Assembly (NCBI GenBank): GCA_001599915.1 | Contig: BCIG01000010.1 | Location: forward strand, 434,001 to 498,000 | Direction of reading: 5' to 3' | DNA length: 64,000 bases | Origin: Symbiotaphrina buchneri | Lineage: Eukaryota; Ascomycota; Symbiotaphrinales; Symbiotaphrinaceae | Part shown: piece by piece, positions 1-64,000 of the stretch | Layout of the letters: every line of letters starts with the position of its first letter | Numbering within the stretch: the stretch's first letter is position 1 | Position numbers and translations under genes: made by a program | The notes under the pieces: model-generated | What the model was told of the DNA's origin: nothing | The model's database searches: none | What the model saw: the letters and a program-made list of their open reading frames with translations, nothing else

Positions 1-1030
1 GAGCGTCAAGATGTGTTTCCACTTTCTTGCCAACAGAGTCTGGGATGTCCTCTGGCTTCTTGTTCCGGCCTTTGAGCGGCGCGGCGTAGTCGGTCCCGCT
101 GACCTCTGTGTCTACTGAGCTTTGTTCCGATTCATCGGACGACTTCGACGAGGCGTTGTCTAAGGGGTCATCGGAAGACTCTTCGGGAGAAGATGGTACT
201 TTTGATCCGCATGAGGTCTTGGAGGGGTCGTCTCTGCAGCAGCCCCCGGGTCGTCCGCAAGACTGGGATGATACGCCGGTCTTTGTGCTGCTCTCTGATC
301 GGTAAGGAATATCTTCGCCGTGATCGAAACCGACGCCGTTAGAAGGCTTGGAAGTATCTTTTGCCAGTCGTCCCTTGAGATCTTCCGTGACGAATGTCCG
401 AGCTGCTTGAAGGATGGGCTTGTAACCAGTACATCTGCAAAGGTTTCCGTCCAAATGACCTTCCATCTCAATGTCATGTTCAGATAGGTTGAACTCATTT
501 GTTTCCGGGTTATATGCGTTCCTGACCAAGGCATATAATGACATGACTGTCCATGTTAGCTTGTGCGGATATCCGTATCAGGCATATTACATACCTATTC
601 CAGGTGTACAGAAACCACATTGCGAACCATGCATTTTCGCAATTCTCTCCTGCAGTGGATGCGGATTGTGTACATTCCCCAGTCCCTCCACCGTGATGAC
701 ATGTTTGCCATCAATGCCAACAAGCGGAAACAGACAGGCGTTGACGGCCAAATGCCTCACCCGGCTCTTCTGCTTGGGATCTTTCGTCTGCAACACTACA
801 GTACACGCTCCACAGCCTCCTTCTCCGCATCCTAGTTTCGTCCCTTTCAGTCCATCTTGTGATCGAATAAAATCCAAGAGCGTCCATTCCGGGTTTGGGT
901 TTGCTAATACCACCTTGGTGCCATTCAGATAGAAATTCAGGTCCGGGGTTGTATATGTGGTCTGGATGAGCGGCGTAAGGGCCTCGGCGGCCGACTTCAC
1001 CACCGCCTTGGGCGGTTCAGGGAGATCCAT
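1..1030 (-). CDS. hxnS: Nicotinate hydroxylase HxnS (purine hydroxylase II, xanthine dehydrogenase family), N-terminal part
   Basis: This is a molybdenum hydroxylase of the xanthine dehydrogenase family, expected to convert nicotinate to 6-hydroxynicotinate in the cytosol. About 327 N-terminal residues are visible of a family length near 1,350-1,400; the rest lies left of the window. The ATG is at 1028-1030 and one intron spans 547-594. The first 2Fe-2S motif CGEGGCGAC and the second cluster ligands QCGFCTPG and CRCTGYKP are intact. A Ser/Asp/Glu-rich linker follows before the FAD domain. The FAD and molybdopterin domains that set substrate preference are not visible. The paralogue hxA (xanthine dehydrogenase) is therefore possible on sequence alone. 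The divergent pairing with an old yellow enzyme, next to a C2H2 regulator, is the known hxnS-hxnT-hxnR arrangement and makes HxnS the better call. Confidence 0.85.
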
Positions 1031-2111
1031 GATAATTCACAGTTTATTGGAAATTATCACAGAGAACCATGCAAGCATCAAATGCACAGTTACATCTACG
1101 AGGATACGAACGAGGATAGAGGTCTATCTACGACCTGCTTGTTAATGCCGTCCGACGGCCCTTGCGGTCGATCTCCGCCACGAATGCGGGAGGCGGCGGC
1201 GTTGTCCAGTGAGCTTCCAGGCATTATTCAGTCCTGATTGGCCCCTCCTATCTGCAGTACAACGTATCTCAAGTGTGGCCCTGCGGCCTAACATACTTCG
1301 TACCAAGGGTGCCAAAATACACACCGTGCACCTTATCTGCCGTACCACATCCCAAGGCTCTCCAGGAACGGCAACTTCTCTGCCGACAATGACAAATCAC
1401 TGACGGAGGTGGCCTAGACCTTCAGCCGCTCCTGCTGGGCACCGATGGATACTTGTGTATTATATTTTACCCAGCTATCAGAGCATTGTACTGCCTAGGA
1501 TTACGGATGGATATTCGTACTGTATCTCGACTTTCTCGACCCCATTTACTGTTGTTATCGATTAGCTGCGTATACGAAGGTCACGGCCCGGACAGTGCAC
1601 ACTGGCCGAGGGTCCTACAGTTAGCCGCCGAGCTAGCCCTCAGTTAAGGAGGCCCGTTGAAAGTCTAAGCGTAGGCGAATGCGTTCTCAGTCCCCCACTC
1701 TTGGCGGATCTGCTATCAACACACACTAAGCAAGTGGATAGGTCCCACTTCGTGAGCGAGGCCACCACTCTCCAACCGGAGGTGTACAAGATCTGGGGCA
1801 ACAAGGCAAGGCTGGAACAAGAGCCATACCGGTGCTTCTAGCCGTTCAACGGAAGGTCCCAAGACTATTCCATTCTTCGCAGAAGCTTGTGTACCCTAGC
1901 GTCATAGCAGATTGTTACCAGGGCCCATTTCTATCACGTACGAAAATGGAGGGGTTTGGGCCGTCGGAGTCGCGCCGGGGCAGGGCTCTCCACCATTGTC
2001 TCTTGTCAAATAACACAAGACAACTCTTTTCCACACGATCTCTCAATCCATTCGATCTCTTTGATCGTGTCCTGCGTTACTATTCCCTTTCGTTAGACCT
2101 GAGACATCAAG
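1031..2111. promoter_or_regulatory. Divergent hxnS/hxnT promoter with GATA boxes
   Basis: This 1.08 kb region separates the two divergent ATGs. It holds nine matches to HGATAR, the site of the nitrogen regulator AreA, counted on both strands, with GATA/TATC cores near 1031, 1055, 1125, 1249, 1334, 1476, 1556, 1714 and 1932. It also carries one copy of the 11-mer CCCCACTCTTG. Nitrogen-repressed, nicotinate-induced control is known for hxn genes in A. nidulans. That these particular sites work is inference. Confidence 0.6.
1693..1703 (+). promoter_or_regulatory. Candidate HxnR site (copy A)
   Basis: Exact CCCCACTCTTG, 409 bp upstream of the hxnT ATG and 663 bp upstream of the hxnS ATG. Identical 11-mers occur in three other intergenic regions of the cluster. 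Confidence 0.55.
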
Positions 2112-3490
2112 ATGGCTGTGACTGCTGCAGGCAAGCCGCTCGCGGATACCGCGCTCTTCAAACCCCTGAAGCTGGGCAACCTGAACCTCGCACATCGTGT
2201 TGCCTTAGCTCCCCTGACACGTATGCGACACAAGAAAAATGAAGAAGGCATCAACCTGGCATATGAACTGAACGTCGAGTACTACCAACAACGGGCGTCT
2301 CAGGGCGGATTCTTGTTGACGGAGGCCACCGATATTTCCCGCTATGTAAGTCCTCCATATGCGTAAGTCCGAGGGCGCAATTGACCAGGACACAGGCCAG
2401 CGGTTACCCTGGAGTGCCAGGCATCTACTCTCCTGCACAAATCCAAGCATGGAAGAAGGTTACCGACGCTGTCCATGCCAAGGGCGGCTACTTGTTCTGC
2501 CAAATTTGGCACGTTGGACGTGCAGCCACCCCCGGCTTGCTCGGTGGCAGGCAGACAATCAGCTCCAGTGATATCCCAATTTCTGGAGCTGCTTTGGACG
2601 GAACAAACTATGCGGATGCACCTCCGAGGCCAATGACCGTGGAGGAGATCCACGAGACCACCAAAGATTTTGCCCAGGCGGCCAAAAATGCCGTCGAGGC
2701 CGGCTTTGATGGTGTAGAGATTCACGGTATGTTTCCTTGCATCCTGTCAGGTGGAATGTAACTGATTAATCTCGATAGCCGCCAATGGATACCTGCTCGA
2801 ACAATTCCTGCATGACAATGTCAACAAGCGGACTGATCAGTACGGAGGATCCGTCGAGAACCGCTGCCGCTTCCCTCTAGAGGTGCTCAAGGCTGTCACC
2901 GAAGCCATTGGTGCCGAGAAAGTTGGCATCCGGTTGTCACCTTACAACTATTTCCAGGACACCAAAGACAGCAACCCTAATGCGCACTGGGCATACCTCT
3001 GCCAGCAACTGGTCGACCTTCCTCAAGAGAACCGGCCAGTCTACGTGCATATGTGAGTGCATATTGTCCTAAGCCAATGTTGAGCTCTGCTCATTCTTAC
3101 AGGGTTGAGCCCCGTTTCGATGAGGTTTTGGATGAGCAAGCCAAGTTGGACGCCCTCTCTGCTTACACCAACCAAGCGAACGCCCCGGAAGGTGATGCTT
3201 CAGCCACACCTAAAGGCGCTCCCAACACCCTCGTCCCTTTCCGCAGGATCGTGCAGAAGGGAGATATCAAGTTCTTTGCTGCTGGTGCCTTTAACCGCGA
3301 CAACGCTGCTGAGAAAGTCGAGTCCGGTGATGCGGACGTTATTGTTTTCGGACGATGGTTCATTGCGAATCCCGACCTGCCCCGGAGACTGAAGGAAGGT
3401 CTCCCTCTCAACCCCTACGACCGCTCAACCTTCTACGGCGCAGATCCCCCATCCAAGGGTTACATCGATTACCCGTTCTACAAGGAGTAA
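2112..3490 (+). CDS. hxnT: Old yellow enzyme HxnT (FMN ene-reductase)
   Basis: This is a 408-residue FMN flavoprotein of the old yellow enzyme/12-oxophytodienoate reductase family, with four exons (2112-2345, 2396-2726, 2779-3052, 3103-3490). It is a TIM barrel: the N-terminal PLTRMRH strand, the [11 protein letters not shown] substrate-anion motif (His and Asn near residues 188 and 191), the [10 protein letters not shown] segment with the likely proton-donor Tyr, and the C-terminal [11 protein letters not shown] phosphate-binding region are all present. In A. nidulans HxnT works in nicotinate breakdown, reducing a ring double bond of a hydroxylated pyridine. It is divergent from hxnS and followed by hxnR. 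Family membership is clear. The gene symbol rests on the neighbourhood. Confidence 0.9.
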
Positions 3491-4259
3491 ACTTGTCATA
3501 GAATTATGAGCATAGACTATGGAGTTTTGCTTTTCTTTTTGTGAAGGAAATTGGATTGATAGTCGATATAGGGGCCGGTTGTGTCTGAGACACACGACTC
3601 AATGAGCTGTGAATAGATGTGTTTAGTTTAGAAAGCATTTGTGTGACCAGTTCGCATTGCAAACCATTATTACAACACATGACGATGCCTCGATGCCCCA
3701 ACAGTGGAACAATGAGGGGACTTGCAGATAACAGCGGGTCCCAAGGCGTCGGGTATCACGCCAGAGCTCAAAAGGGTCCAAATCACTCGTCGTTCATTGG
3801 TTGGCCGGAGCGCCATTGCTGGCTTGCCAAGTATTGCAGGCCCCTGTCTAACTGGAACGGACCTGGGCGAGATGGACTGCAAGATGGGGCGGGCAGTTCC
3901 GGGCAAGAGTGCGAAAGTATCGCACAGGGTCGGGCATTTGCAGATTGCGATAAGTGATAAGGACGAACCGACGCCTGAGCGCCGCCCGCCCATGGCCCAG
4001 AACAGTATGGGACCGTCGCATTGCCGCACTTTCCCTTGCTGTACCGGGTCCCATTTCACCCCGAGGCTGTCGCCTGCTGAGCAAGCAATAAACTACGACA
4101 TCGCCCAGTGATACCCTCTCTGAAACCTTCATGTAGATTGCCTGTCTTTCTTTCAATTCACTCTGCCCCTGTGCATCCTATTTTGTCAGTGTCTCTTCGT
4201 GGCAAGCAGCAAGAGAAGCAGCGTCAATTTCCCGAGCATCCCCCAGCAAATTAGCCAAT
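3491..4259. other. hxnT-hxnR intergenic region
   Basis: hxnT 3' end and hxnR 5' region. I see no gene. Positions 3904-3911 carry CAAGAGTG, the reverse complement of the last 8 bases of the candidate HxnR site but lacking the CCCCAC core, so it is at best a partial site. Confidence 0.5.
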
Positions 4260-7200
4260 ATGAACGGCGGAGCTCGGTTGACTCGCCAAGCGGATGGTCG
4301 CTCAACCAGCAGCGACACGGCGACTCCTCCGAAGAAATACATCTGCAAACATGAAGGCTGTGGAAAGAGCTTCACCCGGTCAGAACATCTCCAACGCCAT
4401 GCTCTCAATCATGATGCTGGCAAGAACACCTGCCAGCGTTGCAGGGCGCATTTCAAGCGACCAGACCTGCTGGGTGAGTTGACCGGGCGACCCCCACCTT
4501 TGCATTCTATATGAATACTCACGGTCAAATGCAGATCGACATATGGCCCGACACAGGCAAAAGGATGAGGAGGCTGGCGGAGAGGGATTGGGCAAGCTAG
4601 AGACCAGAAAGAGACTGTGGAGGGATCCCGAAGGGAACATTGTCACCAAGAAGCCTGCGCTCAGCGGCGAGCCCGCCAGACAGGGCTCCACCCGCAGCGA
4701 CACCGGTGTAACCATCGAGCCGACTGGTCAAGATGGAGCACCAATCTCACCGCCAACGTCTGCACAGGAATCCAATTCGCAGGGTCAAGAAGAGAATCAA
4801 CAGATTCAAGATTTCATCGATGACCCCTGGATGTTGGCGCCCACCGACATAACCCCACTCTCGGGGCCAAATCATACTTTTCAGTCAGATAGATTACTTC
4901 TGGTCATCGCAGCCGCTCAACAATTCCAACAATCTTACAACGTCCAACAATGATATCCCGTACGATGATATCTTCAATCCTGATACCGGTGAGTAGATCT
5001 TTTTATTGCGTAGTCGCATTGTTGCTGATGTCGTTTTAGCCCACTCCTTCAATATGCCGTTTACCACGATGACCAACTACAATTGGTTGTTCAATGTGGA
5101 TCTGGCTTCATCGCAGCAGCACTACGATCCCAACCTCGACCCATTGGTGACGCCGAAGGACGTCTTACAATCTCACTTTGATCTCAATGTTCAGCTGCAC
5201 GAAGCTAAACCGGCGTCGACGGAAGTGAGCACGAGCGAAAGCCCGGTGTTCAGCGAGAGCATATCCTATACATCGCCAGCTCTATTCAACAATAGTCCGG
5301 AGGCGTATTCGATGCACTCCTCAATGGCGTCGCATTCTGGGCCTCTCAATGCGCAGCAACAGACCACACCGAGAACGCTTCCGACTCACTCCGCAAGTGT
5401 TGCCAGTTCAGACCAAGGTTCTGTTGGCCATGCTCGGAAACTCTCGAAGACCAGCATGGGTGCACCTACAATTCCAGCGTCGCAGTCAAATACGGATATG
5501 ATTCGGACTTTCTGCTCTCTGAAACGTTCGAGCAATCTGCCTATTGTCGACGAGGTCGCTCGTGCTCAAGTCCTGGATCTGATTACGGGTGCTCGGCCAG
5601 TGACGCCCGAGGGGAACACGATTACTCGCGATCATCCGCTCCTGTCGTTGTCTGCTCTGCAAAATTACTGCGACCTTTTCTTCTCCCGGTTCAATGTCTC
5701 ATATCCTCTCCTACACCAGGCGACATTCGAGCCATCTCATGTCGATACACTGCTGTTGACATCGGTGCTGTTGTTGGGTGCAACATATAGCGAGAAAGAT
5801 GCACATCAAATGGCTGTAAGTTCTCGTGATTCCTTATTCGTCATTGGTCGCTGACAGGAATAGGTCTGTATACATGATGTACTGCGAGCCCAGATTTTCT
5901 CAAACGCCTCATTCAGTGCGCAGCCAGAACTCTGGATGCTTCAGACAATCCTGCTAGTCGAGTGCTTCGGCAAGTCTCGTGCAGGCCAGAAGCAGCATGA
6001 CATGAGCCACTTATTCCATGGTCTTTTGATCAATCTTATCAGGAGAAGTGACTGTCAAACTGCACGCCCGCAAGGCTTGGATGAAGGAACCGGCGATCTG
6101 GAACATGATTGGCGGACATGGATCGAGAGCGAGCAGAAGAAACGGTATGTCTTGTCAAGGACCTATTGAACAGCAGCTCTAATTATCTGCAGGCTTGCTA
6201 TGTTGTGTTTCATGTGGGACGTGCAACATGCTGTGCTTTTCTGCCAGTCACTCTGCATGTCAGCATTTGAGCTACGGTCCACTCTTCCTTGCGACCCTTC
6301 TGTCTGGGAAGCCGAATCTGCAGAAGACTGGCAAAAGATGAGGAAGAAGGAGAGGCATCCTCCACTGTTCCTCACCATCCTCAAATCATACCTTACACCA
6401 GGCGGCAACCCTCCTCCTAGAACACTCAATGCTCTCTCGCGCGTCCTTGTTCTTCATGGTCTCATGTCTATTTCCTGGGACATGAAACGGCGGGACCAGA
6501 CATCCCTTGGCTTGTCTGGCAACGACCCTGTGGTCGGTAACTGGAAATCTCGCATGGCGCGGTCCTACGATGCCTGGAAAGCCGACTTTGACTCCTACTG
6601 CATGAACATGACGCTCGCAATATCAGACGACCAACGTCTGAAACAAGAGTTCGCGCGTTTCAGCACGGCCCAAATCGCCATCTACCACGCCGCCCACGTC
6701 ATTCTAGACGCCGAGTTCTTGGATCTGCAGATCTACGCCGGCGCACGGCACATCCTCGGTCGGCCTGTAGCACGCGCAGACTACGACCGCTCCAGACGAG
6801 TAGTCAAACGCTGGGCCAGCGACGACTCGATCGCCGCCGCGCGCGCAGGCTGGCACGCCGCGCACATCCTCCGCGACAGCATCATGAACCTCGACAACTT
6901 CGACGCCATCAATCTCTTCCACTACCCCTGGTGCCTGTACCTCGCGACCATCACCTGCTGGGCCTTCCACTACGCCTCGCCCAACCAATCCAAAGAATCC
7001 CTCTCGCAGACGCCCACCTACCAGAACGCCGCCAGCCCAGCGATGCAGCACATGTCGCTGCCCTCGCATGGCTCTCTCCAGGCCGCGGCGTCGTCACCTA
7101 CCGACCACCTCGGCGGCGACGAGATCGTCTGGGACGCTAAGGCCGAGATGAACGCCCTCGTCAGCGGCATGACGAGCACGATCCCGGAGAATCTGGGCAG

Positions 7201-7354
7201 ACTGGTCGGACGGTATCGGACCAGCGGCTTGACGGCGGTCATGGCCAAGCATCTCAGTACGGTGCGCTGGGCGGTCGTGCATGAGGGCATGAAGGTCCTG
7301 AGGGGCCTGGTGCCGGGGAGGTTGATTAATGAGTATGATAGTCTTTTGAGATAG
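4260..7354 (+). CDS. hxnR: Pathway-specific transcription factor HxnR (two C2H2 fingers plus fungal TF domain)
   Basis: A 944-residue nuclear regulator, expected to activate hxn genes in response to a nicotinate-derived inducer. My exons are 4260-4473, 4535-4832, 4885-4988, 5040-5815, 5864-6144 and 6193-7354. Two C2H2 fingers lie at residues 29-51 (C29, C34, H47, H51) and 58-78 (C58, C61, H74, H78). Their recognition helices are RSEHLQR and RPDLLDR. A Ser/Pro/Gln-rich stretch follows, then a fungal-specific transcription factor domain from about residue 405. The second intron (4833-4884) has a weak GTTGGC donor; it is required because the frame changes there, so that junction is the least certain. 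Such C2H2 plus fungal-domain architecture and the place beside hxnT match HxnR of A. nidulans. Confidence 0.88.
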
Positions 7355-8307
7355 ATGGATTGGGTCGGGTTTGCTGGGAAATTTGGGCGCTTTTTTGGGG
7401 GTTGGATTGGGCATAGGTGCTGTTTGGATTTGGTTCGGGCGTGTTGGCATATTCATTGTGGGATTGAGGTGAGCGTTTGGTTGTTGATTTTGATTATATG
7501 GATCCCGCAATCTCGCGACGGAGGGCCGCCATTGCTATATTGCTGCATATATGTATATTTAGACATGTAGCTGAATACCTATAGGTAACCGGCAACGAGA
7601 GCCAGTGCTATTAAGGATGAACAGTGTCACTGATCGTATGGAGCTTTTCGTGCGCGAGTGAGGGTCTCATCATAACCTCGTCCATGAACGGTAGACGCTG
7701 TGTGCAGCCGGATTGCGGCGCGGCGGAGATGCGTCTCGGAGGTTCAACGCTCGGTGGCCGCTTCGGCTTCCGTAATACATACCCCCCACTCTTGTGATTG
7801 GAAAGTTCACATGCACGGCGCGGTAGGAAGTACGACGTGTCTTACGAAGTATGTTCGACGAATTCTATATCACCCTCCTCCTTATGTCTCTCTTCGTAAG
7901 AAGGCCTGCTTCATTTGACTCTTCATCACCTCTTCCCGAATATAAGAGGTTCCATCCTCGCCATTCCCAAATACATGAAATGCTATGGGCAATTCTAACC
8001 GCAAGAGTCATCTTTGCCGAGGACATACCGGCACCATTCTGCGGGATGACGTCGATTTGATGATGCGAAGGGATTTTTCTGTGTCAACGTCTGTATGCAG
8101 CAGAACGTCTGGGGAAATTTGCATCTCCTGTGATTCCATTTCTTCATTCAGTGAAAAGGGAATTTAATTTGACTCATGCTGCTCCATCTGAACTGCAAAC
8201 CTTTCTTTCTAATCTTCTTATAGACGATCTATCTATCAAATAGATTTCTTTCGCTCCATCTTCTCCTTCACCACAAGTTCAACGAGACGCCATAGACACA
8301 AGGAACC
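7355..8307. promoter_or_regulatory. Region upstream of the FAD dehydrogenase gene
   Basis: I see no gene in this stretch. It has one exact copy of CCCCACTCTTG and two adjacent HGATAR matches (cores 8230-8233 and 8234-8237) close to the next gene, so it looks like an hxn-type promoter. The 60 bp before the coding frame are strongly pyrimidine-rich. Confidence 0.5.
7794..7804 (+). promoter_or_regulatory. Candidate HxnR site (copy B)
   Basis: Exact CCCCACTCTTG, 504 bp upstream of the first ATG of the FAD dehydrogenase gene. It is 440 bp past the hxnR stop, so it is unlikely to serve hxnR. Confidence 0.55.
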
Positions 8308-9959
8308 ATGCAACGCATCATCGACACCCTCAGTTCCACCTCCCTTACTTCCTCCTCTATTCCTCCTCTACTCCCTTATACGACCTCATCGTAATCGGCT
8401 ACGGCGCGGCCGGGGCCAGCGCTGCCCTCCAAGCCGCGCAACTCGGCGCTAAAGTGCTGATTATCGAAAAGCACTCGCGCGGGGGAGGCAACAGTTTCGT
8501 GTCGTCGGCGAACATGACGATGCCGACGGACTTCGACAGCCAAGAGCGCCGGCTGGGGGATAAGTTTGTGGAGTACCTCGAGGAGGTGGCGCAGGGTACG
8601 ACTAGCAAGGAGGTCATTAGGGCGTTTGTGGATGGTCTGTATGACCTCCCGGCCTGGCTGCGCGGGCTGGGCGCGGAGTGGGAGGAGGCGCAGTATGAGA
8701 AGATGTCAGTGCTGCTTTCCCTGATTCTCTTTCCTGGAACTGTTTAGGTCGTTCTTGGGTGGTGGCCATTGACAGAGAATGACAGGTTCACATACTACAT
8801 CCCGACCCTGACATTCCCCAACCTGGCTTCCGCAGAACCCCTGAAAAGCAAAGACACCCTCAAAGTCTATCACGTCAAACAGACATCTCTCTGCCCTGCT
8901 CCAACAGCCGGCCGTCGTATCTGGGAGCTGCTCGACTCCCACCTCACCGCCCACCCCAACGTCACGATCCGCACCTCCGCACACATCTCCCGCATTGACC
9001 GACGAATATGCTCGAACGGCACCCTGGGACCTGTAACGGGCGTCACCCTGAACGATGGCACGCACATCTCCTCCCGCGCCGTCGTCATCGCCTGCGGCGG
9101 GTTCGAGAACCACGTGCAGCTGAAACGCGACCTCCTCGGACCGCGTCACATCGGTCTGCTCGGTTCTCCCGGCAATGAAGGCGACGGCATCACTTTGTCC
9201 GAAAAGGTCGGCGCGCAGCTATGGCACCTGACCTCCGAAGCCTCCGTGCTTGGCTTCCTGCCGCCGGGGGCAACATGCGGCTTTGCGCTCGCGCTGCGGC
9301 ATCCGGGCTTCATCTTCGTCAACGGCAGGGGGCAGCGCTTCATCAACGAGGCCAAGCTCGAGAGCCACCGCGGGCACAGCGACACGGCGATCTTGGACCA
9401 CGAGAGCGGGCAGTACGCGCAGGACCCCATCTGGCTGCTCATGGACGAGAAGAATATCATCCACTCGCCGCGGCCCGTGTTGGACATCTTCTCGTACCAG
9501 ATCGTCCGCGACGGGTACGAGTGGAGCGAGCGCTCGGAGCGCGAAATCGAGAAGGGCTGGGTCCTCAAAGCAGACTCGCTCGCGGCCCTCGCGCAGAAGA
9601 CGAAGCTTCCTGAAGATGCTCTTCGCGAGACGCTGGAGCAGTGGAATGCCCTGTCGCCCTCGACCGGCCACCCGGACCCCCGCGGTCGCACCCCCGAGTC
9701 GACGGCACCCATTCACCCGCCTTACTACGCTATGCGCCTGACGCCGCTGCTGTACAACACGCAGGGTGGCCCGCAGCGGGACGAGCATGCGCGCGTGCTG
9801 GACCCAGATGGAGAGGTTATTGCGGGTTTGTTTGGGGCGGGCGAGTGTGGCAGCGTCTGGGGCCATGCGTATCAGAGCAGCACGAATTTTGCGGAGGCGA
9901 TGGTGTTTGGAAGGATTGCGGGGAGGGTTGCCGTGCAGGGGGTCAAGAAGGAGGAGTAA
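8308..9959 (+). CDS. FAD-dependent dehydrogenase, fumarate reductase/tricarballylate dehydrogenase type
   Basis: A flavoprotein of the FAD-binding-2 family (succinate dehydrogenase/fumarate reductase flavoprotein, tricarballylate dehydrogenase, 3-ketosteroid dehydrogenase group). About 499 residues are coherent from 8379, with one intron at 8705-8785. The dinucleotide fold VIGYGAAGASAA is followed by a RGGGNSFVS motif like that of tricarballylate dehydrogenases. The C-terminal FGAGECGSVWG segment closes the FAD site. The 5' end is odd: the ATG at 8308 is in a different frame from 8379 onward and meets a TAA near 8392, and no AG lies between the ATG and the frame that would permit splicing. 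Either an upstream exon exists, or the CT-rich leader carries a one-base indel (real or a sequence error). It sits inside the hxn cluster and has its own candidate HxnR site. I know of no hxn gene of this family. A role oxidising or reducing a ring-opened acid intermediate is inference. Confidence 0.75.
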
Positions 9960-10164
9960 GACCTTACTGTCATAGAGAAAAGGATTGGGCTTTTTGGCCT
10001 GGTGTGAAGCATGGACAGTGAAGACTGCCATTTGGAGCCAATGATTGGGACAATCTGTAGTCTAGGTATGCATCTAATGATATATAACGACCTCTTCACG
10101 GTCAAAAGAAAACAGTCATACAACAACATCCCCACCCCTAAAACATCTCCCCCTTCCCACTAAC

Positions 10165-12314
10165 CTACGCCTTCAAAAACCCCCCAAAATAGCCCTCGAG
10201 CCACCTCACGCCCTCATCTCCCCCATCTTTCGCATCAAACCTCTCGACCGCACCCACATACCCATCAGGCCTCACAACCACAACCTTAACCTCGCCCTCG
10301 CCCACATCACCAACCCACTTCTCGCTCGCCTTCAAGCCCTTCGTATCCATCCCGGGCACATCATCCAAATAAAACGTCCACGCCGCCTTCTTCGCCAACC
10401 ACTCCGGCAAGTCCGCGATCTCCACGCTGGCCTTAGCCTGCGTCGTCACAGTCGCTATGCTCGCCAGCTCGCTCGCGGACGTGTACCGCTCGGGCCGGGA
10501 GAAGTCGTCTTGTTTCGCGAAGGGGCGTGGGCGCGATGCGTAGGAGGTTGCGAGAGCGGCGCCGAGCCGGCCGAGGAGGGAGGGAGAGGAGGGGGAGGGT
10601 ACGAAGGCGCTGCTGAGGGCGGAGAGGAATGGGGCTGAGGTTTGCACGTGTGACACGAAGAGGAAGAGCCGGAATTGGCTGAGGTGTGGGATGTCCAGCT
10701 GCAGGTCGACGGGGTTGTGGTCGATGTACCGCGTGGCTTTGGCGGGGGTGAGGAGTTTGCCGGGGACGCAGTCGCCGCTCTTCGCTGTCGTCGAGGAGGT
10801 GGAGGATGAGGAGGATGGGCTGGGGGAGAGGTTGAGGACGTTGGCATCGTACTCAGCGCCGACGCCGGAGATGAAGCGCGTGTTTTTGGCGAAGTTCTCT
10901 GCGAGGGCAACGGCGTCGCCGGCGCTGAAGGCCGCTGCGTGCTCGTGGTCGAAGTCGATCAGGTCCTGCGCGATCTTGCGGCGCTCGGCCTCGTAGGTGG
11001 GGAGAAGGGTTGGGAGGGCGAGTCCCCGCACGGCGAAATTGAGTTTCCAGCAGAGGTTCCAGCTGTCGTGCATGGATACGTTCATCCCCTGTCCGGCTTT
11101 GGGAGAGTGCGTGTGTGCGGCGTCGCCGGTGATGAATACGTGCGAGGAGGAGTCGATGAAGCGGTTTGCGACGCGCTGGCCGATTTGGTAGAGCCCGAAC
11201 CATTCTGGTGAGGGATGTTAGGTACGGTATGTGGGGATGGGAGGGGAGAGTGGGAGGGTAAGACGGACCAACGGTGTTCCAGTTCAGAGTGTAGGGCTTG
11301 AAGATCTCTCTCGCGCGCTTGGTGACGAACTCCTGGTTCGCCACGGCCTTGGTGACCTTCTCGTTCTCATCCGTCGAGATCAGCTCGATATACAGGCGGG
11401 TCATATTCCGCTCGCGGGGGATACATAGCACGGTTCCAAACTGCTCCGAATGCACGATCGTCTTGCTCCACAGGTCCGGGAAGTCCGTCTCGACCTCGCC
11501 GTCCAGCACGCCCCAGATGACATCCTTGGACTCCCCCACCATCTCCGTGTCGGGCATGCACCGCCGCACTTTGCTGTGGGCGCCGTCGCAGCCCACTAGG
11601 TATTGTGTCTCGATGTGCCGCGTCGTGTTGGCGAGTGTGTCCTCGTAGGAGACTGTGAGGGGGCCCGTGATGTCGCTTTTGGGGTTGTAGTCGGAGAAGG
11701 CGGCGCTGCGGGTTACTTCTTTGCCGTGCTCGCGCAGGTCGTCGAGGAAGACGTCTTCGATCATGCCTTGGTGGCCCAGCAGCATGTAAGGTTCTAGCAC
11801 GTCGATGATGTCGGGGGAGGGGTAGTGGCATTCGCGGCCCGTCCGGCGAAGCGGTGTTGACGAGTCGGAATTCTGCCCAGTCGTTAGCCCTATGTTCTTC
11901 CCTCAAGTTGGAGGGAAGGCATACCCAGAATGTCATGTCGTAGAACTTGACGCCCATTCTCAGCAGCGGATCCAAGACCCGCATCTGCTTGAACGTCTCT
12001 AGTGTCTTAGGCTGGATCCCATCTGCCCGCCCTGTGCAAGTCTTGTCGCTCCGATCATCCAAGATATTGATCTTCACACCGAACCGTGCCAAATTGGCTC
12101 TGCTGCCGTTAGCACTCGCCTTCCCCTATATTGCCCAGCACACTCACCCCAGCATCAAGCCCGCCGGTCCCGCGCCCACAACGACCACATCATGGACCTC
12201 GCCCTTCGACTGCGCATGCACATCTGCAGCCCCATTGGCGCTCGAGGCCGGGTATCCATCGTTGACAAGACCAGGCGACATTTCCGGCGACCGTTCAGCT
12301 CTGGAGCGCTTCAT
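10165..12314 (-). CDS. hxnV: FAD-dependent aromatic monooxygenase HxnV (phenol 2-monooxygenase type)
   Basis: A 661-residue flavin monooxygenase of the phenol hydroxylase family, four exons (12148-12314, 11925-12099, 11269-11872, 10165-11204 on the minus strand). Domains in order: a 40-residue leader, the FAD fold VVVGAGPAG (G47-G52), the NADPH/FAD DG motif YLVGCDGAHSKVRR, the ribityl-binding GDAAHTHSPKAGQGMN motif, and a C-terminal thioredoxin-like domain typical of phenol hydroxylases that ends in the PDGYVG loop. A Ser/Thr-only insert of about 15 residues precedes the C-terminal domain. In the A. nidulans pathway HxnV hydroxylates a dihydroxypyridine intermediate. It is divergent from hxnN and shares its promoter. 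Confidence 0.88.
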
Positions 12315-13024
12315 GCTCTTATTCTCTCGGCACCCGAGGACACGGCGACGGGGGGGTAATTGTTATAGGGGGCAGGCACAGCTCTGTTAGCTAGCTATGG
12401 CGACTGAGAGGTTGGCCTGTGCATGCATGGTCCAAGGGGCCCCGACACGGCAAATTTAACCAGACGGCCGGTTGTGGGCGTGACGTCCGACGGCGGCGCG
12501 TCTGAGGGGTGGTTCGAGAACGGTACGATCAGCTACGATGGGGTTTGTGGTTCAGTGGGGGTTGGCGGTACGAGTTACGATTAGAGAGGGTACGAGTATC
12601 TTAATCTACAGTGAGCGATAACAGATATCGCTAACGAGCTTTTAGTTAAAGGGATTAGTTAGAGAGGCCCTCACAATCTTTTCCCTGCCGGCAAGGCTGC
12701 GGATTGCCATCCCCACTCTTGTAGCTAATACGAATAAGGGTGGATCGTGTCGAGGATGGGAGGGACTGTCGAAGCTCCTCTACGCCTAGATTTCCTTCTA
12801 GCGGCCGAGCTAAGAATTACAGATGCTAGCAAAGTTCCGTGCGTGGCTGCAATGCCGAATGCCGTTTATCGATCGGCCTACCGTCGGCGAAGCTACCGCC
12901 GAGATTTGATAGGATAGTGTCATGCGACCAAGAAAATGAACAACACCAGAGATATTGTTGACCAGTGATTGATTATATCATTGAACAAAAAAGGCTTGCT
13001 GCTGGATAGGGATCTCAGGCGACG
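12315..13024. promoter_or_regulatory. Divergent hxnV/hxnN promoter
   Basis: Shared 710 bp region between divergent starts. It has HGATAR matches with GATA/TATC cores at 12617, 12867 and 12908, and one exact CCCCACTCTTG. I see no gene in it. Confidence 0.6.
12711..12721 (+). promoter_or_regulatory. Candidate HxnR site (copy C)
   Basis: Exact CCCCACTCTTG, 397 bp from the hxnV ATG and 304 bp from the hxnN ATG, placed to serve both. Confidence 0.58.
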
Positions 13025-15043
13025 ATGGGGGACCTGGGCGAGCAGGATGAGCTGCCTCAATGGCAGGTCAAAGTCGCCGAGAAACAGCGCATACGGTCTG
13101 AGCTCCTGAAGCCGTTTTTGTCGACCCGTGACGATGATGGCGCCGGGTTGTTGACGCCGACCTCATTGCTTCCGCCCGTACGCGCATCAAATCCGCCCGG
13201 TGTTTAGCAAGCGCTGATGTGTCTCAGGAAAGCAGATACGGCAACTACCTCGACAAATCGTGGATCGAGCCTCGAATTTCCAGAGAAATCACCGACGTCG
13301 ACGATATCGAAGCGCTGAGAGATAAGATTGCTTCTGGAGAATGGTCTGCGGAGGGCGTCATAGATGCATATTCTCGCAGGTGCGCATGTCTAGAACCAAT
13401 TTACAAGTAACGGTAGTTGACCTTTCAACAGGGCAGCAGCTGCGCATCGTGCTGTAAGTTGTATCCAGTAATTATATGAACAGAGCAGAAGCTGAGACAT
13501 CGCAGACCAACTGCCTGACGGAAATCTGCTTCAAAGACGCCTTGGAGCAAGCTCGAGAGCTGGACAGATACTTCGAAGAGCACAAGAGACCAATTGGACC
13601 GCTGCATGGGGTCCCAGTGACTCTCAAAGACCAATTCAACGTCAAGGGGTATGATACCACGCTGGGGTACGTGGGTCGAGCATTCAAGCCTGCGGAGGAA
13701 GACGCGGTTGTAGTAGCCATCTTGAAGAAACTGGGAGCGGTCATACTGGCAAAGTCGAACCTGCCGCAGAGTATCATGGTGTGTTACAGCTCACGATGCT
13801 TGGAATGTTGGCTCCGGCTAACGTCGGGACTATAGTGGTGCGAAACAGAGAATCCGCTATGGGGCCTCACTGTCAACCCACAAGATCCGGATTTCACCCC
13901 TGGAGGCTCGACAGGTGGTGAAGGAACACTTCTGAAATTGCACGCTTCGATCCTAGGATGGGGTACAGACATTGGAGGCAGTATCCGGATTCCATCTCAC
14001 ATGCTCGGTCTCTACAGTCTCAAACCCAGCGTACATACCTCCCCCCTCCACAGCATCTCAGTCCCCTAACATCAATTCCAGAGCACCCGCCTCCCCTACC
14101 AAGGCGTCCCCGTCTCGACCGAGGGCCAAGAACACGTCCCCTCCGTCATCGGGCCCATGGCACGCACTCTCTCCTCGCTCTCCCTGATCACCAAATCCGT
14201 CATCGACGCCGCGCCCTGGAGCCTCGATCCCAAATGCGTCCCGCTGCCCTGGCGGGAAGACGCCTACGCGGAAATGTCGTCGCGGCCGCTAGTCATCGGC
14301 CTGCTGCTCGACGACGGCGTCGTCAGAGTGCACCCGCCCATCGAGCGGACGATCCGCGAGCTCGCCGCCAAGCTGGAAGCGGCGGGCCATGAAATCGTCC
14401 TGTGGAATGCTGAGGGCCATAAGGAGTGCATCGCCATCATGGTATGGCCTCATCATCCATCCTTCACTTTATCATTCATAAACCCGCTAATTAACTTCTG
14501 TAGGACCAATATTACACCGCCGACGGCGGCGAAGATATCCGCCGCGACGTCCTCGCCGGCGGGGAGCCCTTCATCCCACACGTCGCCGCGCTGACATCCA
14601 AAGCGCCCGCCATCTCCGTGTACGAGTACTGGCAGCTCAACCGGCAAAAGCTCGACGCGCAGAAAGCCTATCTCGACAAATGGAACAGCATCCTATCCCC
14701 CAGAAGCGGACGCGCCGTCGACGTGCTGCTGACGCCAACGATGCCGCACCTGGCGGTCCCGCATCGCTGTTGCCGCTGGGTCGGGTACACGAAGGTGTGG
14801 AATTTCTTGGATTATAGCGCGGTCATGATCCCGGCTGGGAGGGTGAAGTTGGAGGTTGATGGGTTGGGGAAGAAGTATGAGGCAAGGAATGAGCTGGATG
14901 CCTGGAATTGGAGTGTTTGGGAGAAGTGGAAGGAGAGGATGGAGGGGTTCCCGGTGAATGTCCAGATTGTGGCGAGGAGGTTGGAGGAGGAGAGGGTGCT
15001 GGGTGCGGCGGAGGTGGTTGAAAGGGTTATTAAGGCGCGGTGA
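13025..15043 (+). CDS. hxnN: Amidase HxnN (amidase-signature, AmdS-like)
   Basis: A 564-residue amidase-signature hydrolase; fungal acetamidases have about 550. Seven exons: 13025-13177, 13228-13379, 13432-13453, 13506-13778, 13836-14030, 14082-14441, 14504-15043. The Ser-cisSer-Lys triad is visible: K192 in LAKSNLPQ, S225 in GGSTGG and S249 in TDIGGSIRIPS. The third exon is only 22 nt; it keeps phase and yields the family sequence AHRATNCLTEICF. In A. nidulans HxnN releases ammonia from alpha-hydroxyglutaramate, the final nitrogen-yielding step. Its neighbour hxnM makes that half-amide, so the pair forms an imide-to-diacid module. A generic acetamidase is the alternative reading. Confidence 0.9.
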
Positions 15044-15601
15044 TGGGGAGCGCAAGGTGGATGGAACTGTTGTAGAGTAGGTAGATAGGATAAGGACCAA
15101 ATGTTTGCTACCTCTTTTTCTTCGCTCTGCTTGGGAATTGAACAAGATAGACTTGTCCTAATAGTGCCCTGCAAACACTATTGTTGTCTTGTGGAAAACA
15201 ATCCTCCAAGTCTCCGAGCTCTCAAGCTCTCCAAACCCCCTTAACCTCAACCGGCTTAGCTCAGGGTCCAGCACTCATGCCTGCGGCGCGATAAGAAGCG
15301 GGCAACCAACCAATTGAAATGTTTATGTAAAGATCCCCACCTTTATCAGCGTCGCCCGACGCTTGGGCCGAGTTTGGCGGGGCTACGAGCATTTGTATGC
15401 GATACCGCCGTCGTCGTAGAGATAGCTGTCGCGGATAGTTAGCTTGCGGACGACACTTTTGACGTCGCTGTCGTTGTCTTCCTCTTCCAACCTCAATTGC
15501 TGTTGGGACTCGACAGAACACTGCAATTGAGCAACGCAGTTGCTTGCCCGGCCATCTACTTTACCGCTACACTCAACCACTCACCCTCCACCACCGCAAC
15601 A
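15044..15601. promoter_or_regulatory. hxnN-hxnM intergenic region
   Basis: I see no gene. It has several HGATAR matches (cores 15084, 15146, 15300, 15343 and 15421). It lacks an exact CCCCACTCTTG, but CCCCAC followed by CTTTAT at 15335-15346 keeps the core hexamer. Confidence 0.45.
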
Positions 15602-16616
15602 ATGGGCAAGAAGCGCGTGCTCGTCTCCTACGGGGTGGACATCGACGCCGTCGCAGGCTGGCTCGGCTCATACGGGGGCGAAGACAGCACCTCGGACATC
15701 TCACGAGGGATGTGGGCCGGCACAATCGGTACCCAACGGCTCCTCAAACTCTTCGCCAGGTACAACATCAAAGCGACATGGTTCATCCCAGGGCACTCCC
15801 TCGAAACCTTTCCGGAGGACTGCGCAGCGGTGCGGGACGCCGGGCACGAGATCGGGCTACACGGCTACTCGCACGAGAACCCGGCGGACATGAGCCTGGA
15901 GCAGCAGGCCGACGTGCTGGACAAGACGTACCGGCTGCTGACGGATTTCTGCGGCGGGAAGCCACCTCGGGGGAGCGTCGCGCCCTGGTGGGAGCAGAGC
16001 AAGGAGGGCGCAGAGTTGTTGCTCAAGTACGGCATTGAATATGACCACAGCATGAGCCATGAGGACTGCCAGTGCTACTGGCTGCGCACGGGCGATACGT
16101 GGACCAAGATCGATTACAGCAAGAAGGCCGACGAGTGGATGAAGCCGCTGGAGAAAGGGGTCGATACGGGCTTGGTGGAGATCCCCGGCAGCTGGTATAT
16201 TGATGATCTCCCGCCCATGATGTTCATCAAGAACTCGGCGAATAGCCATGGCTGGGTCAATCCGAGAGATGTCGAGGATATCTGGCGCGATCATTTCGAT
16301 TACTTTTATCGCGAGTACGATGAGTTTGTCTTTCCGATGACGATCCATCCGGATGTCTCGGGGAGACCGCATGTTTTGCTTATGCATGAGAGGTACGACA
16401 TGTTCCACCCCCCTGGCCGCTATTGGATAAGGGGCTGAGGGGCTTTTTGGCTAACAATTGATATCTTACAGAATCATCGAGCACATCAACAAGCACGAAG
16501 GCGTCGAGTGGGTGACGATGGGCGAGATGTGTGACGACTTCAAGAGCAAGAACACCCCTCCCCCCGGCGCGCTGATGCCCGCGGCGCCAGGAGCCATCCT
16601 CAAGGAGAAGAAATAG
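15602..16616 (+). CDS. hxnM: Cyclic imide hydrolase HxnM (polysaccharide deacetylase fold)
   Basis: A 311-residue metal-dependent hydrolase with the NodB/polysaccharide deacetylase fold; exons 15602-16392 and 16472-16616. It shows the PgdA/imidase subgroup signature [19 protein letters not shown] near the N-terminus, with the metal Asp at 13 or 15, then ATWFIPGHS and [10 protein letters not shown] carrying the metal histidines, and VAPWWE. It has no signal peptide, which argues against a cell-wall role. In A. nidulans HxnM opens the ring of 3-hydroxypiperidine-2,6-dione to alpha-hydroxyglutaramate, the substrate of HxnN next door. Many databases would label it only polysaccharide deacetylase family. 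Confidence 0.9.
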
Positions 16617-17979
16617 AGGAAGAAATGCAGGGGCGCAGAGGGATGTGGATAGGTCATTTAGAGGTCGGATGAGATGATGACGATGTTGATGATGATGGCT
16701 GTATATAGAAGATGCCTTCTACTCGTATTTGTTGTCTCTGTGTTGCTGTAACACTTTGTTTTGCTTCGAGATGTAGCTCCCAGCCTGCCTGCAGAGCCCA
16801 GCGGATATACAGCTCTGGAACCAAGCGACACGTTCTGCTCTACGTTCGGTACATTCGCGCGCGAGATCCAGTGCATTGCATACCTTAAGGTACCTGACCT
16901 ACCACAATAATGCTTCCCAAAACTACCAGGCAATTAATTCTGTTACTCTCCCGTACTCACTATTAGTACGCTGTACATTAAAAGTTGATTACATCCAACT
17001 AAGGAATTAATCCTCCTCTTCATCCTTCCTCTTTCGAAGCTGCTGGACACTTCAGTCCAGTCCACTCCTCTTCCCCCCCACTCTTGCCGCACCCACTGCA
17101 TCCACTTGCGCATCCACTCCTCAACAACCCCTATCCGCACGCTACAGTCACGCTAAACTAGCTCTCCGAACCTCAGCAGACTCCGCCGTTCTTCTAGCCT
17201 TGTAGCTCGTAGGTAGGAGTAGGGGCAGCTCTTATCTTATCGCTCTATGCTTCCTCCATTTTCTGAGGGAAGGGAGAGCACTGCGGCTCGGGCGTCGGGG
17301 CCGACGGCGCCGTCGGAGGGATGGGGTGCACCCTCCCACTCAGTAATGTCTGTACGACTGAGGTGGAGGCAACAATAATGTACCTATGTGGATTCTGAAT
17401 AATGGGTGCGGATTTACTAGATTAGTTTTATGCACACGGAAAAGTGGTGCATGAAGGAGCTGTTGTGCGATGCTGGTGTGACCTTTTTAGGGACTATTTT
17501 AGGGATTTGGGGTGGAGGTACAAAGTCAACTAGACTCAGTCGATAGATAAGGTTTTTTGGTGGGTAAGGTAGCACAGCGATAAGAGATGCTGTATCACGA
17601 GGAGGGGTTGTCGCAACCACAACTTTCCAATTGGATCAGTTCTAAAGCATAGAGTTCGTAGAGTCTCAGACCTTCCTGATTCTCACGTTGACCGTCATTC
17701 TCCAGATCAATTCGTCAAGTGAGGCATCATTGTCACGCGCACACATCTGCCAGTGATTTCCACGGCCGATTAACCCCGCTACCTCCGTCGGAGAGATCCA
17801 TAGCTGCAAGAGTCGTCGTCAACAACCACGGCAGGACACTTCCTTTTTGAGGAGCTGGTCCCAAGCAGATCATCTCTGAGAAGCCTTGTGTGAAGGGTTC
17901 AGAGAGTGCTGCTGTTGCTTGCTGCTCTGCGCGGAACGGACGCGATAGCGGAATAAGTACTGGGGGAAGGCGAAGAGAC
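16617..17979. other. hxnM-hxnX intergenic region
   Basis: This 1.36 kb stretch has no gene I can support. It contains one exact CCCCACTCTTG and, near 16881, a short GGTACC-centred palindromic motif of the kind repeated elsewhere in the window. The part next to 17980 is presumably the hxnX promoter. Confidence 0.45.
17076..17086 (+). promoter_or_regulatory. Candidate HxnR site (copy D)
   Basis: Exact CCCCACTCTTG, 894 bp upstream of the hxnX ATG and 460 bp downstream of the hxnM stop. It is the most distant of the four copies from its presumed target. Confidence 0.5.
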
Positions 17980-19768
17980 ATGGCGCCCCCACCGGTGGTG
18001 CTGCAGGAAAAGATCGAGAGGGATGAGAATAGCAAGCTCAAGGTCAGTGAATGACTGCATATATACAGTGCTTGGGTGCGCGGTGAGGGCGGTTGGTGAA
18101 GATGTCTTTTATCTGCGGGGGAGGTAGGGATGTACGCGTTGTGAGGGGTCGGTGGTGTTGTTTGATGCGCTGTGATTTAATCCTTTTTGGGACCTGAACT
18201 GCGTTATGAGCACGCTTCCAATGTGGGACAAAACCACGTGCTGACTTGGTGCTCAGATTGTAATAGTCGGAGCAGGTCTGGGAGGTTTAGGCGCCGCTGT
18301 GGCATGTCTGCTAGCAGGGCACGACGTCGAAGTGCTCGAGTCAGCCAGCGAAATCGGCGAGGTACAAACTCATCTCTCCGATCATCTCATATCAGCAGCC
18401 TAACACATCTCCACCAGGTCGGCGCCGGCATCCAATGCCTCCCCAACAGCAGCCGCGTGCTCCTATCCTGGGGCATGGGCGACGCGCTCTCAAAATACGC
18501 AACGAGCCCGAAGCAATGCAACATGCTGGGCTGGAAAGGCAACCTGCTGACGAGCATGAACTTCCACGACGCGACGGCCGAGTACGGCACCCCGTTCTGG
18601 GACTTCCACCGCGCGAACCTGCATAAATGCCTGCTGGACCGCGCGGTCGAGCTGGGCGCGACCCTGAGGGTGAACAGCCGTGTCGAGGACGTGCAGGTGG
18701 CCGAGGATGGCTTGACGGCCACGGTCGTGCTGAGTGATGGACGCCGCCATACGGCGGATCTGGTGGTTGGTGCGGATGGCATTAATAGTCGGTGTAGAGA
18801 GATCATGTTGGGCAGGAAAGAGGAGCCGACTCAGACGGGGGATCTGGCGTATAGGTTGCTATTGAGCACGAAGGAGATGATGAAGGATCCGGAGCTGAGA
18901 GGGTTCGTTGAGGACCCGCAGGTGAACTACTGGATGGGTCCGGATGCACATGCAGGTAAGTCAACAGGCTCTTCCAGCACTTCTTCCTCCTCCACTTGGA
19001 CAAAACGAGGCTAACAACCCCTCGTGCACAGTCAACTACGTCCTCCGCGGCGGCGAGCTCTTCAACATGGTCCTTCTCGTACCCGACGACATGCCCGCAG
19101 GCGCCAGCACGCTCGCCGGCAACGTCGAAGAAATGCGGGCACTCTTCCACGACTGGGACCCACGGATCCCCAAGCTCCTCGCCCTCTGCGAGAGCGTGTA
19201 CAAATGGCGGCTCTGCATCCGGCTCGGCATGGACGCCTGGTCGCACCCGAGCGGGGCCTTCACGATGCTCGGCGACGCCGTGCACGCCACGCTCCCCTAC
19301 CTCGCCAGCGGCGCGGGGATGAGTCTCGAGGACGCTTCCGTGCTGGGTCTTTGCCTCGGCCGCCTGCGCGGCAAGTCCGCCGCGGAGAAATCCCATGCCC
19401 TGGCCGTCTATGAGGCGTGCCGCACGGAGCGCACGCGCCGTGTTGTTGAGCGCGGGAATGCACAGCAGTACCTGTATCATTTCCATGATGGCGAGGAGCA
19501 GCGCGCAAGAGATGAGAAGATGTGTGCTTTTGGCGAGGCGGAGAGGCTGGCGCGTGAGAAGGGAGAGATTGGAGATGCGGCGGTTAATGCGCAGAGGAAA
19601 GTGGGCTTGCCGCAGGGACTGAAGCCCGGTGATGATCCACTGGCGTGGAGGCGCTGGGGCGTCGGCGCGTGGTTGCTGAGTTATCAGTGTGATAAGGATG
19701 TGGAGGAGAGGTGGGACCAGGTGGGCAAGCTCGCTCAGGGGGAGGCGGAGGTTCAGGCGAGGTTGTGA
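17980..19768 (+). CDS. hxnX: FAD-dependent monooxygenase HxnX (6-hydroxynicotinate 3-monooxygenase type)
   Basis: A 480-residue flavin monooxygenase of the salicylate hydroxylase class, exons 17980-18042, 18257-18361, 18418-18955 and 19032-19768. The first intron is unusually long for this locus (214 bp). The FAD motif IVIVGAGLGGLGAA starts at residue 22, the DG motif is LVVGADGINSRCR, and the GD motif is TMLGDAVHATLPYLASGAGM. In A. nidulans HxnX oxidatively decarboxylates 6-hydroxynicotinate to 2,5-dihydroxypyridine, right after HxnS. It is the last cluster member on this side; the next genes are housekeeping. Confidence 0.88.
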
Positions 19769-20895
19769 TGGGGTGAGATCGGGACGGGGGACCTCGTTCT
19801 GGTATCCGGCGAGAAGACTACTCGAACGGCTTGAGATGCTGCACAGGCTTCTTGAGTCTAGCGGTGAACTTTGCGCATTGTTTGCAGACATAAAGCGCGC
19901 GGCAGGGTATAGAGGTTGCTATAGACACAATGCTATATAAAATGACTGCAATGCCATGCTTGTTCAATCATGTCTTCTTGGCGGCTAAGGATAGGACCAA
20001 CGGAAACCCATATATACTATGGCTCTATACTTCGCCTGTTGGATAATATGCCCTTGCCCACACTGACACCAGAACACCAGAGAAGCCCCGGGCCCTGGAG
20101 CTAACTTTCTCTTTTCAAAACCCCCGAATGAATGTATAAAACCCACCGCCAGAATCTTTGGTGTGTCGTTTCCCTCCGATGGGCACAGACGCGGCGGATG
20201 CTGCTAGCTCCTCGTTGAACGAGTTGTTTGTTGACCAATCAATGTATCATTTCGAACTCTTTCTACCCCGCTGACGAGACCCGATATTACTAGAAGCACC
20301 TCGGTAGTCCATGTTTCCGTTTGTGTCAGTTGTATGGCGTTGAAGGTTGTGCGTCAGGATCCCCCGCGGGGTAGGGCTGTACATGCCTTTTAAGGGGTTA
20401 TGGCCCCGTGTAGCCCAAAAGTAAGTAGTCCTGTAGGGGCGAGAGCAGCGTGTCAATAGCCTCCTCTAATACCATCTTCCTATCATCGGACGCCGCCCGT
20501 CGGCTGTGTTCTTCTGCTTCGCTGAGGAGCATGACCTCCTCCTCCTCCTTCTGAGAGACCTCCAGCCGTTTGTGGGACTCTTGCTCCCAACCATCTAGTA
20601 GCATTATGTCGTCATCATCACATTCGCAGTAGACATTGCGATGTCTGCTGGACTTGATCGGTATATGCGACCTATACAACGGTATATGATTATGTATGAT
20701 GTGAACCACAGGTTTGAAACGTGCGCCCGTGGAACTTTAACACTCAGCAAGAGGAAGTATGAGGAAGAAGAGGGCAAAATGCTGATGGTGATGATGATGA
20801 TGATGTTGGTAGTGGTGGTGGTTGTGGTGATGGTGATATTGACGATGATGTTCTAACTGGTGCGACAACGATGCGTACCAAGTCCGGCAAAGTCC
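19769..20895. other. Boundary between hxn cluster and housekeeping region
   Basis: No gene I can support. A minus-strand open frame at 20398-20709 (103 codons, acidic, charged) might be a 3' exon of the hypothetical gene to the right. A GAT/GGT-rich simple repeat lies at 20782-20850. Confidence 0.4.
20782..20850. repeat. GATGGT-type microsatellite
   Basis: Imperfect run of GAT, GTG and GGT triplets about 70 bp long, visible directly, in the spacer near the hypothetical minus-strand gene. Confidence 0.8.
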
Positions 20896-22053
20896 TTAAT
20901 TTAAATCTGGCCTCCTGCCGTGCGCCCCCTGCTGCTCCTCCATGTTCTGTAGCTTATCGGAGATATCGATATCCGACATCTGTATATCTTTGTCATCCGT
21001 CCCGTCATCGCTCTCGTGGTCCCGTAGTATCGGAGTTTCGTCGTCGTCCTCGACAAACAACGCCATCATCAGATCCTTCTCCAACGCATCCTCCCTGTTG
21101 ATCACGTCCTCCGGTGCTGGCTGCCAGTCTTGGCCGAGCATGCGTGCAAGGTGGTTCGCTTGGGGCAAGAGGCCCGGTGCCCGTCGGACGATGGCCTTGG
21201 CCACCGCCTCCCATCCGGCCTTGACCGTCGAATCGTCTAGGTGCTCGTCGGACAGCGTTTGCAGCACCTTGAACGCCCGTTGCACGTCCGTTACCGCGCT
21301 GGCCACGAGCTGTTCACGCGTGGCCCGTTTCCATGCCGAGCTTCGGAGATTGGCGACGGTTCGCCCATGCACGGTACGGCGCGTCCCTCTTGGCTTGACG
21401 GGCGGGATCGACATCACGGCGCTGCCTTTGGGGGTGTATCGTCGTCGGGCCGGCGGCTGGACCCCGCCCTTCCCCTTCCCCTTCCCCCTTCCCTTCCCCT
21501 TTCCTGTCGTACCCATAGTGCCGGTTGTGCTTGTCGTGGTCGTGGTCATGGCCGGAGCACCCGAGCTGCCGTCCCCGGACGTGGTGTTGCTATCCTCAAT
21601 AAGTAATTGAATAGGGGCTGTGTATGCCTTCAAGAACGGAGTTGCCTGCACCCATCTCGTTGGTATTTTGTCCAGTATGGATCTTCGTGATAATATGGAA
21701 CTGCTCTAGGCTGACCTCCTCATAGGCTCCTACTGAATCAGTCCTTCCCAATCGCTCCCCTCTTTTCTCTGTGTACAGACCACTAGCCGCAAGTCTTCCG
21801 GTGTCAATGATACATTTGAAGAACAACGGTACAGGAGGTCTACGTACATCCATTCTGTTGAAGTATCGGCGATGATCCGTTGTAATTCTGGGAGTATTTC
21901 CGGCAGCGAAGGGTTAGTAGATGTTCCTTTTGCACGGGCAGACTGAAGAAGGGTTGATGGGGGAAGAGGTGATTTCCAGCGCGAAATGCTTCCATTTGGA
22001 TATCGTGATTCATGGTGCTGGCTGAAGTGTTGAAATCTCGCTCCCACGGTCAA
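20896..22053 (-). CDS. Hypothetical protein, 5' end unresolved
   Basis: I do not recognise this protein. Two minus-strand exons join in phase through an intron at 21706-21780: an upstream exon ending in LTPEDLRLV and an 810-nt last exon (20896-21705). The last exon has a Thr-run followed by a Gly/Lys-only stretch (GKGKGRGKGKGKGG), a basic region, a helical middle part and an acidic, Asp-rich tail. The upstream exon stays open to about 22115 but shows no in-frame ATG near its start, so a further 5' exon is likely. The basic and acidic composition suggests a nuclear protein, which is inference only. Confidence 0.45.
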
Positions 22054-22939
22054 GACGTGTTGTCTTTGTTGGTGGCCGGTTGATAGGGGAGAAAACAGGA
22101 TCGGTCGGAGCAGACTAATCGCTGCTTGTTAGATGTCTTCGCTTCCGATTGCCTTCCCCTGAAGTGTTTTCCATCTTGAGGGGTTGCGCTTTAAGACCTT
22201 ATGGATTGCCATTACTTTAAACCATTGTTAAAAGAGTGGTTCCAGAGTGTTCCAGGCCGTGACAGCCATCTCTATTCCGGTCTAAATGTAGTTTAACCCG
22301 TGCGAGGAAGTTCCCAAAGATGCTTAGAACTTTTTAGTATTTACTAAATATAAGATTCGATACTGGTACCGATGCTGTCTGGTCGACTTCTTCAAGCTCA
22401 TTTAACCGCTTGGCATTTGGCTTAGAAAATGGATAGTCATCAGCTTCTCAAAAAGTGCCCGATGTGAAAGCCCATGTAGGTATGCATATCCAGATATGAC
22501 AAAATGTGAATAGCAAGAAGTGTGAATCATGACTGATATGCATCGTCACCCCGAGGAGTCTCCTGTAGTCCACGGAGACTTTGAACTTACAAATACACCT
22601 TACGAGGTGGAAGCGTAATGTTAGGATCATTCAGACCCTATAAAGGCGGGAAATGAGCCTGATTTATATGTTTTGCGAATTGTTTGCCCTTTTTTTTTAG
22701 CGGACCCCGCACCCTGACTTCACCTTCACCGTGAACCCCTCATCTGATCCACTTGGCTTTTCCATCTGCCGGGCTCAGCAAACAATGCTAACTATGTTGG
22801 GCCTGGGCTACGGGGTTTTAAGGCAATTGCTCTTTACTGCGTCCTGTTCCTTGCACTTGGTGGCTGTGGTCTAAGTGGGCAAGCTGTTGATGTCAGGGCG
22901 GTAAGATCTGGCAGAACCCCTGAACCCCTGAGCCCTCCA
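22054..22939. other. Intergenic region
   Basis: AT-richer spacer between the hypothetical gene and cystathionine beta-synthase. I see no convincing coding frame. Confidence 0.4.
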
Positions 22940-24726
22940 TTACATTCCGCACTTGATGCAACCTCGCTTACCCTGCCTGATCATCCAAGTCAGTAGATCT
23001 ACCTTTGTCACCACAGCGATGGGTTTCAGCTCTTTTGAACTGTCTCGATTACGTTCTGTGACAATGGCAGCACTGTTCCATTCGAAGAAGCGGCTCAAAG
23101 CACTCAATGGAGTGTCCAGAGTGATTTCCACGAATTTACTCCTTTGAGATTGACCTTTGGAACTGGCCTCGCCTTCGGTCATAGCGTTGTTGTTGATATC
23201 CCTTGGATCGGTGACAACCTCCGATATCCTCGTAAAGTCGAACATAACTTCAGATACTGGGCTTTCGCCAGTCGCCCTACCTCGGCTGATCCATCTAAGC
23301 AGGTTGCCCAGTGTGACCAGGCCGACGAGACGTCTGTTGCCAGGATCCAATACGGGAAGCTGGTCGAACCCCTTCTCCCGCATGATTTCTATTGCCTCGG
23401 AACAACTTGAGTTCGACAGGACGCTGGTGACGGGCTTCAGCCTCAATGTCCGAATTGTAGCGCCCTCATATGGATCTTTTGAAGCGCCCCGGGATTTCAC
23501 GGTCGGGGATGACGGAACAGTTGCTGGCGGGGTGGGTGGAAGTAAATCATTGGCAGCCAGCCAGTCATCGTCCACGAACTATGAGAGGCCCAAGTCAGAG
23601 GAGCTGCGTCATCACATAGCGTGTTATGTGTACGCACCTTACTTAGGTAGCTGCGAATACTGTCCGGACAAACAACAACAACGACATCGCCCTTGGATAA
23701 GCCAAGGTCTCTCACGGCGTGTACCGTAGCGGCGAGTGCACTTCCGCTACTGCCACCAACCAGTAATCCTTCCTCTGCGATGAGCCTTCGGGCAAAGGCA
23801 AACGATTCGCGGTCATCGGTTTTGTACCATTTGTCCACGCTGTTCCTGTCCAGTACATCAGGAATAAAATCGTAACCGATACCCTCAACCTTGTAAGGCT
23901 GATTGGCGTGCTCTTGGTTCAGAATCTCCGGTAAGGCTAAGATGGAACCTTGAGGATCTGCGGCAATTATCTTGACATCGGGATTGTGCTTCCTCAGCCC
24001 TCGCGATAAACCGGTTATGGTCCCACCCGTGCCGGCTCCAGAGACAACTGCACTGATCTTACCCTCCGTCTGGGTCCAGATTTCCTCTGCCGTGCCGTAC
24101 TCATGCGCTAGCGGATTGTCTTCGTTTCCATATTGATCCAATATATGTGCATTAGGCAACTCCTTCTCCAACCGCTTGGCGACTCCTATATGGGACTCAG
24201 GGGAATCGTAGGCAGCTTGAGTGGGAGTTCTGATAATGGTTGCATTGAGAGCTCGGAGTACTGCCACCTTCTCGGCAGACATCTTTTCTGGTAGAGTGAT
24301 GATGGTTTTATAGCCTAATGCATGGTCCAGTCAGCGAGGAAAAATCCTGGCCTCTGCGTGGCAGGAAGACTCTCTCACCCTTGACGGCGCCAACCAATGC
24401 TAGCCCGATACCGCTGCTCGCGCTGTCAAACAGGGCTCCATCTCAGCAAGAGACACAACTGCTCACGTATTTCCACTTGTGGGTTCTATCAACGTATCTC
24501 CGGGTTTGATCCTTCCCTTCCGCTCGGCTTCTTCAATCATACGCAAAGCTATCCGATCTTTGACACTGCCACCTGCGTTGAAGTACTCAAGTTTGGCATA
24601 TACAGTGGCTTCAATCCCAAGACTTTGCGGGATCTTGTTGAGCCGGACCATAGGTGTGTTGCCTATCTGTTCGATAATCGAATCCATCACCACGGGAGGC
24701 ATGGCGGGCTTTGTCTTTGTAGACAT
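22940..24726 (-). CDS. mecA: Cystathionine beta-synthase
   Basis: A 539-residue PLP enzyme that condenses serine with homocysteine to cystathionine in transsulfuration. Exons on the minus strand: 24467-24726, 24379-24422 (44 nt), 23638-24314 and 22940-23578. The PLP lysine is K56 in AGGSVKDR, followed by EPTSGNT. The glycine-rich phosphate loop is [11 protein letters not shown], and [11 protein letters not shown] lies near the end of the catalytic domain. After about residue 330 come two CBS repeats, including FDQLPVLD and [12 protein letters not shown]. There is no N-terminal haem-binding domain, as in fungal enzymes. mecA is the A. nidulans name for this enzyme. Confidence 0.93.
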
Positions 24727-25551
24727 GATGATCTGCGTATATCTAGACCGATCTGAAAGCTGTCAAGCGTTGGCACGGTATCAGGGACGACGAACACGGA
24801 GTATTTCGTCCAACCGAGGGTGAATGCAGAATTCGTTGTGAATATGTAGAGAACGAACTGAACTTCAGTACATCTGATGCCCCATTACGAAGTATATTCT
24901 TTTGGGTACCGGTAGCTACGATGTATACTTTAAGGTTGGTACGAGATCACGAAATCACAGGCCCAGACGTGACGTGATCTGCGTCTGACCAACTAGCGTA
25001 AGGTACCTTAGCCTATAAAGATAAGATATGGTTTGAGTGCACGATTTACTCGCATCCAGCAAAAGAAAGGGATGATAGCGCCGCATAAAGCGCGGCCGCT
25101 TAGGAGTGGAGGAATTCTGACCAATGATCGCTTTTGAATCAGCAGCTAGGTCAACTTTTTGGGAGGCAATTCCCTAATCCCCGGGAACGCTATTCAACTA
25201 AGGCATTCATGCCTCATCCGAGTACCGGTACCCGCGTTAGTTGAGGTTCTAATCGCAATCTCGACGTCCGAGAACGAGTCAACATTGACGCCTGCGGCGG
25301 CGTTTTTCCGTACTTCCTCATTGGCAAACGCTTCAAATAGACAACAGGAACATGATCAGGCGAAGATGTCGCGCACCATTATCGAATACATGAGCGGGCT
25401 GGCTACCCTTCTTCCGCTTCCTGCTCCTCTAGTCTCTTTTGGCTGGCGCCGAATCACATTTCCGGCACTCTCCCCAGATATTCAACGTGTTAACATCGTG
25501 CACACGGGCCTGCATGCTCCTCGATCACTATTTCACTAACGGATACTCTGT
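24727..25551. other. Upstream region of cystathionine beta-synthase
   Basis: No gene seen. It contains a perfect TAAGGTACCTTA palindrome at 24999-25010. It also holds the 3' flank of the antiporter gene. Confidence 0.5.
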
Positions 25552-27265
25552 CTAGCCAGTCGACTCCGAAGTATTATTCGAACCGGGTTCCGGGTTGGGA
25601 TAATACCATGTGGTTACGGCGACGATGATGTAGACAATGACGCAAAGCGATCCTTCCAGGTAGTTGCTCTTGCCGTCCCTGAGGAAATTGCCAACAACAA
25701 GAATGGCCAGGATCAGAATAACCATCATGAATATCTCGAAATTGAGATCCATGTCCTTGTGAAGACCCCACCCCGCTATCACAACGAGCGGGGCGTTCAA
25801 CAGCGCCGTCTGGATTGTCGCCCCGAGCACATGGGACAATGCGAAATTCATCTGATCATCCCAGGCTTCATCGACGGCCGTGAGATGCTCTGCCGCCTTT
25901 TCCACAAGGGGCACGAGAATGAGGCCAATGAAGTTGTCGCTGACGCCCCGTTCCTCAACAACGTACGTGATCTGCTGGACGAGGAATACTGCAAGCATCG
26001 AGACGCAGGTCAGCGAGATGCCCAGGGCAACAATACATTCGATCAAGGTCAGTTTATCCTTGGCCAGATCCTTGTGCCTGTCTATCCCACACGTAAGCCT
26101 TGGTTCTATCGACAGCGCTGGATGAGGTCACCTTTGTCTTTCGCTTCATCTTCCTCAAGGACTCGGTCATATATTCCATGATGTGATCTCATCTGGAAGT
26201 AGACATAACTTTCAGATAATATCAGCCGCAGAATTCGTACCATGGTTGGAGCAAAGAAAGACTGACATGAAAAAGGCGACAAGGAGCAGAACGGCGGTGA
26301 CGCGGCTGATCTTCAAGACCTTGTCACGCAAAGCAGCTTCTCCTTGGACTACAGCGCTGCCTTGCAGAGCAGTATAGAAAGCCGAAGGAATCAAGAGCCC
26401 CATGCCAGCTACTAGAAGCAACCCGCTGCCGACTTCGCTGACTACTTCGTCGAATTTCTGTTCCTCCTGCCTGAGACCGCCAACAAAGAAACATAGTCCG
26501 AGACAGAGGAGCAGATTAGCTAATATCGAACCAAGGATTGCGGATTGTATCACGGCGATGAGATTGCCATTTTCATCGTTGTGCAACAGGACCATGAATA
26601 GCACAATCTCCACTAGCGAGCCCAGCGTTGTTTCGAGGACAACACCTAGGACTTTTGGCAGCTTCCGGGCCAACTCCTGGCCAGCAAACCCAAGTAGGCT
26701 GCCGACTTGTTAGAAGTCAACGAATCGAGCGGCAAGGATACGTACTTCGCTGAAGGTACCATGGCAATGTAGTTCAGTCTGCAGCTAGTCATTACAGAAT
26801 CCTGGAAGGGAAGAAAAAGATCGCTCACATGAAAATCCAAAGGTGTAGGTCTGGCCGAGCGAAGTGCTATCATTGATACAGTCAGTAAGACGACCCGCCT
26901 ACACGAGGGTTAGAAGCGCACGATTGCAATAGCCGCTGGCACAAAAGGCCAAAGGATGTTGACGGCCTTGGATGCTGTACTGGTGCTGCGGAAGCAAATC
27001 CTCAAAAACTGCCAGGGGTGGATGCCATGACGACCGCTGGTGCATATCAGTACCGGAGGCAGAAAGAAACGGTGGAGTGCTACCTTTCACCGTCCGGCTT
27101 AATTCGCCGGGCGACTTGATGGCCTATATGACTGTACATAGGAAGCCGATCTTGTGGTCCGCTGCCGTTCGCTGGAATGGGAGGCCCTGACGCAGGGTTG
27201 ATGGCAGGACTGAAGTTTTCCTCTGCAGCGCCATTGCGCTCTGCAGGTTCGCCTCTGTGAGACAT
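25552..27265 (-). CDS. Vacuolar Ca2+/H+ antiporter (CAX family, VCX1-like)
   Basis: A 468-residue polytopic exchanger that loads Ca2+ into the vacuole in exchange for protons. Seven exons, minus strand: 27084-27265, 26922-27036, 26829-26866, 26746-26778, 26267-26698, 26132-26208, 25552-26081, all phase-consistent. Two exons are only 38 and 33 nt. The CAX repeats are visible: ANLLGFAGQELA with GVVLETTLGSLVEI in the first half and SDNFIGLILVPLVEKAAEHL in the second, separated by an acidic EEDEAKDKD linker. The N-terminal 60 residues are hydrophilic and cytosolic. Aspergilli have several paralogues, so no individual symbol is given. Confidence 0.9.
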
Positions 27266-28376
27266 AGTGTATTCCAGTGGCAAGGAGGGCAGGTGCTTGT
27301 TTGCCGCCCAGAAGCCTAAATCAATACAAGGTGCCTGGTATGTCTGGGACGGGCGATGTAGAAATAGGAAGATGGAGGATGGCGTTCATCGAAGAGGCGG
27401 CCTTTGGGAGGCAGAGGTGGTTCTGACCTGTTACCTACCTCGACGTGAAGGTGAGGTATAAATCTATGGCACGATAGATGTGCAAACAGGGTCAGCGCTT
27501 CTAGGCCGGAGCCGTGACGGTGAGGCTGCAACCTGGATTTCGTTGATTCACATCTTCTCTTGGCGCTGCAGCCAAGCCCAGGCCAGGGTTAACCTGAAGC
27601 AAACTGCAAGGCGTTGTTGGGGACATAAGGGTAACGACAAAAATAATGAGGAGGCCAAGCAGTCCCCTATCGGGTGGTCATAGCAGGACGATAAGATCGC
27701 TACAGGATCATTGCAATTAAGCAGGGGATACGTGATACGTGGGCATTGAAGGGCCGGCAGTACTCGTCGATTATCTGTCTACCTACCTCTGCGATATGGT
27801 CAGTCCCTTTTCCTGCAAATGATATCTCGATCATGCCGAATATCAGTTGAAGTGTCTTGAGGGAAAGAGAGACAGGCTACCTTACTATTCAGGAATACCT
27901 TATCTGAAGGTAGTAGTACCCTGAGGAACCTAAGGTACCTATCTGCCTTAGCTGTTGCACAACGAGGTATTTCAGTAGAAAGGAAGGCCGTAGGGTAGGT
28001 ACATTTATGCTGTCAGGGGCCTTATGAACCCTAAGTAGCATTTTCAACTTTACCGCTGCGGAGCAGATGCGGTGCAAAATACTCGTAAGTAAGGTACCTT
28101 TACGTACCTTTACCCTTCGTTGTTGAACATGCAAACACATCTGTCTGACGGTCACGCTAAGACGCGAAAGCACGTGACTATTTTGGCGATTCAACCAATC
28201 ATTGATTGAGAAGAATGCCATCTGCCGACGAAGATGATGCCGATAAGATAAGGGAAGACAAGGAAGACCCGTGCCGTCCTCCATGCAAGTCGAGCCTCAG
28301 GAGCTTCATTTTGACCAAGTCCGAGCGCCTACTCACCCCAAAACCCTCTCTCCGGTGCCCGCGGTCGCCAGTAGTT
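27266..28376. other. Divergent promoter, antiporter / HAUS3-like gene
   Basis: About 1.1 kb without a supported gene. The stretch 27890-28115 is rich in ACCTTA/TAAGGT motifs, including TAAGGTACCTTT near 28090. The coding frame of the next gene is open back to 28215, where an alternative ATG lies. Confidence 0.45.
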
Positions 28377-30058
28377 ATGGCCGTGTCTCAGCAGCACTTG
28401 CGCCATTTGTTGACAGTCTTGACTGATCGCAACATCAACATTGGCCGTGATGACCTTGAATGGGCGTTCGAGTCCTCGCAGACAAACTCACAGGTCGTCG
28501 AATGGATAGACAGAGATCTGGGAGAAGAGACTCTGCTCTCGAAGGAGGAACTGCAGTTGTTAGTATCCACGGTATCTCTTACAATATCACTGACCCGGAC
28601 AGATACTCCAAGTTGGAAGCCAACGGTACTGTGCGGAAGCTTGAGTCAAGCTACGACTTGTCTTTGATTCGACCCCTGACGGAAAACCACTTGAGGGAGG
28701 CCATTCCAGCACTACAAGACTCGACAGCGGTTATTGAGAAGCAGACTGAAACCCTAAGAATGCAGCGGGAGGCTCTTTCTTCCATGATGCACGAACGCAA
28801 CGACATGCAAGCCTCCCGTGCACACGAGTCTGCGCGGACGTTGAGAAAGCAGGCTCTAGAGAGTGAGCACGTGGGGATTACTGTGACTTTCACTCTGTCC
28901 CTGCTACGAGGGTTTAACTAATCTTTAACAGACAGACGACCTGGCCGAGGAAGTCTCAACAAGGCTATCGACGGTGCACCAGCAACTGCAGGCCTCGTGG
29001 GCCAGTGCCAGACAATTAATAAGCGATGTTATCAGGTCCGATGATCGTACATTGGCACAACTCGAGATTAATTCACAGCAGTTACTTGATCATGAGCCTG
29101 AAAGGGAACGTTTACTCGAACGGGCCAAGTCCCTCACCAACGTATTTGCGGACTTGACCGCCGAGAAAATTCGCATCAAACTTGACCGTATATACCTGGA
29201 AACTGAGGACAGGCCTTTGCCGAAAGGCGCTGGGCAACACTTAGCGGATGATTCCTTCGGGTTCGAAGCACTGAAACAAGAAGTCGAGGTGCTTTACACA
29301 GAGATCGAATCGGTAGCCCAGATGTCGGCCAGGAGGGCTTACGAAGGGCCAATAATGGTGCAGATCAATAAGGCCAGGGCCCAGGAACAGGTGCTGATCT
29401 TGGAACTTGCAGACTATGTCGGTCTGGCTCTCCTATTTAAGTGGCGCATTGCTGATAATTTCAGGTTACTTCGGTCCTGCAACATCTTACGTACAAGTTA
29501 CAGGCTATCCTTTCGCGGGTTGATGACTGCAAGTCAGTCGATGAGATCGTCCGTGCCATGACGCCATTAGTGCTTTCAGAAGTTGTCGGGACCCCGTCGG
29601 AGGTACTAGAGCCGGAGAGAACTTCCGGGCTTACAGATCCGGACCTCGATGGGGACAGCAGGGATATTGAAGAGCAGTTCCTGCATCGCATCGGGCTGTC
29701 AAGATCGCCACCGGACCATACAGATGATACGAGTCTCCGCTTTTCTCAAGTTCTAGAACACGCAGCACATCTGCAAAGCATTGGGGTGAACGTCGAGACT
29801 AGCATCCGCGCTGATGTCTTAGAGTCCACTGAGTCCGCGTTGGAGGCAGTGGAGAAGCTCTACCATAAGATCTATAGTGATTCCCCGGACTGCGCTACTA
29901 GCCTCGTGGACAACAGACTGCGGCAAGACCTGGAGACTATAGAAGAACAGGTTCACAACGTCGGAGAACGGATGAGCAGGATCGACCTTCAGATACTGGC
30001 ACGTAAGGATGTGAAACATGACCAGTTTGTGCAACGCTGGTCTGAGAGAGGTCTTTGA
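28377..30058 (+). CDS. Coiled-coil protein, HAUS augmin-like subunit 3
   Basis: A 505-residue, largely helical protein, exons 28377-28558, 28603-28862, 28936-29417 and 29465-30058. The N-terminal 60 residues (NINIGRDDLEWAFESS, a short gap, then VVEWIDRDLGEETLLSKEEL) resemble the HAUS3 N-terminal domain. The rest is long heptad-rich coiled coil with Glu, Gln, Arg and Leu, and no membrane segment. HAUS3 is a subunit of augmin, which recruits gamma-tubulin to spindle microtubules. The match is by pattern only. An in-frame ATG at 28215 would add 54 residues; I prefer 28377 because the domain starts there. Confidence 0.65.
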
Positions 30059-31134
30059 GGGAACTATAACAGTAGGATCTTCCGGGCTTTCGGCCATCGG
30101 GCGGCGGACAGGCGGATGATATTGGGGCTGGGCATCGCATTCCGTACGAGGAAACGGGTGGTGGGATGTTGCAGTCGATGCACCGACAGAAGGGGGATGG
30201 ATACTCGCATGATGACGGGACGGGGGCGGCTTAGAGGCCATGAAGGAGCAAGGCAATCAACAATCGTATCCTCATTTTGTCCTCCACATTCCAAAGGTAT
30301 GCCCTTTTCTTATTTTCGGAAAGTCCTTCGGTTTTGCGCGTTTAGCTGAGCCAGACAGGGGCCTGGGGGAGGTACGAGTAAGGCAGAAGGTATTTACCTA
30401 CTCGCTTCACCTATTATTGCTCGCTAGGTACCGTACTGTACGGGTAGGCAGCTGAGGGACGGCAGCACAGCCCCGGGGCTGCTTGAGGTGCTATTGTCAT
30501 GAGGACTCCAAGCGAGATACAAAAAGAAAGAGTCATCCTGGAGAATTTTTTTGGATACTCTAAACACCGAGTAAAACACTTTATGCTACCTTGGTATACT
30601 CGTGGTCGCCACAAGTGCTGCGCCCAGAGCGACTCAGCCTTGTTTGTTGGGTGATACCCGCACAGTGAGATGGATCGGATCATCTCCGCCCTGTTCACCG
30701 CCCTGGAGCTTACACGTACCGTACCTACCTTACGGAGTACAGAGTACCTTACCTTACCTCACCTTGCAGTGACTCTGCCACATGATGCGCCAGCAAGGAG
30801 AAAGGCACCGGCCCAGGTTTATAAAAGCTGAGAGTATCATGCGAGGAGCAGCGCAAACTACACGAAATAGCGACCAGTTTCTCCTGAGCCCCCGAGCACG
30901 ACGACATTGGCCCCATGTCCCGTCGAACCTGATACGATGCTGCTTGCACTTGTCACCCACCTTCTCCAGCCTCGCGTATCTGGAGAGGAGAGGGAAGGCC
31001 CGTCGAAAGCTTGTCGCCCGAGTGACGGCTGCAGGTCCGGAGGCGGACATCGACCTGAGACGTCTTTTGAGTGGACGCACCCCGGCGCGACGTCAAGACA
31101 CACCCGGTAGAAAGCCACAGCCCGGAGAAATCTT
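30059..31134. other. Intergenic region
   Basis: No supported gene. Short repeats of GTACC/GGTAC and TACGGAGTAC lie around 30715-30765. Confidence 0.4.
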
Positions 31135-32229
31135 ATGTGCGTCACCGAAATCATCACCGATGTTTACCCCGATGGACATCGTCAAGAGCGACAACTGTTC
31201 CAACCATGTGAGCATGCCAGGGGTGATCAACCATGCAGAGTGCATCACCTCTTTCGCTCTGGAGACCGATATGTCCCTTACCACCGACCTCCATACCAAG
31301 GCCCACTCGTGGCCGATGTTGACGAGCGCACACGCCAAGGGAGATCGTCTAACAGCAGTGTGCAGGGAAGGAGACGTCAGTACTTGACAAAGGATACAAA
31401 GATCCTGTTCGAATGGAGTACCCCCAGTTTCGGGAGCAAGAACAAGAAGAAAACGCATGGAGGCGTGGAAAGCCGAAAGGAAGATGTCAGATGCCGCCCA
31501 GATGCCGGACGACCAAGTCACAGCTCTGCAGCAATGGCTGTTCCCATTGCAAGGAACATTGAAGTCCATCATCCGCCTGGACCGCTAAGCCCGGTAGTCC
31601 TTGACGAGCGGAGACAGGATTCGGTGCACCCACAGGCAGCGATGCAGGCCGGTACGGACCCAGGGTGGCTTTTCACGCCGACGCCACCCTACACCGCAGA
31701 TGGTCACCTGAACGCCGGTAATGAGCGGCTTCGCCATCAGCTCCTGCAGGAGAGAGACCGCAGGCTTCGAGCTGAGGATGAGCGGCGTCGGGCGGAGGCA
31801 GATAGAGATGGTATCATAAGAGACCGAGATCGTCGATATGCTGCCGAAAGAGAACGTCAACTTGAACGGGAGCGCGAATTGAGAGCGAGAGATCGATCCC
31901 GAAAAGAGCGCCTCGAGGCTGAATTCCAGCAGATGGCACTTGAACGCGAGCGGGCGGCTGGAGCTGCGTACGCTGTCCTAGGAGGCCGGCGAGCTGCAGA
32001 AAGGCCACGCCCAGTGCTCGTTCACGACGAAAGACCGAGGTTGACACGCGGCAGGAGCCACCGTGACGGAGGCAACCTGCGTTTTACTGACCCAAGGGCA
32101 GAGGAAGACTGGAGAGGACCAGAAGTGTGGCAACGACGAAACCACGAGGCATCCGCACCGCGACGGCGTACCTTCCATGAGCACCAGCGCCGAAGATATC
32201 CTACCGATATGGGTGTGGACTGGCCATGA
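31135..32229 (+). CDS. Hypothetical Arg/Glu-rich protein with YPDG N-terminal motif
   Basis: A 364-residue open frame with no intron needed. The first 35 residues (VTEIITDVYPDGHRQ, later HARGDQPC) resemble a short domain seen in many uncharacterised ascomycete proteins. The middle is low complexity. Residues 195-295 form a strongly charged Arg/Glu helix (RDRRLRAEDERRRAEADRD and similar) that would be a coiled coil or single alpha-helix. The C-terminus is basic. No enzyme motif is visible and I do not know its function. Confidence 0.6.
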   Translation: MCVTEIITDVYPDGHRQERQLFQPCEHARGDQPCRVHHLFRSGDRYVPYHRPPYQGPLVADVDERTRQGRSSNSSVQGRRRQYLTKDTKILFEWSTPSFGSKNKKKTHGGVESRKEDVRCRPDAGRPSHSSAAMAVPIARNIEVHHPPGPLSPVVLDERRQDSVHPQAAMQAGTDPGWLFTPTPPYTADGHLNAGNERLRHQLLQERDRRLRAEDERRRAEADRDGIIRDRDRRYAAERERQLERERELRARDRSRKERLEAEFQQMALERERAAGAAYAVLGGRRAAERPRPVLVHDERPRLTRGRSHRDGGNLRFTDPRAEEDWRGPEVWQRRNHEASAPRRRTFHEHQRRRYPTDMGVDWP

Positions 32230-33613
32230 TAGACTGGAGTCGAGCGGTGGTATGTCATGAGGTGAGTGGGTGAGTACTTATGGAGATTGAGAATGGCGAA
32301 GATGAGAGCAGCACTGAGGAGCAGAAGAAGAAGAACAAGGACAAGAAGAAGAAGGAAAAGGAGAAGGAAAAGGACAGTAGTCGTCATTTGCGTATTAGGA
32401 GGTCCCGTCGTTCTATGCCTTGAGGAGGGAGCTTTATTTCGGGCTTGTACGCTACATGACTGGTGTTTTTACCTACCTTACCTTTCCTCCCCGCTTGCTT
32501 TATATGAAGTACTCCAGTCCCAATGCCGATGGTGATTGAATTATGATGGTGTAGGATGATGACTGATGATGGATCGCTCCACGCAGAATAAGGCAGGGGA
32601 TGTAGATGACAGGATCACGCAATGCAGAGCCAGTGCCTTGGAGTAAGGTACAGTAAGGTACACTTACTTCTTAATTTGTGGAGTAGTAACCAGGGGAAGG
32701 GGTACGTGGTACTGTACGGAGTTACTGACTTGTACGAAGTATCTTACCGTAGTCGGCGTTCTAGAACCGAGGCCAACCCCGCACCGGCACCTGACAGGAG
32801 AGTGGAGGCGACGGCCTGGCGGGCTGGTGCGCCGCTTCAAGTTACGGCGTGTAGGTGTACACTGTAGAAATGAATACATACCTCAGGGTACATATCCTGC
32901 AAGTCACTTGGGTTCATCTCCCCCGCCTGCCAAGTTAGGCAAAAGTAGATCGATGTACCCACCTTGCTTGCCCTGCATGAAATCCAAAGTCGTCCGTCGC
33001 TTTTTGCCTCGGCCTCGCTACCTAGGCTGTGCCCAGTTCTCCCGCCTGGATCAGGTACCTAAGGTAATTCCGTACTTCCCATCTCCAATCCGCTCCTCGC
33101 TCATTCACTCACTCACTCACTCACTCACTCACCCGCTCTATAAGGTAAACAATCCTCCTTCTCTCCATCCTTCATCCTCCTCTATCCGACATCTCATCTC
33201 CCCTGACCCCTGAGTTACACACTGCCCTGCCGCGTTCCTGGGCCAAGCCAGGCATCCTTCCATTGCACCCCACCTGCGGTATAAATCAGACTACCCATAG
33301 TTCGCGTGCGCGGGGGACCCACTTTGTCCGATATATTCTTCGCTGCCTTCCGTCCCGTCCTCTCGCTCACTCTTCACAGAACAGCAGTCAGCCTCCAGTG
33401 AGCTACCTATCTGCATAATAACGGTTCTCGAGCAGGGCTCGCATCCGCTTCGTTCCATGTGGAATTAACGGCCATGCTCCTGCCCCACCGAGAGCCTATA
33501 GAACGCCCTCGTTGGCCCACCATCCACCTCCGCAACAGCGTCAAAACGTGACACACCCTCCTCCCCGAGGACAGCAGTGCCCATCGGGTGGTCTATAGCT
33601 TTTACACCTCGCC
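32230..33613. other. Intergenic region upstream of the cyclin gene
   Basis: 1.4 kb with no supported gene. It holds a purine-rich GAA/AAG tract (32321-32375), GGTAC-type motifs around 32645-32750 and a CACT microsatellite. CT-rich sequence before the cyclin ATG suggests a long 5' UTR. Confidence 0.45.
33106..33132. repeat. (CACT)n microsatellite
   Basis: Almost seven perfect CACT units in 27 bp, visible directly, about 480 bp before the cyclin ATG. Confidence 0.9.
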
Positions 33614-34594
33614 ATGTCTCCAGGGCTACCGGTGCTGACGAGCCAGGACTGTCCAGGGACACCTCCCAAGCAGCCTTCCGCTCCAGATCCGGCCGCGGAC
33701 CCCGGAGTTCAACCGCAACATGCGGTGACGGACGATACTGGAGCGATACCAGATGATGCGGACATCGACATCTTCGCTCTTTCCCCTCTTGCGGCCTTGC
33801 GGATGCTCAGCCGCAGCATTGACGCTCTGGTTCGGATGACGGGCGACGTGCCGCCGACCCCTCCTCTCAGTCATCCCAGTACTCCGAACCTGAAAGCATT
33901 GCAAGCGGAAAAGGAAGAAATCTCCCGAAGCCACCTGGGACAGAGTGCTGATGGACCGCGACCGCGCACCCCGTCCTCATCAAGCTCCGGAGAACATGTT
34001 GATAGCGTTCCCCTTCGAAAGACTCCGTTGGGCAGCCCAGAGTCGACACGCGATCAGTGCATCACCGTGATCGGCGCTAACGCGGAGCCAGTGACCGTCC
34101 AGCATGGGGCCATTACGCGCAAATTCTACTCCAAGAAACCACCACCCATTTCGCTGGAGGATTATCTGCTTCGACTACATCTCTATTGCCCAATGTCGAC
34201 AGCAGTCTACTTGGCCGCTAGCCTCTATCTCCACCGACTGGCGGTGCAGGAAAGGCTGATCCCGGTAACGGCCAGGAACGCGCATCGGCTCCTCCTTGCC
34301 AGTCTACGTGTGGGGATGAAAGCGTTGGAGGATTTCAGTTACCCTCACCGACGCTTTGCCAAAGTAGGAGGCGTTACCGAGCAAGAGTTGGGTCGGTTGG
34401 AGATAAGCTTTTGCTTCTTGTGTAGCTTCGAGCTGAAGGTGGATGCCTCTCTGCTCCATGAGCAGGCCATCTCGCTGCGTAACGCAGCACGCACATCTAC
34501 CGGACCGTTGGATTTTCAACCAAAGCTACCTGCCTTGAAGGAGAAAGCGACGGGCGGGACAATGTCAGTTACTGCCGTTGCGGCGGGCGCTTGA
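33614..34594 (+). CDS. PHO80-type cyclin (PHO85 cyclin family)
   Basis: A 326-residue single-exon cyclin. The first 130 residues are Pro/Ser-rich and disordered, with several SP/TP sites. The cyclin box follows: FYSKKPPPISLEDYLLRLHLYC, then AVYLAASLYLHRL, then the RLLLASLRVGMKALEDFSYPHRRFAKVGG core that marks the PHO80/PCL group, then the helix with NRLE-like ELGRLEISFCFLCSFEL. Such cyclins bind PHO85 kinase and control phosphate, glycogen or polarity responses. Which PCL subgroup it belongs to cannot be told here. Confidence 0.9.
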   Translation: MSPGLPVLTSQDCPGTPPKQPSAPDPAADPGVQPQHAVTDDTGAIPDDADIDIFALSPLAALRMLSRSIDALVRMTGDVPPTPPLSHPSTPNLKALQAEKEEISRSHLGQSADGPRPRTPSSSSSGEHVDSVPLRKTPLGSPESTRDQCITVIGANAEPVTVQHGAITRKFYSKKPPPISLEDYLLRLHLYCPMSTAVYLAASLYLHRLAVQERLIPVTARNAHRLLLASLRVGMKALEDFSYPHRRFAKVGGVTEQELGRLEISFCFLCSFELKVDASLLHEQAISLRNAARTSTGPLDFQPKLPALKEKATGGTMSVTAVAAGA

Positions 34595-35722
34595 CTTAGG
34601 ATGTCTGTTGGAACTGACTGGATGATTTGTTTGACGAATATATCTGCAAGCATGAGGGGAGTTTTCGTATGCACATCACTGGCACCGGAGACATGTGGAG
34701 GCAGAACAGAGGTGACCGTGTCACAATATCTTGGCGTCATGTTCCGTATCAGGCGCACTCAGCGGGTTGCTACTTGTATTTGTTCTGTGTTTTGTCTAAT
34801 TTTTGGGTTCAATCTCTTTGAGAGGGCAAGGGATATGGGATAGCATGGGGGCGTTGGCGGCTGGTGGAATGCAATAGGACGAGGATCTTCTTCCCTCAAT
34901 TGGCCATTTCGCACGTGGATGAGCTCTTGGATATGGAATATATGGTAAGCAATTCGAGGAAGACGGTGTTAGTTACTATTGGAAGTCGCAGATTGCTTCT
35001 GCCTTGAGCGACGCCTGAAAGCAACCCGGAACGTGTGCAAATCCACTTATCCTGTATGATCATCGTGTCAGTAAGGTAAGGTAAGGTAAGGTAAGAGACT
35101 ACTATCAATACCAGGGACCGTACCTTAAGGTACCTTTAACATTCGCGGGCGCCTTAAAATAGCCTCCCAACAACCTATCGGATCAGAAGGTTGCAGATTA
35201 CGAATACGCCTCACAGCTTGGCATTCCACGCTTGGGGACTGCAGGTAATTCATATGGACACAGTGTACGAAGTACTCGTACACCTGCGCCCAAAGCACCT
35301 GCAGCCACGGTTTTCAATTTGTAACTTACATTTATCTTACTAAACGAGGCTGTACTTACCTTACCTTACACGACGCCCTGCTGATCCGCACCCTTTGAAG
35401 CCTAAGGTACCTTACCTAAGGTAGGTAGATATCTGTATTTGTATCTCTTCGTACGTGTAAGGTACCTTACGTTACTCGGTCGTGTACTGGCTGCGTACCT
35501 TACCTTTACAACCGTCCCGATCGGCTACTCTAAAACAAGTTCAAGTCGTCTCCCTCTTTGCTCCCGACTCGAATTCGCCATCATCACTGACTTTCACCCT
35601 TTCTCCTTCCAGATTGCGACATCTCTGGCGCCACTGCATCCGCCTGCCGAAATACATACCATCTGGCCGCTGCGCAGTGATCACCGGACCGCGAACATCC
35701 GGAGCAGACACCTTCCGTGACA
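34595..35722. other. Intergenic region rich in GGTACC palindromes
   Basis: No supported gene. It holds five GTAAG units (35071-35095) and two perfect TAAGGTACCTTA palindromes (35403-35414 and 35458-35469), with more imperfect copies around 35120. Confidence 0.5.
35071..35095. repeat. (GTAAG)5 microsatellite
   Basis: Five perfect tandem GTAAG units, visible directly. Confidence 0.92.
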
Positions 35723-36710
35723 ATGTTGGCGTGGTCGCTTGCTTTGGTAGCAGCCCTGTCACATCTTGTGCTGGCGGATGTTAAGTTCACCAGTCCGGCT
35801 GCTGGTGCCACTTTAACTGGTGGAGGGACAATCACCGTTGAATGGGAAGATTCTGGGACATCACCGTCAATCTCTGATCTTCTATCCTACCAGCTATTCT
35901 TGTGCGCGGGAGGGAACGATGACAGCAACTTTGTAAGCGACAGGCCCATTCCGCGATCTGAGACACTTGATCTCCTGTTCTGTTGGCTAACAATTCATCT
36001 TCTTCCGTCTAGATTCAACTCACTGCCCTTGTGACACAAGGCTCATTCACGACCGGAAATAGCGCTGCTGGTACAATCCAAGCCAACATCGGTGGCACCG
36101 GCACCAATGCATAGTAAGACCGCCTGTTGCAACCTCCATTCGCAGGACATGCCGCTGATCGACGATGTTTTGTGCAGCTTCTTGAAGATGATATCAGTGG
36201 CCACTGTTGGTGGGACTGTCACTAACTATTCGCCTCGCTTTACATTGACTGGCATGACCGGTGTCTTCCCAGCAAATGTCCAGACGGGGCTCAGCACTGT
36301 GACAGGCACAGATGGTCCGGATACAGTCAACGACGTCAATGACGGGACCGACACCGCTGCCGGAGGTGCCGCCGAATACACAGTCGACTACACCCTGCAA
36401 ACAGGCCTTACGCGCTATGCCCCAATGCAGCCGCAGCCACCGACGAAGATAACAGCCCAATCCGCCACCCCGTTATACCCGACAAGCTCCGTCAGTATAG
36501 CGACGACATGGCTGCCCACACCGAGCATAGTGACAACAATCACACAGAGTGCTACTTACAGCGTATCTAGCAGGGAGAATACGGTGAGTGCGCTTTCGGC
36601 ATTTCGCTTTAGACACGGCAGACTGACTATTCAATTTTTGTAAATAGGCGTCGGCTGCAGCGCAGCCATCGGATGATATGGCGAAGTTTCTGGCGCGGTG
36701 GAAAGATTAG
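35723..36710 (+). CDS. KRE9/KNH1-like cell-wall beta-1,6-glucan protein
   Basis: A 259-residue secreted protein, exons 35723-35932, 36013-36113, 36178-36583 and 36648-36710. A hydrophobic signal peptide (LAWSLALVAALSHLVLA) precedes the Kre9/Knh1 N-terminal Ig-like domain, DVKFTSPAAGATL through the ISVATVGGTVTNYSPRFTL strand region. The conserved C-terminal Kre9 motif RYAPMQPQPPTKIT is followed by a Thr/Ser-rich stretch and the YSVSSREN segment. It ends in AKFLARWKD without a hydrophobic GPI tail, so it is secreted rather than anchored. Family members are needed for beta-1,6-glucan assembly. Confidence 0.85.
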
Positions 36711-37208
36711 GCTTGTCCTTATCACACCCCCTGAGGTGGACATGGGGAGGTGCAGGGGAGCCTGGCAGTACTCAGTGATCGGGCTTGAGAAACTAAGAGT
36801 AATGCGTGTCATTCATCCCTTTGATGGCGTTGTGGAGTCAGTGTAAAGAGGAATTCGTGGGCGTCGACTGAGAGCATTGGGAGAGGAAGGAATGCTTCAA
36901 AACGACACAGGGGCCGATTTGGGCCTGGCGTATCTACTCGGTGTGGGAGATGGCGAACCAAGGCATCCATTTCCCAATAGAATTGCGACCTCGCTGAAAA
37001 TATATGTATATCTATACCTTTCCCCCAGTTTCCTTGATCCTTGGTGGTTCCGGTTTGCCGTGGGAGCGCAGTAAAGCATCCCTAGCTCTAAGCCTCCTCA
37101 CTCACCAGATCTTCCGCTCTTGTAACTCTCGAGACCCCACCCACAAAGACGAGCAACCACCCTCGTCGGACATTCGATGCTTTCCCTCCCCAAAGCAAGG
37201 TTACGAGA
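36711..37208. other. Intergenic region
   Basis: Short spacer holding the wall-protein 3' end and the dipeptidase promoter. I see nothing specific. Confidence 0.4.
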
Positions 37209-38743
37209 ATGGATGCTGTAGAATCAGTGCTCGCTGGCAAATACCCAGCCAAAGCCCATGCGGAAAGGGTCGTCGCATATTTGAAGAACAAAGCCGCCAG
37301 TGTCGATGGAGTCATCTATCTTGAAGGCCAGAAAGAGCGCCTTCAGGAGGATAACGACGAAGCGCAGCCTTTCAGGTGAGCTAGTCCGAACCCTGGCTTG
37401 ACATCATGGCCAGCTGATTGACCGCTTCTTCCAGACAACGGCGGTACTTTTACTACCTGTCCGGTTGTGCTCTACCGGACTGCTACCTAACATATAATAT
37501 CCCAACACAAAAGCTAACACTGTTCATTCCTCCCATACGGCCAGACGAGGTGATATGGTCTGGCCTTCCGCTCAGCCCATCCGAGGCGCTAGAGTTGTTC
37601 GACGTCGATGATGTCCGGCCCTCGACGGAAATCAATGCGTACCTTGCAAGCGCCGAGTGCGCCAAACAGACCGTCTTCGCGATCAAGGATCAAGTTTCAG
37701 ACAACGTTACCTTTTTACCATTTGACAACACCGAGTTCCTTTTGGTCAAAGAAGCTATCGAAGAGCGCCGGGTGGTGAAGGACGATTACGAGATCGCCCT
37801 GACCAAGAAAGCCAACCAGATATCAACAATCGCACACCATGCTGTCATGAAGGCGGCAAAACATGCAACCAACGAACGCGAGCTGGAGGCCCTGTTCCTG
37901 CAGCAGTGCATTGCCAACGGGTGCCGCGAGCAAGCCTATCACTCAATTCTGGCATCGGGAACGAATGCGGCCACTCTGCATTACGTCAAAAACTACGAAC
38001 CGCTTGAGGGGAGATTGAACTTGCTTGTGGATGCTGGGGCGGAGTACAACTGCTATGCGGCTGACATCACGCGAACGTTTCCCATCAATGGCAAGTTCAG
38101 CTCCGAGAGCAGACAGATCTATAACATCGTACTCAGGATGCAGAACGAATGTCTGGCCATGCTCAAGGAAGATGTCATATGGGATGCGGTCCATGAACAC
38201 GCTCATAAAGTTGCAATTGACGGCCTACTCCAGGTGGGCATATTGAAAGGCTCAGCCAAGGCCATTTTTGAGGACAGGACAAGCGTGGCCTTCTTTCCCC
38301 ATGGGCTCGGGCACTATCTGGGCATGGACACGCACGACACAGGCGGACATGCAAATTATGCAGATAAAGACCCCATGTTCAGGTACCTCCGTGTGAGGGG
38401 AGGTCTGCCAGCGGGATCGATAATTACAGTGGAACCGGGTGTAAGTCGAGCACTCCGGTCCAGCAGCTATTCCCCTCTTAACTTGACCAGATATACTTCT
38501 GCCGATTCATCATCGAGCCATATCTGCAGGACCCAAAGCATTCAAAGTACATTGATCCAAGTATCTTGAACAAGTACTGGTCGGTTGGCGGGGTCAGGAT
38601 AGAAGGTATGCTCTGGTTCCCAAACCACCGGCCCTTCCATGCTGACTGGCAAAGACGATGTGTTGATCACAAAGGACGGTTATGAGAATCTCACACCAAC
38701 TGTCAAGGAGGCAGAGGAGGTGGAAAGCCTCATCAACGGATAG
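37209..38743 (+). CDS. pepP: Xaa-Pro dipeptidase / aminopeptidase P (prolidase family M24B)
   Basis: A 458-residue cytosolic metallopeptidase that cleaves X-Pro bonds. Exons 37209-37375, 37435-38440, 38491-38605 and 38655-38743. The pita-bread fold and all five metal ligands are recognisable: two Asp in [20 protein letters not shown], His in [16 protein letters not shown], Glu in ITVEPG and Glu in GGVRIEDDVL. The N-terminal creatinase-like domain has the [14 protein letters not shown] segment. pepP is the usual Aspergillus name for this group. Confidence 0.92.
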
Positions 38744-38933
38744 CTATGTTTATCTCGGTGATATCTTTCAAGCTTTTAATGTTATACATGACAACTCTAG
38801 CTCATTCCAGCAAATGCAGCCGTTCCAAGTTTCTGGTATTACCAGCTCACTTGCTGTTCAGAGCGCCCCAAGCCGAACTATCCTATCAGAATTGTATCGA
38901 ATTGGTGATGGCTATATCACAGATCGACGACCA

Positions 38934-39991
38934 TCATGCTAGACTGGTCCTTGCTCGCTTGCGGGCGCTCTTTTCCCCGCCTTGCTCCTTGTCTTCTCTC
39001 CGTCCCTTCTCCCTCGCGTCCAATACCAGACTAAGGACGTCGAATCCGAATTGGGGATATTCCAAACACAACTTTTTGAATTCGTCTTCTGCATCATGCC
39101 GCAGCACGTGCGACCGGTGGGCCCAGAACGCGGCGACCGGCTTCCGTATGGTGGTGTCTTCGCGCGGCGTATTCGCGTAGACGTAACGTGCGTAGGCGAT
39201 CTCCGCCCGAGCATGGGTATTGATGCGATGTATCTTCGAGTGAGCAAGCGTCTTGAGTTCCTGATGGCAGGTTAGAATCACGGGTACCGCTCTCGTCCAG
39301 GCTACACAAGGCTGGGGAACCTACAGGTACCCCCAACTTATCCGCCAAAGTGTATACCCTTGCATGCTTCAGAAGTTGGTCTCCTGTCTCGTCCACCGCA
39401 GGGACAGATGGATCAGGCTCCAGTGCGTTTGCATCGTCCAGTTTGCGTGGGAAGTATTCGCCCGTGTACAGGAATTGAAGGAAGCAACCGACGGCATCCA
39501 AGCTCTCATCTGCAAGCTCGATCCGCCGCTTCTATGCCATGTCAGTAGATGACGGCCGCAATCGTTGCCCGCACGCGCTGACCGTTGCTTCGTCGGAAAA
39601 GCGACTGCAGGCTTCGGCGAAGAAGGGGCTCTGGACCAGCAGAGCCTGGTGAGCTCGCAGCAGGATTTCTTCACCTCCAGCGCCAACGACTATTTCCACC
39701 ATTGGACTCTTCAGATAACTATACATTGAAGCGTGAGTGGTCTGAGTGATGGAGGGGTGACAGGCGACTGTTTTCGGAAAGGGCAACGCACTCAATGAAG
39801 GAGGGCTTCGCTGGGACTGCTTCCTCCGCTGTGCCATTATCATTCTGCGCCCGATTGTCTGCGCCATTGTCCGCGCCATTGCCGGCCTCTACGGCTTCAG
39901 GCGGTTCTGCGCCCGACATTTCAACATCGGCGCCGGCGACATCGGTAGTAGACGAGGTGTGGGGAGTGATCTGTACTTCTGGCTCATCCAT
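38934..39991 (-). CDS. BTB/POZ domain protein
   Basis: A 289-residue protein, minus-strand exons 39792-39991, 39583-39718, 39325-39531 and 38934-39260. An acidic leader of about 67 residues rich in Ala, Gly, Asn and Asp precedes a fungal BTB domain: VEIVVGAGGEEILLRAHQALL, SPFFAEACS, RRIELADES and FLQFLYTGEY. The helical back half (ARVYTLADKLGVPELKTLAHSKI) is standard for single-domain fungal BTB proteins. The C-terminus is basic. These may act as CUL3 adaptors or protein-interaction scaffolds; no partner can be named. It is convergent with the dipeptidase, about 190 bp apart. Confidence 0.85.
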
Positions 39992-40540
39992 GACGCTGGA
40001 TGTGCACTGTGCGATTCCTGTCGTTCTCGACGACGATAAACGAGCGTGGGCCTCGGCTGGGCGCAACCGAGTAGAGTAGATGGATTGTCAAACCGCAGGG
40101 AGCGAACGTGATGGCCGATGCCAATTAATCAGAATGGCACTGCAATCCTCGATGAGAAGGAGCGGCAGGGATGGCAAGAAGGAAAGACGGCTGCGGAGTA
40201 GCTGTGGATAGCTTCTGTAAGGTCGGTGTAGGGAGTATGCACGAGCTACCTATCATTGAAGTACTTAATACCTTACTTCGTATTTGTACGGTACTTAAGT
40301 GTACGGTACCTGCCTTTAGCTCGTAGCTTATTCATTCTACCACCCCGTCCACTCAACCACACGCGCACACACACATCATCATATACACAAGACATCTTAC
40401 CTACAAACTCCTCCCAGCTGCCATGCCATGACTCGCTAGCCAGCGTCATCATCGTCATATCGTGCCTCGACTTTGACTTATTCTGATCCTCAGCTTTCTC
40501 ATTCTTATCACCTCACTCCCACTTTGTCACCCTCGGCGCT
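39992..40540. other. Divergent promoter, BTB gene / basic protein gene
   Basis: About 550 bp; GTACGGTACTT-type motifs near 40260-40310 and a CT/CA-rich leader just before 40541. No gene seen. Confidence 0.4.
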
Positions 40541-42163
40541 ATGCCCCGCCCGAAGCGCACCAAAGTCGCGACGGCCAGTCAGCCTAGACGCGTCGCAAAC
40601 TCACACAGCACTTTCAACCCTGACCCGCCCCGGCGCAACCCTACGCGCGCCGTCGCCGAGCGCGTCGAGAACGTCAGTGACGACAGCGATGGCTTTGTTA
40701 CGACCAGTAGACGCTTGAAGAGGCGAAGGGTCGATGACGAGGTGGACACGACCATGACCGGGGGCCTTGGGGATGGCGATGTCAAGGATGCGCATCGGAT
40801 CCGAGGCAGATCCAGCCAGAACGCCGAACTCTCGAGGATTGCGAGGGACGCAGATCGCGCCGCGGCCATTGAAAGGCTAAAGAAGAGAAAGGAGGAGGCC
40901 GACATGGAGCATCATGGCGTAGCTCCAATCCCCAACCATGACACTACATCGGCGCTGGAATCTGCTCCTGGACCGACGCGTAACACGTCAGCGGAAAGCT
41001 CACAAGAAGAATCCAGCCCAGAGGTTGGCTTGAGGGCACACGGCACACCGGCCGTCGAGAGCTCGGTCCTGGCCATAGGCAAATTCAAGCGGCGCCCGCG
41101 GCAGCCTAGTATCCTTCGCATGGTGAAGCTAGACCAGGCTGGAGACCTTTCGAACCCTGAAGATGACGAGGATATGGATGGCTTCAGCCCGGAAGACGAG
41201 TCCACGCCATTGCAAGCCTCAAAGACGACATCTGATGCACAGGTCGGGATCCCGCTGTCAACGTCTTCTTCTCAGGCCCTTTTGGGACTGGTTTCCCCAG
41301 GATTGGCGGCTATTTCTGCATCGGGAGGCGATCTTCCTTCTTCTCCACCACCACCCATTGCGGCCTCAGTCGACTCTCTCGGGCAGACGTCACCCTCTGA
41401 TGGACAGAGCCTTCCGCATCATGTACCAGGGCATTCGCAAGGCTCTCGCCGATCACATCGAGAACATACGCCAGACGTACCTAGTGGAACCATGGCACCA
41501 CCCCAAAGCAGCAGCCCTCTGCAGGGCAATGCTGGGACCAACGCTGATGGCTCGCACGCAGCGGACCACTTAACCGCACATCCTGCAGCATTGTCTGGCC
41601 CAAGGCAACGAACCACTACAAAGGCAAGGAAAGACCGGGCTTTGTCGACGGCAGCTTTGCAAGACCTACTCCCTCGACGTCGTCATCGTACCCAGCGGGG
41701 TGGAGTGGATCAAGATGGATTTGACATCCCCATCACGGACGGTGAAGAATCAGATGTGTTAGGCACAGACGATGACGAGTTAAGCTATGGGACATCAAGA
41801 CCAGGGGCTAAGCAGCGTGGGCGGCGATTGCCCGTCAAGAGAGGCGCAACCGGCAAGCAGACCGCTGTTAAAGCTAGGCGGAACAATGCCGAACACCCTA
41901 CTAAGATGCCAGTGAAGACTTATGAACATCGCCGCCGATTGTCCGATAAGGAGAACGAAGAAGGTGTTCCGTATGAGGAAGCTGACGATCTTGACCTGAT
42001 GGTGGAAGAGACCACGGGACAAAAGAGGAAGGGACCGGCCGTAGACTACCGGGGATTGCAGGAACTCAAAACCCAGGCGCAAAAGTTCAAGGAAGTGGAC
42101 AGTTGGGAACTGGATTTCGAGGAAATCACTGCCAGCAGTAGCAGTCCTAGGGATGCTAGATAA
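40541..42163 (+). CDS. Hypothetical basic, probably nuclear protein
   Basis: A 540-residue single-exon frame that I do not recognise. It starts MPRPKRTKVA and has a basic bipartite patch TSRRLKRRRVDDE near residue 60 that looks like a nuclear localisation signal. A short charged helix follows (IERLKKRKEEADME), then long Ser/Pro-rich low-complexity sequence with acidic blocks. Near residue 365 is a basic segment with DLLPRRRHR. The C-terminal helix LQELKTQAQKFKEVDSWELD is the best-structured part. The composition suggests a chromatin or cell-division linker protein, which is inference. Confidence 0.7.
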   Translation: MPRPKRTKVATASQPRRVANSHSTFNPDPPRRNPTRAVAERVENVSDDSDGFVTTSRRLKRRRVDDEVDTTMTGGLGDGDVKDAHRIRGRSSQNAELSRIARDADRAAAIERLKKRKEEADMEHHGVAPIPNHDTTSALESAPGPTRNTSAESSQEESSPEVGLRAHGTPAVESSVLAIGKFKRRPRQPSILRMVKLDQAGDLSNPEDDEDMDGFSPEDESTPLQASKTTSDAQVGIPLSTSSSQALLGLVSPGLAAISASGGDLPSSPPPPIAASVDSLGQTSPSDGQSLPHHVPGHSQGSRRSHREHTPDVPSGTMAPPQSSSPLQGNAGTNADGSHAADHLTAHPAALSGPRQRTTTKARKDRALSTAALQDLLPRRRHRTQRGGVDQDGFDIPITDGEESDVLGTDDDELSYGTSRPGAKQRGRRLPVKRGATGKQTAVKARRNNAEHPTKMPVKTYEHRRRLSDKENEEGVPYEEADDLDLMVEETTGQKRKGPAVDYRGLQELKTQAQKFKEVDSWELDFEEITASSSSPRDAR

Positions 42164-42845
42164 GGCACTTTGTTTTCTTTCACCATGTCGGAACCCGCGA
42201 AGGACCGACCTACGTATGGGCTTCACCTTGCAAAGGATGTTGATGTGAAATTCGGAAAAGGTTGATTAGGGATTTGGCTAAGGATGCCGTGGCGTTACAG
42301 GGGCTTTGTTGCAATGAGGAAATAGCCATCGACGATTTCTACGACCTGGAGGATAGGTTGGATGGCAGGAGCTGATTACCGTTGTCACGTAGTGATTGGC
42401 TTAATACAAAATTACAGGACCCTAGGAGCCGCAGGTCAATAGACTTGATGTCAAATATTGACTCTTTACCCAGCACCATGCTGTTGAGACTGAGCTATTG
42501 ATGCCTATGACCCTCGTCAAAGGCCATTCCCCGAATACTAAGACAGAGTAGGTAGCCTGGTCGGGGCTGACGCCGCATCATCATCAGAAATATCCTGAAG
42601 CTCACACAACATGGTGACCGTATCAACGTATGTACAACAACGCGGAATCTTTTCCCTGTTGTTTCCGTTGCATGCCGCCACCCATCCTCCTTTCAGGCTT
42701 ATCTTGTCTGTCTGTGGCTGGAGCCATATGGGACTTTGAGTTGTTGATCTGGACGTGGCCACCCATCCTGCACTCAAGGTTATCTTGTCTGTCTGTGGCT
42801 CGATCTGTACAGGACTTTGAGGTCTTGATCTGGACGAAGACAACG
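42164..42845. other. Intergenic region with tandem duplication
   Basis: Spacer between the basic protein gene and a minus-strand hypothetical gene. Apart from the 81-bp tandem duplication it holds nothing I can name. Confidence 0.45.
42678..42839. repeat. Two imperfect tandem copies of an 81-bp unit
   Basis: The unit beginning CCACCCATCCT and containing TTATCTTGTCTGTCTGTGG and GACTTTGAG recurs 81 bp later with about a dozen or more substitutions. Visible by direct comparison. Confidence 0.8.
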
Positions 42846-43657
42846 TCAGCGGACTGTCCTGTTCCAGGCATGGGGATGTGCACGACGTACCGCTTCATTC
42901 ATGAGATCGGCCGGATTAACGTGACAATCCATCCGGTCTTCGTAGACATTGTACCAGTTCCGCTGGCCAAGTGGTGACAAGAAACCCACTCCCGGACAGC
43001 CCAGATCTTCGAAATGTGTCACAAACTCGGTTCTGGTCACGATCTTCTTCTACTGCTGCTTAGCATTGGACCTGAAACTCCAGGAGAGTGACTTACCGCA
43101 TGTTTCGACGGCTCGACCATGCAGACAAGCTCCACATTTTGGACTTGCTCATCTTGCGTATGAAGCTGATGGAGCCGATCTGCTTCTCTCAGTGCGGCGG
43201 GCAGGGAGTAAGGACTGACTCGGGAGACAGGAACGCGAAGACGTCGACGGATGACCTTGCGCGTGAAGCTGGTGTCAGAAGTCCGACCTCTCAAGTCCCC
43301 AATCTCGATGCCGCCGAGGACGAAACCAGCCATGCTTAGAATCGAGCAATGCTGCAGCTGGGTTTCGCAGAGGAGAAGACGGAGGTCTACTGACAACTCT
43401 CAGGGTGTTGCTAGAGCATGTATTGGAAAACAGCCAGAATGTCGATGAGAATTGTGTCGGTCTCTTACGAATGTATTTGCTTGAGCACACTGCCGTTGCA
43501 TCTCAAGAGGACCGACTGCGTATAGGTGTGCACCCAGATACTGTGACCACCTGGGAGGACGGTCGACATCGCTGCTAAAGACGGCTGCACGAGGTTTAGA
43601 TTGGACTGCAGTTCTGATCATAGGCAACCTCGACCATTTCTGTACTATCTGACCCAT
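42846..43657 (-). CDS. Hypothetical protein
   Basis: I do not recognise this protein. Three minus-strand exons (43469-43657, 43097-43396, 42846-43049) join in phase into about 230 residues. The first acceptor (GAGAG) and the third exon start are my best phase-consistent choices. Readable segments include RWSQYLGAHLYAVGPLEMQRQ, which looks like an amphipathic helix, a LRLLLCETQLQHCSIL helix, GFVLGGIEIGDL, and a basic VIRRRLRVPVSRVS stretch. There is no signal peptide and no catalytic motif. The 81-bp tandem repeat lies right at its 3' end. Confidence 0.5.
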
Positions 43658-44031
43658 CTAAGGTTGGACCGTGCAAAAGATGCCTGCGGAGCGCACATAT
43701 ACAATAGACCTTGGTCTCTGGAGACCTGTGGAGTCACGTCTTCCTTTTTCAAAAGAAATCCAGGTGCCGCGGGACCACCTGGACCTTCTTATGCAATGTT
43801 CCTCGATAATCTCCCTTAATAAATGGCTTTGGTTTCCATTTGCTCCCATCAAAAAGATCATATGAGGGGCCCGTGAGCGTTGCATACACCTGAAGATGCA
43901 GGAATCGCTAATTGATCGCTCCTCTAGCAGTGCATGCTCATCTCATCAATACGTTCAAGCCTTAATGTGTAGGCTGACTCCCACACCAAATCTTCTATCC
44001 CGGATCGACAGAGATGAGACCCTGGACTGCC
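43658..44031. other. Intergenic region
   Basis: Short spacer between two minus-strand genes. I see nothing in it. Confidence 0.4.
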
Positions 44032-45582
44032 CTAGCTATCAGCCACACTGTCTTCCGCGCCAGGTTGCAAGGCGGGAGTGGTAGACCTCGTTGGCTTCTC
44101 CCTTTTGAAGAAGGATATGTTTTCGCGGAGCGCAACATATTCGGAGTCGGCATACCCCAGTACCTTCTCAATCTCGGTACTCTTGAGTCCTTTGATTCTA
44201 CTAATCTCCGTTGCAGAATAGTTGACTAGCGCCCGCCCAACTTCTTCTCGAACATGAGCTACCTCTCCGGAGGCCGGGGATCGCCTGACAACCACCAATC
44301 TGACCGCTTCCTGTTGGGCGAAATGGCCCTCAACGTCTACCACTCCCACCGGCAAGAGGCCAGCTTTGTCCGTCAATGCACGATGAGCACCTTCGTCAAT
44401 GAGCAAGGTCCCATGCGGCGCCAGGCCATGGAGAAGCCAAAAGTAGCGGTCCCGGATAGGATGTGGATCGGGCACGAATCGGGTATGAAGCGGCGGCTTG
44501 GCCACGGTTTCGAGACTCAAAGAAGATACAGATGCTGTGAGCGGACCTTCCGAGGGAGTGGAAGGCATGGACGGCGATGAACTTTCCAATTGTCTGGTCG
44601 CCTGGACATATCTAACGATATTGGCAATGTTACCAGGGTTCGATGAGCGCGTTATGACGGTCGTCACTCCAGCTGAGGTTGCCAGACGTGCGGCAACTAT
44701 CTTCGTTGACATACCCCCTGTACCTAGGTTCGAGCCAGCCGTGGAGACGTCTGCGGCGAGAGTAGAAATGTCTTCAACTACCTCTATAGCCTGAGCGTCT
44801 GGGTGAGCTCTGGGGTTCTTGTCGTACAGACAATCGACGTCAGTCATCAAGAACAAGAAATCAGCTTGCACCATAGCAGCGGTGATGGCTGAAAGTGTGT
44901 CATTATCACCGAATTTGATTTCCTAGCACTTTAGTTATAGATCGACCGAGACGTAGCATAGTGGAACTTACTGTGACCGCCAACGTATCATTCTCATTGA
45001 CTATGGGTATCACGCCATAGTCGAGCAGGGCATTGAAAGTATTTTGGGCATTGAGATATTGAGTACGCTGCCACTTCTGGTCAGGTCTTGCGCGGGTAGA
45101 TCGGGAAGACTATTGTTACGTACGTCTGCAATGTCATTCCGGGTCAGTAGGACCTGAGCCACAGTTTGACCTAGGTGCCCGAACAAGCTGTCCCAGAGAC
45201 TCATAAGCCTACACTGGCCGATAGCTGCCAGGCCCTTATCGCGGCCAGGAGTGTTAGCTACGGTAGTCTAGTCCCAGAATAGATGTGCCCTCATACCTGA
45301 ACCTTTGGCAGGTGTTTGGGACGCCGATCCATGTCCATTCTGCGGAGGCCGACTCCAATGGCTCCGGAGGAGACAATGACAACCTTGTGGCCATCTTTAC
45401 GAAGTTTGACGGCCGTCTCGACGATCAGAGAGAGAATGGACAGCAATGGTTCATGGGTCTTTTCGTCAACAATGGAGCTGGTCCCTAAAGAACAACATCC
45501 ATGAGCCAGACGTTATGAGAAAAGGGGAAGGAGGCGGGCAATGCCTACCAAGCTTGATGACAATGGTCAGGTGCTTTCTCAT
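44032..45582 (-). CDS. PRO1: Glutamate 5-kinase (proline biosynthesis)
   Basis: A 439-residue enzyme that phosphorylates glutamate to gamma-glutamyl phosphate, the first step to proline. Minus-strand exons: 45549-45582 (34 nt), 45297-45484, 45124-45234, 44972-45067 and 44032-44922. The amino-acid kinase domain shows [56 protein letters not shown] and [10 protein letters not shown] Ser/Pro-rich linker leads to a C-terminal PUA domain ([13 protein letters not shown] to [10 protein letters not shown]), the long form typical of fungi. Confidence 0.93.
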
Positions 45583-46001
45583 GATTGCTTAGGACGATTT
45601 GATATGGCGAGAGGGCGGCAAGACACGACAAGACGATTCATATCTTCATTTGCAGCATGCGAATGTCATACAAAGCGCACGCAGCGTTCCACTACTCGAG
45701 GCATTCGAATCAAGTGGACCGACTACCTTGAAAGAGGCTTGAATGAAATGATGGTGACTGGGACCGCGCCCTTCGGGTCAAATAATGATATATACGGCAG
45801 AATTTGTCCATTGAGACAATTGAAGTGCTCACCGCCTTGACATTAATATTCGACGAATCGAGTCAATCAACGGAAAGAGCCCGACCTGATCGAGCTGAAA
45901 TGATCTTGCTCTCGCGCAGCACGATGAGATCATGAAATCCAGAATATCAACCGTGGGGTAATGAAGTGAGGTCTGCACCGGTACACCCTTTACATTCAGC
46001 G
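45583..46001. other. Divergent promoter, glutamate 5-kinase / ATP23
   Basis: About 420 bp between divergent ATGs. No gene or notable motif seen. Confidence 0.4.
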
Positions 46002-46901
46002 ATGGGCCAGCCCGACGATACATCGACGGGCAGTGCGGCCCCGATAGCAAAAGATGCGGACAAAGATACTGGCTTCAAGCCCGGCGACGATGCCTTCACG
46101 CGATGGCGCAACGTCTTCTCCCTGTTGATGGGCCGCATGACCGATGAAGGTCGAGAGCAATACCGGCGTACACGCGATCTCCGGAATGAAGAAGCCGACT
46201 GCAAGCGATGTGAAGAGTATCGGGACTACCTCCTACAATACAGTATGTGGATCCCTACAGTCATCATCCCCGGCCAACAGCGCTGAGCTGGTACCACTCC
46301 CAGGCCCCATCATTCGCTTCATGCGCTCTAATATCCGGCAACTGCACGGCGACCTCAACAACGAGAATGTGCGTTGTAGACGTTGCGACCGGCGACAGGC
46401 CGGAGGCTTCTCCCCCGACCACGGCATACTGATATGTGCCAACGAGATGCGCAATCGCGGACATCTGGAGGATACCCTGGCTCATGAGATGGTGCACGCG
46501 TACGATCACCTCCGCTTCAAAGTGGACTGGGCGGACCTGCGACATGCTGCCTGTAGTGAGGTACGCTTCATGCCGCTCAGCCTACGCATCACCAACTAAA
46601 TTGCCCCCAGATACGGGCATCCAGCCTGAGTGGCGAATGTCGATTCATGCGCGAGTTCTTGACCAGGGGCCAGTGGAAGCTGACCCAGCAACACCAAGAA
46701 TGCGTACGGCGGCGCGCTGTGCTCTCGGTCATGGGACGACCTGCATGTAGGGATGATGTGCATGCGGCACAAGTCGTCAATGAAGTGTGGGATTCCTGCT
46801 TCACAGATACCCGCCCCTTCGATGAAATTTATCGATGTATGTATATTCTCCTTGACCTGAATCCCGCTGGTTACACCATGCTAATTGGACACGGATCAGG
46901 A
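46002..46901 (+). CDS. atp23: Mitochondrial inner membrane protease ATP23
   Basis: A 241-residue metalloprotease of the intermembrane space that processes ATP synthase subunit 6 and chaperones its assembly. Exons 46002-46242, 46304-46560, 46611-46836 and 46900-46901. The zinc site HEMVH is in [13 protein letters not shown] near residue 140, and conserved Cys pairs ([24 protein letters not shown]) are present. The protein ends in the family tail PFDEIYR. The TGA stop appears to be made by splicing: T at 46836 joins GA at 46900-46901 across a 63-bp intron with a GTATGT donor. Without that splice, translation would add about 31 residues not seen in the family. Confidence 0.9.
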
Positions 46902-47095
46902 ATTTTTGATCAAGTTTGGAGTTTATCATAACTAGCATAACAAGCGCGTCCGGCGTCCAAGGCATAATACACAATTCGACTCCTGTATTGGTACTGCACC
47001 ATATTACTCCAGACACCAGCAATGACGTAGCAATCAGTGAATAAACCTTCGCCTGCCCACGACGGTTTTCTGAGGAGTTCTGAAGAGCTCCAAGC

Positions 47096-48296
47096 TCATG
47101 AGCCGCCCGAGCTCCTTTTGAATGCTCGCTCCCCTTTCACGCAATACTTAACAATCCAAGGATGTTGTTGGACTTCGTCTAATGATATACGCTTCTCCGG
47201 GTCAAGGACCAGCAACTAGATCATCGTTAGCGTGACAGTATCGGAACGGGAGAGGGCTGTGCACCTTATGAATAAGGTCTTTTGCTTCGGGGCTCACGAA
47301 GCTAGGGACTGTCATCTCGCCTCTAGCAATCCTTCTCTGGGTCATGACTGGCGTATCCTCAAAAGGAGCCTCCCCAACGAGGAATTCGTAAGTAAGCACC
47401 CCTAAACTCCAAAGGTCCACCGCTTTGCTGTAGTAGTTATCCTGGCTCCCAGGCTTGATCATCTCCGGCGGCAAATAATCAAGAGTACCGCACATGGTAT
47501 TCCTGCGGTTGTTGGGCGCATGGACGCTCCAACCGAAGTCTGATATTTTTATCTCCCCATGAATGCCGACAAGGATGTTTTCGGGCTTGATATCGCGATG
47601 CATCACATGCTTCTTATGCAAATATTTTAATGCGGCCGCCATCTGCGCAATATACTGGGCTGCCTTCCATTCCGGGAAGCGGTTCTCCCGTCTCAGGTGC
47701 TTGTAGAGCTCACCTTTCCCGGCGAATTCCAGAATGAGGAAAACTCGTTTTGCATCGTGGAAATGCCCATAGAGTCTTAAAATATTCGGGTGGCGTAGGT
47801 TACTCTGGATCTCGATTTCACGGCGCAACTGCTTTTCAACTTTGCCTTGTTGCAGCTCGCTCTTGTGCAACACCTTGAGCGCACATACGAAGCCAGAGCT
47901 CCGTTCCTTAGCCAGGTATACCCTGCCGAACTTGCCCTTCCCCAATGGTCTACCAATTTCGAACATGCCAAGGTGGAACTTCTTTGCTGCAGCCGGTTGC
48001 GGGTATAGAGGGTTGGACAGGCGTTGCGCTGATGCCTCATCAGAACTCCGTGACGACGAGGCCGTGGCCGTGTTACCACTTTTCTTTGGCGGAGATGATG
48101 GAGGAGGCATGTTGGAGGCTCGCAGGTGAGCGGCCTGGGAAGGAACAGTGACTGTTGCATGGCCAGCGGCCTGTGTAAGAGTGGTATTGCTGGTTGTGTT
48201 GGATTGGCTGGCGGCCTGCAATGTCATCTTGAGAAGATTCGAGCGATTAGGATTCGATGTTAGCTCTCTATTCGAGCCCAGGCCGGCAATGGACAT
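47096..48296 (-). CDS. ark1: Aurora-type serine/threonine kinase
   Basis: A 383-residue mitotic kinase of the chromosomal passenger complex, exons 47265-48296 and 47096-47215. After a 105-residue Ser/Thr/Pro-rich leader the kinase domain begins [18 protein letters not shown], with the ATP lysine in [19 protein letters not shown] for catalysis, and DFGWSVHAP. The Aurora activation loop [15 protein letters not shown] is present. The C-terminal lobe ends [27 protein letters not shown] and the [12 protein letters not shown] loop separate Aurora from other AGC-like kinases. The symbol follows the fission yeast name. Confidence 0.95.
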
Positions 48297-49305
48297 GGCC
48301 GTGGAGAGCGAACCCTGGAAGCTCCGTCAATAAATCCACCGGCTCAATTATTGGGACTTGAATGGCACCTTTGATTTCGGATATGCACTGTTTACAGGTT
48401 CATTTTCCTCGTTCACAGACATGCGCTCGAATCGAGCCTCCAAGGTGCGGGAGGCCATCTCGCGCACAACTGTCCCTGGAAAGGGGGTCTGTCCGCAGGG
48501 GAAAAAGCTTCTTTGGATGAGGGGTTTGGATTATAGTATTGGCGTAGCACAGTGAATTCTCAGGAGGTTTGGGTGAAGGTAAATACGAGGGTGAAACTCT
48601 GAGTGAGAGTGGACGGGCCGCTATCGAGTTGGAGTAGGAGTAAGGTAAACAATGGCAACGGCGCTAAGGACCCTACCGGTACCTAGGTACCTTAGACAGG
48701 TCAAAACACACACACCCGCAACGACATTCAACTGGGGAATTGGAGTCAAAGACCCTGGCAGCGTACGGCACATTATTTATGCATACCGGTACATCGCTCG
48801 CTCTTTGCGGTGAAGAGGTAATCTTACATCAATCTTACGTTTTCCGCCTTGGTGATCATGTCATACTAAGAATAGGGCAAGGTGAGGTACTGCTACTGTA
48901 AGGCGCTTGCATGGCGTTAAAGCCACCACGCCATGGGAAAACGACCTGGAAGGTAAGGCAACGTAGGAGCCATGAATCGGATTACATCGTAGATACAAGC
49001 GGAGTGATACTGTGTACCATATGCCTAAGGTAAAATACCCAACTGAGCCCCGTCATGGCTGTCTCCGGGAGAGTACTCGCTCGTACCAACAGCAGCGACT
49101 ATCGGCCCATACGGTTAAGCTTAAACATTAAGCTTAAAAGTTCCTACCCACCTGCACCTATTCGTAAGGTACCTTACGAAAGCCATTAAACTCTGTACCC
49201 CCAGTCAACCCCCAGATATCCGCTGGGTAAGGTAACAGGCAGGGCGGCTATTCATATCGCCTCAACCGCAGGCCGAGAAAACTGCATCAGAGTCTGCCTG
49301 CCATC
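48297..49305. other. Divergent promoter, Aurora kinase / TIP41
   Basis: About 1 kb with GGTACC motifs, including TAGGTACCTTA at 48684-48694 and a perfect TAAGGTACCTTA at 49165-49176. There is also a small inverted pair TTAAGCTTAAACATTAAGCTTAA near 49118-49140. No gene seen. Confidence 0.5.
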
Positions 49306-50203
49306 ATGGTCGCACCATCAGAAGACCCAGACTCCGAGTCGTCGGTATCGCAAAGAGGCTACATCATTCGTGCGCGGAAGCTGCCCATTCTCAAAGCCGG
49401 TCCAATATCTGAAATGTCGTCGCGGCTGGGCATCGCCCCGCCCGAGATGATTTTTGGTGATAACTTGCTGTCGATCTCCCACCCTGCCAGCGGCTGGTCC
49501 ATCGAGTTCAATGCCTACGATGCTCTTGACAGGGTGGATAAGACGGGCCAGGCCATGCTACAGGTGGCCTATTCAAAGGAGTGGCAGAAGACTAGGTAGC
49601 GACAATATCCATGTCCTTCAACTAATGCTGGATGCTGACATCATGAGTAGAGAAAGGGTCCACGAGGGGATCAAAGAAATCGTCCGGCCGTTTGACTGGT
49701 CTTACACCACCGACTACAAGGGAACGCTAGGTCCACAATCACCCAAATTCCGACCTTCGGAAAAGGCAATTCCGTTGGACCTCCTGCGCAAGCCTGACCC
49801 CATTCTCTACTATAACGAAGTGATGCTATACGAAGACGAATTAGCAGATAACGGGGTGGCCATGTTATCTTGCAGGATAAGGGTAATGCCCGACCGTCTG
49901 CTTCTGCTTTCGCGCTTCTTCTTGCGGCTGGATGGTGTCATGTTCAGGATTCGGGATACACGAGTATTCATTGAGTTCTCGACGGGAGAAGTCATCCGGG
50001 AGTATGCCGCCCGCGAAGAGGCATTTGATACGGTGAAACGAGTATGATCCCCTTGTAGCTTGTCGGACTGTGTACACTGACATGTTATGCAGAGATTGTC
50101 AATCACCAGAGAAGACATCCCCGCTTTGATGCGAGATGCAAATAGGCTTTCGGAGCTACTCCCCGTCGTTCAGAGATCAGTAGAGACGGCGACGCTAACA
50201 TGA
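49306..50203 (+). CDS. TIP41-like regulator of PP2A in TOR signalling
   Basis: A 263-residue protein, exons 49306-49595, 49651-50041 and 50093-50203. It follows the TIP41 family almost end to end: PEMIFGDNLLSISH, SIEFNAYDALDRVD, VAYSKEWQKTRE, IVRPFDWSYTTDYKGTLG, PILYYNEVMLYEDELADNG, then RVMPDRLLLLSRFFLRLDGV and FRIRDTRVFIEFSTG. TIP41 binds TAP42 and tunes PP2A-type phosphatases downstream of TOR. The gene converges on a small unknown gene, about 120 bp apart. Confidence 0.93.
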
Positions 50204-50322
50204 AGCTGCACTTTCGCTCTACACCTTTCATTGTACGATGTGAGCATACAGCGGAGACGTCTATCGTCCGAGAGTGCGCCAGGCCTTAATGATTCCTATT
50301 TAGCTCCTTTGCTAGACGCAAG

Positions 50323-50825
50323 CTATCTGTACGACGCTTCGTTTCGAAATGTTGCTATACCTTTTCTGCGGCAAAGTTCTTGGCGAAAACGCAACATAGC
50401 GAGGTCTCGGGAAGCATCCACCGCATTTTGCAGCTGCTGAAGGGCCTCGATACTAGACGGTTCACTACGATGATCCGCTCATTCGGTGGGGATAGCTTTA
50501 CGTGGTAACAGAGTACTGTCGAGGGTGGCTTCGACCGTTGCAGATAGTCGTACTTATGCAGCAACTGCGTCAGCCGATCAACTCCAGCGGAAAGTGTCAA
50601 TAATGGAATGGCATCTGCGGTTTCTGGATCGTCTCCCAGCTGTACAACTTCACGTCGGCCTTCTGGACCGGATCGGACTCTGGAGCCAATATTTGCATCG
50701 GCGCCATGCTTGGGGCCGGCCTTGCAATCTATGAGGCGGGGTTGGTGTTCTAGTGCCGCCAAGCGGAAGGCAGCCCAGCCGCCGTAGCAGAGAAAACGCC
50801 AGCGATTTTCTTGTGTTTGAAGCAT
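50323..50825 (-). CDS. Small hypothetical protein (two exons)
   Basis: A 133-residue protein that I do not recognise. Exon 1 (50554-50825) begins with an ATG and includes a Trp/Phe-rich segment RWRFLCYGGWAAFRLAAL that could be membrane-associated. It ends in the helix LSAGVDRLTQLLH. A 101-bp intron (50453-50553) leads in phase to exon 2 (50323-50452), whose sequence IEALQQLQNAVDASRDLAML continues the same amphipathic helix. The protein ends in basic FRNEASYR. The continuing helix across the intron is good evidence that the gene is real; the N-terminal half is less certain. Confidence 0.55.
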
Positions 50826-51685
50826 ATGGCACGCGCGCGGTCAATTATGCCCCTCTCCCGGATGTGGTGGGATTTCCTCTTCGTAAATCGGGTGAGGTCA
50901 ACCAGACGCCGCTCGCCACAACAGAGGAGTCGAGCGGCAGGACTTTGCCATCGAAAACATCAGGAGCCTACACGGTCGTGTTGGCTTCTTGGGCATAGTG
51001 GTTCGGGAGCAGGCGCACTTTGGGGAAGGTCAGCCCAGCAAATGATTGAGCAGTACAACCCTATTTAGGTTGCTACGGTGATATAGACGTTTGTTTCGGC
51101 AAGACTATCCACACACCCTGACGGTATACTGTCCTAGGTAGAGCTCTTGAGGCGATACGACGCAGCTTTCATGGTGGTAGGTGAGCAGTGGTAAAGATAT
51201 GTATAGAGAGGATTGTCTGGAGGCGGTCCTATGTAGACGCAGACAATGTCGTTGAGACGGTCAAATGCAGATCGCTCAGGTATCCAGAATATACCTGAAG
51301 CTTATCTTGGAGGTTGCTGCCTACCTTAAACAACTAGCCTGTCTCTTCCCTACCTTCCCCTACCGGTGACCATTTATTCCTAATAATGCCGCAGCAGTGG
51401 TCGTGATGCTCGAGATGTTGCACTGTTACTCTAGCGGCGATCTCCACAGCAGTACTCGGCAGATAAGATAAGATGGATAATTCGTAAGGTACTGTACGCT
51501 AGAGCAGCTAAGCTAAGGTTAGGCTTGATGATTTCGAGACTTCCGGGATTCTCCTGGATAATTCGTACGATCCTTGGCCATGACATTGACATTGAACCTA
51601 ATAGTCTCTGCGCGACCTTCTATCTTCTAACTTCAGGGGCTTTTGACAAATCCTTCCGCTGGTCAGACCTCGATACTAGCCAACA
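50826..51685. other. Divergent promoter, small unknown gene / CBP3
   Basis: About 860 bp with no supported gene. It is pyrimidine-rich around 51335-51365 and has a GTAAGGTACTGTACG motif near 51483. Confidence 0.4.
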
Positions 51686-52717
51686 ATGGCCACCAGGGCC
51701 GTTGCTGCAACTTGCGCGCGTCCATTGCCATCATGCGGCAGAATCGTCCCCCAGCATGTCAGGTGCCAGATGCCGACGAGGAAAACACACCAGCAGCGCC
51801 CTTGTTCGAAAATTACCTCGCCGGTCGCTTTCTACAGCAGCTCGCCATCACCTCAACCGACTGTGGCTTCACCAGAAACTGCCAGAGCACCGGCAGAAGC
51901 GACATCCACCTATCTCGCGAGACAGCTCCGCTCCCGCGCCAGCCGAACGGCAGAGACGTACGTGGCTTACGGAGGCACCGAGACGCTGTACAGGGAGTGT
52001 GCGCGTCAGGCACATTATGCCATACCGCAGGCCGGCCAGAAAGGCGCAAAGGTGCCGACCAATGACCAAGCAGAGGATGTAGGCGTTGGTGAAGGATGGT
52101 GGTACGAAGGTCCGCTCTCCCTCTCCCAACCTGAGACAGAAAGAGTTCTGCATCACCAGACCGAGCTGACCATGGTGTTACTAGAGCTCAAGCTGACGCC
52201 GACCTTCAACACCTGGGCGCAAATCACTTTTCTGCACATGTACCTGCTCACGGTTCGGTTCCGTATGCTTCCCCCGCAGTTCGTGCGGACGTGGAACCAA
52301 AACCTCCTAGACCACTTCTTCACGGACGCTGAAGGACGAATGGTCTCGAACCACAACATAGCTGCCCGGAGTGTGCGGAACAAGTACCTCAAAGACCTTT
52401 TTGTACAGTGGCGCGGCGTGCTAGCCGCGTACGACGAGGGCCTGATCAAGGGGGACGCCGTCCTGGCGACGGCGGTGTGGAGGAATATCTTCAAGGCGGC
52501 AGAAGACGTCGACTTTGTCGCCTTGGCACAAATAGTAAGTTACATCAGAAGAGGTGTTCAGGCACTGTCCAAAGTTGGCGACGACGATCTTGGGGCCGGG
52601 GGAATTACGTTCGGTGGCCCGGCCGGCGAGTTGAAGTTGGTGCAGCTTAAAAGTAAATTGATGGATCGGCCGCTAGAGGTAGAGGATGTTGCGGCCAGGG
52701 GAGCCAAGCGGCAATAA
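51686..52717 (+). CDS. cbp3: Ubiquinol-cytochrome c reductase assembly chaperone CBP3
   Basis: A 343-residue mitochondrial protein in one exon. The first 45 residues are rich in Arg, Ser, Ala and lack acids, as in a mitochondrial presequence. The CBP3 (ubiquinol-cytochrome c chaperone) domain shows FNTWAQITFLHMYLLTVRFR, LLDHFFTDAEGRM and YLKDLFVQWRGVLAAYDEGL. CBP3 works with CBP6 at the mitoribosome exit to fold cytochrome b for complex III. The ATG lies just before ATRAVAATCARP. Confidence 0.92.
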   Translation: MATRAVAATCARPLPSCGRIVPQHVRCQMPTRKTHQQRPCSKITSPVAFYSSSPSPQPTVASPETARAPAEATSTYLARQLRSRASRTAETYVAYGGTETLYRECARQAHYAIPQAGQKGAKVPTNDQAEDVGVGEGWWYEGPLSLSQPETERVLHHQTELTMVLLELKLTPTFNTWAQITFLHMYLLTVRFRMLPPQFVRTWNQNLLDHFFTDAEGRMVSNHNIAARSVRNKYLKDLFVQWRGVLAAYDEGLIKGDAVLATAVWRNIFKAAEDVDFVALAQIVSYIRRGVQALSKVGDDDLGAGGITFGGPAGELKLVQLKSKLMDRPLEVEDVAARGAKRQ

Positions 52718-52841
52718 TCTCAAGCTGCCTGCACGGGAACTTGTAATACAACGGATGTGAATCCAATCAATGTAAGATAACGATGGGAGGAAAATGATGG
52801 CGGCGGTCGCAAACGGTTAGATATGCAGATAGGGACGTACT

Positions 52842-54934
52842 CTATCTAGCTTGCGTTATCACCCCCTCCAAAGAAGTGATACTCTCCCGCACCTGTGGAG
52901 AAAAATGCTTCCTCAGAATCTCTCCTTCCCAGACAGTGGTTACGAACGGGTTGCTGCCCTCAAGGTCCCGTCTTAAGGGATCGAACACGCCATCTCCTTT
53001 CCTTTCCTCCGTGAACCACAAAGCCGACAACCTTCTGCCGTGCACTTTCGAGACACGGTTCAGGACCCCAAGCGTGGCAAGACACGACTTTTCCGGCAGC
53101 TGTAGGGAGGAAGTGAGGATCTGTTTGGTGAAGGCCGCAAGTCGTACAGGAGGCACGGCCCGAACCGACTTCGCCGGCAGCAGCACAGACGAGAGGCAGC
53201 GGAGAAGAAGTACAATGGTTGTCTGAACATTGACTCTGTTAACATTCCGTCGCTCATCCGGGCGGGAACCGTCTGGATCAGGGAGATGCAAAGACTTGGC
53301 GCTCAGTTCAATGTCAGGACTCAAGGCCAGAGAGTGTAACGTCGAGTATAAGTGCGTGATGAAGAAGTTAAGATCCAGATGCAGTGTGGAGGCAGCGGAG
53401 CTGACATCTTGCCCTTCAAGCAAAGCGAAAGCCGTACTGATGCAAAGGAGAGACTCCCGTGTAGCATTGCGCCCGGACTGAATGCTGCTCTCGTCCAAAT
53501 CTTCGATTGCGGCGCTGTCAGCACGCCCTATCAAATCTCGAAGCACCTCAAGAAGGTCGCCGAAGAAGTCCTGATTGATCAGGTGAGCGTATTTTGCAAG
53601 GCCTTCGAGCACTGCACCCATCAAAGTTGGAATCCGAGCTTTCAGAATTCGAAAGTATGTCACAAACACGAGCTTTAGAGTTTCGCCCTGCATTCTGTCA
53701 CGCTCTTCATGGCTCACAGACGCGTCTGCTTCCTTCATTTCCTTTTCCACTACCTTGCGCTCCTTGTCTAATTTCCTTTGCCGCTTTGTCCTGAATTCCT
53801 TCTGCTTTGGCTTTTTACCATACGATTGCTCGCCTTCCGCCGGTTTGTCGGTCTTGTCCCGCGATGCTTTATGAGAATATTCTGAGAGCAGCCGTAGATG
53901 CAAAAAGGTATCCAATACGCTTTCATCTATCCGGTAATCCCGGGCTTTCATCATCCTCGTGAGCTGTGTGACTGCTTCCAGTGATACCGCGCCATCTTCA
54001 TCGTTGCGGAAGATCTGCTCAATGGTATCTCTGCATTTGACGAAATTCTCATCCACCTGCTTGGTGCTCAACTTATCAACGAGGATCTTGATAAGATCGT
54101 TGCGGAAGTTAAAGTGCGGCACTGCTATAAGCAGCGCACAGACACAGGAAATGGCCACACCTTCCAAGCCCAGCGGTTCCCGTGACTGGTCTCCCTTTTT
54201 ACTTTTGGCCAACCTGGCAAGTTGTTTGACGTAGTGCTGATAGCCGGAAACCAAGGACTGCTCGTAATGGCGGAGCCGCCTCACATCTTTAGATACCTTT
54301 TCAGTCATAGCATCTTCCGACAAGGGCCGGATCCGATAGCCGGGAATGACATCGCGATATATGGCAGACTGAGTAGCAATGGCCAGCTTCTTCACCGTGA
54401 TATTGGGGGAGGATGCAATCTCCGCGAGCCTTTTGAAAGACCCGGCCTGAGTAGGGCGTCAGACAGTTTTCAACAAGCCAAATCCAAGAAACTCACATGC
54501 TCCTCAGGATCTTCGTTGATGAGCGTTGCGATCCTTGCCAGTTCCTCTTTTGCCTCAACAATCTGCTGTTTGGTAGAGACCTGGGGCGCCTTGGTGATTT
54601 GTTCATCATGGTCCGTCGTGACGCTGCCAGTCTCGTCCCCATCGGCACCCGTCAAGCTGTCATCGTCCTGCTGTTGCACGGTTTCTGGAACTTGCAGGTG
54701 CTGCAACCTGCCCTCCGCCGTCTTTATAGGCAACCTGGTACTTTCCGCAGCATTTTTTGTCACATTTCGCGGGCGTTGCTCGTAGGCTTGCTCCGTACCC
54801 CAATGGGCACGTCTACTCGACCGCACACTGTCTTCCTCCAACTCGGACGATGTGTCTGACCAGCGAGTAGCGTCCAGGCCATCTTCACCTGCGAAAGGCG
54901 ACAGACGCCGTCTCTTCACCGAGGGGCCTTTCAT
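52842..54934 (-). CDS. noc3: Nucleolar complex protein NOC3
   Basis: A 680-residue nucleolar factor for 60S pre-ribosome maturation and export, also linked to replication licensing. Minus-strand exons 54497-54934 and 52842-54446. The N-terminus has a basic KRRRLSPF nuclear signal and a disordered acidic middle. The NOC3p domain starts AGSFKRLAEIASSPN; next come VIPGYRIRPLSEDAMTEKV and the helical HEAT-like core, then the CBF/Mak21-like C-terminal half with LHLDLNFFITHLYSTLHSLA. A Lys/Arg/Glu-rich insert (FRTKRQRKLDKERKVVEKEM) sits mid-protein. I chose the ATG at 54934; an earlier in-frame open region lacks a better start. Confidence 0.93.
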
Positions 54935-55299
54935 GGAAGGGATGCAGCCGGTCGAAGCGAGGTTGCCAGCGGGCCAAGAAGGGGAGAAGGACGAAGTTAT
55001 TATTATTTTTCTTAGAATTCTCAACTTTCGCCAGATGCAGATGCCCCGACTCGGAAATTCCAAGTCTGCCAAAATTTCCCCGGCGCCAAGGCTTCGTGTG
55101 TCCTTAAAGCAGCATCACGTCGGCATGTCGGAAGATGCAAATGCCCGACAAAATTATTTTCCTTTTTGATATCTTTTATCTCATTCGTACAAGACCTCGA
55201 AGGGATCCTTAGAAACCTGCTGAGGGACCCTGTACAACAGCAACATCCAGCAAACAGACACAGAGAGAGAAGAGACGGAGAGGAAGATCACAAACCGCA
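54935..55299. other. Divergent promoter, NOC3 / NIP7
   Basis: This 365-bp spacer links two 60S ribosome biogenesis genes, which suggests joint control. It contains an AATTTCC/GGAAATT-like palindromic patch near 55055-55080. Confidence 0.5.
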
Positions 55300-55983
55300 A
55301 TGCGTCCCCTCACCGAGACCGAGACGCAGACGCTGTTCTCGAAGCTGGCCAACTACACCGGCCGCTCCATCACGCACCTCATTGCGCCCTCCGGGGAGGC
55401 ATCCTCGGATAGATATGTCTTCCGCCTTCATCAGTCACGGGTGTACTATGTGCGCCTTTCCATCGCGAACCTTGCCACCAGCATTGCGCGGCACAACCTG
55501 CTGTCTCTGGGCACCTGCCTTGGCAAGTTCACCAAGACCGGCAAGTTCAGGTTGCACATCACCGCTCTGGACGTCATCGCCCCTCACGCCCGCTACAAGG
55601 TGTGGATCAAGCCAAATGGAGAGATGCCCTTCCTGTATGGGGGAAACGTAGTGAAGGCTCATGTGGGCCGATGGAGCGAAGATTGCCCCGAACACCAAGG
55701 TGTGGTTGTACTCGGCATGGATGACACTCCGTTGGTAAGTCCATGGACGGATCCCACTTCGCACTCAGTATTTCTTACCAAATTCACTTGCTAGGGCTTT
55801 GGTGTGACTGCCAGATCTACTGCGGAGGCGAGAAGGCTGGAGCCGACCGGTATCACTACCTTCAGGCAAGCAGATATTGGCGAATATTTGAGGGAGGTGA
55901 GTTTGTCGTGCTTGTGTTGCGTATCTGTCGCCGCCCCTGCATCTGCTGACAATTCGCAGGAGGATACGTTGTTTACTACTTAA
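55300..55983 (+). CDS. nip7: 60S ribosome biogenesis protein NIP7
   Basis: A 186-residue protein needed for 27S pre-rRNA processing. Exons 55300-55734, 55795-55896 and 55960-55983 (24 nt). It follows the family closely: MRPLTETETQTLFSKLANY, YVFRLHQSRVYYVR, LGKFTKTGKFRLHITALD, then the PUA RNA-binding domain (ARYKVWIKPNGEMPFLYGGNV, GVVVLGMDDTPLGFGVTA, RRLEPTGITTFRQADIGEYLR). It is divergent from noc3. Confidence 0.95.
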
Positions 55984-56488
55984 GATACCCCAACCCATAG
56001 ACTATTAGGCATCTCCGGCGTTTCGGGCTGGTCCGAGGTGGACATTGGTTGTTTGATCACATGCGCGATGACTCGTCGGGCCGACTTTGTGCCTTGAAAT
56101 CAAAGAATTGTCGTCTTTATTTATGATTTCTGAGGTCAGCTTCCAAGCGTGAGCCCTAGGCTAAGCGGCTTTGCTTTCCGGAGGTACAGTCGTGGTAGCA
56201 CCTGCGAAGCTTGTATCATCTTGCTTGCCACAGGAAGACGTAAGAAGCAGAATGTAAGAATATATGCTCAAAATATGATTCCACCTATGGACAATAACAA
56301 GACATGCCGCAGAGCAGACGCCGCTACCCCGTGCCCTAAAGCCAGTTCAAAACGCCAACCCATGCAGGGCTCTCACCATATAACGCCTCTCCTTGGGCCG
56401 CCCGCTCACTGGCCCGCTAAATTACAGTTGCACGGTGGAGATGGAAACGTATGGAGGGAAGGCCCCATGCTTCGGAAGGTCACCAAGA
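55984..56488. other. Convergent spacer, NIP7 / SET9
   Basis: About 500 bp between convergent stops. No coding frame I trust. Confidence 0.4.
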
Positions 56489-58377
56489 TCACATTGTGAA
56501 CCTGGGTCTCTTCTTCCTTGGTGACCGCCTCTCGAGAGACCGATCGGTAGCCTCGCTCCCAGGCGTGTCTGCATCCGAAGCGGGGGTACTAAGCCCTCTA
56601 TCTCTCTTTCTAATCCGACGTTCTTCTTCGGGATAGATGAACCGATGCACCGTGCGATGGTCCAGTACCCTTTCCTCTTTATCATGCTTCCCTTCTTTGT
56701 CTGTCTTAGGCCATTGATAGCCATAAAGTTTGCTATGTTTCTCACACCTCGGACAGGCAGCCTTTGTGAAATAAGAGTCAGATTGCACAAAGTCGTCGTC
56801 ACAGACTCTACATGTGACCCAACGGTCGAAAGGTCTTGAAAGCAGAAGAGAAGTTCGGACGTAATCACCAGGCTCGCGCCGTCTCGCTGCTAGAGGGTCG
56901 GTGAGCGTTTCGAACATCCCGCTTGAACCTTCTTGGGAGATCGGCTTTTTGACTGATTGGCGCGTTGCGATCATCCTTGCGTCATCAACTTCCCAGTCCG
57001 ACACGGCCGACAGCTCTGAATCAAGCTCAAACTCTGGACGCGGGATGCGTATGGACTTGTTCGCGCTAAGATGAGCAGATGATGAGTCCGATTGCTTCGG
57101 CGTCCGCTCGGGAGAACCAGATATTGATGACCCTAAGATGGTTTCCTCGGAGAAAGAAGTAACTTCTGTAAGATCAGCCGAGAGTTGGGAAGACACGTCG
57201 ACCGAAGACCGCTGAGAGCTCTCAGGTGTGCCAGCATTATCCGGTAGGCTATCTTCTAAAAGGACCAAGGGCGTGATGCCTACGGCGAGCGGACCAGGCT
57301 GGCTCAACAATGCCAGGTCGCCCAGTACAGGTTCTCCTGGTTCCTGCTTTATCACTTGCAAATCATCTGTTTCTACCACCGATAGTTTTGGAGGAATCAT
57401 AGGAGCTTTTGAGCTGACCAAAGCGGCGGCTGGATCTTGGATAACTTCGTATCTGCGTTTCTTGCGAAAGCCGTAAGGGGCAGGGTCATGAAAGCCGTCC
57501 GCCGTAGGCGTATTGTCCGCTTCAGGGGGAGCCCAACCATTTCTGCCCAGGTCTTCGCATGTCTTACACAGACATTCACAGTTGCCTTTCCCGAAGTAAT
57601 CGTCCCCGTAGGACACCGTGATTTCCTCACCAGGCTCGATGGACTTTGCAGCGACTACTTCCATGCCCTGAAACCCAATCGTAGACAGCCTGGCATTGGC
57701 GTCACAGTCATGATTTGCAAAGCGAGCCGGGCCTAGGAATAAAGAAACGGTCTTTTTGCGGCTTGAGATGACGACGCTGAAGTCTCGCCTTGTCAGATCC
57801 AAATTCTTCTCCTCTTCTTTGCTAAGGGTAACTTGGATGCCTGTCAGATATTTGACAACTTCTCCTTTTCGAACATGTTTCCGAGCAGTGATAGCAGCTT
57901 CGTGTTGGACAATAGTATAGCGGTTAGTGGTATTGACCTCAAAGGCGCAATCCGGCAAGTAGATATTGATGTATTTGCGCAGGTGACGGCGAAAGTCATC
58001 TTTCTCGCGCGCAGTCTTCAGTCTGTCCATGAATTTTCGAAGACCTGGTAATTGAAGGAACTGGGATTCGGCTTTTCCGGGGTCCTTCTCAACCACCACT
58101 CGGTCTCGCAAAATGTTTGCGACGTCTTCCTCCGGCAATCCTCGGGCTGGAAAGTATCTCGCGCGATTCTTCCGAATCTTGGTCCAGAAGTACACCTGAA
58201 ACGGAGTAAGTAACAGTCCACATCAATAGACCGTTGCAGTGGCAGCAACAGAGGCAACAAGGTGTATACCTGGTCGACGAGAGCATCGGTGCACACATCA
58301 TCGTAGCTGATTAATTGATCAAGGGTTAAACGGTGTGCTTTGGCCGAAGCAACGGACTTGGGCGATCTCGAAGGCAT
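56489..58377 (-). CDS. set9: Histone H4-K20 methyltransferase SET9 (SUV420 family)
   Basis: A 604-residue chromatin enzyme, exons 58270-58377 and 56489-58195. The N-terminal SUV420 region (LTLDQLISYDDVCTDALVD, YFWTKIRKNR) precedes the SET domain: EAAITARKHVRKGEVV, LGPARFANHDCDANARLS, GEEITVSYGDDYFGKGNCECLCKTCE, which holds the SAM-binding NHDC and the post-SET cysteines. The long C-terminal half is disordered and acidic or Ser-rich. It then has a zinc-type Cys cluster (CRVCDDDF, KAACPRCE) and ends basic (RRSPRKKRPRF). Members methylate H4 lysine 20 and assist DNA damage checkpoint signalling. Confidence 0.94.
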
Positions 58378-58985
58378 CCTGATAGTCGCTACGGAACCTC
58401 AACAGCAGCATAGGCAGGGGCTAGGGCCTAGATCGTACGCCCATGCGGGCAGCAGCCGGGGGCGTGAAGGGACGACAGAGAGCGGAAGAATCGCACGGGT
58501 TCTTGCCGACATGCGATCCGGAATGGAAAGTGAGCGTCGAGGAAGACATAAGGAATCAAAGAGAGACGCAGGTGGTTGTTCCTTTTGTCATGCGACACGA
58601 CCTGCCAACAGTCAAGTTACCGCACGGCGATCAATTCATGGCTTGAAGGGGAACGGGGACAATGACAGATCCTTCAATACAACACGAGCTGAAGGAAAAG
58701 GATTGCGGCGGGTGAATGCAGCAGAAAATAGAAATCCCAAGGCTTTGGTTTGCTTGCTTCACGTTCAAAGGGGGAAGGGTGAAGCACTGAAGGTAGGTGG
58801 AAATAGCGTACCGCGCCAGCTGGTCCGTGCACCCTCGAGTTCTGGCGCTGCTATTACCTTACGAAGTTACCCCCCAAGACCAACCTCACAGTCTTCCCGT
58901 TACAGGGACCTTGTCAATTTCTTTGGTTCAGGACATCTTGTTCACTCTTCTGGCCCCTTGTCTCAGGCCTAGTCATGATATCAAG
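58378..58985. other. Divergent promoter, SET9 / uL14m
   Basis: About 610 bp between divergent starts. A plus-strand frame is open through much of it but reads as low-complexity, non-family sequence, so I do not call a gene. Confidence 0.45.
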
Positions 58986-59576
58986 ATGATTCAGCTAAAG
59001 GTTCTGTTGTGCTGACTGCTTCTCGCTCCCCGCTCCGTCAGCTGACTGGATTCGCAGACTCTGCTTAATTGCATCGACAACTCCGGCGCTGCCGTTGTTG
59101 AATGCGCCAAGGTCCTCAAGATGAAACGGGCCGCTAAGATTGGTGAGCTACTCAGGCTGCATCCCCTTTGCTTATTCTGGCACTTTTACTGACGGCCTCA
59201 GGTGACCGCATCGTCGTTGTGGTGCAGAAGCAGCGTTCTTTTGGTCCGGAATCAGGACCGGGAGGCTCGGTGTCTACGTCAGCTGCGAACAAAGTCCGGA
59301 GAGGAGACATTCGGCACGCCGTCGTGGTGCGGACCAAGAAGCAATATCAAAGGCCAGATGGAAGCGTGGTGAAATTTGACGACAACGCCTGCGTCCTCAT
59401 CAACAAGGCTGGCGAGCCAATAGGGACCAGACTGAATGGTACGAAAACATATTGTCAAATAAGTTTTATTATCGCGACTATGGCGCTGACTTTTCGGAAA
59501 TGCAGGCATTGTGGGCGCAGAACTGAGAGGCAGACAATGGTCGAAGATTCTTTCGCTAGCACCCATGCATCTATAA
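58986..59576 (+). CDS. Mitochondrial large-subunit ribosomal protein uL14m
   Basis: A 135-residue protein of the mitochondrial 54S subunit (yeast MRPL38). Exons 58986-59000, 59058-59142, 59202-59438 and 59506-59576. The first coding exon is only 15 nt (MIQLK) and its intron has a weak GTTCTG donor, but the join gives the family start [16 protein letters not shown]. Further L14 hallmarks are [47 protein letters not shown] and the GIVGAELR end. Confidence 0.92.
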
Positions 59577-59772
59577 ATGAAAAATATCCATGGAAATCAT
59601 TCAGATGACGACAAATGACAACGCCTTCCTTATGCGGTCCCATTGCCCTTTTTCCACCGATGATGGACCCATGATATTTCACGTAGATATCTACTCGTAA
59701 AATTGACCATCCGTTAACACCGATATTCCAGAGAACGCCGAATTTTCCAAAGATGAACACGCATCAGCTTGT

Positions 59773-60477
59773 TCACTGGAAGATGTTTCCACAGCTACAG
59801 CAGACGTAGAACAATTTCTGCACGAGTCAAGTCAACAAGAATATCCCATTGTCGGTCGAGTAACGGCGACAAGCTTACCATTCCCGTCTCAGCGGAGCGC
59901 TGTTGAGATTGGAAGAAGACTGCTTCGGTCTCATGGCAGTTCGGACATTGCTTGTTCGACCTTGGTAACTGTAGTTCGCAAATGGTGTCAGCTGCTATAG
60001 ATACCCAACGAAGTCCGGGGAGGCGCCTGTTCCCCATGAAAACGCTTGTGCTAGCGCTGTCCGTCCGACAAGAGCATTCCCCCTATGAACCAATGACGAG
60101 GTCTCCGCACACAGCACATATAATCGCAGAACCGCACAAGATACACAGATCGGGCAAACCCACCGTGGGATCTGAGCCAACGTCTTGAGTGACTCCAGCT
60201 GTCTCACCGACCGTGTTGTGCAAGATGTTCCTGAAAACACAGGAGGAGGTGGCCGGTTCGCTGAACTGGCATGTTCGGCAGGCGAACATGAGAGTGTTGC
60301 TTAGACGATCTTCCTTTGGGTACAACATGTTCGAACTATGGAGTCGTTAATACCTGTCTGAAGCGGAAAAGAAGGGACAAATCGATCATGTGCTTACCAT
60401 TCACGACAGAACCGGAAGGTTATCTGCTCTTGGTCTTTCTGCGCTTGACTGGCAGCTGCTGGGGACGGTGCAGACAT
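59773..60477 (-). CDS. rpb9: RNA polymerase II subunit RPB9
   Basis: A 128-residue zinc-ribbon subunit that supports start-site selection and fidelity of Pol II. Minus-strand exons 60398-60477, 60164-60335, 59879-59968 and 59773-59817. The first zinc ribbon is [16 protein letters not shown] with CRTC downstream. The second is [20 protein letters not shown], closed by CCSCGN. The second intron is 195 bp, far above the 45-80 bp typical of the window. The C-terminus ends GNIFQ. Confidence 0.93.
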
Positions 60478-61212
60478 GATGATGATGCCTACCGAGGCCA
60501 CGCGGAACAAAGCAACGATTGTCGGTTAGGATGGAATCTCGGTCGACGTCCGACAAGACGTCCAGTGACGGGGCGGTAGGGAAGGTGATCTTTGTGATCT
60601 TAATAGGGAGAAGCGCAGGCTCGAGATGAGAGGCCCGTCTTGAAGCAGGATCCCGTAGGTCGTTGGTTGGTCCGGAGGCAAGTGAAACGAAGGCAAAGCG
60701 TTCTTATGCGATTTGATTCAACTGCGCACAGGTACGAGATACAAAGGTGAATACGTACCTTAAGGCACGAGCCGACTAGTCCCGAATGGAGCTTCAGTTG
60801 CCCTTCCCTTCTGCTCTGCATGGGCTACGTTATAGGTACTTCTAGGTACCTACTCGGCAGCAAGGTCTTGGTACGCGCGTACGAACTGTTCCGTACTTTT
60901 AAGCCAAGGCAACCCCGCTCTGCCCCAGGTCCAAACACGCCCTGCCTGATTTGTTACCGGGAAACCAAATACCAAGTAAAGCTGTCTTCCACCGCCAGGG
61001 TTCAGGGCTTCTGCTGTTCCTGCGTCAGCGGCTCTGCCTTCTTCCACTACTTCGTACCACTTACTCTTCCAAGGCCTTACTTCCAAAAACTACGACATCC
61101 ACCCATCTTTTCAGCGTTTCCACAAATCGAGGTCAGCATATTCGGAAGCAGCAGCATCAACTCCGATCCAAATCTGCAGCGGTAGCAAGACAGGCAGACC
61201 GTCCACGTTGAG
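60478..61212. other. Divergent promoter, RPB9 / PIN1
   Basis: About 735 bp; GTACTTCTAGGTACCTAC motif near 60835. No gene seen. Confidence 0.45.
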
Positions 61213-61995
61213 ATGGTGAGTGGCGCCCTTCGACTGGAGAGATATCCCTCCCAGGGGCCGAGCGCTAAGCGTGGAAACGCCTTTGCTGATGCTCATCAGG
61301 CGGAAGGTACAGGACTGCCTGCGGGTTGGGAGGTCCGCCATTCGAACTCAAAGAACCTGCCCTATTACTTCAACCGCGAGACAAAGGAGTCACGCTGGGA
61401 GCCTCCTACTGGTACGGACCCGAAGAAGCTGACGGTCTACATGGGGAAGCACCATAGCGCATCATCGATTTCGTCGGAAGGTGCGCGCCAAAATGATACA
61501 GGCAAGATCAGGGCCAGCCACCTATTGGTCAAGCACAAAGACAGTCGGCGCCCCAGCAGTTGGAGGGAGGCAGAAATCACTCGGACGAAAGACGAAGCGA
61601 TGAGCATCATCCTCGGGCACGAGGCTCGAATTCGGGCAGGATCAGCCAGCCTCGGAGACTTGGCTGTCACAGAGTCTGATTGTAGCAGTGCTAGAAAGAG
61701 AGGCGACTTGTAAGATTCTCTCCATGTTTCTGCCCCTCTGGGCCTGCAGCAGACTGAATTTGTCAACCAGAGGGTTTTTCGGGCGTGGGGACATGCAGAA
61801 GGAATTTGAGGAAGCAGCTTTTGCTCTTAAGCCGGGGGAGGTCAGTCATGTTGTCGAAACTGCTTCTGGGCTTCACTTGATCGAAAGGTAAGGCCTTCTC
61901 CTCTGACCATGAGCAAGTAGGGATCAGTTGACCGGCTATCCTGCCTCCTGCTGAGAGACCATGGAACATACTGACGGTACTGTAGGCTGGAGTGA
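61213..61995 (+). CDS. Peptidyl-prolyl isomerase PIN1/ESS1 (WW plus parvulin)
   Basis: A 179-residue isomerase specific for pSer/pThr-Pro, acting on Pol II CTD and mitotic proteins. My exons: 61213-61215 (only the ATG), 61300-61709, 61771-61887 and 61986-61995. The WW domain is [20 protein letters not shown] through SRWEPP. The parvulin domain is [19 protein letters not shown], the [22 protein letters not shown] signature, then [30 protein letters not shown]. Splicing after the ATG gives the family start [11 protein letters not shown]. That intron is 84 bp, in frame and stop-free, so retention would add 28 residues. Confidence 0.92.
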
Positions 61996-62597
61996 CTGTG
62001 AACATAGCCGGGTGAATTTTCAAACATGTTCCAATCGATATCCGGGACATGTCAGAACGCCGGGTTCATTCAGTTGAACGGACTCGTGTGTTCGCTGATA
62101 ATATTCGGATGATTGGAAGAATTCCCGCAATTCAGGCGCGAACTAAGCCATGTAATCTTGCTCGTGAGCATTTGGAAATGGAGAAACAGGCAATCTGCCT
62201 AAATATACCCGGTGACCATCATTGCTATCAGACGAACTTGAGAAGGAAAGTTACAATACGGCCAGGCTTATATATATATATTCGTACACTGTATGTAAGG
62301 TAAGCTAGGTAAGGTTCGTGGTTCCTGCAAAGCCTGGAAGCGGTTGTCGACGGCGAAGCTGTGCCAAGACCCAAAAAGTGAGCCCGCTCCAACGAAACGC
62401 ACAAACCACCACCGATTCCTCACCAATCTAACTACGTACCTTGATCTACGATCTTCTCACTTCCAAAAAGATACTGTGCCGGGGTGCTGGAATTACCCCG
62501 GCCTCTTACCCACATTTCTCGCTCACCCTTCCTGGTCGTACCGTGAGGTCCTAGAATATTGTCGAATGTAATTGCTCACTCGCTGTCAACCTCAAGT
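61996..62597. other. Intergenic region, PIN1 / SRP72
   Basis: About 600 bp; a short TATATATATA run near 62270 and TAAGGTAAGC-type motifs near 62295. No gene seen. Confidence 0.4.
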
Positions 62598-64000
62598 ATG
62601 GCTGCTGCGATCGCTTCTGCGACGCAATCTCTGTCTTCCTTGCTACGGCAAACAAGCCTGGATGACCACGAGGAAGTGCTGAAAGCGGCCAATGCAGTGC
62701 TGAAGAAGAGCAAGGGCGATCTGGATGCACTGCGTGTGAAGGTTGTGGCATTGCTGAAGCTTGACCGCTTCGACGATGCCCTCCGTGTCCTGGAGGAAGG
62801 AGGCGACAGACTCAAGGAGATCGCAAGCACAGAGAGAGCATATGCGCTGTACAAGTCAGGCAATTGGGAAGAGGCGGCGAAGATTCTAAGCAGACTCGAT
62901 GGAGGGAGGGCGACGAAGCATATCGAGGCGCAGACGGTAAGCCTTGCGCTTGTAGAACTTGGATATTCAGGCCTCGCTAACTATGCACCATCAGCTATAT
63001 CGATTAGAGAATTTCTCGACTGCCGCTGCGATCTATCGTGAGTTGGCGCATACTGAAGGCGGGATAGGAAATGAAATAAATGATATTCGCATCAATGGAG
63101 TAGCAGCGGAGGCTCAGCTTCTCTGGGCTGGCCCGGGTCCGGTAGTCGATCAGAAGAATGTCACTAAGGACGACCTGGAAGCGTTTGAGACTGCGTACAA
63201 TGCCGCTTGCATGAGTATTGCTCAGGGCGATCTGGATCAAGGGGATCTGCTGCTGAAACAGGCGGAAGGTACAGCTTGGCCCCTTCTGTATACCACGCGG
63301 CAATGCATTGACCTACGGATACATAGACCTTTGCCGTGCGCTAGAGGAGTTGACTGAGGAGGAAAAGCGAGCGGAGTTGCTGCCCATCCTTGTGCAGCGA
63401 CTATACGTCATGTCGCGCTTAAACAAGAAGGATGAAGCTGAAAGGCTGGCGTCTGGATTAAAGATCTCGGAGTGAGCATATCCTTCCGCGTTTAATGCAC
63501 ATTGGCTGACTTTACTCTGATTGTCCAGAATTCCGGATGCATCTACACAGAAGATCGCGCAGAACAATATATTATCCACGCAGACCAGCCCGGAAAATCC
63601 ATTCATGGCACAACGACTATTCAGCACAGGCTCTGTGATACCCAGATCCGACAAGCTATTCCGGTTTCAGGACCGGATACTACGGAGGAATGCCTATGCA
63701 CTCGACCTTCTGGCCTTCAAGTATGCCGGTGTTGCCAAGGCTACGTCGGATGCTCTCTCCCAGCAACAGTCACCTACCCTCTCTGCAGAGACAAACCTTC
63801 TGGGGGTAGTCAATGCTGCGGCCCATGCACAGAACACGACGGGGAAAGCTGGCTTGAAGCAGACTCTTGCACTTCTATCGAAACGCCCTAACGACGTCGG
63901 GCTCATCCTTACAATCGTACAGCTCTACGTCTTGACGGATAACTACGGCTCTGCGATCGCCTTGCTTGAAGGATTTTTCAAGCGCCTTGAACTTTCTTCC
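62598..64000 (+). CDS. srp72: Signal recognition particle subunit SRP72, N-terminal part
   Basis: A cytosolic SRP component that, with SRP68, binds 7SL RNA. About 410 residues are visible and the gene runs off the right edge; the family has about 640-670. Exons 62598-62936, 62995-63268, 63327-63471 and 63529 onward. It is an array of TPR helices: HEEVLKAANAVLKKSKGDLDAL, DDALRVLEEGG, ERAYALYKSGNWEEAAKIL, FETAYNAACMSIAQGDLDQ, then LKQTLALLSKRPNDVGLILT and YGSAIALLEGFF. The RNA-binding C-terminus is outside the window. Confidence 0.92.

Follow-up and report, generated by a model that had tools for sequence, protein, structure and literature searches.

An 11-base candidate HxnR operator in a fungal nicotinate gene cluster

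Introduction

The hxn cluster serves the breakdown of nicotinate (vitamin B3) in fungi, and HxnR is the cluster's own switch protein. In Aspergillus nidulans, induction of the hxn genes requires HxnR, as stated in the relevant parts of PMC8478523 (2021), whose section 2.1 and figure 4 legend also give a predicted HxnR site, 5'GHGGGG, with the relaxed form 5'GNGGDG. These sites come from a predictor, and the paper itself describes them as not experimentally determined. The initial annotation of the DNA analyzed here was unaware of any published HxnR site, which needs correction insofar as this prediction was already in print. The published motif occurs 96 times in 64 kb, and because of this number of matches it cannot separate regulated from unregulated genes. 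Here, we describe an 11-base element in the hxn cluster that contains the predicted core.

Results

The window, i.e., the whole 64,000-base stretch of DNA that was analyzed, begins inside hxnS. Cluster genes were named from their domains, weakly so in the case of hxnX, and a Pfam scan of 20 ORF pieces, which beyond 20 kb took in 10 of the 12 ORFs of at least 220 aa, recognized none of hxnP, hxnY, hxnZ, and hxnW. Searching both strands of the window, we found four exact copies of CCCCACTCTTG (CAAGA-GTGGGG on the other strand), every one on the + strand, which confirms the number and common orientation reported in the initial annotation. Copy 1 (1693..1703) belongs to the promoter shared by the divergent genes hxnS and hxnT; the hxnS ATG (1030) is 663 bp away and that of hxnT (2112) about 409 bp. 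Copy 2 is located between hxnR and a gene with a FAD_binding_2 domain, at 7784..7794 and thus 10 bases below its earlier placement at 7794-7804. Copy 3 (12711..12721) is situated between the divergent genes hxnV and hxnN, in their common promoter, with 397 bp separating it from the ATG of hxnV (12314) and 304 bp from that of hxnN (13025), and copy 4 (17076..17086) is found about 0.9 kb upstream of hxnX (ATG at 17980). The FAD_binding_2 gene, which is flavocytochrome c / urocanate reductase-like, extends on the + strand over approximately 8308..9959; these bounds are approximate because the ATG at 8308 meets a stop after 28 codons, so that the start may lie elsewhere or an intron may intervene.

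All four copies are intergenic, three upstream of hxn genes and one upstream of the FAD_binding_2 gene. They occupy four of the six upstream regions of the cluster and occur nowhere else in the 64 kb, yet these six regions make up just 8.5% of the window (0.085^4 = 5e-5). The chance expectation for the 11-mer in the window, 0.03 in 100 shuffles, reproduced the value given earlier. When one mismatch was allowed, we obtained six matches as compared to 1.46 expected; the extra ones are CCCCACTCTCG at 4853..4863 (+ strand), inside hxnR and of uncertain status as exon or intron, and a - strand match at 34382-34392, which falls outside the cluster. Apart from an extra C in three of the four cases, the flanks of the exact copies have nothing in common, for which reason a duplicated segment around them is ruled out.

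Copy number alone is not decisive, since 56 of 200 windows simulated with a third-order Markov model contained some complex 11-mer, of whatever sequence, in at least four copies. The weight of CCCCACTCTTG comes instead from its confinement to promoters, from the fit of its core to the published prediction, and from the shared five-base continuation. The same five bases follow in four of the 23 CCCCAC sites of the window, where 1.4e-5 such foursomes are expected. Among the 2098 hexamers with no more than 30 occurrences, six share a five-base extension in at least four copies, and by our reading the other five are members of a tandem repeat or of a palindromic repeat family.

The core GTGGGG is present in all four copies and in two variants, one in the hxnM promoter and one in hxnR intron 1. 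In the six promoters, GTGGGG occurs 6 times vs 2.0 expected, GHGGGG is mildly enriched (13 vs 8.2), and GNGGDG is hardly enriched (47 vs 40.5). AreA sites (HGATAR) number 28 in these promoters vs 12.8 expected, the expectation being calculated without correction for promoter base composition, and this count fits nitrogen control.

A looser form of the element, CCCCACYYTT, has six occurrences in the window, each of them on the + strand and within the cluster. In addition to the four 11-mers, it comprises CCCCACCTTT at 15335..15344 in the hxnM promoter and the identical CCCCACCTTT, followed by G, at 4492..4501 in hxnR intron 1 (4474-4534); both variants keep the GTGGGG core and have an altered extension. 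Simulation gave a mean of 0.525 and a maximum of 3 occurrences (200 simulations), for a pattern that was derived from these very sites, its YYTT part having been picked post hoc. Five of the six upstream regions contain the looser form, and all six do once intron 1 is counted with the hxnR region, whereas 3000 second-order simulated sets never reached more than two of six. The hxnM site, which reads CCCCACCTTTA in full, shares bases with an AreA-type site, TGATAA, located at 15343 on the - strand. The initial annotation had correctly placed a core at 15335 but was too modest in crediting hxnM with CCCCAC only, given the stretch shared with hxnR intron 1. It had also stated that hxnR lacks the core, and this applies to the upstream region (3491-4259) but not to the gene itself, where CCCCAC is present at 4492 and 4853. 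In the hxnR upstream region the element was not found; this region contains GAGGGG (3714..3719, + strand), which fits the published GHGGGG but not the 11-mer, and CAAGAGTG (3904..3911, + strand), the extension plus GTG without GGG, an 8-mer that the window otherwise contains only within the four 11-mers.

hxnR (4260..7354, + strand) encodes two C2H2 fingers and a Fungal_trans domain. Its reading frame changes around 4853-4912, and a canonical intron that would account for the change was not found there. Finger 1 (aa 27-51, 4338..4412, + strand) has the helix RSEHLQR in its translation and is the only finger matched by Pfam zf-C2H2, at 27-51. Finger 2 (aa 58-78, 4431..4554, + strand), with the helix RPDLLDR, was recognized in the translation by its C-x2-C ... 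H-x3-H pattern and is split by intron 1, a model built from splice signals and reading frame, without cDNA. Numbered from the ATG at 4260, R40/H43/R46 and R67/L70/R73 are present in the translated exons, in agreement with the initial annotation, whose finger logic is sound. The linker between the fingers is DAGKNT. Since the canonical C2H2 linker is one residue longer, adjacency of the two finger triplets on the DNA is an assumption.

Discussion

Judged from the sequence, CCCCACTCTTG is probably an HxnR operator that serves to activate the nicotinate genes. This proposal of the initial annotation is still the best reading, and its core agrees with the printed prediction. As the activator that the cluster itself encodes, with two C2H2 fingers, HxnR would bind the element and thereby turn the nicotinate genes on, with finger 1 (RSEHLQR) on GGG and finger 2 (RPDLLDR) on GTG, Leu70 facing the T. 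Points against an operator include the following: the two triplets cover just six of the 11 bases, leaving CAAGA outside, the distances from copy to ATG are uneven (about 0.3 to 0.9 kb), the published GHGGGG is only mildly enriched in these promoters, and the hxnR upstream region lacks the element. The chain that leaves finger 2 heads towards CAAGA, and these bases may therefore be contacted either by that segment of the protein or by a partner. CCCCACYYTT would serve hxnM and possibly, from intron 1, hxnR itself. As copy 2 precedes the FAD_binding_2 gene, we predict this gene to be a new member of the regulon, to which it would have been recruited.

A bolder version of the operator model can be put forward only tentatively. 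According to this version, HxnR reads the whole 11-base operator through the chain after finger 2 or through an obligate partner, which would create a cluster-specific site that CreA-type readers of GTGGGG cannot mimic; the core in intron 1 would let hxnR regulate itself, with the FAD_binding_2 gene as a new recruit to the regulon.

It is conceivable, but somewhat doubtful, that the element is a composite site, at which HxnR on GTGGGG and a second factor on CAAGA(G) exert a cluster-specific combination control. The position of the extension outside both finger triplets would suit two proteins, as would the partial CAAGAGTG without GGG upstream of hxnR and the hxnM and hxnR-intron copies, which hold the core and change the extension as if the parts varied separately. 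However, the identical spacing in all four copies fits a single protein equally well, and the CAAGAGTG upstream of hxnR, a lone 8-mer, may be there by chance. We know of no factor that reads CAAGA(G).

We regard it as unlikely that the sites belong to the carbon catabolite repressor CreA, which would put the cluster under repression by good carbon sources; this reading is absent from the initial annotation. GTGGGG does fit the established CreA consensus SYGGRG as given in PMC8844935, as well as SYGGGG, which PMC3897899 lists for Mig1. However, the six promoters show no enrichment of SYGGRG (24 vs 26.7 expected), and TCTTG is left unexplained by CreA. In the hxn papers, glucose was the carbon source in the minimal media and the hxn genes were induced, and thus CreA seems not to dominate in A. 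nidulans. The terms 'hxn' and 'nicotin' are absent from the main text of PMC8844935, which offers no test of the CreA reading either way. That the word has no regulatory role and either owes its copies to duplication or is frequent throughout the genome is very improbable: the simulated windows and the presence of another repeat family in the window allow for it, but CCCCACTCTTG is confined within the window to the hxn cluster, in one orientation and with the predicted core inside.

A candidate HxnR operator of 11 bases, cluster-confined in the window, offers a well-defined probe for binding experiments and a query with which unlinked members of the regulon can be sought. It points, besides, to one extra gene, that with the FAD_binding_2 domain, as a possible member of the regulon, and raises the question of how a protein with two fingers could read eleven bases.

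The main texts of three hxn papers, as distinct from figures and supplements, contain none of CCCCAC, GTGGGG, CACTCTTG, and CAAGAGTG, and the CAAGA-GTGGGG extension is likewise absent from the main text of PMC8478523. Literature searches with CCCCACTCTTG or a 10-base part of it returned no hxn-titled paper among the matches listed, and no later HxnR binding study was among the matches for HxnR binding site or for hxnS with nicotinate from 2018. There was no match joining ADR1, CCCCAC, and zinc finger, and none with an hxn-related title joining C2H2, CCCCAC, and Aspergillus.

Yeast ADR1 resembles HxnR in having two C2H2 fingers, and its helices RQEHLKR and RRDLLIR (PDB 2adr) carry the same residues, R/E/H/R and R/D/L/R, at positions -1, 2, 3, and 6 as RSEHLQR and RPDLLDR of HxnR. 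Because the key finger residues are the same, T would be favored at the second base. ADR1 also contacts DNA with a segment before its fingers. Its linker is unlike that of HxnR, and among solved structures 2adr scores 1.6e-05 vs 9e-14 for TFIIIA, i.e., ADR1 is not the closest sequence match of HxnR; the likeness lies in the helix residues. The ADR1 consensus TTGGRG, as listed in a table of PMC3897899, is fitted by GTGGGG at five of six positions, with T at the second base in both and T instead of G at the first. CreA and Mig1, covered in PMC8844935, are C2H2 factors as HxnR is, and SYGGRG accommodates GTGGGG, but their consensus is without the five-base extension and CreA is a repressor of carbon catabolism.

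The site predicted for A. nidulans in the cited parts of PMC8478523 is the nearest relative of the element. It is also located in hxn promoters, was derived from the same finger-code argument, and includes GTGGGG as one of its three GHGGGG words. Whereas that motif has 6 bases, the element described here has 11, the core being extended on its 5' side by five bases in each of the four exact copies. The looser site within intron 1 of hxnR also goes beyond that account, as does the copy in front of a gene that is missing from the list in section 2.5 of the paper. The six-base half of the site was thus predicted earlier, and the five-base extension appears to be new.

Distribution of the 11-mer in the hxn cluster

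The 11-mer CCCCACTCTTG, proposed as the operator of HxnR, the C2H2 activator of the hxn (nicotinate breakdown) cluster, has four exact copies in the 64,000-base window. All lie on the forward strand, in the upstream regions of hxnS/hxnT (1693), a FAD_binding_2 gene (7784), hxnV/hxnN (12711) and hxnX (17076). Count, orientation and three of the coordinates agree with the initial annotation, which had placed the second copy 10 positions too high. The six upstream regions of the cluster, including those of hxnR and hxnM, represent 8.5% of the window, yet contain all four copies. Allowing up to one mismatch gives six sites, the additional two being located within hxnR (4853) and outside the cluster (34382, reverse strand). 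The former sits in a stretch of hxnR (4853-4912) where the gene model is provisional: the frame shifts there, between the fingers and the Fungal_trans domain, and no canonical-donor intron explaining the shift was found in this stretch. The shift may stem from an atypical intron, from misassembly or from a lesion.

Cluster genes were named from the domains of ORF pieces, using the domain table of PMC8478523: HxnS (Fer2 and Fer2_2), HxnT (Oxidored_FMN), HxnR (zf-C2H2 and Fungal_trans), HxnV (FAD_binding_3 with Phe_hydrox_dim), HxnN (Amidase) and HxnM (Polysacc_deac_1). HxnX is a weaker call, with FAD_binding_3 at 20.2 bits, below the 22-bit cut-off, and 3-hydroxybenzoate 6-monooxygenase-like matches in NCBIfam that are likewise below cut-off. 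Introns and start codons are our own models, built without cDNA.

Chance, duplication and a wider element

Taken alone, four copies of an 11-mer are no rarity: among 200 simulated windows, 56 had some complex 11-mer in four copies or more. It is the features taken together that are rare. The extension TCTTG directly follows the core in 4 of the window's 23 CCCCAC sites (expected number of such foursomes, 1.4e-5), and none of the five-mers upstream of these 23 sites was seen more than once. Apart from an additional C next to three of the four copies, their flanks have nothing in common, and hence the copies do not represent a duplicated segment. A second repeat family in the window comprises palindromic words of the TACCTTAAGGTACCTTA type (16881, 25000, 28090, 35126, 35404, 35459, 49166 and 60755), with up to 10 exact matches per 11-mer when both strands and overlaps are counted, and a short TCAC tandem repeat lies at 33105-33132.

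Inspection of all 23 CCCCAC sites showed that two of them, at 15335 in the promoter of hxnM and at 4492 in intron 1 of hxnR, have CCCCACCTTT in common. The pattern CCCCACYYTT, which covers this form and that of CCCCACTCTTG, occurs six times in the window, always on the forward strand and within the hxn cluster. Third-order simulations gave a mean of 0.525 and a maximum of 3 (n = 200), and in 3000 second-order simulations of the six regions, with the hxnR region lengthened to take in intron 1, the pattern appeared in no region in 2863 sets, in one in 133 and in two in 4; these figures flatter a pattern drawn up post hoc from the same sites. CCCCACNNTT has seven matches in the window, one of them outside the cluster. 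At 15335-15348, an AreA-type (nitrogen control) site, TGATAA on the reverse strand, overlaps the HxnR-like element CCCCACCTTTATCA of the hxnM promoter; the six promoters hold 28 AreA sites versus 12.8 expected without adjustment for promoter base composition.

Candidate readers of core and extension

Translation gives the HxnR finger helices RSEHLQR and RPDLLDR. Pfam zf-C2H2 matches finger 1 only, and finger 2 was recognised from its cysteines and histidines. The usual C2H2 reading leads to GNGGGG as the expected HxnR site, and T is the second base in the four CCCCACTCTTG copies and in both variants (hxnM and hxnR intron 1). By C2H2 geometry, CAAGA, 5' of the finger 2 triplet, lies on the side where the chain exits finger 2, and would be read either by the HxnR chain after finger 2 or by a partner. 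DAGKNT, the linker between the fingers, lacks one residue relative to linkers of the widespread TGEKP type, so that strictly adjacent finger triplets are an assumption.

A composite site for HxnR and a partner deserves serious consideration as an alternative, since the core and the extension change to some degree independently of each other: the hxnR upstream region has the extension plus GTG (only GAGGGG at 3714 and CAAGAGTG at 3904 are present), and hxnM and hxnR intron 1 have the core. That the copies are sites of the carbon catabolite repressor CreA, whose consensus SYGGRG (PMC8844935) GTGGGG does fit, is disfavoured by the lack of SYGGRG enrichment in the six promoters (24 versus 26.7 expected), by the five-base extension, which this consensus leaves unexplained, and by the hxn induction seen in the A. 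nidulans hxn studies, which used glucose minimal media.

The FAD_binding_2 gene

For this gene (~8308-9959, start approximate), the closest PDB match is urocanate reductase (E 3.6e-23) and the top NCBIfam match, under its cut-off, flavocytochrome c; a stop follows 28 codons after the ATG at 8308. Its upstream CCCCACTCTTG copy predicts control by HxnR. The gene was not found among the additional hxn-cluster genes in section 2.5 of PMC8478523, which cautions against presuming regulation of such genes. According to the same source, A. nidulans nfsA, which has relatives in some hxn clusters and itself lies outside them, is not HxnR-regulated.

Comparison with known systems

In PMC8478523 (2021), HxnR sites are predicted by a web predictor as 5'GHGGGG, relaxed 5'GNGGDG, and stated as not determined experimentally; the GTGGGG core and the finger logic are therefore not new. 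Both patterns are poor filters, with 96 matches in the window for the former (13 versus 8.2 expected in the six promoters) and 477 for the latter (47 versus 40.5). CCCCAC, GTGGGG, CACTCTTG and CAAGAGTG are absent from the main text of PMC8478523, PMC5746545 and PMC9304392. The hxnS-hxnT pair is mostly conserved in Pezizomycotina and hxnV-hxnN across its classes (PMC8478523), and here each pair has one CCCCACTCTTG.

Among solved structures, TFIIIA (9e-14) is closer in overall sequence to the HxnR fingers than yeast ADR1 (2adr, 1.6e-05), but the ADR1 helices, RQEHLKR and RRDLLIR, are identical to those of HxnR at residues -1, 2, 3 and 6. The ADR1 consensus is given as TTGGRG in a table of PMC3897899, and this precedent favours T at the second base for HxnR.
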